Positions 1 through 35,613 of a stretch of 35,613 bases of DNA are shown here, piece by piece. The first letter of the stretch is position 1. Each line of letters starts with the position of its first letter. The notes beneath the pieces are model-generated. The model worked only from the letters and a program-made list of their open reading frames with translations, did no database searches and was not told where the DNA came from. Origin of the DNA: Methanobacteriota archaeon (GTDB lineage Archaea; Thermoplasmatota; Poseidoniia; Poseidoniales; Thalassarchaeaceae); assembly GCA_002716085.1 (NCBI GenBank), contig PAYZ01000024.1, positions 1 through 35,613 on the forward strand, written 5' to 3'. The position numbers and the translations under genes were made by a program.

Positions 1-3
1 ATC

Positions 4-720
4 ATGTTTCATTCAACCCAAGAAAATGCCGCCCCAACAGCGTTGCGACTTGCCTCGCAGTATCCAGATGGCCTTGCCCTTTTGCGCTGGTACTCATCCG
101 AGCCAATGTTCCAGCATCAGCCAAGAGCGAACCGATTTGATCGACAGCACAATCCAAGGATTGGCATCACTGGACTTCCTCGATCAGGAAAGTCAGCAGT
201 TCTGCAAAAGGTCGTAGACATGATTTCCCAAGAAGATGGCGGATTCAGGAGGACGAGGGGGCCATCTCCTCCTGAACACATTGTAGCAGGAATGAGATGC
301 GAGCCAGTAATTGAGAACGGGGAGAGAGTAGGATACGCATGCATTAACATTGTCACTGGAGAAAAGGGAGTGATGGCTCACAGGAATATCGACTCAAGAA
401 ATAGAGTGCTTGGTTTCGGGATTGATCCTTCGGAAATTGAAAGGGTCGGTGTACCGGCAATTATTGATGCAATAGGAAACTGTGAGATTTTGGTCATTGA
501 CGAAGTGGGCAAGTTCACTGTGGAAAGCGAGGTTTTTGTCGATTCTGTGCGAGTGGCATTGCAGAACGACATGCCGACATTACTTACGCTACATAAGAAG
601 AGCAGGCATCCACTCCTTCAGGACATAAGGAGGCGTGATGATGCTAGAATTCTGGAGGTTACCCCCGTAAATAGATCTCTTCTTCCATACAAGATCCACA
701 AACTGATCCAGGAGTTCTGA
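4..720 (+). CDS. THEP1-type nucleoside-triphosphatase
   Basis: Member of the THEP1/NTPase family of P-loop NTP hydrolases, whose physiological role is poorly defined. The protein (238 aa from this ATG) has a Walker A motif GLPRSGKS near residues 57-64 and a Walker B motif ILVIDEVGK near residue 165, where the family has IDEIGKME. The typical C-terminal NR-LLPYKI segment follows. A region with GERVGYACINIVTGEKG matches the family's RVGF substrate loop. THEP1 proteins are usually 170-190 aa, so about 40-50 residues before Walker A are extra. Either this is an N-terminal extension or translation starts later, for example at the ATG at 106. The window begins three bases upstream, so a still earlier start cannot be excluded. 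The family call is firm; start and substrate are not. Confidence 0.82.
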   Translation: MFHSTQENAAPTALRLASQYPDGLALLRWYSSEPMFQHQPRANRFDRQHNPRIGITGLPRSGKSAVLQKVVDMISQEDGGFRRTRGPSPPEHIVAGMRCEPVIENGERVGYACINIVTGEKGVMAHRNIDSRNRVLGFGIDPSEIERVGVPAIIDAIGNCEILVIDEVGKFTVESEVFVDSVRVALQNDMPTLLTLHKKSRHPLLQDIRRRDDARILEVTPVNRSLLPYKIHKLIQEF

Positions 721-724
721 TGTA

Positions 725-745
725 TCTCATCAGGAAAGTGTAGGT
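725..745 (+). promoter_or_regulatory. Leader element, copy 1 (SD-like AGGT at its end)
   Basis: A 21-base segment directly before the ATG at 746 matches 17 of 21 bases of a segment at 1118-1138 that precedes the gcvH start. All four differences are transitions. It ends in AGGT, which can pair with the anti-Shine-Dalgarno end of 16S rRNA. It may be a shared translation-initiation or regulatory leader, or a chance resemblance. Confidence 0.3.
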
Positions 746-1093
746 ATGGATTCGCCAGCAAGAAGATTGACAAGACTTCTCACTGGATTCTTAATTACAC
801 TCTTGATTGTTCTGATTTTTTCTTATGTTGATGAAGGGTCTTTTTTCGGAGAATATTGGTTAGCTCCTGCATCGATTGCTATTCTTTCCTCATTAGTGAT
901 GTTTCTATTCTATGCAGGAAGAGGCAGGCCACATGGAGAATGGTTTACTGACTCATGGTTCAGCAGAGAAGATGAAGGCGAAATGAGATCTAGGCTCGAG
1001 AATGAAAGGGAAGAGGCCAGCATTCGGGATCTTGGATCAAAATGGGCTAGGATGGAGATGGCACACTTAGAGGAAAAACATAGTGAGGAATAG
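746..1093 (+). CDS. Small two-helix membrane protein, unknown function
   Basis: Not recognised. The 115-aa product has a short basic N-terminus (ARRLTRLL), then two hydrophobic segments at about residues 11-28 and 38-55. These are followed by a charged tail of about 60 residues rich in Glu and Arg that is probably helical and, by the positive-inside rule, cytoplasmic. The ATG is preceded directly by the AGGT-ending leader at 725-745, which supports this start. It sits in the same orientation between the THEP1 gene (25 nt upstream) and gcvH (51 nt downstream), so co-transcription is possible, but the neighbours do not suggest a function. Confidence 0.6.
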   Translation: MDSPARRLTRLLTGFLITLLIVLIFSYVDEGSFFGEYWLAPASIAILSSLVMFLFYAGRGRPHGEWFTDSWFSREDEGEMRSRLENEREEASIRDLGSKWARMEMAHLEEKHSEE

Positions 1094-1117
1094 GGAGCGA
1101 AAACTTGACCCTTCTCT

Positions 1118-1138
1118 TCTCATCAGAAAGGTACAGGT
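1118..1138 (+). promoter_or_regulatory. Leader element, copy 2 (upstream of gcvH)
   Basis: Second copy of the segment seen at 725-745, ending in AGGT six bases before the gcvH ATG and continuing as AGGTGG, a good Shine-Dalgarno-like sequence. It lies in the 51-nt gap between two co-directional genes. Confidence 0.3.
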
Positions 1139-1144
1139 GGAAGC

Positions 1145-1528
1145 ATGGGAGAAGTGCCAGGAGAATTGAGATATACTGCTGAACATGAGTGGGTGAGGGA
1201 AGAAGGAGGGGAAGTTTGCATTGGAATAACCGACTTCGCTCAGAACGCTCTCACTGAAGTTGTCTGGGTAGAGCTACCAGAGATTGGAACTACTGTTGAA
1301 GTAATGGAGTCATTCGCTAGTGTTGAATCCGTGAAATCAGTTAGCGAAATCTATGCTCCGATGGCAGGTGTCATTTCCGAAGTGAACGAATCTTTGGAAG
1401 ATTCACCTGAGAAAATCAATGAAGATCCTTATGGATCTGGGTGGATATGTAAAATCCGAATAGAAGGGGAGATGGAATTTGAAGGGCTGCTTGATTCTTC
1501 TGAATACTCTGATTTGATCGGAGACTAA
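1145..1528 (+). CDS. gcvH: Glycine cleavage system H protein
   Basis: Lipoyl carrier protein that shuttles the aminomethyl group between the P, T and L proteins of the glycine cleavage system. The 127-aa length is normal for the family. It shows the N-terminal YTAEHEWV motif, the GITDFAQ-L-EVVWVELPEIG core, and the lipoylation motif SVESVKSVSEIYAP with the modified lysine at Lys64. No other glycine cleavage genes are in this window, so the P, T and L subunits must lie elsewhere if the system is complete. In some lineages H proteins also take part in lipoate assembly. The RNase H gene starts two bases after the stop, which suggests translational coupling. Confidence 0.95.
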   Translation: MGEVPGELRYTAEHEWVREEGGEVCIGITDFAQNALTEVVWVELPEIGTTVEVMESFASVESVKSVSEIYAPMAGVISEVNESLEDSPEKINEDPYGSGWICKIRIEGEMEFEGLLDSSEYSDLIGD

Positions 1529-1530
1529 GC

Positions 1531-2121
1531 ATGGAAGAAGTTCCTCCTAGGAGTAGTTCTCAATTCTCTGCAAATGGGGATCTCTCTGGGTCACGAGTAA
1601 TGCGAATTTATGTCGATGGGTCTTGTGAAGATAACCAAAATGTTTCACCTTCAACTAAAGCTGGATGGGGTTTCTGCGTGATTGAGGGTGATGATGGAGC
1701 AGGGAGGGGGAGGGGGGACTTGGTTTTCGAGGCTTTTGGACCTGTTACAACGAGTTCAGAAGAATCCCTATTTTTCGGAGCAGAAGTCGGTTCAAACAAT
1801 ACTGCAGAATTGTCTGCAATCATCAATGCTCTGAGATGGGTCCTTTCTTCTGGAATACAAAGTAGAGTGGAGATCTGCACCGATTCAAAATACGCAGGCA
1901 ATATTTCTAGCGGGATTTGGAAAGCAAAAGCTAATTTGGCTCTGGTTAGTTGTGTCAGGAGATTTTGGGAGGAAGTCTCGGAAACAATGCCAATAAGTTG
2001 GAGGCACGTCAAGGCACATAGAGGTCACAGGTGGAACGAGAGGGCCGATCATCTAGCATATAGAGCCACTCTTGGAGAAACCCCAGTACCTCTGCAGTTC
2101 TGGAAGCCTGGACAGAGGTAG
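1531..2121 (+). CDS. rnhA: Ribonuclease HI family protein
   Basis: RNase H-fold nuclease that cleaves the RNA strand of RNA:DNA hybrids. The catalytic carboxylates are all visible: Asp29 in IYVDGS, Glu93 in NNTAELSAI, Asp118 in CTDSKY and Asp173 in NERADHLA, with the flexible-loop His163 in VKAHRGHRW. The protein is 196 aa, slightly longer than the usual ~150. About 23 N-terminal residues precede the fold, and an internal ATG at 1600 (MRIYVDGS) would give a tight-fitting start. An insert of acidic and Gly/Arg-rich residues (about 53-64) separates the first two strands. It follows gcvH with a 2-nt gap. Its stop directly abuts the stop of the convergent gene at 2122. Confidence 0.9.
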   Translation: MEEVPPRSSSQFSANGDLSGSRVMRIYVDGSCEDNQNVSPSTKAGWGFCVIEGDDGAGRGRGDLVFEAFGPVTTSSEESLFFGAEVGSNNTAELSAIINALRWVLSSGIQSRVEICTDSKYAGNISSGIWKAKANLALVSCVRRFWEEVSETMPISWRHVKAHRGHRWNERADHLAYRATLGETPVPLQFWKPGQR

Positions 2122-2535
2122 TTAATCTTCCTTTAACGGGCCCAAAACCAGCATTACATATGCCGATTGAATCAGAAGGAGGAGGCCGATGAGGCTTAGC
2201 AATAATCCCGTAGGATCGGGAAGATGGCTCTGCAGGATGTTTCCTGCAGTCCAAGACATAGATAGCACAACGAATGCTAGCACCATTTCCAATCTTGCTG
2301 AGCGTGCGGGGTCCTCCCACAGGTCAACCCAAGGAATTAGTCCCCTCCGTTTGAAGTTGTATCGGTACCAAGCCACATACCCCACAGCAAGGCCTGAAAT
2401 ACCAATTATTCCCAAAGAAAAACCTGTATCCCCCCATGGGCCCGCTGGAGCGATCCCCAAGAATAACGAGTTCAATATTAGGACGAAAGATAAGACTGCG
2501 AGGGGGATCCATTCAGGATCCTGATTGGTTGCCAC
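2122..2535 (-). CDS. Four-helix integral membrane protein, unknown
   Basis: Not recognised. The 137-aa product has about four hydrophobic segments (roughly residues 11-30, 38-56, 84-103 and 108-132). A basic loop with YRYNFKRRG lies between helices 2 and 3. No catalytic motif or metal site is evident. It converges on the RNase H gene with no intervening base, and it diverges from the dehydratase gene at 2597 across about 60 nt that must hold both promoters. Confidence 0.6.
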   Translation of the reverse strand: MATNQDPEWIPLAVLSFVLILNSLFLGIAPAGPWGDTGFSLGIIGISGLAVGYVAWYRYNFKRRGLIPWVDLWEDPARSARLEMVLAFVVLSMSWTAGNILQSHLPDPTGLLLSLIGLLLLIQSAYVMLVLGPLKED

Positions 2536-2596
2536 GTAGGGAGCGAAGAGAGTCGCAGTAATGATGTATTGCTTATCCCTGGGGTGGTGTGAGAAT

Positions 2597-3544
2597 ATGC
2601 AAGAAGTAACCTATTCTGATGTTCAGTCTGCTGCTGAAAGGCTGGATGGTGTAGTTTCAAAGACCCCGGTGATTTCTTCACAGGAGATTGACAGAATGGC
2701 AGGAAGAAGCGTTTTCATGAAATGCGAAAACCTTCAACACGTGGGTGCATTCAAATTCAGGGGGGCTTCTAATGCCGTAATTCTCCTAGAAGAGGAGTGT
2801 GATTCGGGAATTTGTACTCACAGTAGTGGGAACCACGGCCAAGCTGTCGCTCTCGCTGCAAAGCAAAGAGGTGTGCCCGCCTACATTGTAATGCCCAAGA
2901 CGGCTCCTAGAGTGAAAATTGAGGGTGTAAAAAGTCACGGAGCTGAGGTCATTCTCTGCGAGCCAACTCTTGAAGCTAGGATTACTACGGCTAACTCAGT
3001 ACTAGATAGGACCGGGGCATATTTTATCCATCCTTTCGATAATCACAACGTCATAGCCGGTCAGGGAACGGTTGCAAAGGAGATGATTGAGGAATGCGGA
3101 AGTTTGGACGCAGTTCTTGCTCCTATTGGGGGTGGAGGATTGATGTCTGGGACAAGTATTTCGACCAGAGCTCTTCTTCCCAATGCACAAATCTTTGGGA
3201 CTGAGCCTTATGGGGCCGACGACGCTGCAAAATCGCTCGAATCGGGTGAGTTCGTTCCCCAGACTGGGCCTGACACGATTTGTGATGGTCTACTTACAAG
3301 CATGGGGGAGATAACATGGCCCATCATAAAGAGTCATGTTGAGCAAATTATCAGAGTAAGTGACGAAGATGTGTTGAAGGCCATGACGATCTTAAACGAA
3401 GTTTTTGACATGATTGTGGAGCCTAGCGGGGCAATTTCTCTAGCTGCAGTGCTAAAGGATGAGTTCGTAGAAAAGGAAGGTATCGATAGGATTGGGATAA
3501 TTCTGTGTGGTGGGAACGTGGATCGAGAAAAACTGCCATTCTGA
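2597..3544 (+). CDS. Threonine/serine dehydratase (PLP fold type II)
   Basis: PLP enzyme of the threonine ammonia-lyase / serine racemase group, probably converting threonine to 2-oxobutyrate (isoleucine precursor) or serine to pyruvate. From the ATG at 2597 it has 315 aa, the length of catabolic TdcB-type enzymes, with no C-terminal ACT regulatory domain. The PLP lysine is Lys53 in the AFKFRGA motif. SSGNHGQAVA is the substrate/cofactor loop and PIGGGGLMSG holds the PLP phosphate. I prefer ATG 2597 over one 36 nt upstream because MQEVTYSDVQSAA aligns with the family N-terminus. Serine racemase or threo-3-hydroxyaspartate ammonia-lyase activity is possible. Threonine synthase is also encoded in the window (32219-33280). 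Confidence 0.85.
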   Translation: MQEVTYSDVQSAAERLDGVVSKTPVISSQEIDRMAGRSVFMKCENLQHVGAFKFRGASNAVILLEEECDSGICTHSSGNHGQAVALAAKQRGVPAYIVMPKTAPRVKIEGVKSHGAEVILCEPTLEARITTANSVLDRTGAYFIHPFDNHNVIAGQGTVAKEMIEECGSLDAVLAPIGGGGLMSGTSISTRALLPNAQIFGTEPYGADDAAKSLESGEFVPQTGPDTICDGLLTSMGEITWPIIKSHVEQIIRVSDEDVLKAMTILNEVFDMIVEPSGAISLAAVLKDEFVEKEGIDRIGIILCGGNVDREKLPF

Positions 3545-3640
3545 ATATATGGAAATCATTTGACAAGAGCTTTGATATTGTTCATTTCTGGCTAGTCAAG
3601 GGCTTGTTGTATACGCTAAACGCAGTGATGGGATAGATTG

Positions 3641-3714
3641 TGGAGCACGAGCCGGGATTTGCACCCGGGTCCATGGATCTGCAGTCCATTGCATAGCTGC
3701 TCTGCCACTCGTGC
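3641..3714 (-). tRNA. tRNA-Cys (anticodon GCA)
   Basis: On the minus strand a complete cloverleaf can be folded. The acceptor stem is GCACGAG/CTCGTGC with discriminator T. The D arm has three good pairs, the anticodon stem is ATGGA/TCCAT with loop CTGCAGA (anticodon GCA at 3680-3682), the variable loop has 4 nt, and the T arm is CCGGG-TGCAAAT-CCCGG. CCA is encoded (3641-3643). The T loop starts TGC rather than TTC, a small departure from consensus. No intron. No clear TATA box is visible in the ~80 nt upstream. Confidence 0.95.
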
Positions 3715-3751
3715 TGCGCCTCCCCGACCAACCACCCTCTCTTGAAGACTG

Positions 3752-3766
3752 TCCGTGCTTCACGGA
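3752..3766. promoter_or_regulatory. Short perfect inverted repeat between tRNA-Cys and the aminotransferase gene
   Basis: TCCGTG-CTT-CACGGA is a perfect 6-bp inverted repeat with a 3-nt centre. It lies 37 nt upstream of the tRNA-Cys and 35 nt upstream of the aminotransferase start at 3802, in the divergent control region. It could be an operator or an RNA hairpin; nothing in the sequence decides which. Confidence 0.3.
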
Positions 3767-3801
3767 ATACCTTCATTGGGAAGAGGGGGGCCTGTACCTT
3801 T

Positions 3802-4938
3802 GTGCCTCGAGTGTCATCTAGGTTCGAAGGTCTCGGCGTGGGATTCGCTCCGTACCTCCAACCTCCAGGGCCGGAGGTTGTCAGGTGGACGGTTGGAGAG
3901 CCTGGTTTCGAGACTCCAGAAGAAATTGTTGAGGCTGCAATTGAAGAGCTGCGGAGAGGGAGGACGAAGTACACTCGAGGGCCGGGAACAATAGAACTGT
4001 GCCAATCTGTGGCGAACTATCTATCGCTATATCACGATATCGAAGCTAGTGCTGAAGACATAGTAGTGACTCCTGGTGCCAAGCAAGCATTGCTGTATTC
4101 TTTCCTGATTACTACGATGCCTGGAGATGAGGCAATACTGCTTGCTCCTTCTTGGGCATCTTATGAGCCGATGCTGGAGTTCATTGGAGCTGTGCCTGTC
4201 CATGTTCAGGTCAACATGGAAGACTTTCATCCCGATATAGGCACGATTAGAGAGGCAATCACCGATAGGACAAGGATGATTCTAGTTAACTCGCCGTGTA
4301 ATCCAACTGGAGCAGTGTTCACGCCAGAGGAGATATCTGAGATTGTCCAACTTGCTGTGGAACATGACCTTTGGATAGTGTCAGACGAGATATACGGTAG
4401 AATGGTCTGGGTAGACTGGCCTCATGTTTCTCCAGCGACCATCCCTGGAGGGAAGGAGAGGACAATAGTAGTCAATGGATGGTCCAAATCCTGGGCAATG
4501 ACTGGAATGAGGGTTGGTTTCCTAACTGGACCTAAGGAGGCGGTAAAGGCTGCTATGAAGAGCCAGGCAAACTCAGCATCCCATATCCCTACATTCATGA
4601 TGGAAGCAGCGAGAACTGCTCTGGAGTGTGAAGATTCAGTGGAGTCCTTCAACCAAGAATATCTGAAGAGGAGAGAGATCATGAGGGCAGGGTTGGATTC
4701 GATTCCCGGAATTCGTGTTCCGGAGCCTGAAGGGGCCTTCTACGTGTTTGCTGATATAACAGGAACTGGGATGACGGATATCGAGTTTGCAGAAGGTGCA
4801 TTGGAAGCAGGAGTTCAACTAATTCCTGCCTCTCTGATTTCTGGTGGTGAAGGTTTTGTCAGAGTATCATACGCCGCAGACGAAGAAGCGATTCACGAAG
4901 GACTATCTAGACTGAGATCTTGGCTTATTCAAGAGTGA
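3802..4938 (+). CDS. Class I/II aminotransferase (aspartate aminotransferase-like)
   Basis: PLP-dependent aminotransferase, fold type I. Recognisable motifs are WTVGEPGFETP near the N-terminus, TKYTRGPG, NSPCNPTGAV (binds the substrate carboxylate region), VSDEIYG with the PLP-pyridine Asp, and the Schiff-base lysine in GWSKSWAMTGMRVGF. An Arg in the C-terminal FVRVSYA motif would bind the alpha-carboxylate. No ATG suits the N-terminus. GTG at 3802 preceded by GAGGGGGG (3784-3791) gives 378 aa and is preferred; GTG 3811 is possible, and a TTG at 3742 would add residues that look non-coding. Its stop overlaps the speD start as GTGA, so the genes are probably translationally coupled. The exact amino acid substrate cannot be told from sequence. 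Confidence 0.85.
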   Translation: MPRVSSRFEGLGVGFAPYLQPPGPEVVRWTVGEPGFETPEEIVEAAIEELRRGRTKYTRGPGTIELCQSVANYLSLYHDIEASAEDIVVTPGAKQALLYSFLITTMPGDEAILLAPSWASYEPMLEFIGAVPVHVQVNMEDFHPDIGTIREAITDRTRMILVNSPCNPTGAVFTPEEISEIVQLAVEHDLWIVSDEIYGRMVWVDWPHVSPATIPGGKERTIVVNGWSKSWAMTGMRVGFLTGPKEAVKAAMKSQANSASHIPTFMMEAARTALECEDSVESFNQEYLKRREIMRAGLDSIPGIRVPEPEGAFYVFADITGTGMTDIEFAEGALEAGVQLIPASLISGGEGFVRVSYAADEEAIHEGLSRLRSWLIQE

Positions 4939-5354
4939 GTTTGAAATCGAAGGTGCCTCACAGTTGCAATGTGGGTGGAACTGAATCAGTAGGATCGCAC
5001 GTCTTGTTAGACTACACCAACTACATTTCACCAAAGGGCGATGGTGGGGCTAGGATCCTTTGCATACTTAGAGACTCGGTGCGTGATTCCGGTGTTAGAG
5101 AGGTGCACTCACACGTAGAGTCATTCGATGGATCAATCAGTCCTCCGGGGTTCGCTTCAGTAGTTCTTATCGACGAGAGTCACGTAAGTGCACACTGCTA
5201 CTCCGAAAAGGGCATACTGGCAGTAGATGTCTTTACCTGTGGAGAAAATGATGCAGATTCCCTGGCAGATTTAATTCACGAGAGGTTAATATCGGAAATT
5301 CCTACTCTCAGGCTAGTATTTCGAGAACGAGTAAGTCGATTTAGGAGTGATTAG
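4935..5354 (+). CDS. speD: S-adenosylmethionine decarboxylase proenzyme
   Basis: Produces decarboxylated SAM, the aminopropyl donor for spermidine. Prokaryotic SpeD is made as a proenzyme that self-cleaves to create a pyruvoyl group. All three key residues are present in IDESHVSAHCYS and VDVFTCGE: the cleavage Ser (residue 82 from the GTG start), the His five residues on, and the Cys twenty residues on, the same spacing as in the Thermotoga enzyme (63/68/83). A GTG at 4935 overlaps the upstream stop as GTGA and is preferred to the in-frame TTG at 4920. About 20 residues precede the usual family start (GSHVLLDY). The stop is immediately followed by the GTG of the DHS-family gene, so the two are surely co-transcribed. 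Confidence 0.93.
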   Translation: MSLKSKVPHSCNVGGTESVGSHVLLDYTNYISPKGDGGARILCILRDSVRDSGVREVHSHVESFDGSISPPGFASVVLIDESHVSAHCYSEKGILAVDVFTCGENDADSLADLIHERLISEIPTLRLVFRERVSRFRSD

Positions 5355-6299
5355 GTGGCTATTCGAGACTTCATTGATGATCACTACAAACACTTCAATG
5401 CTGGAGAGCTTTCTCGTTGCGTGGAATCACTTAGAGGTTTCCTCGATTTAGGAGGGAGGTTGATAGTGACAATTGCAGGGGCAATGTCTACTGCAGAGAT
5501 AGGAAGAAGCTTGGCACCTGCAATTAGGAATCAGAGGGTTCATGCGATTTGCTGTACGGGTGCAAATTTGGAAGAAGATCTGTTCAGTCTAGTCTCAAGA
5601 TCCGATTACGAGACAGTGGCTAATTGGAGGCAGCAGACCCGTCGTGATGATGCTGATCTAGCCAGAAGAGGTATGAATCGAGTAACCGATGTAGCAATTC
5701 CAGAGAGTACAATTGTTAGAATCGGGGAGAAGATGATGGAGCTGTGGGAAGAAGCTGAGGTAGTTGGAGATTCACGATTCCCACACGAATATTTCTACGA
5801 TCTTCTCCTCCATGGGGAATTGGACTTCTCATACCCCCCGGAAAAATCATGGCTAATGGCGGCCGCTGATGCGAATCTTCCAATATTCACTCCCGGATGG
5901 GAGGACTCTACTCTTGGCAATCTCCTTGCTGCAAAGGTAATCGACTGTAGTTTGAAGAGTAATTCTATTGTCAGGGGCGGATTGGACGCTATGCAATCTC
6001 TGGCAGACTGGTACAGGGAAGACGATTCGCCGACAGGAATTCTGCAAGTCGGAGGAGGGATTTCTGGGGACTTTGCCATTTCTGTAGTTCCTATGCTAAT
6101 ACAGGATGCAAAGGTGAGCGTGCCCCTTTGGTCTTGGTTTGCTCAAATTTCTGAGTCCAAGCCATCTTACGGGGGATACTCAGGAGCCCTTCCAAATGAG
6201 AAAATTAGCTGGGGAAAGTTGGATGTGGATACTCCTCAGTTCGTAATCGAATCAGATGCGAGCATCGTCCTTCCGCTACTATTATCATCTTTGGAATAG
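5355..6299 (+). CDS. Deoxyhypusine synthase family protein
   Basis: NAD-dependent aminobutyl transferase family. Canonical DHS moves the butylamine part of spermidine to a lysine of aIF5A; bacterial DHS-like relatives can act as homospermidine synthases. The catalytic lysine is Lys288 in KISWGKLDVD, matching the VSWGK motif of DHS. Other family signatures are TGANLEEDLF, PGWEDSTLGN and LQVGGGISGDF. The PGWEDST version, as I recall, is more like the DHS-like subgroup found in bacteria than classical archaeal DHS. It has 314 aa, a GTG start directly after the speD stop, and a 3' end that overlaps enolase by 15 nt. Co-location with SpeD supports a role using spermidine. Whether the acceptor is aIF5A or a polyamine is open. 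Confidence 0.85.
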   Translation: MAIRDFIDDHYKHFNAGELSRCVESLRGFLDLGGRLIVTIAGAMSTAEIGRSLAPAIRNQRVHAICCTGANLEEDLFSLVSRSDYETVANWRQQTRRDDADLARRGMNRVTDVAIPESTIVRIGEKMMELWEEAEVVGDSRFPHEYFYDLLLHGELDFSYPPEKSWLMAAADANLPIFTPGWEDSTLGNLLAAKVIDCSLKSNSIVRGGLDAMQSLADWYREDDSPTGILQVGGGISGDFAISVVPMLIQDAKVSVPLWSWFAQISESKPSYGGYSGALPNEKISWGKLDVDTPQFVIESDASIVLPLLLSSLE

Positions 6300-7550
6300 G
6301 GAATAGTACGGAGCTCCCGATTCGGATATTCTCAGCAACTGGTTATACTTGGAAGTCCTATCTGAGCGTGCTGGGGCTCCTGTTTTTATCTGTCCGGAGT
6401 GGGTCCCTACTGCCAAGTCAGCAATAATGTCATCCGAAGTCTCCCCCGATCTATGGCTTATGATAGTTGCAAAGCCTGCTTCCTTTGCCGTTTCAATTAC
6501 TTGCATTGTTTCTGTTACCGTCCCTATCTGGTTTAGTTTAATCAAAATGGCATTTGAAGCGGATTCTTCGATGCCCCTCAACAGGCGGCTTTGGTTTGTT
6601 ACGTATAGGTCGTCACCCACAATCTGGATACGTTGCCCCTCTCTTGCAGTGAATTCTGACCAAGCCCCCCAGTCGTCCTCTCCAAACGGATCCTCGATCG
6701 ATACGATTGGGTAGTCATCTATCCAATTGGAATACACTTTACTGAGTTCAGAGCCGGAAAGTTTAGTCCCATCTATGTGATAATGACTGCCATCATAGAA
6801 CTCCTGGGCCGCAACGTCTAGAGCAATAGAGATCTGCTTTCCTTCGGTATAGCCAGCTTTGTTTATTGCCTCTAGGACAAATCTGAGTCCCTCTTCGTTT
6901 CTTGGTAGATTTGGCGTGAATCCCCCTTCGTCCCCAATGCCCACCAGAAGGTTCTCATCGCCCAGTATTGACTTTAGTGAGTGATAAACCTCTACACCGG
7001 CACGCAGAGCTTCGGAGAAGTTGTCAAAGCCGTGTGGTATGACCATAAACTCCTGGACATCGACATTCGAATTCGCGTGTGCTCCTCCATTGAGAATGTT
7101 CATCATTGGCACTGGTAGTGCAGTTTTTCCTGAGGCAGAAATTTTTTTCCACAGATCAATTGGATGAGCAGCACGAAGGCATGACATTGAGGTCCCAAGA
7201 ATTGCATTGGCGCCCAATCTAGACTTGTTTCTAGTTCCGTCCAATTCAATCAGTGCTGTGTCTATTTCGTCTTGTTTTGAGGGATCCATTCCCAAAAGTG
7301 CTTCTCTGATTTCACCATTGACGTTTGTTACTGCTTTACTTACGCCTCTTCCCATCCACTTATCTCCACCATCACGCAGTTCAACTGCCTCATGTGTCCC
7401 AGTACTCGCTCCCGATGGAACTGCGGCCCTACCAGCGAGTAAGCCATCTACGAAGCAGTCTACTTCGACAGTTGGGTTCCCCCTAGAATCCAATACTGCC
7501 CGAGCGGAGATGTCGCTGATAGCGGCACCCATTGGAGGGTCGGTAGGCAT
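6285..7550 (-). CDS. eno: Enolase (2-phosphoglycerate dehydratase)
   Basis: Glycolysis/gluconeogenesis enzyme interconverting 2-phosphoglycerate and phosphoenolpyruvate; needs Mg2+. The 421-aa length is standard. Visible signatures include ARAVLDSRGNPTVEVD at the N-terminus, PSGASTGTHEA (mobile loop Ser), GDEGGFTPN, SIEDPFGEDDW and GDDLYVTN (metal ligands), the catalytic Lys in LIKLNQIGT, and SHRSGET. ATG at 7550 is used; ATG at 7532 (MGAAISDIS) would fit the usual N-terminus slightly better. It follows the Cys-rich gene at 7580 by 29 nt on the same strand, so the two may share a promoter in the 8012-8152 divergent region. Its 3' end overlaps the DHS-family gene. Confidence 0.97.
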   Translation of the reverse strand: MPTDPPMGAAISDISARAVLDSRGNPTVEVDCFVDGLLAGRAAVPSGASTGTHEAVELRDGGDKWMGRGVSKAVTNVNGEIREALLGMDPSKQDEIDTALIELDGTRNKSRLGANAILGTSMSCLRAAHPIDLWKKISASGKTALPVPMMNILNGGAHANSNVDVQEFMVIPHGFDNFSEALRAGVEVYHSLKSILGDENLLVGIGDEGGFTPNLPRNEEGLRFVLEAINKAGYTEGKQISIALDVAAQEFYDGSHYHIDGTKLSGSELSKVYSNWIDDYPIVSIEDPFGEDDWGAWSEFTAREGQRIQIVGDDLYVTNQSRLLRGIEESASNAILIKLNQIGTVTETMQVIETAKEAGFATIISHRSGETSDDIIADLAVGTHSGQIKTGAPARSDRTSKYNQLLRISESGAPYYSLFQR

Positions 7551-7579
7551 CGTGCATGTGAAGGTAGCGCATTGATACT

Positions 7580-8011
7580 CTATGAGTTAAGCCAACTAAG
7601 CCAACGGGAAACCTTACTCTGAATATCTGGAACTTCTAACTCCGATCTGCAACAACACTCCCAACATAGCTGCTCCTGATTTGGGGATATCGAGAAGAGC
7701 TCCGCTCGCATCAATATTCCTTCTGAATCTGGAGAGCTTCTATTATCATCAACGAAGCAATGAATTAGGTTCTTCGGATAGTGGTGGATTCTACCTGTGT
7801 CGGGACAACATAGAATTGCGCTTCTTCGTAGGAAGATCAGTGATGAGCCCGTTTGTTTATCTAGTTCGTGTCCAACTATCCTAGATCCATTTAGTAGGGC
7901 TGCAACGTCGACATTGTACCATTGAGAATGAGAGTGTGTGATGTCCATTTCCGAGACATCGTCAAGATACTCCTGAATTCTCAGTTGGGAGATGGCTTCC
8001 TCCCTATTCAT
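7580..8011 (-). CDS. Cys-rich conserved-looking protein of unknown function
   Basis: Not recognised. The 143-aa soluble product is mixed alpha/beta in appearance, with clustered cysteines: LCCPDTG in the middle and CWECCC near the C-terminus, plus several histidines (THSHSQW, RIHHYP). These could form a zinc or other metal site, or act as redox thiols. A start at ATG 8011 is preceded by GGTGG, a plausible ribosome binding site. It is the upstream partner of enolase (29 nt apart) and divergent from the Lrp-type regulator, which may control it. Confidence 0.6.
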   Translation of the reverse strand: MNREEAISQLRIQEYLDDVSEMDITHSHSQWYNVDVAALLNGSRIVGHELDKQTGSSLIFLRRSAILCCPDTGRIHHYPKNLIHCFVDDNRSSPDSEGILMRAELFSISPNQEQLCWECCCRSELEVPDIQSKVSRWLSWLNS

Positions 8012-8092
8012 ATGCCACCAAGTGCGGCCATCCCATTTGAATCAAACCAATAGTAATTCTTTTCAGGCTCTCTGAAAAACGGAAAACTACAG

Positions 8093-8105
8093 AAATAAAT
8101 TATAT
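8093..8105 (+). promoter_or_regulatory. TATA-like promoter element for the Lrp-type regulator
   Basis: An A/T-only run ending TTATAT (8100-8105) lies about 25 nt before a palindrome and about 50 nt before the ATG at 8153. The purine-rich CGGAAAACT just upstream could be a BRE. Archaeal start sites usually fall 24-27 nt downstream of the TATA centre, which puts transcription start near 8128. Confidence 0.5.
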
Positions 8106-8121
8106 CATTGCATCAAGAAAC

Positions 8122-8135
8122 AACAATAAATTGTT
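8122..8135. promoter_or_regulatory. Perfect palindrome, candidate Lrp-type operator
   Basis: AACAATAAATTGTT is a perfect inverted repeat (6-bp arms, 2-nt centre). It straddles the predicted transcription start of the adjacent Lrp/AsnC gene. Lrp-type regulators bind such A/T-centred palindromes and commonly repress their own genes, so this is a candidate autoregulatory site. Confidence 0.5.
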
Positions 8136-8152
8136 CATTTTTCGGAGAAACC

Positions 8153-8575
8153 ATGAGTAATGTTGACTCATTGGATAGATCGATTCTCACCTACCTAAGG
8201 GAATCAGCAAGGGCCCCTTATGTGGATATTGCGAAGAAAGTAGGAGTGACAGAGAGAACGGTTAGGACTCGAATCAAAAGGCTCGAGGAAGAGGGCATCA
8301 TCAGAGGTTACACAGTTAGGGAGGCTGGGATAGGCCTCACAGCACTAATTCGACTAAAGGTAGGCCCCGGAACTGAGATTGGTTCCCTAGCAGGAGAGTT
8401 CTCTGGTTGGCAGGGGGTGGAGTGTGTGTACGAAATTAGTGGGGATGCGGATCTTGTAGCGGTGGTGCACGTTGACGATACGGTTGCTCTCAGAGACATG
8501 CTTGACAAGATGTGGCTAGCTGCTCCTGGAGACATCAGCTCTACTCAAACAGAGCTGGTTCTTGAGCAGTACTAA
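8153..8575 (+). CDS. Lrp/AsnC family transcriptional regulator
   Basis: Feast/famine regulator. The N-terminal winged helix-turn-helix is clear: LDRSILTYLRESARAPYVD, then AKKVGVTERTVRTRIKRLEEEGIIRGYTV with the recognition helix. The C-terminal RAM/ligand domain follows (ALIRLKVGPGTE ... VYEISGDADLVAVVHV). From ATG 8153 it has 140 aa, normal for the family. This start has a GGAG Shine-Dalgarno at 8144-8147; the in-frame ATG at 8108 lies upstream of the predicted transcription start and is unlikely. A palindrome at 8122-8135 suggests autoregulation. The effector amino acid is unknown; the Cys-rich/eno pair on the other side of the divergent region may also be controlled. Confidence 0.9.
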   Translation: MSNVDSLDRSILTYLRESARAPYVDIAKKVGVTERTVRTRIKRLEEEGIIRGYTVREAGIGLTALIRLKVGPGTEIGSLAGEFSGWQGVECVYEISGDADLVAVVHVDDTVALRDMLDKMWLAAPGDISSTQTELVLEQY

Positions 8576-8578
8576 TTC

Positions 8579-9418
8579 CTATTCTTTTGAAAGAAGATAC
8601 CTGAAGTACTTGATTCTGCCAGATTTGAGAGCTTCGTATATGGGTGTACCGGGGACGCCCCCGAATGTCTCGAAGCTCTTCCTAAGTGATCTGGGAGCAC
8701 TCTTGCGAATCATCATCTTCCTGTCCTCTTCAATTAAATTCAATGCATCAATTACATTTCCAGTTACATCTCTACTGGTTTCTACTACGAATCCTGCTTC
8801 GGTGAACTGAGCTTCCATATTTTCCATTGTTGATTGATCTCGCATGTCTGTCCAACAAAGATTACCTCCAGGAATTAATACTCTGAAAGCTTCACTAAGA
8901 AATTTCGGGATGTCGCCGTAGCAGTGAGATGACTCTACATTGTAGACTATGTGGAAAGACTCATCTGGTAGTGGGAGCATCTCTGCGTTTCCGGTAATGA
9001 ACTCGAGGTTTTCCTGACTGGAGTACCAATTCGAGCAAAGCTTGACTGCTTCTCCAGAATAGTCTACAGCGACCAGTCTCTCGGGAGAAAATGTCTTTGC
9101 AATCCAACTAGCACCCCCTCCCCTCCCTGAGCCAACCTCCAGAACATGCTTATCTTTGAGAGAGACGTCTCTGACATTCATTTCGTAAAGCTGAATGAAT
9201 AGTCTGTCCTTTTCGTCCTCTTCATCGAGATTGACCTCGAAATCATCAATGTACCCGTAATTCATGAACCTGAAAGTTGGATCAGTTTGTGATTTTGCCA
9301 TTCTCTGGTATAGCCTATTCCACATTCTACTTCTGATTCTAGGAGGAGCGATTCTCATTAGGAGATAAAATGCCCTTGCAGGTAAGCCCATTGCCAAGGT
9401 AGCACCTAAGCCTTCCAC
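8579..9418 (-). CDS. SAM-dependent methyltransferase, class I
   Basis: Rossmann-fold methyltransferase (Methyltransf_11-like). The SAM-binding motif I is HVLEVGSGRGGGASW (about residues 97-111); LVAVDYSGEAV is motif II, ITGNAEMLPLPDESFHIVY is motif III/IV, and RVLIPGGNLCW is the post-strand motif. The overall pattern, with a hydrophobic N-terminal ~30 residues and NLDEEDEKDRLFIQLYEMN, resembles phthiotriol/polyketide- or lipid-type O- and C-methyltransferases, so a hydrophobic substrate such as a quinone or lipid is plausible. Its ATG lies 13 nt inside the upstream thioredoxin-fold gene, which suggests coupled translation, and its stop is 3 nt from the convergent Lrp gene. Confidence 0.85.
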   Translation of the reverse strand: MEGLGATLAMGLPARAFYLLMRIAPPRIRSRMWNRLYQRMAKSQTDPTFRFMNYGYIDDFEVNLDEEDEKDRLFIQLYEMNVRDVSLKDKHVLEVGSGRGGGASWIAKTFSPERLVAVDYSGEAVKLCSNWYSSQENLEFITGNAEMLPLPDESFHIVYNVESSHCYGDIPKFLSEAFRVLIPGGNLCWTDMRDQSTMENMEAQFTEAGFVVETSRDVTGNVIDALNLIEEDRKMMIRKSAPRSLRKSFETFGGVPGTPIYEALKSGRIKYFRYLLSKE

Positions 9419-9960
9419 TTGACCGAACAGCCGATACTCTCCGTCCTAGGTAATGAAACAATGTTTCCAGACAATAGATCTGCAATTGCGTCTTCTAGTT
9501 CAGAGGTTGTTGCATGGGAGGGGTCGCGAGGAGAGTCATCCATCCTACCCCTGTATACAACCTCACCATCTGGTCGCAAAAGATAGAATTCGGGAGTTCT
9601 CTCTGCTCCGTAAGAAAGTGCTACTTCCCGAGATGCGTCGTGAAGATATGGATAGCTCATGCCTCTGTCTGCCCTTTTTACCATATTTTCCCAGGAGTCG
9701 GATTCGTAATTTACTGGGTCGTTGGAGTTGATTCCTGCGAATCCGATCCCTTCCTTCCTAGAAAGATCTGCTATCTTTTCTATTCGGGGCTCCGATCCAA
9801 CAACGTAAGGGCAGTGATTGCAAGTGAAGAAGACTATAGCTCCATTTTCTCCCATTACATCAGATAGGGTCATATTTCCATTTCCTGAGTTTGAATTGGC
9901 GTTTGGCAGACTGAAGTCTGGGGCTCTTGAGCCGGGCTCTACAGATTGGGCAATGTGCAT
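9406..9960 (-). CDS. Thioredoxin-fold (AhpC/TSA-like) redoxin
   Basis: Peroxiredoxin/thioredoxin-like protein of 184 aa. The N-terminal GSRAPDFSLPN and LSDVMGENGAIVFFTCNHCPY give the redoxin fold with a CxxC-type CNHC motif at the start of helix 1. This CNHCPYV signature is typical of a thioredoxin-family group related to peroxiredoxins. The cis-Pro loop is in ERTPEFYLL, followed by VVYRGRMDDSP. It may be a peroxidase or a disulfide reductase; substrate unknown. No signal peptide, so likely cytoplasmic. It sits 25 nt after the TPR gene and overlaps the methyltransferase by 13 nt, in the dnaG-TPR-redoxin-methyltransferase run. Confidence 0.85.
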   Translation of the reverse strand: MHIAQSVEPGSRAPDFSLPNANSNSGNGNMTLSDVMGENGAIVFFTCNHCPYVVGSEPRIEKIADLSRKEGIGFAGINSNDPVNYESDSWENMVKRADRGMSYPYLHDASREVALSYGAERTPEFYLLRPDGEVVYRGRMDDSPRDPSHATTSELEDAIADLLSGNIVSLPRTESIGCSVKWKA

Positions 9961-9985
9961 ACTAGACCGACATTGATAGAGCAGT

Positions 9986-12283
9986 TCAATCCTTTGGAAG
10001 GGTTGTCTCTCTGCCTACAACCATGCGATCTCTGCACTCTTCAAGCCTTCTTCTGGAGAGTCTATGCTGGGGGTCAACATCCAGAACCCTCCTCCATGCA
10101 GAGGCTGCTTTCTCTGGATCTCCCTCCTCATGTAGGATTGCAGCAATTCTCAGCATAGCATCAATGTGTTGAGGATCTGAATTTACTGCGCCTTCAAAGT
10201 CAGAAAGAGCCTCATCGGACCTCCCGAAGTCCAAGTATAGAAGGCCTCTCTGGTACCTAGCCTCAGATAGCTCGGGATTTTCTTCGATTGCTTTGTTTAG
10301 TGGTTTTTCGGCTTGCTCAGACCGGCCCCGGGCAATCATGCAAGTTCCAAGATGTACGAGGCCCATAGAATGGTTGGGATTCATCTGTAGAAGGTTTCCT
10401 AGCTCTTCTTGAGCTGCAGCCCAGTCACCTTGATTCATTAGGATCTCAGATCTTCTGAGTCGTGCTAGTTCATGGTTTGGTCTGGATTCTACTAATCGAT
10501 TTGCGTCATCTAGAGCCATAGAAAGGTCGTCGCATAGCAGTGCTGCAGAGGAGCGATTCAGCCTTGCTCGAGAGTGGTCTGGATCGATCTGAAGAGCCGT
10601 TGTGAAGAAGTTCTTTGCTTCTTCGATCCTTCCCAGTCTTGCAGAAATAATTCCTCGTATGAATGGGACTGTTGGGTTATTATTCAGAATGGTAGTAGCC
10701 TCCAGAGAAAGGGCGTTTGCTTGTTCGAGATCACCAACTTCCAGAGATAGCTGAGCTTCTTCAAGAGGTATTGATGGATGGTCAGGGATTAGCCTCCTAG
10801 CCCTAACTAGTGCCACTTCTGCCTCATCAAAAGAACCCTGATACCTCAGGGCCCGGGCCCTCCCTAGCCAAGCCAGGCCTGATTCTCGGTCGATTTGTAT
10901 CGCCTTTTCGAAAGACACGAGGGCATCAATAATTGGCAAAGGATCTAGTCTTCCTGTTTCGTCTCTGATATTCTCAGACTCCACTAGAGATAGTCTGCCC
11001 TTCATTACGTGCATTGTTGCTGAATCCCAAGATTCCTCGGGTGCATCATCTAGGGTCCTCTTGGATGATTCTGTAGCCCCCTTGCTGAGCCAAATCTGGC
11101 TTAGTTTACCCCTAGCTTCGGCATCTCCCGGAGTCTTGGTCAGATGCTCATCTAGTACTTCTATTGCAGCGTCTGTTCTTCCATCATTCTCTAGAATCTC
11201 GGATTCCATTACTACGGTGTACTCGCCAAGAGCGTGTGCTCGTCTAATGCACTTTAACGCGTCCTTAGTTCCACCCTTGCCTGCAGCCAGAAGTCTTGCC
11301 TTTAGTGCCCATGCTTGGCCAAAATTCGTATCATATTCTATTGCCTTTTCCACGGATTCAGTCGCAGCACTAATCTCCCCAATGAGCAGTTGCTTTGCTG
11401 CACGCTCTACCAACCTGTTTGCACTAAGTGGTTGGCCAGAAAGAGATTTCTCGCCATCTATCGACTCTCTGGCTCTCTGGGCAATCTGCGATAGTTCGGA
11501 TTGTTCTTGTGAAGCTTCTGAAGAGATTCCGAGAGCATCTAGCCTCTTTCTATTCCTACTAATTCTATCATCTTCTCTTCCATCTAATAGCAATGTCTGC
11601 TCTTCGAGAACACTGACGTCGTCGGGAGTGATTGCCAGCAATCTCTCCAGAGTTCTGTCTAGAGCTTCCAAATCGCCATTCTCTCTTTGGATAGAAGATA
11701 GCGCCCGCAATGAAGATTCGTCTTCCGGATTCAAATCATTGGCCCTCTGGAAGCAATCTTCGGCCCAGTCATACCTGTTTACCAGATGGAACAATTCACC
11801 AAGCCTCCTGTGCTCTCCAGCAGAAAGCTCGACGTCCTCGGCTTTCATCTCAGCTTCAGTCAGAATTGCAGATAGTCTCTTTGTGAGGGGTTTTAGGCCG
11901 GAAATCGGTTTTTCTCCATGTTCAATTCCGGGTTCTGGATAGTGCTCAAGCAATGACTTTGCAGCATGAGAGGCTATTGCGCATGCCTCGCTGTTGCTCA
12001 CTGGAATGCCCTGATTGAACAGAAGGGATTCTGCTGACTCCAAGGATCTGTGAACTCCTAGAAGATAGTGCACTTCTGGAGAGTCGGAAAGAATGGTATC
12101 TACTCCTCGTGAGAGCAGATCTAGACTCTCAGAAGTCTTGCTTAGATTACCTTTCATTGAGCCAAGCTTGAATGCCATCTTCTCCCTTTGTCTAAGAACT
12201 GATTTGTGTTTCATCCAAAGTGCAAATAATGCTACAGACAGGACACCATAGAGAGTTAGGATCGCCATAGTGGTGTCTTGCAT
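9986..12283 (-). CDS. Membrane-anchored TPR repeat protein
   Basis: Scaffold-type protein of 765 aa. After Met-Gln-Asp-Thr-Thr comes one transmembrane helix (AILTLYGVLSVALFALWM), then a charged coiled region. The rest is a long array of tetratricopeptide repeats with typical A--Y-P and AL-DP signatures, such as NPEDESSLRALSSI, QIDRESGLAWLGRARALRY, QIDPDHSRARLNRSSA and NSDPQHIDAMLRIAAIL. At least ten repeats are plausible. ATG 12283 is preferred: an in-frame TTG at 12382 would add 33 residues that do not look coding. TPR arrays bind partner proteins, and membrane anchoring suggests assembly of a complex at the cytoplasmic membrane. It lies downstream of dnaG, but no specific link is shown. Confidence 0.85.
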   Translation of the reverse strand: MQDTTMAILTLYGVLSVALFALWMKHKSVLRQREKMAFKLGSMKGNLSKTSESLDLLSRGVDTILSDSPEVHYLLGVHRSLESAESLLFNQGIPVSNSEACAIASHAAKSLLEHYPEPGIEHGEKPISGLKPLTKRLSAILTEAEMKAEDVELSAGEHRRLGELFHLVNRYDWAEDCFQRANDLNPEDESSLRALSSIQRENGDLEALDRTLERLLAITPDDVSVLEEQTLLLDGREDDRISRNRKRLDALGISSEASQEQSELSQIAQRARESIDGEKSLSGQPLSANRLVERAAKQLLIGEISAATESVEKAIEYDTNFGQAWALKARLLAAGKGGTKDALKCIRRAHALGEYTVVMESEILENDGRTDAAIEVLDEHLTKTPGDAEARGKLSQIWLSKGATESSKRTLDDAPEESWDSATMHVMKGRLSLVESENIRDETGRLDPLPIIDALVSFEKAIQIDRESGLAWLGRARALRYQGSFDEAEVALVRARRLIPDHPSIPLEEAQLSLEVGDLEQANALSLEATTILNNNPTVPFIRGIISARLGRIEEAKNFFTTALQIDPDHSRARLNRSSAALLCDDLSMALDDANRLVESRPNHELARLRRSEILMNQGDWAAAQEELGNLLQMNPNHSMGLVHLGTCMIARGRSEQAEKPLNKAIEENPELSEARYQRGLLYLDFGRSDEALSDFEGAVNSDPQHIDAMLRIAAILHEEGDPEKAASAWRRVLDVDPQHRLSRRRLEECRDRMVVGRETTLPKD

Positions 12284-12387
12284 CGACCCGAGCGGACATG
12301 AGAGACTTTTGATGGCTTCTGCTGAGCTTGGCCCCGAGAAGGGCTTTATCGCCAGAGCTTCGGCTCGCCGGCAAGTTATCAAACGAG

Positions 12388-13557
12388 CTATTCCAAGTCA
12401 CTAACTGAGTAAGCTTGCACCCCTAATTTGAGTGTCTGTGGTCCTACAGTTTTACCCACTACGTTGTTTATTCCAGCTCCTGAAGCGAGTTCGTGAATCC
12501 TATCGGTAACTTTTCCTGAAAAGATGAGGCCCTTTGCCCCTTCAGTCCCGCTTAGTGCGGTCTCCAGATCCTTTGCGCTTACGGGATCGGAGCCAGAGCC
12601 ATCCTCGAGTACAATCACTGCTTGGTTTCTCTTTAGGCCATCCATCAATGGGGCCCATCCCTTTACGACATCTGGAGCCTCAAGAGACGGCTTTCCCTTA
12701 CCTACTGAAGCATCATCATCTTTCTGGATCTCGGTTTGGATTCTAGCCACTGCCTTGGAAGCCGGTTCCTTCTGTCCTAGGCACTTTGTAACTACCTTCC
12801 CCTCGAGGTGTTCTACCTCTCGACTCTGTGGGGCGAATGCAACGTGAGTTAGAGATTTGCCCAGGGTTCCACTTATTTCCATTAGGAGTAGCTTGCCCCC
12901 TCTGTCCCCGTCTAGAAAGGCGGTAACGGTCTTCTTCTTAGAGGCTAGATCTGCGAGCTGCGGCTTTATTCCAGAACCCATGGTTGCAATAGCATTGTTA
13001 ATTCCATACTTCAGTAGATTTCGGACATCGTTTCTACCTTCGACTATTATGATCGCGTCCGAATTCTTTACGTTCGGCCCAGCGGTCATTTCTTCAAAGT
13101 CGATCTCGGTATCTAGAGTAAGCACGGCCCTTACCTCATCTAGTATGTTCTTAGACTCGCCAGATGCGGAGTTTACAATTCCTAGCGGGAGTTCCTTGGC
13201 TCTATCTATGACGTGATCCCTCTTGGCAGAACGGATGTTCTCGATTTCCTTGACCTTGATTACTGCCTTGCAAGGGCCGATGCGATCTATGGTTTCGAGA
13301 GCTGCTCCGATCACGGCAGTGCTTACCTGATCTATAGAAGATGACACTTCTATCTGGCCCTGAACTCTTCCCTTGTGGTTGTTCAGATTTACATCGACAT
13401 GGCCTATTCTTCCCGTTCTCTGAAGTTTCCTCAGTTGTAATCCCTCCCCTAGGAGGCCCTCGGTCTGACCAAAGATTGCTCCAACTACGTCCTTCCGAGC
13501 TACTGTTCCGTCGACTCTAATGGTTGCGTGTATGACATATTTTCCTTCACTTGACAT
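12388..13557 (-). CDS. dnaG: Archaeal DnaG-type primase / exosome-associated protein
   Basis: Archaeal DnaG homologue. In archaea it is chiefly known as a component of the RNA exosome and has some primase activity in vitro. The 389-aa protein has the archaeal N-terminal domain (KYVIHATIRVDGTVARKDVVG, QLRKLQRTGRIGH) in place of the bacterial zinc finger. A Toprim domain follows at about residues 168-250: Glu173 in IIIVEGRNDVRNLL and Asp216/Asp218 in FLDGDRGG are the metal-binding carboxylates. The middle and C-terminal parts carry the usual ELASGAGINNVVGKT ending. Upstream lies a GC-rich hairpin region (13578-13706) that may be part of its leader. It is the first gene of a minus-strand run that includes the TPR, redoxin and methyltransferase genes. 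Confidence 0.96.
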   Translation of the reverse strand: MSSEGKYVIHATIRVDGTVARKDVVGAIFGQTEGLLGEGLQLRKLQRTGRIGHVDVNLNNHKGRVQGQIEVSSSIDQVSTAVIGAALETIDRIGPCKAVIKVKEIENIRSAKRDHVIDRAKELPLGIVNSASGESKNILDEVRAVLTLDTEIDFEEMTAGPNVKNSDAIIIVEGRNDVRNLLKYGINNAIATMGSGIKPQLADLASKKKTVTAFLDGDRGGKLLLMEISGTLGKSLTHVAFAPQSREVEHLEGKVVTKCLGQKEPASKAVARIQTEIQKDDDASVGKGKPSLEAPDVVKGWAPLMDGLKRNQAVIVLEDGSGSDPVSAKDLETALSGTEGAKGLIFSGKVTDRIHELASGAGINNVVGKTVGPQTLKLGVQAYSVSDLE

Positions 13558-13581
13558 GTTTATTCATTCCTGTTGCCTCTC

Positions 13582-13705
13582 GGCCCCCAAACGGGGCCTT
13601 GCCCCCTTTTTCGCCATCTTGGCGGGGGGGTTCGGATGGGCGCAAGGCGCCCGCGAGTAGGGCTGATTAGCATTCTTTCGGGTGATAGGGGGCTTCATGA
13701 ATGCT
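13582..13705. other. GC-rich cluster of four hairpins between dnaG and the next gene
   Basis: Non-coding stretch with four consecutive inverted repeats: (1) GGCCCC-CAAAC-GGGGCC at 13582-13598; (2) CGCCA-TCT-TGGCG at 13612-13624, extended by CCCCC (13602-13606) and GGGGG (13625-13629) around a 5-T bulge; (3) GGGCGC-AAG-GCGCCC at 13638-13652; (4) AGCATTC ... GAATGCT at 13669-13705. The GC content is far above the surroundings. It could be a small structured RNA, or the 5' leader of dnaG on the minus strand. Strand and identity are not decided by the sequence. I found no RNase P, SRP or tRNA signature. Confidence 0.4.
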
Positions 13706-13778
13706 CCTGTTCTAACATAAGGTGCGTTTCTGGCCCCACATACCTAGTCGTTAAGTCATATTGCTTAGGTGGAGGGTC

Positions 13779-14258
13779 GTGGAAGAAGTCGTCGATGACC
13801 GCTCAAGAGTTTTCTTGAAATCGACCAGATTAGCATTGAGGGATGGTCAGTTATCGAACGGGGAAAAAAGAATTCTGGTCAAGTTATCACACGCGCTCAG
13901 GCTAGGCGATGATGAGCCCCTGAGAATCTACGATTCCATCCTTGCAAAAAACACCGAATCAATCCACGGAGATTCGATAGAAGTAAGTGAAATGAGGTTG
14001 GTATATGGACAAGTGCTAGAGGCTATGCTGATTCACACAGATAGGTCGGAGGAGGTTCTGGAGCAGATCGCATACCTGAGGAAGATGTTTGGAATCGAGG
14101 ATTCGGAACATCGAGCTATAGCCCGAAGTTTGGACAGAAACTTGGAAGAAATCGTTCATCGATCTTTTATTGATGAGTTCAGAATGCATCTAAGAGACTC
14201 TGTGGACAGGGTGGGTCAAATCTTCGATAGCGTCAAAATACTTGCCCGGAAAGAGTAG
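13779..14258 (+). CDS. Helical protein with TerB-like N-terminal pattern, unknown
   Basis: Function not known. About 159 aa from the GTG at 13779, which has AGGTGGAG a few bases upstream; a TTG at 13761 is the alternative. The segment LALRDGQLSNGEKRILVKLSHALRLG resembles the TerB-type helical repeat, in which an Asp-Gly and a Glu precede a hydrophobic helix, so a TerB-like or related metal-binding helical domain is possible. The rest is predicted alpha-helical and charged. It is the first gene of a plus-strand run followed 5 nt later by another helical protein, then a 75-aa protein and mobA, suggesting an operon. Confidence 0.6.
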   Translation: MEEVVDDRSRVFLKSTRLALRDGQLSNGEKRILVKLSHALRLGDDEPLRIYDSILAKNTESIHGDSIEVSEMRLVYGQVLEAMLIHTDRSEEVLEQIAYLRKMFGIEDSEHRAIARSLDRNLEEIVHRSFIDEFRMHLRDSVDRVGQIFDSVKILARKE

Positions 14259-14263
14259 GACAG

Positions 14264-14914
14264 ATGACTGGTGCCCAGCTGTTGGATGACTTTCTGGAAT
14301 CTCAGCCCAATGGCATTCACAAATCTCACAGAAAGTTGGCCAAATTAGTTCGAGAGGCATACCCGATAGGGGTTCCAGCATTGATTATGAAATCAAGTAC
14401 TGATCGCCTGGGAGCTTCGGCGGGTTATTCTTTCCACCTAGGCACTCCTGACGATCTTCTCAGGAGGATTGCTTCTTGGCTTTTCACAATGGCTGGGGAA
14501 AGACAGGTGGTCCTTAGAAGGCTGATACCTGCTCTGTGGAATAGGCATGGTAGGGAAGATGTGGCTCTGGCCGCACTAATCCTTGCAAACTTGGATCACA
14601 AGATGCTCGAGACAAATCCATGGGAAATTTTGGCCTCTTCCATAAATGACACGGAGCCTGCGGAAGCTCTTCTTCTCAGTATAGAAGAGATTCTTAGAGC
14701 AGGGCATTCCAAGCCGAGTATGCAGCAATTGAGGGGTTGGTGCGGAGGAAGGCTTGTTGAGTCCCATTTGGCACTAATTTCGGTCTTCGCATCTAGTAAA
14801 CAAGGAGTGTCCATTGAAGACGAGGCGGTGGCCCTCCTAACTTCCGTAGAGATTCCTAACGAAGACTCTCTGCTAAGCAGAATTAGAGATAGGATCGCGA
14901 GCGAAGCACCATAG
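14264..14914 (+). CDS. Alpha-helical protein, possibly HEAT-like, unknown
   Basis: Not securely recognised. The 216-aa product is almost entirely predicted helix with repeating hydrophobic patterns (PDDLLRRIASWLF, RQVVLRRLIPALW, DVALAALILANL, EALLLSIEEIL, LVESHLALISVF). This would fit a HEAT-like or DNA alkylation repair-like solenoid, but no catalytic residue set can be assigned. The ATG follows the upstream stop by 5 nt with AGGA before it. It lies in the run 13779-15720 and probably works with its unknown neighbours. Confidence 0.6.
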   Translation: MTGAQLLDDFLESQPNGIHKSHRKLAKLVREAYPIGVPALIMKSSTDRLGASAGYSFHLGTPDDLLRRIASWLFTMAGERQVVLRRLIPALWNRHGREDVALAALILANLDHKMLETNPWEILASSINDTEPAEALLLSIEEILRAGHSKPSMQQLRGWCGGRLVESHLALISVFASSKQGVSIEDEAVALLTSVEIPNEDSLLSRIRDRIASEAP

Positions 14915-14927
14915 AGCTAATCCGCAA

Positions 14928-15155
14928 ATGCCGTTTCTGAGGAGTGTGCCGGAACGCCTGCTACCTTCAGATGACCCCGTAGCCGAGGAAGTCTTGGAAT
15001 GGACAATTAAGAGAGACTCGCAAGACATTTCCCAGCTAATGGAATGGCTCGGAGAAACATCCGTAAGAAAGGATAGGGAGATTTTGATTGACAGAGCAAT
15101 GGATCTGATGGAAGAAATCAGGCATGCCATGAGGCGTTTGGATGAACTAAGGTGA
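14928..15155 (+). CDS. Small acidic helical protein, unknown
   Basis: Not recognised. The 75-aa product is predicted as two helices, the second with a heptad-like pattern ending RHAMRRLDELR. It starts 13 nt after the previous stop without a clear ribosome binding site and ends 4 nt before the TTG start of the mobA-like gene. Its position within a tight same-strand run and its coding-like composition support a real gene. Confidence 0.5.
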   Translation: MPFLRSVPERLLPSDDPVAEEVLEWTIKRDSQDISQLMEWLGETSVRKDREILIDRAMDLMEEIRHAMRRLDELR

Positions 15156-15159
15156 GCAG

Positions 15160-15720
15160 TTGCGTTCTCTCATTCTGGCTGGAGGGAGATCCTCTAGAAT
15201 GGGGTCCGACAAAGCCCTTTTTAGAATTGAGGGGGAAGCTATGATTTCTAGGATTGCGAATGCGCTTTCTAGTGCAAATCTAGAGCCCATCCGAGTTGCA
15301 GTTTCTCGCCCAGAAGACGTTGAAAACTATGGAGTTGAAATTCAAGGAGATATTGAGTTGGAATGGGTCCTGGATGGTGAATCATATGCAGGACCTATTG
15401 AAGCAATTTTAGAAGCCCTTATTGACCCTAAGATAGAGGATTGCGAAGTTTTGCAGTTAGCTCCAGTTGACTGCCCATGGGTGACAAAAGAGCTTTTTTT
15501 CTCACTTCGAGAAGGTATCGGAGAGGATGACTCCCTGATTATGCCTCACGATGGAGAGCGCTCTCATCCTCTCCTAGCTTTAGTCCGTCCAGATAGGATT
15601 TTGAAACTGATTGATAGCGATAGACGGCCTCTTCATAAGCAATTTTCTGAAACAAAGCATTCTCTTCTTGTTGAAGACCCACGAGTATTGAAGAACATAA
15701 ATTCAGTACAAGACCTATAG
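15160..15720 (+). CDS. MobA-like nucleotidyltransferase (molybdenum cofactor guanylyltransferase family)
   Basis: NTP-transferase of the MobA/GlmU N-terminal fold, which in MobA attaches GMP to molybdopterin. The N-terminal nucleotide-binding motif SLILAGGRSSRMGSDKAL is diagnostic. LQLAPVDCPWV corresponds to the metal-binding D-x-P segment (LVVPCDMP in MobA), and DDSLIMPHDGERSHPLLALV matches the family's HP-LGLY segment. Length is 186 aa, normal for MobA. The start is a TTG four bases after the upstream stop. No molybdoenzyme is in this window, although a MOSC-domain protein lies at 28834-29298. A related CMP- or GMP-transferase role on another substrate is possible. The 3' end overlaps purN by 6 nt. 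Confidence 0.82.
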   Translation: MRSLILAGGRSSRMGSDKALFRIEGEAMISRIANALSSANLEPIRVAVSRPEDVENYGVEIQGDIELEWVLDGESYAGPIEAILEALIDPKIEDCEVLQLAPVDCPWVTKELFFSLREGIGEDDSLIMPHDGERSHPLLALVRPDRILKLIDSDRRPLHKQFSETKHSLLVEDPRVLKNINSVQDL

Positions 15721-16350
15721 TGTGATTTTTCCTAAGCAGTATTTGTCTATAGTTTCCGGGTATAATTCGTGTTCCAGATTCTTTACTCTTTCCTGTAATG
15801 AGAATTCGTTGTCCCCTGTTAGAACGGGAACTTCTCTCTGAGCTATTATTGGGCCTGTATCAACGCCCTCATCGACCAAGTGGACGGTACAACCCGTAGT
15901 GCTAACCCCTGAAGAAATTACATCCCTGTGGGGATGAGCCCCTGGGAAATGAGGGAGCAGAGACGGGTGGATATTGACCATACGTCCCTTCCAGATTCGT
16001 ACAAACCAAGGTGTAAATATTCTCATGTATCCACTAAGTACTACAAACTCGACTTGTGAATTCTCGAGTTCTTTTTGAACAAGTTCTTCATGGGCTGATC
16101 TCTGTTCTTTCTTATCCCCAATAGGAGGAAGGGGGATTGCCTTGGTCGTAATTCCCTTGTTCCTACCGTGCTCCAGTCCTCCTGCATCCTCTTTGTCTGA
16201 TAATACTAGCACAGTTTTGTGACACCTAATTTCTTCTGATTGGTATTTCAACAGTGCTAGTAGACCAGAACCTCCTCCTGAAATCAGGACGGCGATCCTC
16301 AATGGGTTTTCTGGAGATGCTCTCCTTGGGGGAGTCTCGGTGGTGCCCAT
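15715..16350 (-). CDS. purN: Phosphoribosylglycinamide formyltransferase
   Basis: Transfers a formyl group from 10-formyltetrahydrofolate to GAR in purine synthesis. The catalytic triad is visible: Asn126 and His128 in MVNIHPSLLP, and Asp164 in EGVDTGPIIAQ. IAVLISGGGSGL near the N-terminus binds GAR phosphate and LSGYMRIFTP is the folate-loop motif. The protein has 211 aa including a 16-residue N-terminal extension before the usual start. It is a folate-dependent enzyme and, with PurH at 20398-21981, indicates the bacterial-type one-carbon route for purines. It converges on and overlaps the mobA-like gene by 6 nt. Confidence 0.95.
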   Translation of the reverse strand: MGTTETPPRRASPENPLRIAVLISGGGSGLLALLKYQSEEIRCHKTVLVLSDKEDAGGLEHGRNKGITTKAIPLPPIGDKKEQRSAHEELVQKELENSQVEFVVLSGYMRIFTPWFVRIWKGRMVNIHPSLLPHFPGAHPHRDVISSGVSTTGCTVHLVDEGVDTGPIIAQREVPVLTGDNEFSLQERVKNLEHELYPETIDKYCLGKITL

Positions 16351-16432
16351 GCTACTGTGGCATAGGCATCTCGCTTGAGGGTTCGTAAAGGCTCAACTTA
16401 AACAGAAATTACCGCTCCCCCTTGATGATAGT

Positions 16433-16924
16433 GTGGAGAGATTGGATAATCTCGACGAAATTGTTCAGAAATACTGTGTTTCCAATAGTTCATTGAGAAG
16501 AGTGTACGTTTCTCTTGGGTCAATTTTTGTCGTTTTCTCTGTGATTGGGATCTGGATTCCCGGATGGCCGACCGTCTCATGGGCTGTACCGGCAGCATTC
16601 CTATTTTCACAATCCAGTGAGAGGATGTTCAGGTGGTCGTTAACAAATCGCTATTTCGGAAGAGCCATGTTTGAATATTATGCGAGCGGTAAGACAATCC
16701 CTAGACATGCAAAATCTGGAATAATTGTCATGATTGTATTTATGACCCTTTTATCGGCAACGTTCGTTTGGTACGTTTCTACCCTAGGGGAAGGCAAGTG
16801 GTCGGACCCCGGCTCATGGGATGGAGCAGACCCGGGTTTCGGAGCTGCTACAATAGTTATTGTTGGCTTGGTCGGAGTGTGGTATGTTGGTTCGAGGGTT
16901 AGGACTCGTGATTCTGAGAGTTAG
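16433..16924 (+). CDS. DUF454/YbaN family membrane protein
   Basis: Integral membrane protein of the DUF454 (YbaN) family, function unknown. The family signature is visible: a first helix with GIWIPGWPTVSWAVPAAFLF (family: G-LPLLPTTPFLLLA), then FSQSSERMFRWSL, NRYFG and KTIPRHAK, followed by a second helix region (IIVMIVFMTLLSATFVW) and a third near the C-terminus. It has 163 aa, about 40 longer than bacterial YbaN because of an N-terminal ~30 residues and the extra C-terminal helix. Start is a GTG at 16433. It is divergent from purN. Confidence 0.8.
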   Translation: MERLDNLDEIVQKYCVSNSSLRRVYVSLGSIFVVFSVIGIWIPGWPTVSWAVPAAFLFSQSSERMFRWSLTNRYFGRAMFEYYASGKTIPRHAKSGIIVMIVFMTLLSATFVWYVSTLGEGKWSDPGSWDGADPGFGAATIVIVGLVGVWYVGSRVRTRDSES

Positions 16925-16995
16925 CACTATCTCAATTATGCCAGAAGCACCACATCTGTCAGGGAGTTGAAATACCAATCCTCCTTAGTGCGAGT

Positions 16996-17706
16996 GTGAG
17001 GCTGTTTACGTTTGACAACTCCATCAGGGTTCCGACTAGGTGGCTTAGCCGTGAACAGAGGAAGAGGTACAAGAGCAATTCTCTGGGCATCCTCCATGAG
17101 CCGGAAGAGGAGGGTGTTTTTCTTGATGCTTTGAACTCCTTGCCTGCAGGAGGAGCTTACGTAAACATAGGAGCAGCATGGGGCTACTACTCACTGTTGG
17201 CGAAGAAAACTCGCCCGGAATTGGATGTTTTCGCAGTAGAAGCACACCCAAGGATGTGCAGTATGATTTACGAGGCTTCAATGATCAATCATATATCTGG
17301 GATTTCCGTAATCAATTCTGCAGTTGTGGGCAAAAACGAGATAGGAAGAAGAGAGATGCGGATAAAATTCGGCTATGGGGCTTCAGTGACCCCTGAAGAT
17401 TCCGTCAATAAGAATGAGTCGATTCGAGTAGGTCTGATTGATCTCGGAGTAATCCTTGGATCAATTCCTAATCCAGAGATTATGATCAGCATGGATGTGC
17501 AAGGTTCTGAGGAGGGGGTTTGCAGAGATTTAGCTACTCAACCCGAAATGGGGGCGCGCGTTTCGAAAATTATCGTAGGAACTCATGGAACCGAGCGACA
17601 CGATATTTGCAAGGAGATGCTAGAGAAATCTGGATTCTCGATTGATTTTGACGAGCCTGCCCCGTTAGAACAGCCCGATGGAATTATATTGGCTACAAAG
17701 AAGTAA
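16996..17706 (+). CDS. FkbM family methyltransferase
   Basis: SAM-dependent methyltransferase of the FkbM type, which methylate sugars or other hydroxyl groups, often in surface glycans. The SAM-binding segment is YVNIGAAWGYYSLLAKK (about residues 55-71), followed by VFAVEAHPRMCSMIY. MISMDVQGSEEGV is the FkbM signature (family: K-D-EG-E). It has 236 aa with a GTG start at 16996; no Shine-Dalgarno is seen, and GAAATACC about 25 nt upstream could be a TATA element for a leaderless transcript. It could act on glycans made by the sulfotransferase/glycosyltransferase genes at 25-27 kb, but it is not adjacent to them. Confidence 0.8.
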   Translation: MRLFTFDNSIRVPTRWLSREQRKRYKSNSLGILHEPEEEGVFLDALNSLPAGGAYVNIGAAWGYYSLLAKKTRPELDVFAVEAHPRMCSMIYEASMINHISGISVINSAVVGKNEIGRREMRIKFGYGASVTPEDSVNKNESIRVGLIDLGVILGSIPNPEIMISMDVQGSEEGVCRDLATQPEMGARVSKIIVGTHGTERHDICKEMLEKSGFSIDFDEPAPLEQPDGIILATKK

Positions 17707-17747
17707 GTGGAAGGCCTAGGCTCCCTTTTTACGTGGTAGCTAACTGA

Positions 17748-17767
17748 AACACTTTTCCAGTAGTGTT
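17748..17767. promoter_or_regulatory. Inverted repeat upstream of the cystathionine lyase/synthase gene
   Basis: AACACT and AGTGTT form perfect 6-bp arms separated by 8 nt, in the 82-nt gap before the ATG at 17789. It is a candidate operator or leader hairpin for the sulfur amino acid gene that follows. Confidence 0.3.
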
Positions 17768-17788
17768 ACCCGCAAGCGTTTGAGAGAA

Positions 17789-18931
17789 ATGAGGTTCGAC
17801 ACAGAAGCTGTAAGAGGTAGAAGCAAACCAGACCCGACAACAGGAGCTATTATTCCTCCAATTTACCAGACTGCAACATACGTTCTTGAAGAAATAGGAG
17901 TGGACAAGGGCTTCGACTATACCAGATCATCTAATCCTACTAGGCAGCATCTCGAAGAGCATCTCGCAGCCCTAGAAGGAGGTGCTCACGCCATAGCCTT
18001 CTCCAGCGGAATGGCGTGTGCAGATAGTTGTATGAAACTCCTAAGCAGTGGAGATCATGTCGTTTGTTGTGATGATGTCTACGGAGGTACTGCTCGCTTA
18101 TTCAATAACCTCATGACAAACTATGGAGTCGAGTTCACCTATGTTGATTCCCAGGATTCGGAAAACGTGGAAAGAGCGATTCGCCCTGAAACGAAGATGG
18201 TGTGGATAGAGACACCCACTAATCCTCTTCTAAAAATCACAGATTTGGATGCAGTGGGAAAAATCACCAAGAGTAATGGGCTTCTGTACGTTGTCGATAC
18301 TACCTTCGCGACTCCTGTATTTCTACGTCCTCTGGATTACGGAGCTGATTTAGTTCTACATAGTACAACGAAGTATCTCAGTGGCCATAACCAGATTATT
18401 GGAGGAGTATTGGTAACTAACAGAAGTGACCTCTTTGAGAAGCTGAAGTATATCCAGAAGAGCGTTGGTGCTGTTCCAAGTCCCTTTGACAGCTGGCTCA
18501 CAATTGTTGGACTGAAGACCCTACATGTTCGGATGCAGAGACATTGGGAGAACGCCGAGAAGATTGCTTCCTACTTGGAGAAGCACCCCAAGGTATCGAA
18601 GGTTGTCTACCCTGGACTGCAAACCCATCCAATGCACGAAGTTGCCAAGAAGCAAATGAGTGGATTCAGCGGGATGATCTCCTTCGAGCTTCAGGGGGGA
18701 TTAGACGCAGGAAAGAAGCTGATGAATTCTGTAGAGCTTTGTCTACTGGCTGAGAGCTTGGGAGCTGTAGAGACGATGATTACGCACCCAGCTACAATGA
18801 CTCATGCAGAGGTTCCTAGAGAGGAGAGGCTCGCTAGGGGGTTCGAGGACGGATTGGTTAGACTATCAGTGGGGATAGAAGATGCTGATGACCTGATAGC
18901 TGACCTCGAGAAGGCTTTCGAAAAGGTCTGA
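17789..18931 (+). CDS. Cystathionine gamma-lyase / gamma-synthase
   Basis: PLP enzyme of the Cys/Met metabolism family. From the ATG at 17789 it has 380 aa. The PLP lysine is Lys195 in LHSTTKYLSGH; FDYTRSSNPTRQ binds the PLP phosphate of the partner subunit, and FSSGMACAD and WIETPTNPLLKI are family motifs. The C-terminal AESLGAVETMITHPATMTHAEVP stretch matches bacterial MetB/YrhB-type enzymes. Cystathionine gamma-lyase (to cysteine), gamma-synthase and homocysteine lyase cannot be separated by sequence. Its direct pairing with a CBS-like gene (convergent, no gap) makes the reverse transsulfuration role (lyase) attractive. A TTG at 17780 is an alternative start. Confidence 0.88.
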   Translation: MRFDTEAVRGRSKPDPTTGAIIPPIYQTATYVLEEIGVDKGFDYTRSSNPTRQHLEEHLAALEGGAHAIAFSSGMACADSCMKLLSSGDHVVCCDDVYGGTARLFNNLMTNYGVEFTYVDSQDSENVERAIRPETKMVWIETPTNPLLKITDLDAVGKITKSNGLLYVVDTTFATPVFLRPLDYGADLVLHSTTKYLSGHNQIIGGVLVTNRSDLFEKLKYIQKSVGAVPSPFDSWLTIVGLKTLHVRMQRHWENAEKIASYLEKHPKVSKVVYPGLQTHPMHEVAKKQMSGFSGMISFELQGGLDAGKKLMNSVELCLLAESLGAVETMITHPATMTHAEVPREERLARGFEDGLVRLSVGIEDADDLIADLEKAFEKV

Positions 18932-19969
18932 CTAGTCCCAATCGTCTGGTTCCCAACCGTTTTCCCTAAGCCAATCGTCATTGTAGAACTTGGACAAGTA
19001 TGGGTTCCCTGCATCGGGAAGTATGGCAACTACCATTGCTTCCTCACCACTCTCATCGGCTTCCCTAGCAATGTCGATTGCAACCTTGATGGAGCCGCCG
19101 CAAGAACCGCCACAGAACATTCCTTCCTTTCTTGCAAGAGCCCGGGCCCATCGGAAGCACTCGCCATCGTCCACTTGGTGAATCTCGTCGATGGATGAAA
19201 AGTCGGTCGCAGATGGTATGAAGTCCTCTCCGAAGCCCTCTACCTTGTACGTATGCGGCTCCCCCATGGTTCCCTCTTCGAACCACTGTTTGAGAATCGA
19301 TCCTACGGCATCTACTCCGACTATCTTAGGTGGTGTCATAGCATTTGACTCGGCCATCTCCTTTAGCGACTTGGAGGTCCCGGAAATCGTCCCTCCCGTC
19401 CCCATAGTGGCTACGAAGTGAGTGATCTGGCCCGCAGTCTGTTCCCAAATCTCTGGTCCTGTCGTTAGGTAGTGAGTCAACGGATTTGCCTGATGCGAGT
19501 ATTGGTCGGGATACCATGCTCCGGGGATCTCTCTCGCCAGTCTAGCCGCAACTTCGTAGTATGAACGGGGATCCTCCTTCTCTACGGCAGTGGGACATAC
19601 GTGGACCTCGGCTCCCATGGCCCTGAGGAGGTCTATCTTCTCCTTGCTCATCTTGTCTGCCATAGTGAAGATGCAGCGGTACCCTCTCTGTGCTGCGACC
19701 ATCGCGAGTCCAATTCCGGTGTTTCCGGAAGTCCCCTCGACAATCGTCCCCCCTGGTTTCAGGAGTCCCTTCTCCTCTGCATCCAGAACCATTTGCAAAC
19801 CGATTCTATCCTTTATCGAGCCGCCGGGGTTGCACCTCTCTAGCTTGACCCAGACGGAGGACCCGCCCAGTCCCTCTGTAATTCTATTCAAACGAATTAG
19901 AGGAGTGTTGCCTATGGCTGAGACCAAGTCCTCATAGGTATTGGAACGAGGTTTTGGTGGGTTGGTCAC
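18932..19969 (-). CDS. Cystathionine beta-synthase-like PLP enzyme
   Basis: PLP fold type II enzyme of the cysteine synthase / cystathionine beta-synthase group, joining homocysteine and serine or making cysteine from an activated serine. Lys53 in CNPGGSIKDRIGL carries PLP. EGTSGNTGIGLA is the substrate loop and TMGTGGTISGTSK the phosphate loop. PDQYSHQANPLTHYLTTGPEIWEQT and KVEGFGEDFIPSATD are more like CBS than CysK. It has 345 aa and no C-terminal CBS domains, so it would be the catalytic core without the SAM-binding regulatory part. It abuts the convergent cystathionine lyase gene with no intervening base. It is downstream of the small membrane gene by 33 nt. Confidence 0.87.
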   Translation of the reverse strand: MTNPPKPRSNTYEDLVSAIGNTPLIRLNRITEGLGGSSVWVKLERCNPGGSIKDRIGLQMVLDAEEKGLLKPGGTIVEGTSGNTGIGLAMVAAQRGYRCIFTMADKMSKEKIDLLRAMGAEVHVCPTAVEKEDPRSYYEVAARLAREIPGAWYPDQYSHQANPLTHYLTTGPEIWEQTAGQITHFVATMGTGGTISGTSKSLKEMAESNAMTPPKIVGVDAVGSILKQWFEEGTMGEPHTYKVEGFGEDFIPSATDFSSIDEIHQVDDGECFRWARALARKEGMFCGGSCGGSIKVAIDIAREADESGEEAMVVAILPDAGNPYLSKFYNDDWLRENGWEPDDWD

Positions 19970-20002
19970 AGTGGTGCATCGAACCTCGCTGTATGATGGT
20001 TT

Positions 20003-20392
20003 TCACTGAGGGTTTCGTGTGGAGCTGTGGTAGACCCAGCCAGCAATGGGGACAATCCAGAGCCCGCCTGCTAGAAATCCTAGTAAAACCAATGTTGCAA
20101 GTGTTGTTAGATCTGAGTTTGGTGCTCCGAAAGATGCGCCCAGGAGTGGGAAAATGAATGTCATAATAGATACTGGAATCAATGTCTTAAGACCCGGGTC
20201 AAACCAACCCATGGATTGTGAGATTTTCTTGACTGCGAATGCAGAAAGAAAAATCATCCCGGCGAAGACGACGATAGCCGCTCCAAACGAAGGTGGTTCA
20301 AACCCGATCTTGACCATAATCAGTGATACTAACGCGGCCAATACTACTCCAGTTCCAGAACCCGCGGCCAAAGTTTGTTTCCAGTCAATCAT
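20003..20392 (-). CDS. Four-helix membrane protein, unknown
   Basis: Not recognised. The 129-aa product has about four hydrophobic segments (roughly residues 8-27, 35-54, 68-86 and 95-118) with short loops and few charged residues. It lies between purH (5 nt upstream, same strand) and the CBS-like gene (33 nt downstream), so it is probably in the same transcript. No functional motif is seen. Confidence 0.6.
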   Translation of the reverse strand: MIDWKQTLAAGSGTGVVLAALVSLIMVKIGFEPPSFGAAIVVFAGMIFLSAFAVKKISQSMGWFDPGLKTLIPVSIMTFIFPLLGASFGAPNSDLTTLATLVLLGFLAGGLWIVPIAGWVYHSSTRNPQ

Positions 20393-20397
20393 CCTAC

Positions 20398-21981
20398 CTA
20401 GTGCCTGAAGAGTCGGGTTCCTGTAAATAGCATTGCCATCCCGAACTCGTTCGCGGCATCTATTACCTCATCGTCGCGAATTGAGCCACCTGGCTGCACT
20501 ACACTCGTAATCCCAATTTCTTTTGATTGGTCAATCCCGTCGCGAAACGGGAAAAAGGCGTCGGATATCATCATGGCTCCCTGCGCTCTTTCTCCGGCTC
20601 TCCTCGCGGCAATGCGAACAGCCTCTACACGGCTAGTCTGACCCGGCCCTACACCTACGGTAGAGTATCCTGTCTCTGATTTGCGCACCAGAATGATTGC
20701 GTTGGACTGGGTTTCGGCAATTACGGAGGTTCCGAACCGAGCTAGGTTTAGCTCCTCTTCGTCAAGGGTCATTTTGGTGACGAGTCGTGCATTCTCCCAG
20801 TCTATGCGAGGGGGCCCTTGGACCTGGGATAGCCAGCCCCCCTGCACCTGACTGATCTTGAGTTCATCGATGAGTTCTCCGAATGGATCAAGAGTCAGCA
20901 TTCTCCTATTCTTGCTATTGGAGAGTATCTCCAAGGCATCTGTTTCGTAACCCGGGGCAATCATGCATTCGAAGAAGTGCTTGCCAATCGATTCAGCGGT
21001 TTCTTTCACTACCACCCTATCGAATGCAATCACACACCCGAATGCGCTCTCTGGATCACTAGCCAGTGCGTTTTCCCACGCTGAAACCTGATTATCGGAG
21101 ACTGAGGCTCCACAGGGATTGGTGTGCTTGATCAACACACAGGAGTGGATTCCGAAAGCACAGGTCTGCAATAGAGACCTGGATAGCCTCAGTGCAGCAT
21201 CGAGATCGAGATAGTTGTTGTAGGAAAGGGCCTTCCCCCCGTGTTGCACTGCTCTCGAGAGCCCTCTTGGCTTTCCAGTAGAGGGGAAGAACGACGCTGG
21301 TTGGTGTGGATTCTCCCCATACCTCAGTTCTATGCCCTTCTCTGAAGAAGCTAGAATCCTGTTCGGAATCCTGCTTTCTGTGAATCTACCCCATAGCTCG
21401 TTAGAAACCGCGCTATCGTATGCTGCTGTAGATTGGAAGGCCGAAATGGCCAGTTCCTTCCTCATCGTCAAATCAATCCCAGAGGGCTTTCCTTGTGATT
21501 TTGAGAGGGCTTCTAATATCGATTCATGCTGTTCTGGTTTTGTGATTACGATTACGTCTGCGTGGTTCTTTGCTGCGGATCTAACCATTGTAGGGCCTCC
21601 TATGTCAATCATCTCTATCAGTTCCTGATCGCTTACTGGGGGTTCTCGGGAAGCTGTTTCTTCGAATGGGTATAGGTTTACACAGACCATGTCGATTGTA
21701 CCGTAGCCCATATCCGCCAGTTTTTCCATATCCTGTTTCGAGTCCCTCCTAGCCATAATCCCCCCGTGAATCGCGGGATGTAGGGTCTTGACCCTGCCAT
21801 CGAATATCTCCGGGTGGCCGGTCGTATCGGATACGTCAGTTACTTCTATTCCGGAATCTCTGAGTCTGGTTGCAGTGCCTCCAGTCGAAAGAATGGCCCA
21901 CCCCATGGATTGCAAAGATTCTGCGAATTCTTCGATTCCGGTTTTGTCCCATACGCTAATCAGCGCTCTGGGTCGTTCCAT
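20398..21981 (-). CDS. purH: Bifunctional AICAR transformylase / IMP cyclohydrolase
   Basis: Catalyses the last two steps of IMP synthesis. The N-terminal IMP cyclohydrolase domain starts RALISVWDKTGIEEFAESL and holds LSTGGTA and DGRVKTLHPAIHGGI. The C-terminal AICAR formyltransferase domain has RYGENPHQPASF, LSYNNYLDLDAA, the KHTNPCGAS motif with the catalytic Lys-His, and FFPFRDGIDQ near the end. From ATG 21981 it has 527 aa, the bacterial length; an ATG at 21999 would add 6 residues. Many archaea use PurP/PurO instead, so the bacterial-type enzyme marks a folate-based pathway, in line with purN in this window. It follows the thermosome gene closely on the same strand. Confidence 0.96.
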   Translation of the reverse strand: MERPRALISVWDKTGIEEFAESLQSMGWAILSTGGTATRLRDSGIEVTDVSDTTGHPEIFDGRVKTLHPAIHGGIMARRDSKQDMEKLADMGYGTIDMVCVNLYPFEETASREPPVSDQELIEMIDIGGPTMVRSAAKNHADVIVITKPEQHESILEALSKSQGKPSGIDLTMRKELAISAFQSTAAYDSAVSNELWGRFTESRIPNRILASSEKGIELRYGENPHQPASFFPSTGKPRGLSRAVQHGGKALSYNNYLDLDAALRLSRSLLQTCAFGIHSCVLIKHTNPCGASVSDNQVSAWENALASDPESAFGCVIAFDRVVVKETAESIGKHFFECMIAPGYETDALEILSNSKNRRMLTLDPFGELIDELKISQVQGGWLSQVQGPPRIDWENARLVTKMTLDEEELNLARFGTSVIAETQSNAIILVRKSETGYSTVGVGPGQTSRVEAVRIAARRAGERAQGAMMISDAFFPFRDGIDQSKEIGITSVVQPGGSIRDDEVIDAANEFGMAMLFTGTRLFRH

Positions 21982-22022
21982 GGGAATGCGTGAGTGCAAG
22001 AGGCTTGAAGGTTCGTGGTCGA

Positions 22023-23615
22023 CTATTCACCTCTTGCAGAGATGACTTGATCGATCCTTAACATCCCCATTGCGGTTTCAGCGGCAGACTCCAGAGAGTT
22101 AGCGATTACTGACCTAGGGTGCCATATCCGATTGATTTCCTCTAATTTACCATCAGAGGATATCCCCAAGACAGAGGCATTTTTCGATGAAGAACGGAGT
22201 TCTAAGACCCTGTCAAGTGACTCTCCTCCGGCATTCTCGACTAGGGTCGCGGGAATCGTTTCTAGAGCCCTAGCGAAGGCCTCCATTGCAAGCCTCTCTC
22301 TTCCTGCTTGTGCCTCAGAGGACTCTCGTACTGCTCTTGCCATTCTGCTGTGAATGGAGCCAGCACCTGGAAGAACTTCTTCCCTAATTGCCAGAGAGGC
22401 TGCTCTTAGGGAATCGTGCAGTCCTCTTATTACCTCCTCTGTTCCGGCCTCTCCTGCCCCTCCTACCTCAATCGTGACAACCGAAGGAGAGGGGCAGTCA
22501 AGAATCCTAATCACGTCCTCAACCTCATCGGAATCCTGTCCTCGTTCCCAAACCACTGATCCGCAAATCCCAAGGTTCTCTTCGCATATATCTAGAGCTG
22601 TTTCTAAAATTCTTGCTCCGGTAGCATCGGAGCAGTTCCTTAGCTCGGATGAGTCAAGATCCCCTATGGCTAAGATTCCATTGTCATTCAGAAGGTGTAA
22701 GATGTCCTTGTCTATTTCGCCGGAGCATAATACGAGGTTGGCACCTGATTCAACGATGCTGCCGGAGATTTGCTCCTTGCGATCATTCTCTGCTTGGAGG
22801 AAAGCCTCGTAATCATCGGCACTGGAGATCTTTAGTTCTGCATCCCTAGTCATTTCCCGAATCTTTATGTCCCCATCTAAGCATACTACTCTAGCATCTT
22901 TGATGTTATTTGGGAGACCCTCAATTAGGATTCTTCTTCTAAGACACACTCCCTTTACCAATCTAGAATCTCTGATTGATCCCTTACGTGTCTTGAACAT
23001 GGATACGTTTTCGGCTGAGGCATGCCCTCGATTCTTTTCCACTGTGTTCAGTGCTTCTACGATTATAGGAGAGAAAGAGCCCACTGCCGATTCTGCTATC
23101 TTTCCACTAAGTGCCGTTTCTACGACAAACGATAGCTTACTTTCATCGGTTTGTATGGAGTCTGATTCAATCTGAGACCTGCAAGCTTCAAGAGAAATCG
23201 CGTAACCCTCTACAAGAGTAAGTGGGTGGATTCCCTTCCTGAATAGATTATTTGCTTCGATCAATAAAGAGCCGCACAGGAGCATGGTTGTAGTAACCCC
23301 GTCACCACAGTCTTCCTCCTGAGACTCGGCCATCGAGACCATCATCTTTGCAGCTGGATGCTTAACAAGAAGCTCTGCTACGATCTTTGCTCCATCGTTT
23401 GTCACTGCGGTATTTCCGTCTGTCTTGTATAGCATCTTGTCGAGGCCACGAGGGCCAAAAGTTGGCTTCAAGAGGTCCGAAAACACCCTTGCTGCTTCAA
23501 TAAGCTTCTCTTGGACCTCTGTTCCACTTGTAACACTAGTACTTGAGGGGCTGATGGAAACCTTTGGCTTCTCTGAGTCTTCTGCCATTGTTCCCTGGGC
23601 GAGATATCCCGACAT
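22023..23615 (-). CDS. Divergent thermosome (group II chaperonin) subunit
   Basis: ATP-dependent protein-folding chaperonin subunit of the TCP-1/thermosome family, 530 aa. Family anchors are KPTFGPRGLDKML, VTNDGAKIV, KHPAAKMMVSMAESQEEDCG, GDGVTTTMLL, and a C-terminal GRERLAMEAFARALETIPATLVENAG and LRIDQVIS. Several nucleotide-pocket positions differ from consensus: NDGAT is NDGAK (73-77), GDGTT is GDGVT (104-108), and GGGA is GAGS (417-420); the RGGTE segment is replaced by a Gly-rich insert. The metal and catalytic aspartates of NDG, GDG and HDSL are retained. The usual Gly-Gly-Met tail is absent. ATG 23615 fits a leaderless transcript from the TATA at 23641-23649; ATG 23588 is the alternative. 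A canonical subunit may be encoded elsewhere. Confidence 0.92.
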   Translation of the reverse strand: MSGYLAQGTMAEDSEKPKVSISPSSTSVTSGTEVQEKLIEAARVFSDLLKPTFGPRGLDKMLYKTDGNTAVTNDGAKIVAELLVKHPAAKMMVSMAESQEEDCGDGVTTTMLLCGSLLIEANNLFRKGIHPLTLVEGYAISLEACRSQIESDSIQTDESKLSFVVETALSGKIAESAVGSFSPIIVEALNTVEKNRGHASAENVSMFKTRKGSIRDSRLVKGVCLRRRILIEGLPNNIKDARVVCLDGDIKIREMTRDAELKISSADDYEAFLQAENDRKEQISGSIVESGANLVLCSGEIDKDILHLLNDNGILAIGDLDSSELRNCSDATGARILETALDICEENLGICGSVVWERGQDSDEVEDVIRILDCPSPSVVTIEVGGAGEAGTEEVIRGLHDSLRAASLAIREEVLPGAGSIHSRMARAVRESSEAQAGRERLAMEAFARALETIPATLVENAGGESLDRVLELRSSSKNASVLGISSDGKLEEINRIWHPRSVIANSLESAAETAMGMLRIDQVISARGE

Positions 23616-23640
23616 GAATGCTTTGAGCGAAAATTAGGAG

Positions 23641-23666
23641 TATTTTATCCCCGAGAGGATAATATC
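23641..23666. promoter_or_regulatory. Back-to-back divergent TATA boxes (thermosome / surface protein)
   Basis: Minus-strand GGATAAAATA (23641-23650) lies about 27-30 nt before the thermosome ATG at 23615. Plus-strand GGATAATATC (23657-23666) lies about 28-35 nt before the ATG at 23694. Both distances fit near-leaderless transcripts. The two boxes form an imperfect palindrome (8 of 10 matching) around a 6-nt centre, so one factor could act on both. Confidence 0.55.
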
Positions 23667-23693
23667 TATGACATAGCTGAATTAGGCTTTTTC

Positions 23694-24647
23694 ATGAGTA
23701 GAGGGGCGTTTATTGGTTTTCTCTTGGCTGTGATGCTGTCTTTATGCGGCATTGCCCCTACTGCATCTGCGCAGGTTACCCCACAAGTTGAGTTGGAATG
23801 TCTAGACCCCTCTGCAATCGAAGTTTACCCTGGATCGAGTAGAACTACAATAGTATACTGTACACTAACCAACCCAACCACATTTGTCGAGAATGTTGAG
23901 CTGACCTACCAAACTGGTGTTCTAGCTGGAGCTGGCCCTGGGAGTGTGACTGTCGGAGCTGAGTCTGAAACCGAGTTCCAACTGTCTTTGAGGGCAGAAG
24001 AGGGGGAAGATGTTGGAGACTATCAAGTAAACATCACCGCTTTAGTCACTCAATGGAATGGAGTTCCAGTGAGTTTTCTTGGAAGCTCTGATGAGGAGGA
24101 GGAAATTGTCGAGATCCTTCCTTTCACCGTCTGCAGCTTAAATGGGCCAGGGCCTATGACCGTAGATTCGGGAGAAGATCTGGTATTCTCGGCAACTTAC
24201 GAATGCGAAAGCAATGAAGAAAATGTTCTCGAGGTTTCTCTACATCTCCTAGAGGAGGGGAGCACCGAGGAAAGGATGTGGCCTTCCGGTTTCAACGATA
24301 TGTCTGATGGAGAGTGTAAGGTCGAGAATCCGATGGGATCGGCTGTTTGTGAGTTTGTTCTCACAACCCCTCCAAACCTAGAGAGCAAGTGGGAGGGTTG
24401 CCTCATTGTAGTAGATGTTTCCACTGATCCTGAATGGTCCTGTTCGAGCAGCTTCGCCTTTCCTCTAACAGTTAACGAGAAGGACAGTTTGGTTCCATCT
24501 GTTGGTTTGGGAGTAAATGGAAGCATTCTGGATGATCTTGGATCTGGGGAAGAAGGGGCTCTCTTGGTAACTGGAGTTGTTTCCTTATTCATTCTAGCTG
24601 CCGTGCTAGTGTTTCTCTCAAAGAGAAGGGGCCGTAAAGAAAGCTAG
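23694..24647 (+). CDS. Secreted, membrane-anchored surface protein
   Basis: 317-aa protein with a clear signal peptide (SRGAFIGFLLAVMLSLCGIAPTASAQ, likely cleaved after Ala-Ser-Ala). A large extracellular part follows, then one C-terminal transmembrane helix (LLVTGVVSLFILAAVLVFL) and a basic tail KRRGRKES. The ectodomain is acidic and beta-rich with Ig/CARDB-like patterns (VEVYPGSSRTTIVYCTLTNP-type strands) and several cysteines that could form disulfides, plus an N-glycosylation sequon at NITA. It is likely a surface or envelope protein of unknown function. It is divergently transcribed from the thermosome gene and its start fits the TATA at 23657-23666. Confidence 0.75.
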   Translation: MSRGAFIGFLLAVMLSLCGIAPTASAQVTPQVELECLDPSAIEVYPGSSRTTIVYCTLTNPTTFVENVELTYQTGVLAGAGPGSVTVGAESETEFQLSLRAEEGEDVGDYQVNITALVTQWNGVPVSFLGSSDEEEEIVEILPFTVCSLNGPGPMTVDSGEDLVFSATYECESNEENVLEVSLHLLEEGSTEERMWPSGFNDMSDGECKVENPMGSAVCEFVLTTPPNLESKWEGCLIVVDVSTDPEWSCSSSFAFPLTVNEKDSLVPSVGLGVNGSILDDLGSGEEGALLVTGVVSLFILAAVLVFLSKRRGRKES

Positions 24648-24651
24648 AGCA

Positions 24652-25008
24652 TCATCCTAGAACTGTGACCATCCAGCCAATAAATACTGAAGTCGAACCC
24701 GCCAAAGCCACTGAGGCAATATTCTGGAATCCAAATACAGAGGTGAATATATAGAACAGGAAGACAGTGAGTGAGAGTAATGTGAGTCCTTGCTTGGCTT
24801 GCTTCCAACCAATACCTGAGTGTTTCAAAGCATGTTCCCTGCCACCAATAGCTAGGACGATCAAGTACAGCGCTGAAAGTAAAATTGCGTGACCGATTGC
24901 CCAACCTAGAGAGTCACCAAATACATTGACCAAATCGTCTTGGAAGCTTCCCAGAACCATTGACGCAAAGTCAAACACAAAAGGATGGTATGGTGGTAGA
25001 TTTTTCAA
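24652..25008 (-). CDS. Three-helix membrane protein, unknown
   Basis: Not recognised. The 118-aa product has hydrophobic segments near residues 33-53, 73-92 and 96-117, with a basic loop (GGREHALKHSG) between the first and second. No motif assigns a function. Its stop lies 4 nt from that of the convergent surface-protein gene. About 110 nt separate its start from the divergent sulfotransferase gene. Confidence 0.6.
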   Translation of the reverse strand: MKNLPPYHPFVFDFASMVLGSFQDDLVNVFGDSLGWAIGHAILLSALYLIVLAIGGREHALKHSGIGWKQAKQGLTLLSLTVFLFYIFTSVFGFQNIASVALAGSTSVFIGWMVTVLG

Positions 25009-25122
25009 CTAAGCGCAAAATTATGAGGATTAGGAATAGAACTCTAGTTTCTATCTGAAAAGGGGTTTCCGCTGGAGACTATATGCCCAGTTATCTAATA
25101 CGTTGCATTTTCTCGAGGGGGC

Positions 25123-25977
25123 GTGGAGATTCCTGGCGTGTGGACACTTAGGAAGATGGGCGCTAGGATGAGGCGAAGTATATTCTCTACAAGACCGGAA
25201 GAGAAAATTCTTCTGATTAACCACCACAAAGTAGGCTCGGCTCTAATCTGGAAGATTTTCGAGCCTATGTGCCTAAGAATCGGCTGGACGATTGGGAATA
25301 TTCACGGTATAGCGGAGCGTGCACCGCCAAATATCGACGTTGTTCAGCTAATGCATGGAATAGTAGGGGACGAGTTTCCAACCAGAGAGTTTCGTGCAGT
25401 TAGATTTGTTCGCGATCCGAGGGATGTGATTGTTTCCGGGTTTCTGTACCACAAGAGATGCTCAGAGAAATGGTGCATTAACGAGCCTGCTGGTTATTCG
25501 TCTATGACATACCCCCACGTTCCGTGGCCTCTTCAGCATCTTGGAGATGTAGAGAAAAGGGAGTGGGTTGACCATCTTGAAGAGAGATCTTACCAGCAGA
25601 ACTTGTTGGAGATGAGTCAGAATGAGGGTCTGATATTCGAAATGAAAGGCTATGCTAAGATTACCATCGAATCAATGTGTTCTTGGGAAGACTCTGAGCA
25701 GATTCTAAATGTTCGAATTGAGGACTTGGCGATTGATTTTGAAAATAAGGTCATTGAAATCATGAAATGGGTAGGTTTAGACGAGAGATTTATTGAGAGA
25801 GAGCTTGATTATGCCAAAGAGCACGACATCTCAAGAATGACGAAAGAAGAGATCAGCGCCGATAGTCATATTTCTAGCCCAGATGTCACAAAATGGAGAA
25901 GATACTTCGATGATGAAGTGCTCCAGAAATACAATGAGCTGTTTGGAGAAGCACACACAACTCTAGGATATGAATAA
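25123..25977 (+). CDS. Sulfotransferase (PAPS-dependent)
   Basis: Transfers sulfate from PAPS to a hydroxyl, probably of a glycan or lipid. The 5'-phosphosulfate-binding loop is INHHKVGSALIWKIF (about residues 28-42), and the 3'-phosphate-binding motif is RFVRDPRDVIVSGF with the conserved Arg and Ser. LNVRIEDLAIDFENKV near residue 190 and the C-terminal KWRRYF are also typical. Cytosolic, no signal peptide. It is 284 aa from the GTG at 25123; GTG 25138 or ATG 25156 are alternatives, since the purine-rich GAGGGG is only 2 nt from the first. It overlaps the glycosyltransferase gene by one base, so the two probably act on the same glycan. Confidence 0.85.
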   Translation: MEIPGVWTLRKMGARMRRSIFSTRPEEKILLINHHKVGSALIWKIFEPMCLRIGWTIGNIHGIAERAPPNIDVVQLMHGIVGDEFPTREFRAVRFVRDPRDVIVSGFLYHKRCSEKWCINEPAGYSSMTYPHVPWPLQHLGDVEKREWVDHLEERSYQQNLLEMSQNEGLIFEMKGYAKITIESMCSWEDSEQILNVRIEDLAIDFENKVIEIMKWVGLDERFIERELDYAKEHDISRMTKEEISADSHISSPDVTKWRRYFDDEVLQKYNELFGEAHTTLGYE

Positions 25978-27044
25978 TGAGAGGTGGGGACATAGCGATT
26001 GGATGGGTTTCAACTTGGAATGAAAAATGCGGTATTGCTGTACACTCTGAGAATATTCTGAAGAATCTAAAACAAGACTTTCTTGTTTTTGCCCCATATG
26101 AAGAGTCGTTGGTTAGGGAAGATGAGGGATTCGTTAGAAGATGTTGGAGCAAGAATTCGAAGTCATTCGGCGATCTAATTGATCGAATCAGAGAAGGAGG
26201 AGTCACAAAGCTAGTAGTTCAGCATCATCCAGGATATATGCTGTTCAGAGATCTCAATTCGATAATCCTCAAATTGGCTGATTTTGAGGTAGAAGTCACC
26301 CTAGCTTTGCACAACACCAGAGAAAGGCCTCGGGTATTCAGGTCAAACAGGATTGACAGAGCTGTTCCAGGAATGAAACTATGCAAGAACGTGATAGTTC
26401 ATCAGACTGGAGATGTGGATAGGCTGCATAGAATGGGCGTAACTGAAAACGTCAGGCTCGTACCTCTTGGTGTGTATCCCCCTCCTTCTGGAACCTCTGG
26501 GATTCCTATTCCTGAAGGAAGGGTCCTCGGAACATTCGGATTTTTGCTTCCCCACAAGGGTTTCCCTGAGTTGATTCAATCATTCTCAATGTTGGAAGAA
26601 TGGGACTACTTGGTGATGTTATGTTCGGAAAGGGAAGAGTCTGCTGATACGCTAATTGAATGTGAAGAGCGAGTCAAGAGTCTTGGTCTCGATGGGCGTG
26701 TAATTCTGAATACAGAGTTCCTCGATCAAGACGTAGCCATTTCCACACTCTCAGAGTTAGATTTGGTCGTTTTCCCATATCAGAATACCAAGGAAAGCGC
26801 GAGTGCTGCGATTCGAATGGCTGTAGCTGCTGGGTCGGCAATAGCTGTAACCCCTTTGGAGATTTTCGCTGACGTTGAAGGGGCGATTATCATGGATGGT
26901 TGTTCTATAGAAGAGATGTTTTCTTCCCTTTCTAGATTGCAAACAAGCGACCTTGAGGACTCGAAGAAGAATATCTTGGAGATGCGGGTTGCGCACCAAT
27001 GGCCTGAAATCTCCAAGAGGATTAGTGATTTGGTCATAGAATAA
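25977..27044 (+). CDS. Glycosyltransferase family 4-like protein
   Basis: GT-B fold glycosyltransferase of 355 aa. The N-terminal half has GWVSTWNEKCGIAVHSENI, a common start in GT4 enzymes. The C-terminal donor-binding domain holds VLGTFGFLLPHKGFPELI, LNTEFLDQDV and the LVVFPYQNTKESASAAIRMAVAAG motif that binds the nucleotide sugar. Donor and acceptor are not predictable. It begins inside the stop of the sulfotransferase gene (TAATG) and faces another sulfotransferase across 19 nt. This supports a small locus for building and sulfating a surface glycan. Confidence 0.85.
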   Translation: MRGGDIAIGWVSTWNEKCGIAVHSENILKNLKQDFLVFAPYEESLVREDEGFVRRCWSKNSKSFGDLIDRIREGGVTKLVVQHHPGYMLFRDLNSIILKLADFEVEVTLALHNTRERPRVFRSNRIDRAVPGMKLCKNVIVHQTGDVDRLHRMGVTENVRLVPLGVYPPPSGTSGIPIPEGRVLGTFGFLLPHKGFPELIQSFSMLEEWDYLVMLCSEREESADTLIECEERVKSLGLDGRVILNTEFLDQDVAISTLSELDLVVFPYQNTKESASAAIRMAVAAGSAIAVTPLEIFADVEGAIIMDGCSIEEMFSSLSRLQTSDLEDSKKNILEMRVAHQWPEISKRISDLVIE

Positions 27045-27063
27045 GTAGTCGATTTATCCACTA

Positions 27064-27738
27064 TTATTTTTCATAGTTGAATACTTCGAAGTCTTTCCTG
27101 AATCTCTTGTATACCATTTCTCTCGTCTCATCGGTGTATAACTCCTCAGATGTTTTTCCGGAAGTTTTGTACCTATGAGTCAAATCCAGGAATCCAAACT
27201 TTTCTTTCAAATCATCAAAGTCTCCAGGTAGGTTCTCGACCTTCCCGATGTATTCGATATTAGTCCCTGGAGAGAAGACGATATTGTTCTGAGATTTGAA
27301 ATGTCGATCGCTTAGAAAGTCGGGGATTCTATAGACCTTTTTTACAAATTGATCAAACGTATCATCATTCCTAAGATATCCAAAGAGGTAATTCGAGTAG
27401 ATGAATTTGGACTCGTCCTCCATATTGAATTTACTCCTATAGCATGAAGAGAGTCTGTCATAGGGATTCCTGACAAAGGTGAATACGTAGTAAGATCTCT
27501 TATTCTTGGGAATCCTTCGCCGAGAAAGGTGGCTGATATGATCGTGAATAGCAATACCATCCGGTGGTGGCTCTGTTATCGCTGTCTTTATCGAAGAGCA
27601 AGCTGATTTGGCAACGCTGGCATATACGGCTTGTTTTTCATCGAGAATGATTAGATCGGGAGAGTCTAATTCCCTTCTGATGATTGTCCTTCCTGCATCC
27701 CTAAAGAAATGGTAAATGTTCCTAAGTGATAATTGCAT
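27064..27738 (-). CDS. Sulfotransferase family 2-like protein
   Basis: Second sulfotransferase, of the carbohydrate (HNK-1/chondroitin) type. YASVAKSACSSIKTAI (about residues 39-54) is the 5'-phosphosulfate-binding loop and YVFTFVRNPYDRLSSCY is the 3'-phosphate-binding motif. KSQNNIVF and YIGKVENLPGDF follow as in the family. It has 224 aa, with no membrane anchor, so unlike eukaryotic Golgi homologues it would be cytosolic. A minus-strand CTATAATT at 27757-27764 lies about 20-25 nt before the ATG, which fits a leaderless or very short leader. Confidence 0.85.
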   Translation of the reverse strand: MQLSLRNIYHFFRDAGRTIIRRELDSPDLIILDEKQAVYASVAKSACSSIKTAITEPPPDGIAIHDHISHLSRRRIPKNKRSYYVFTFVRNPYDRLSSCYRSKFNMEDESKFIYSNYLFGYLRNDDTFDQFVKKVYRIPDFLSDRHFKSQNNIVFSPGTNIEYIGKVENLPGDFDDLKEKFGFLDLTHRYKTSGKTSEELYTDETREMVYKRFRKDFEVFNYEK

Positions 27739-27756
27739 ATGATGGCCTCGTTTCGA

Positions 27757-27764
27757 ATTATAGC
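27757..27764 (-). promoter_or_regulatory. TATA-like element for the minus-strand sulfotransferase
   Basis: CTATAATT on the minus strand, centred about 22 nt before the ATG at 27738; close to the distance expected for a leaderless archaeal transcript. Confidence 0.4.
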
Positions 27765-27827
27765 AGTGAGCTGGGCTCGCCGTCTGATGGTCTGTATGAA
27801 AAGTATGCTAGATAAAGGCTCATTTTG

Positions 27828-27833
27828 TTATAA
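27828..27833 (+). promoter_or_regulatory. TATA-like element for the homoserine kinase-like gene
   Basis: TTATAA within an A/T-rich run. The expected start site about 25 nt on falls near the AGGTGG at 27857, and would give a leader of about 50 nt before the ATG at 27908. The 136-nt region 27739-27874 between the divergent genes holds nothing else identifiable. Confidence 0.4.
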
Positions 27834-27907
27834 TGGCATGAGTTTTTTTCACTTCTAGGTGGAAAAATTGGGTTTTGTTTTATACAACTAATTCTCGGCT
27901 TGTAGAA

Positions 27908-28837
27908 ATGCCATATGAGGTTACACCCCAAGACGCGTCCTGGATGCTTTCACTTTCTTCTATGCCGGAAGCTGTTTCTATCACCCCCCTTCAAGGTGGA
28001 TGGGACAACACGATCGTGCTCCTGAGACTATCTGACGGTAATCAAGTGGTACTGAAAGCATGGTCCTCAAACACTGTGGACGAAGTGAAGAGGGTTATTT
28101 CTAGACACCTGCACTTGCATGCTTTTTCGGTACCGACAACAATCCCAATATCTCTGGTTAACGGTAGCCTGTTTGCAGAGAAAGAGGGGGTGGCTTGGAC
28201 TTTGCTTCCTTACGTAAAAGGTGGAATGTTGGGAAAGGACACTGTTTCTCTTAGGAGCCTAGGGGAGGTAATGGGAAAGATGCATGCCATACCACATTCT
28301 GAGTTCTTTCCTGAAGATTATAGGATGGGGTTCAAACTATTCGATAAGGTAGTTCAGATTTCAAAGGAGAATGGCATAGAGGATGAGTTTGTGGACATAT
28401 TGGAAAGGGAGTCTTCTATCTTATTGAATGCATATCCAAGTTGTCTGCCTCTGGGTGTCCTTCATGGAGATTTGTTTCCAGATAATGTCTTGGGAAGAGA
28501 TGGGGCTGTTACGGCTATTCTGGATCTTGAAGAGGCTTGGATAGGCCCCATGGCTTTTGACTTAATGATGGCGTTCGTAGGATTCGGATGGGAGAATGGA
28601 AAACCAAACGCGTCCCGTTGGAGAGCCCTAGCTGAAGGTTACCAGAGAGTTAGGACGATCTCAGAAGAAGAGCTTGCGGAGCTTCAATTCATGCATAGAT
28701 ATGCGACTATGGCAATCGCTTGCTGGAGGTTTTGGAAACACAATATTAGCGTTCCAGATGAGGACCTATCCTTGAGGCATCTTGAAATGGTTGACAGGCT
28801 AGAGGTTGAGATAGACTTCAGGGGGTACATTGAATGA
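27908..28837 (+). CDS. Homoserine kinase type II-like (APH-fold kinase)
   Basis: Kinase of the aminoglycoside-phosphotransferase fold, most like the ThrB2-type homoserine kinase that makes O-phosphohomoserine. The P-loop-like strand has LQGGWDNTIVLLRL, and VVLKAW carries the ATP-binding Lys. The catalytic loop VLHGDLFPDNVL (Asp188, Asn193 from this start) is followed by AILDLEEAWIGP with the metal-binding Asp206. It has 309 aa from ATG 27908, whose MPYEVTPQDASWML aligns with the family N-terminus; a TTG at 27875 is possible. Threonine synthase and a cystathionine synthase-like enzyme, both potential users of O-phosphohomoserine, are encoded 3-5 kb away. Another small-molecule kinase role is possible. 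Confidence 0.75.
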   Translation: MPYEVTPQDASWMLSLSSMPEAVSITPLQGGWDNTIVLLRLSDGNQVVLKAWSSNTVDEVKRVISRHLHLHAFSVPTTIPISLVNGSLFAEKEGVAWTLLPYVKGGMLGKDTVSLRSLGEVMGKMHAIPHSEFFPEDYRMGFKLFDKVVQISKENGIEDEFVDILERESSILLNAYPSCLPLGVLHGDLFPDNVLGRDGAVTAILDLEEAWIGPMAFDLMMAFVGFGWENGKPNASRWRALAEGYQRVRTISEEELAELQFMHRYATMAIACWRFWKHNISVPDEDLSLRHLEMVDRLEVEIDFRGYIE

Positions 28838-29298
28838 CAGGTTCCGTGCATTCGATAAACATCAGCAATGGAGGTGTTCCTAAGCTTCCAGTAAGGGACG
28901 CGACTCTAGGAATCCACGGATTTAAGGGTGATTTCAACAGATTCCGAATGGAGAGTCGTCTAGGTGATAGGGATAGGGCTGTGTGTATCTTTTCACTTGA
29001 GAGAATCGAGAGCCTGAAGGCAGAGGGGCACCCCATCGAGGTGGGCTCTACTGGAGAGAACTTGACTATACGGGGAGTAGATTGGGACTCTCTAGAGGTT
29101 GGTACGAGATTAGAGGTTGGTTCCGCCTTAATTGAGCTAAGCGAGCCTTGCGCGCCCTGTGGAAAAATTGGTAGTTCGTTCATTGAAAGGGGATTCTTGA
29201 GGGTTGACCATGAAACGGAAGAGGGATGGTCTAGGTGGCTGGCCAGAGTAGTGGAAGAAGGAGTGGTTTCTAAAGGGGACCTAGTGAATATCGTTTAA
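28834..29298 (+). CDS. MOSC domain protein
   Basis: MOSC domains (molybdenum cofactor sulfurase C-terminal) bind Moco or transfer sulfur via a conserved cysteine. The 154-aa product shows VHSINISNGGVPKLPV at the start, GIHGFKGD, VGSTGENLTIRGVDW (family: G-GENL-T-G), and LIELSEPCAPCGKI with the conserved Cys. It overlaps the upstream kinase gene by 4 nt (ATGA) and so is translationally coupled to it, although no functional link between the two is obvious. The MobA-like gene at 15160 is the only other Moco-related gene here. Confidence 0.87.
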   Translation: MTGSVHSINISNGGVPKLPVRDATLGIHGFKGDFNRFRMESRLGDRDRAVCIFSLERIESLKAEGHPIEVGSTGENLTIRGVDWDSLEVGTRLEVGSALIELSEPCAPCGKIGSSFIERGFLRVDHETEEGWSRWLARVVEEGVVSKGDLVNIV

Positions 29299-29323
29299 TA
29301 CTTGAGAGCTGCATCTAACACTG

Positions 29324-30217
29324 ATGATGAACAGGACTGGAGCTCGGGTGGGTTTCTTTGGAAGAATTTCTAGAGGCTGGAAAATGACGAAGCTAGGTAT
29401 CGCGGTGGTCCGAGCTGATCCCGAGCTAATGGTATACACTCTCATGTCAGCGGCTTTTTCTCTATTGGCAATAGGAGCAGCAATATCAGGATCTATTGGT
29501 CTAGAGGCCGTATCGCCAAACTCCGACTGTGTCGATGAAGAGTGTGGAAGCGAATTGGTCCTAGCTCACCTAGGAATTTGGTTCGTTTTCTACTTGGCTG
29601 TATCGGTGATAACGGTCTTCTGGAACGCGGCGATTGTGGCCAGCGCATACGAGCGGCTCACTGCAGGAACAAATCCCAGCTTCTCTTATGGGATCCGTCA
29701 GGCGATGAAGTGCCTACCTCAGATTTTTGTGTGGGGTATAATTGCTGGTACTGTAGGTCTGTTTATTCAGATTCTGGAAGGGATTTCACATGACCCCGAA
29801 GCTCCTCCACCAGTAAGGATCATAGCCGGTTTGGCTAGCATTGTTCTTGGCGTGGCCTGGTGGATTGTAACATTCTTCATGATACCCCTGATAGTTCTAG
29901 AGAGAGCGGGAGTTATCGGCAGCATGGGAAGGAGTACTGAACTATTCAAAAAGACCTGGGGAGAAGATGTGACATCACACATTGGAACCGGGCTCCTCTC
30001 CTTCCTAGCCATTTTACTACTGTTCGGAATTACGATGCCCCTAATGATGCTAGGCGAATTTGGCGTAGTCCTGGGAATTGTAATCCTTGCCGTAGGGTTA
30101 CTATTTACTGCACTGTTCTTCTCGACTGTGGAAGCTGTGAATCGAGCATCTCTATTCTACTATGCCAAGACTGGCCAGGCTCCCCCAATGGCTGCAAAGG
30201 TAGGAATTACCTTCTGA
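29324..30217 (+). CDS. Multi-pass membrane protein (DUF6159-like)
   Basis: 297-aa integral membrane protein with about six hydrophobic segments (roughly residues 37-60, 83-110, 135-155, 165-190, 226-245 and 248-272). A short amphipathic start has FFGRISRGWKMTK. The pattern RISRGW-M-K followed by several helices and a conserved middle loop (ERLTAGTNPSFSYGIRQA) resembles the DUF6159 family, of unknown function, found in archaea and bacteria. The match is from memory and moderate. It begins 25 nt after the MOSC gene and ends about 70 nt before tRNA-Leu. Confidence 0.65.
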   Translation: MMNRTGARVGFFGRISRGWKMTKLGIAVVRADPELMVYTLMSAAFSLLAIGAAISGSIGLEAVSPNSDCVDEECGSELVLAHLGIWFVFYLAVSVITVFWNAAIVASAYERLTAGTNPSFSYGIRQAMKCLPQIFVWGIIAGTVGLFIQILEGISHDPEAPPPVRIIAGLASIVLGVAWWIVTFFMIPLIVLERAGVIGSMGRSTELFKKTWGEDVTSHIGTGLLSFLAILLLFGITMPLMMLGEFGVVLGIVILAVGLLFTALFFSTVEAVNRASLFYYAKTGQAPPMAAKVGITF

Positions 30218-30251
30218 GGCCCGGCCTTCAAGCACATTAACAGGATACCTC

Positions 30252-30259
30252 TGATATAG
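30252..30259 (+). promoter_or_regulatory. TATA-like element for tRNA-Leu
   Basis: TGATATAG centred about 29 nt upstream of the first base of tRNA-Leu, the position expected of an archaeal TATA box for a tRNA gene. Confidence 0.5.
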
Positions 30260-30284
30260 ACTGCATAAGCCCGTAGTTCTACAG

Positions 30285-30369
30285 GCAGAGGTACCCGAGC
30301 GGTCAAAGGGGCTGGGATGAGGTCCCAGTGCGTAGTGCTTCGCAGGTTCGAATCCTGCCCTCTGCACCA
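30285..30369 (+). tRNA. tRNA-Leu (anticodon GAG)
   Basis: Class II tRNA with acceptor stem GCAGAGG/CCTCTGC, discriminator A and encoded CCA (30367-30369). The anticodon stem is CTGGG/CCCAG with loop ATGAGGT, giving anticodon GAG. It has a long variable arm, and a T arm GCAGG-TTCGAAT-CCTGC. No intron. Both the long variable arm and the anticodon identify it as leucine. Confidence 0.96.
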
Positions 30370-30385
30370 ATCGGAACGGCTTTGA

Positions 30386-30985
30386 TCAATGGGGAAAGAC
30401 CAACCAAATAGCGACTGCAAAAAGCATTGAGCCCATTCCCCAATTGAGTAACTTTGCTGACTCTGGGGTTGCGAACGCTCTACGAAGGACTGTGCCAAAT
30501 GCGGCCCAGGTCATCACAGCAGGAAGCCCGCAAGCCAAATTTAGAAGAATTAGCAAGACCTTGCCGGAGAGTGTAGTTCCGAAAAGTGTTCCAAAACTGG
30601 TCATAAGGACTCCGAAGTGAACGTATGCCTTTCCATTCACAAACTGTAGTGCTACTCCAGTTGAGAAGCCTAGGCGCTCCTCGCTCCGCTCTCCTTTCTC
30701 CAAAGGCTTAGATGTCGCTATCTTGAATGAAAGGTAGGCTATGTATGCTACACCCACATAGGTAATTAGGTCAAAAGCTCTCTGAAATTCCTGGATAGCT
30801 CCTGTAGCCACCGCAACAATTAGTCCAAGCGTGGACCATCCTAATGCCATCCCGGAAATCATGCTAAGTGATTGCCTGAAACCGTGTTGGGAGCCATGGG
30901 CTGCGCAAAGGACATTGTTTGGCCCGGGAGAAAAACACATTGGCAAAAGAAAGGCCAGAGTGGCAGCAAGCAATTCTGTATCCAA
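30386..30985 (-). CDS. LysE/RhtB family amino acid exporter
   Basis: Inner-membrane exporter of 199 aa with about six transmembrane segments. The family signature SPGPNNVLCAAHGSQHG lies in the first loop, followed by a second helix with GMALGWSTLG and KAYVHFGVLM near the middle. LysE/RhtB members export lysine, threonine, homoserine or related amino acids. It is the last gene of a minus-strand run with threonine synthase and a cystathionine gamma-synthase-like gene, 12 nt after the latter. Export of threonine, homoserine or a sulfur amino acid is therefore a reasonable guess. Confidence 0.85.
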   Translation of the reverse strand: MDTELLAATLAFLLPMCFSPGPNNVLCAAHGSQHGFRQSLSMISGMALGWSTLGLIVAVATGAIQEFQRAFDLITYVGVAYIAYLSFKIATSKPLEKGERSEERLGFSTGVALQFVNGKAYVHFGVLMTSFGTLFGTTLSGKVLLILLNLACGLPAVMTWAAFGTVLRRAFATPESAKLLNWGMGSMLFAVAIWLVFPH

Positions 30986-30997
30986 GAAATCACCGCA

Positions 30998-32185
30998 TCA
31001 AGGCTGGCTGGCATCCAGAGCTTGGTCAATATCATTCCAGAGGTCTTCTACATCCTCAATTCCTACGCTCATCCTCACGAACCCGGGTACTATCCCTGCT
31101 TCGAGTCTAACATTCTCGGGAACGAAAGAGTGGCTGGTGTTGAAAGGGCACTCTACCAGACTCTCAATCCCTCCAAGACTGGTTGCCTCGAAGATTATCT
31201 CTAGAGCCCTTACGAATCTGAGAGCGGCTTCATCCCCCCCTTTTACTGCAAAGGATAGCATGCCTGTTCCCTTCGGGACGATTCTGGAAGCGACCTCGTG
31301 ATCAGGGAAGCTTGGAAGTGATGGGTGGTTTACACTCTCGATGTTTTGATGATTCTCAAGCCTGCCAGCAAGCTCTTTGGAGTTTGATACGTGAATTGGC
31401 ATTCTTGCGTGAAGTGTCCGCATCCCCCTCTCCAAGAGGTAGCACATGTGTGGGTCAGCAGCACCACCAAACCTAGACTTAGCTTGGAAGACGCCCTTGA
31501 TCAAATCCTTGGTCCCTACCACAATACCCGCTGTTAGATCTGTGTGCCCATTGAGAAATTTAGTCCCTGAGTGAATTACCAGATCAAAGCCTAATGATAT
31601 TGGCTGGCAAGCCCAAGGAGTCGCGAATGTGTTGTCTACAATTGATATTAGGTTGTGCCTCTTAGCGATCTTGGCCATGGCCTCCAAATCGCACACCTTT
31701 AGGACTGGATTGGTTATGGTTTCGACATAGAGAACCTTAGTGTTTTCATTTATTGCCGCCTCTAATGAAGAGGGGTCCCTGAGATCGGCCATTGATACTT
31801 CGATTCCCAATCTGGGGAGCTCGGAAGTCATGAGTCCGTATGTTCCACCGTAAATATCCGCAGAGGTGACCACGTGATCACCTTGGGAAAGCAGAGAGAG
31901 CAAGGTGGACGATATCGCCGACATTCCGCTCGAGAACGTCTCACCGTCCTCAGCTCCCTCGAGAGTTGCAACCTTGGCGGATACCGCTTCTGAGTTCACG
32001 CTCGAGTATCTACTGTATAGCAGGGTATGCTGGCCCCCAGTCTCCATCCACTTACTGTATAGCTCGTCTGTAAGCTCGTATGTGGATGTTGTGAAAATCG
32101 GAGTAATGGCAGAGCCCTCTATGTTATTTGTTCCAGACCAAACTACCTTTGTTGCGAATTCCCTTTCGGTGAATCTATCATCCAT
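30998..32185 (-). CDS. Cystathionine gamma-synthase-like PLP enzyme
   Basis: Cys/Met metabolism PLP enzyme, 395 aa from ATG 32185. A TTG at 32209 would add 8 residues. Lys209 in IHSGTKFLNGH binds PLP; FSSGMSAIS, YVETITNPVLK and VDNTFATPWACQP are family motifs, and the C-terminal TSLGGIESLVECPFNTSH closes the active site. The usual YSRYGNPT loop is YSRYSSVNSE here, which alters residues near the partner-subunit phosphate site, so substrate choice may be unusual. Directly after threonine synthase on the same strand, it may use O-phosphohomoserine or an O-acyl-homoserine for methionine synthesis. Methionine gamma-lyase activity is another option. Confidence 0.85.
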   Translation of the reverse strand: MDDRFTEREFATKVVWSGTNNIEGSAITPIFTTSTYELTDELYSKWMETGGQHTLLYSRYSSVNSEAVSAKVATLEGAEDGETFSSGMSAISSTLLSLLSQGDHVVTSADIYGGTYGLMTSELPRLGIEVSMADLRDPSSLEAAINENTKVLYVETITNPVLKVCDLEAMAKIAKRHNLISIVDNTFATPWACQPISLGFDLVIHSGTKFLNGHTDLTAGIVVGTKDLIKGVFQAKSRFGGAADPHMCYLLERGMRTLHARMPIHVSNSKELAGRLENHQNIESVNHPSLPSFPDHEVASRIVPKGTGMLSFAVKGGDEAALRFVRALEIIFEATSLGGIESLVECPFNTSHSFVPENVRLEAGIVPGFVRMSVGIEDVEDLWNDIDQALDASQP

Positions 32186-32218
32186 GGATCCGGATTGGCA
32201 CTCTGGCAATAACGATAC

Positions 32219-33280
32219 TCATTCCATGCCAATGGCTTCTAGGACAGATTCGATATCAGATTCAACAACTACAGACTTGGTATTTGCATTGTCAATCGCA
32301 ATTCCTGGATCCTTGAGACCATGGCCCGTAACTGTTACAGCCAAAATTGAACCCTCGGGGATCTCCCCTCTGGCTTTGCTCTTCACGATTCCAGCAATAC
32401 CAGCTGCTGAGGCCGGTTCAACGAATAGTCCCTCTGTACGAGCTAGCAATCGATGGGCATCTAGAATCTCCTCGTCGGAAACGCAATCTATCGCCCCCGA
32501 AGACTCTTCCGAGGCCCTCGATGCCAAATCCCAACTTGCGGGATTGCCGATTCGTATGGCAGTGGCGATGGTCTCTGGAGATTCGATGGGTTCGCCCCTA
32601 ACTATTGGTGCTGCTCCTTCGGCTTGCCAACCCATCATTCTGGGTAGGGAATTGGAATGGCCATTCTCCTTGTACTCTCTGTAGCCAAGCCAGTAGGAAG
32701 TTATGTTCCCAGCGTTTCCAACGGGCAAAAAGTGCATGTCGGGTGCATCTCCGAGTACGTCGCATATCTCGAACGCTCCGGTCTTCTGACCCTGGATCCT
32801 GAAGGGGTTGATGCTGTTGACTATCTCGAAGTCGTCTCTAAGTCCGAGCTCTCGAACTAGCTCTAGAGCATCGTCAAAGTTACCTCTGATCTCAATTGTC
32901 TTGGCCCCATGGATTAGTGCTTGGGCCATCTTGCCATAGGATATCTTTCCCTCAGGGATGAGCACCAAGCAGGTCATTCCAGCACGTGCAGCGTACGCTG
33001 CCGCGGATGCGCTAGTGTTCCCTGTGCTGGCACATACAATAGCTCTGGCGCCCTTCTCCACTGCCTTGGTTACAGCGAGTGTCATCCCTCTATCCTTGAA
33101 CGAGGCTGTTGGGTTGAGGCCTTCGTACTTTACGAACATCCTGAAACCCCCGCCAAGGGCCTGAACTAGGTTGAATGACTCAATGAGGGGGGTGTTTCCC
33201 TCGTTTAGGGAGATTATGCATGTCTCATCGGAAACCGGGAGGAACTTTCGGTAGCGTTGGATGACGCCATGACCCACCAT
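32219..33280 (-). CDS. thrC: Threonine synthase
   Basis: Converts O-phosphohomoserine to threonine using PLP. The 353-aa length and motifs are typical of the shorter archaeal/bacterial type: [33 protein letters not shown] with the PLP Lys62, [34 protein letters not shown] for the phosphate, and [13 protein letters not shown] near the C-terminus. It is the first gene of the minus-strand set with the cystathionine gamma-synthase-like enzyme (33 nt on) and LysE. The homoserine kinase-like gene at 27908 would supply its substrate. Confidence 0.94.
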
Positions 33281-33342
33281 GAGCTATCCTAGTCCCCGAT
33301 CCTCCATGAACCTGACCGATGAGACGTGGTCGTTAAGGGCTA

Positions 33343-34038
33343 ATGGCATCAGCCCCCACCATGGACGGTCAATTTTTGTACGCTCTAGGAATGAGTTTGT
33401 ATGTTCTGGTTGTACTTTTTGCAACCAAATTGCCCTATGACATGATGGTCTCAAGGGGTGTTGAGGACATCAGGGCCGTCTACTACAACAGGAAGATTGT
33501 TCACATGATGGCTGGAGGGGTGGGATCACTATGTGTGCCAATTCTCTTTGAGGACTATTGGTATCCCCTTGTATGTGGAATTCTTCTTACTTTGTTTACC
33601 TATTTGGCTCACCAGAGTGGGGCCAGGATGTTCTGGTTCCAAACGGAACAGAACCAGAATGACGTGAAGTTCACATTAATGTGGTGGACATCGATATCAC
33701 TAATCTGGGCTATCGTGGGAGATCCTTGGCTAGCCATAGTTCCGTCCCTGTTCATGGCGTTCGGAGACGGGGTAACTGGGGTTGTTCGCAACGCGGTGAT
33801 CAAGAAGAGGTCAAAAAGCGCAATTGGCAATGTTTTCATGTTCATCGTTAGCGCACCGATGGGATGGGTCGTAGCTGGGATGGGGGATCCATCAATTCCT
33901 GTTTGGGGCCTAATTTCAGCAGCTGTAGCTACTTTCGTAGAACGTTACGAATTCGGACCTATCGATGACAATATCCTGATTACAGTGTTCGCCACTGCAG
34001 TTCTACTACTGGGAGTCGAAGTCGGTCCTATCTTGTGA
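33343..34038 (+). CDS. Polyprenol/dolichol kinase-like membrane protein
   Basis: 231-aa membrane protein of the CTP-dependent dolichol/phytol kinase and CDP-diglyceride synthetase superfamily. Signatures are YYNRKIVHMMAGG in a first loop, MAFGDGVTGVVRNAVIKKR (metal- and nucleotide-binding D-G), and the C-terminal ATFVERYEFGPIDDNILI, which matches E---IDDN in the VTE5/Sec59 group. About six transmembrane helices. It may phosphorylate an isoprenoid alcohol such as geranylgeraniol or dolichol for lipid or glycan assembly. ATG 33343 is used; ATG 33361 (MDGQFLYALG) is equally plausible and would lie at a good leaderless distance from the GTCGTTAAG element at 33330. Its 3' end overlaps the next gene by 33 nt. 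Confidence 0.8.
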   Translation: MASAPTMDGQFLYALGMSLYVLVVLFATKLPYDMMVSRGVEDIRAVYYNRKIVHMMAGGVGSLCVPILFEDYWYPLVCGILLTLFTYLAHQSGARMFWFQTEQNQNDVKFTLMWWTSISLIWAIVGDPWLAIVPSLFMAFGDGVTGVVRNAVIKKRSKSAIGNVFMFIVSAPMGWVVAGMGDPSIPVWGLISAAVATFVERYEFGPIDDNILITVFATAVLLLGVEVGPIL

Positions 34039-34698
34039 GCCAATCCTCTCGGCGACAGCTAGGCAGGAAGCAACCACAGGACCTATTGCGAGTGCGAACA
34101 TTACCGTGCCCAAACCTACTGTGCCTCCTAAAGCAAAACCGACTATCAAAACAGAAACCTCGATTGTAATCCTGACTCTTCCGATTGGGATTCCAGAGAC
34201 TCTCTGGATGCCGGTCATCCAACCATCCCTTGGTCCAGGTCCAAGATTGGCTGTGAGGTACATCGCGCTACCTATGCCAACTAGAATTATTCCTGAGGAG
34301 GCCATGAGGAAGGAAGAAGCTGTTGTTTGGGGCTCGGGTAGAATTGGTACCATAACATGGATTGTCAATGCTATGATGATAGCATTCAGAATTGTGCCAA
34401 TGCCTGGTATCTCCTTGATTGGAATCCATAGGAACATTACTGCTACGCTAACGAAGAAGGTCGCCTCTCCTATCGACCATGCTCCCACGGAATTGGATAT
34501 CCCCTGTGCAAGTACAGTCCACGGTGTGTTACCAATCCCAGCTGCAATTAGGAGAGAGTCCCCTAGCCCGAACAAGAACTCCCCCAATACCAGAATAGCG
34601 ATTGTGTAAGGCCTAGGCCTTAGTGACATGGGATCAGAGGAGCTCCACCAAACAGTTGGCACCTTCTTTGCAGGCCGGATGAACTCAGCTAGCCCCAT
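34006..34698 (-). CDS. YczE/YitT-like membrane protein
   Basis: 230-aa integral membrane protein with about five to six hydrophobic segments, of the YczE/YyaS type (function unknown). Characteristic segments are GNTPWTVLAQGISN, LTANLGPGPRDGWMTGI and GIPIGRVRITIEVSVLIVGFALGG, which recur in this family. The N-terminal 24 residues before MSLRPRPYTIAIL look extra, and a later ATG (34629) may be the real start. It lies 17 nt after cutA on the same strand. Its 3' end overlaps the convergent polyprenol-kinase-like gene by 33 nt, the longest overlap in this window. Confidence 0.8.
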   Translation of the reverse strand: MGLAEFIRPAKKVPTVWWSSSDPMSLRPRPYTIAILVLGEFLFGLGDSLLIAAGIGNTPWTVLAQGISNSVGAWSIGEATFFVSVAVMFLWIPIKEIPGIGTILNAIIIALTIHVMVPILPEPQTTASSFLMASSGIILVGIGSAMYLTANLGPGPRDGWMTGIQRVSGIPIGRVRITIEVSVLIVGFALGGTVGLGTVMFALAIGPVVASCLAVAERIGSQDRTDFDSQ

Positions 34699-34715
34699 GA
34701 TTCACGAAGAGCGTC

Positions 34716-35030
34716 TCAGCCTTGAACCCAATCGTAGTATTCTTTCGTAGATTCAACCGGCCAACAAATTATCTGAGGGACTTCGTAGGAATGCTCGGAT
34801 TTGATTTTAGAAATCAATTCGCCTTTTTTGGGTTCTGACGTCCTAATTTGTATATCCCATTCAGGCGTGCTCTGAATTTCTTCTTTCCATCGAAAAATCG
34901 AGGTTGTTCTCTTTATGTCTACGCAAGAAGCTAGATTCGAGTCAATAATTGATTGGCTCCAGAATCCTACTTCTGCTTCATTTAATTCACCCGGGAGGGT
35001 TGTCTGCACTATCCACACGTTATTGGCCAT
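34716..35030 (-). CDS. cutA: CutA1 family divalent-ion tolerance protein
   Basis: Small trimeric protein first linked to copper tolerance; the biochemical role is uncertain. From ATG 35030 it has 104 aa. LASCVDIKRTTSIFRWKEEI, EWDIQIRTSEPKKGELISKI, HSYEVPQIICWPVE and YYDWV correspond in order to the ASCV-I, S-Y-W-GK, L-IKT and HPYEVPEI-P elements of the family. Longer in-frame readings towards 35303 would extend into the start of the opposite-strand reductase gene and are not supported. Confidence 0.9.
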   Translation of the reverse strand: MANNVWIVQTTLPGELNEAEVGFWSQSIIDSNLASCVDIKRTTSIFRWKEEIQSTPEWDIQIRTSEPKKGELISKIKSEHSYEVPQIICWPVESTKEYYDWVQG

Positions 35031-35106
35031 ATACGGCCGTAGGCCCGGTGACAGAAGAAACCGATGGCATAGATTGAATGATGGGAGCCTATGCGATCTA
35101 GATAGG

Positions 35107-35613
35107 ATGGAGACTTGGGACGAGCCTATCGAGACAGGTGAAGTGCCCCCGGACGGGTCGTCTTTCGATGTAATCGTAGTAGGTGGGGGGCCTAGTGGAT
35201 CTGCTGCTGCTGCATACAATGCAATGAATGGATGCAGAGTTCTCCTAATTGAGAAGGAGGTTTGGCCTAGAGACAAGGTCTGCGGTGATGCAGTAGGGGG
35301 CAAATCGCTTTCTCATGTAAAGGAGCTTGGAGTGAAAGAGATGGTGGAAAACACACCGCACTTCATGGTAGACTCCATCGTCTTCGGGAGTGCAAATGGA
35401 AACACAGTGAAAGTAATGCTACCTCAAGACGAGTTTGAGAAGAAGATGGCTGGTTACTCTCTTCCGAGGGTTCAGTTCGACTACATGATGTTCAAGAAAG
35501 CAACACAGATTGTAAGGGAAAACGGGGGTTCTGTGATTCAAGGCTTCAGTGTTAATGAGGTAAACGATGATCACGGGACCATTACTGGTGTAACTGGAAA
35601 TTTTGGCAATAGG
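35107..35613 (+). CDS. Geranylgeranyl reductase family FAD protein (5' part)
   Basis: The first 169 residues of an FAD-dependent oxidoreductase; the gene runs off the end of the window. The N-terminal dinucleotide-binding motif is FDVIVVGGGPSGSAAAA (about residues 20-36), ending in VLLIEKEVWPRDKVCGDAVGG, the typical signature of geranylgeranyl reductases, which saturate isoprenoid chains of archaeal lipids. SLPRVQFDYMMFKKAT is the family's R---FD segment. ATG 35107 leaves a 19-residue polar N-terminal extension. It diverges from cutA across 76 nt. Other members of the family reduce chlorophyllide side chains or menaquinone; in an archaeon the lipid role is most likely. Confidence 0.88.
   Translation, partial: METWDEPIETGEVPPDGSSFDVIVVGGGPSGSAAAAYNAMNGCRVLLIEKEVWPRDKVCGDAVGGKSLSHVKELGVKEMVENTPHFMVDSIVFGSANGNTVKVMLPQDEFEKKMAGYSLPRVQFDYMMFKKATQIVRENGGSVIQGFSVNEVNDDHGTITGVTGNFGNR

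What the first reader, a model, noticed from the sequence alone, without database searches (positions are those of the whole stretch)
13578..13706. Four consecutive hairpins in a GC-rich non-coding stretch upstream of dnaG
The 221-nt space between divergent dnaG and the gene at 13779 holds an island of very high GC with perfect stems of 6, 5 (+5 around a T5 bulge), 6 and 7 bp. Such a run is not expected of ordinary intergenic DNA at this base composition. It could be a small structured RNA or a long structured dnaG leader, possibly with feedback on this exosome-linked gene. Seen directly: the inverted repeats. Inferred: that they form in RNA.
Basis: partly seen in the sequence, partly recalled or inferred. 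Interest (0 to 1): 0.6.

Follow-up and report, generated by a model that had tools for sequence, protein, structure and literature searches.

The report
Conserved structured dnaG mRNA leader
The hairpins sit in a roughly 150-base folded RNA at the front of the dnaG message, kept for a long time in marine archaea and with look-alike leaders in their wider phylum, which suggests (but does not prove) that these archaea control an RNA-decay protein through its own message.

Summary
The hairpins are real and belong to a conserved RNA on the dnaG strand (window about 13710 down to 13558, minus), ending at the dnaG Shine-Dalgarno. In close relatives the leader is 83% identical, against 42% at dnaG third codon positions and 50% in the rest of the intergenic space. 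A covariance model finds it in 77 of 194 Poseidoniales genomes. Of 80 hits, 78 lie just upstream of dnaG on its strand; the other two are weak. Hairpin P3 (13638-13652) is compensated C-G/U-A across relatives, and its wobbles are all G-U on the dnaG strand (26 to 0), which fixes the strand. It stays when the divergent neighbour genes are lost. There is no Rfam match; RNase P and SRP RNA lie elsewhere. Diverged versions occur in Poseidoniaceae. Marine group III and other Thermoplasmatota also have conserved or strongly folding dnaG leaders, but homology to this one is not shown. [quoted passage not shown] The leader is well supported; feedback is inference.

The parts
13558..13710 (-). structured 5' leader RNA of dnaG (about 150 nt); covariance model R1 match 13556-13710
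   Evidence: R1 145 bits (the window is one of the sequences the model was built from); 83% identity in 18 relatives versus 50% for the rest of the intergenic space
13694..13708 (-). conserved 5' motif AGGAGCNUUCAUGAA (GCAAAGYNUUCAAA in other genera), probable 5' end of the transcript
   Evidence: near-invariant columns in A1; AT-rich peak 26-32 bases upstream across relatives, weak in the window itself
13662..13671 (-). hairpin P2 (GCUAAUCAGC); other sequences in relatives
   Evidence: GC/CG/AU/GU at the closing pair, 13 G-U against 0 A-C; middle pair broken in 26 of 65
13654..13658 (-). conserved ACUCG 5' of P3; pairs with a 3' segment near P5 in some genera
   Evidence: near-invariant columns; long-range pairing supported in groups B and E only
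13638..13652 (-). hairpin P3, the best supported helix
   Evidence: 97.7% of cells paired; C-G 33, U-A 28, U-G 4; G-C 57, A-U 8; 26 G-U against 0 A-C
13602..13630 (-). hairpin P4 (GCC/GGC inner stem, CCCCC/GGGGG outer stem)
   Evidence: inner pairs 80% with some compensation; outer stem only 51% paired over the family
13582..13598 (-). hairpin P5 (GGCCCC/GGGGCC) just 5' of the Shine-Dalgarno
   Evidence: 85% paired, GC to UA changes; largely lost in group E
13568..13571 (-). Shine-Dalgarno AGGA of dnaG
   Evidence: AGGAG/GGAGG-like in all 56 aligned relatives
12388..13557 (-). dnaG (archaeal DnaG, TOPRIM)
   Evidence: NF003108 361 bits, cut-off 300; Toprim
13751..13755 (+). TTAAG box, probable promoter element of the divergent gene, not part of the leader
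   Evidence: conserved at varying distance from the leader, close to the divergent start; inference

Best explanation
The island encodes a structured 5' leader of the dnaG mRNA, about 150 nt, transcribed from the minus strand and ending at the dnaG Shine-Dalgarno. Shown: conservation, helix P3, strand, single copy, constant adjacency to dnaG. Inferred: transcription begins at the AGGAGCNUUCAUGAA motif. Inferred mechanism: DnaG, an RNA-binding cap subunit of the archaeal exosome, alone or in the exosome, binds this leader and lowers its own translation or mRNA life, much as E. coli RNase E does through the rne 5' UTR. My estimate: cis-acting dnaG leader 0.9; autoregulation by DnaG or the exosome 0.45.
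For: Strong conservation: leader 83%, third codon positions of dnaG 42%, rest of the intergenic region 50%. Covariation: 98 cells with both sides changed over all helices, against 40 +/- 8.6 in shuffles, 0 of 500; slid structures score lower (alignment fitted to the model). P3 wobbles 26 G-U to 0 A-C on the dnaG strand. 77 of 80 genome-wide hits within 175 nt upstream of dnaG on its strand, plus G074. Leader kept in group D, where the genes at 13779 and 14264 are gone. Shine-Dalgarno in all 56. Diverged versions upstream of dnaG in Poseidoniaceae and deep Thalassarchaeaceae. An Rrp41-like gene with a second RNase PH gene beside it in relatives. Sulfolobus DnaG binds RNA through its N-terminal domain and binds rRNA strongly (PMC4227792); E. 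coli feedback-regulates RNase E via the rne 5' UTR (abstract of PMC10989929).
Against: No transcript data were available. The Shine-Dalgarno is only partly occluded in predicted folds (mean accessibility 0.60), so no clear off-state is visible. Leader folding energy is only mildly unusual and does not tell the strands apart (z about -1.5 and -1.7). P4 outer stem, P1 and long-range pairings differ between genera. The model finds nothing in front of other genes, so no shared regulon points to the regulator.
Confidence: 0.6

Rival explanations
1. The leader is a cis-regulatory RNA, but its regulator is something else: a small molecule or ion (a riboswitch), or another RNA-binding protein. It would control dnaG translation or mRNA stability in response to that signal.
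For: Multi-helix leader next to a Shine-Dalgarno with conserved primary motifs looks like an orphan riboswitch or ribosomal-protein-type leader. In groups B and E the 5' and 3' segments pair better with each other than with those of other genera.
Against: No Rfam match in the window or in representatives. A single gene with no metabolic role gives no ligand hint. The sequence diverges fast between genera, unlike most aptamers.
Confidence: 0.3
2. A discrete small RNA that merely lies upstream of dnaG and acts in trans.
For: Compact folded element; a probable transcription start at its 5' end.
Against: Always immediately 5' of dnaG, same strand, no copy elsewhere; its 3' end runs into the Shine-Dalgarno; no terminator-like end seen in the sequence.
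Confidence: 0.07
3. A conserved DNA element (protein-binding palindromes or a bidirectional promoter) rather than RNA.
For: Divergent gene pair; palindromic stems; single-sequence folding does not favour a strand.
Against: Wobbles in P2 and P3 are 39 G-U to 0 A-C, which DNA palindromes do not predict; kept when the divergent genes are lost; the intergenic part next to the divergent gene is poorly conserved.
Confidence: 0.04
4. The RNA is on the plus strand, as a leader or small RNA of the divergent gene at 13779.
For: Plus-strand folding is as stable as the minus.
Against: Strand asymmetry of P2 and P3 wobbles; divergent gene absent in group D while the element stays; TTAAG box next to the divergent start implies a start downstream of the element (inference).
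Confidence: 0.02

Closest known systems
rne 5' UTR autoregulation of RNase E (E. coli)
   Same: Structured 5' leader in front of a gene for an RNA-decay factor, plausible feedback by the product
   Different: Different domain of life and protein (DnaG is an RNA-binding exosome subunit, not an endonuclease); feedback not tested here; no sequence relation examined
Orphan riboswitch-like structured leaders (Rfam cis-regulatory families)
   Same: Covarying helices, conserved short motifs, ends at a Shine-Dalgarno
   Different: No Rfam match at gathering or relaxed thresholds; no ligand hint; faster divergence
Autoregulatory leaders of ribosomal proteins
   Same: Protein product binds rRNA (shown for Sulfolobus DnaG) and could bind an mRNA site
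   Different: No rRNA mimicry shown; product is not a ribosomal protein

Membership tests
Cis-acting structured mRNA leader | Same strand as, and directly upstream of, one gene in many genomes | tested here: met
   77 of 80 hits within 175 nt upstream of dnaG on its strand, plus G074
Cis-acting structured mRNA leader | Helices supported by compensatory change | tested here: met
   P3 clearly; P2, inner P4 and P5 partly; outer P4 not
Cis-acting structured mRNA leader | Present in the dnaG transcript | not testable with these tools
   no RNA-seq reads available
Autoregulatory leader (RNase E type) | Gene product binds the leader | not testable with these tools
   needs binding assays
Autoregulatory leader (RNase E type) | Product level changes expression through the leader | not testable with these tools
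   needs reporters in a genetically tractable archaeon
Known riboswitch or any Rfam family | Covariance model match | tested here: not met
Archaeal RNase P RNA (RF00373) | Model match at this locus | tested here: not met
   no match in the window; in relatives the family lies at other places
Archaeal SRP RNA (RF01857) | Model match at this locus | tested here: not met
   no match in the window; own genome has a partial match on C13, relatives elsewhere

The most novel reading that the evidence does not exclude
An ancient regulatory leader of dnaG spans the phylum Thermoplasmatota: fast-evolving in sequence, with a helix closing next to the Shine-Dalgarno in several families and UCAC-rich motifs in others, through which the archaeal exosome senses and limits its own DnaG subunit. 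It would be the first feedback circuit for the archaeal RNA-decay machine that I know of.
Probability: 0.25. Interest if true: 0.85.

Novelty: new variant of a known kind. Interest (0 to 1): 0.6.

Why it matters
Archaeal RNA decay is poorly understood at the level of control, and DnaG's double life (primase-like fold, exosome subunit) is debated. A conserved leader on dnaG gives a concrete handle: if the exosome or DnaG binds it, regulation of the archaeal exosome becomes directly testable, with a possible parallel to bacterial RNase E. It also adds a structured RNA family from abundant, uncultured marine archaea that is absent from Rfam.

Tried and rejected
RNase P RNA and SRP RNA (found elsewhere or not at this locus). 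Known Rfam families, strict and relaxed: only chance hits. A universal long-range closing helix (P1/PX) in the family: cross-group duplex test supports it clearly only in groups B and E. Column mutual information on the raw alignment was dominated by clade structure. An upstream ORF at AGGAG..AUG: the AUG is absent in several genera, where the motif reads UUCAAA (read), so set aside; no coding test was run. Folding energy as a strand test: uninformative. Tetramer enrichment over the whole phylum with a 160-nt cut: weak, and it cut off the f17 motif; repeated with longer leaders. Literature: no paper in the held library joins DnaG, archaeal exosome and autoregulation; a Red Sea transcription-start paper does not mention dnaG. 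Searches outside the phylum were not possible.

Full report
Setting. The window is a contig of a metagenome-assembled genome that groups with Candidatus Thalassarchaeaceae (marine group IIb, order Poseidoniales, phylum Thermoplasmatota): its best dnaG relatives carry those names. The gene at 12388-13557 (minus) is archaeal DnaG (NF003108, 361 bits). The divergent protein at 13779 has a weak, below-cut-off ENT match. Organism names for families f16, f17 and so on are not given by the tools.

The observation. Region 13578-13706 is 63% GC in a 48% GC window and holds perfect stems of 6, 5 and 6 bp (13582-13598, 13612-13624, 13638-13652) and a 7-bp stem with a long loop (13669-13675 with 13699-13705). 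By itself this is only suggestive: three hairpins of at least 5 bp against 1.3 in shuffles, p = 0.083, energy z about -2.

Comparison. The intergenic regions of same-genus genomes align well over the leader. In 18 relatives the leader is 83% identical to the window, P3 region 93%, while dnaG third codon positions are 42% and the remaining intergenic bases 50%. Over the family, P3 shows compensated pairs (C-G 33, U-A 28, U-G 4; G-C 57, A-U 8) with 97.7% of cells paired; all helices together have 98 doubly changed cells against 40 +/- 8.6 in shuffles (0 of 500), and the slid controls are lower. That alignment was fitted to the model; on the unfitted MAFFT alignment P3 shows the same pair types, and P5 exceeds most shuffles for doubly changed cells and covariation (8 and 4 of 500 reach it) but not for pair types. 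P2, inner P4 and P5 are partly supported; outer P4 is not. The 7-bp stem is not kept.

Strand. In P2 and P3, wobble cells are G-U on the dnaG strand 39 times and A-C never; P5 is 32 to 19 and P4 uninformative. Folding energy does not separate the strands. The covariation therefore points to an RNA on the dnaG strand. Every one of 56 relatives has a Shine-Dalgarno-like AGGA/GGAG between the element and the dnaG start. An AT-rich peak lies 26-32 bases upstream of the conserved 5' motif over the family, as expected of a TATA box for a start at the motif; in the window itself it is not obvious.

Adjacency. Model R1 finds matches in 77 of 194 Poseidoniales genomes at E up to 1. Compared with dnaG positions, 77 of 80 hits lie upstream of dnaG on its strand, within 175 nt; one more (G074) does so; the two left over are weak (E 0.14 and 0.74). 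In group D genomes the genes at 13779 and 14264 are missing and another gene is the neighbour, yet the leader stays. In L059-L063 the divergent gene lies farther off.

Reach. Deep Thalassarchaeaceae and Poseidoniaceae have diverged versions at the same place (weak model hits next to dnaG). Marine group III (family f3, same class; the name is my inference) dnaG leaders are also strongly conserved, with different sequence. In other Thermoplasmatota, dnaG leaders show recurrent features: in f16/f34 a helix GAAAAAURGCAC...GUGCUAUUUUUC that closes 5' of the Shine-Dalgarno; in f17, 29 of 29 leaders examined carry two or more UCAC within 26 nt (7% expected from shuffles, 0 on the antisense strand), usually as UUCAC-UAUCAC-AAUCAC. 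Similar UCAC clustering appears in f11, f24, f34 and half of f2, but not in f5, f6, f27, f29, f30 or most of f1, f3 and f16. Homology between these leaders and the window's is not shown; they are alike in place, not proven alike in descent. No Rfam match in any tested.

Mechanism. DnaG in Sulfolobus is an RNA-binding subunit of the exosome cap; its N-terminal domain binds RNA with poly(A) preference and the protein binds rRNA strongly (PMC4227792). Exosome iCLIP in Sulfolobus finds crosslinks clustering at 5' ends of RNAs (PMC7667871). Relatives of the window have an Rrp41-like gene with a second RNase PH gene next to it (only 12 of 40 genomes pass the curated cut-off for Rrp41). Feedback of an RNA-decay factor through its own 5' UTR is known for E. 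coli RNase E (PMC10989929). So autoregulation by DnaG or the exosome is a reasonable, unproven reading. Other regulators are not excluded.

Limits. Genomes are mostly incomplete metagenome assemblies; R1 E-values are rough; the window is itself in the model's training set; no transcript data; no search outside the phylum.

Noticed in passing
L275-L304 (family f17), about 200 nt upstream of dnaG: Near-invariant UUCAC-UAUCAC-AAUCAC motif; two or more UCAC within 26 nt in 29 of 29 leaders examined (L283 gave no dnaG start), 7% expected. It resembles KH-type UCAY sites, from memory only.
   Followed up: partly
L245-L274 (f16/f34/f36), dnaG leader: Near-invariant helix GAAAAAURGCAC...GUGCUAUUUUUC closing just 5' of the Shine-Dalgarno, with G-U wobbles on the dnaG strand.
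   Followed up: partly
L190-L204 (f3, same class), 160-230 nt upstream of dnaG: Long, strongly conserved dnaG leader with different sequence (UAGGCC..GGCYAUUGACRGUAMUCAAUUCACGAA).
   Followed up: partly
window 7224-27223 and contig C1:1-20000 of the same assembly: Two contigs of this genome are 99.86% identical over at least 20 kb (28 mismatches, no gaps): redundant assembly or two strains.
   Followed up: yes
L075, L078, L081, L082, L084-L086, L088, L089, L091, L094 (group D): The two genes next to dnaG (13779 and 14264 in the window) are absent and the next gene (14928) has taken their place.
   Followed up: yes
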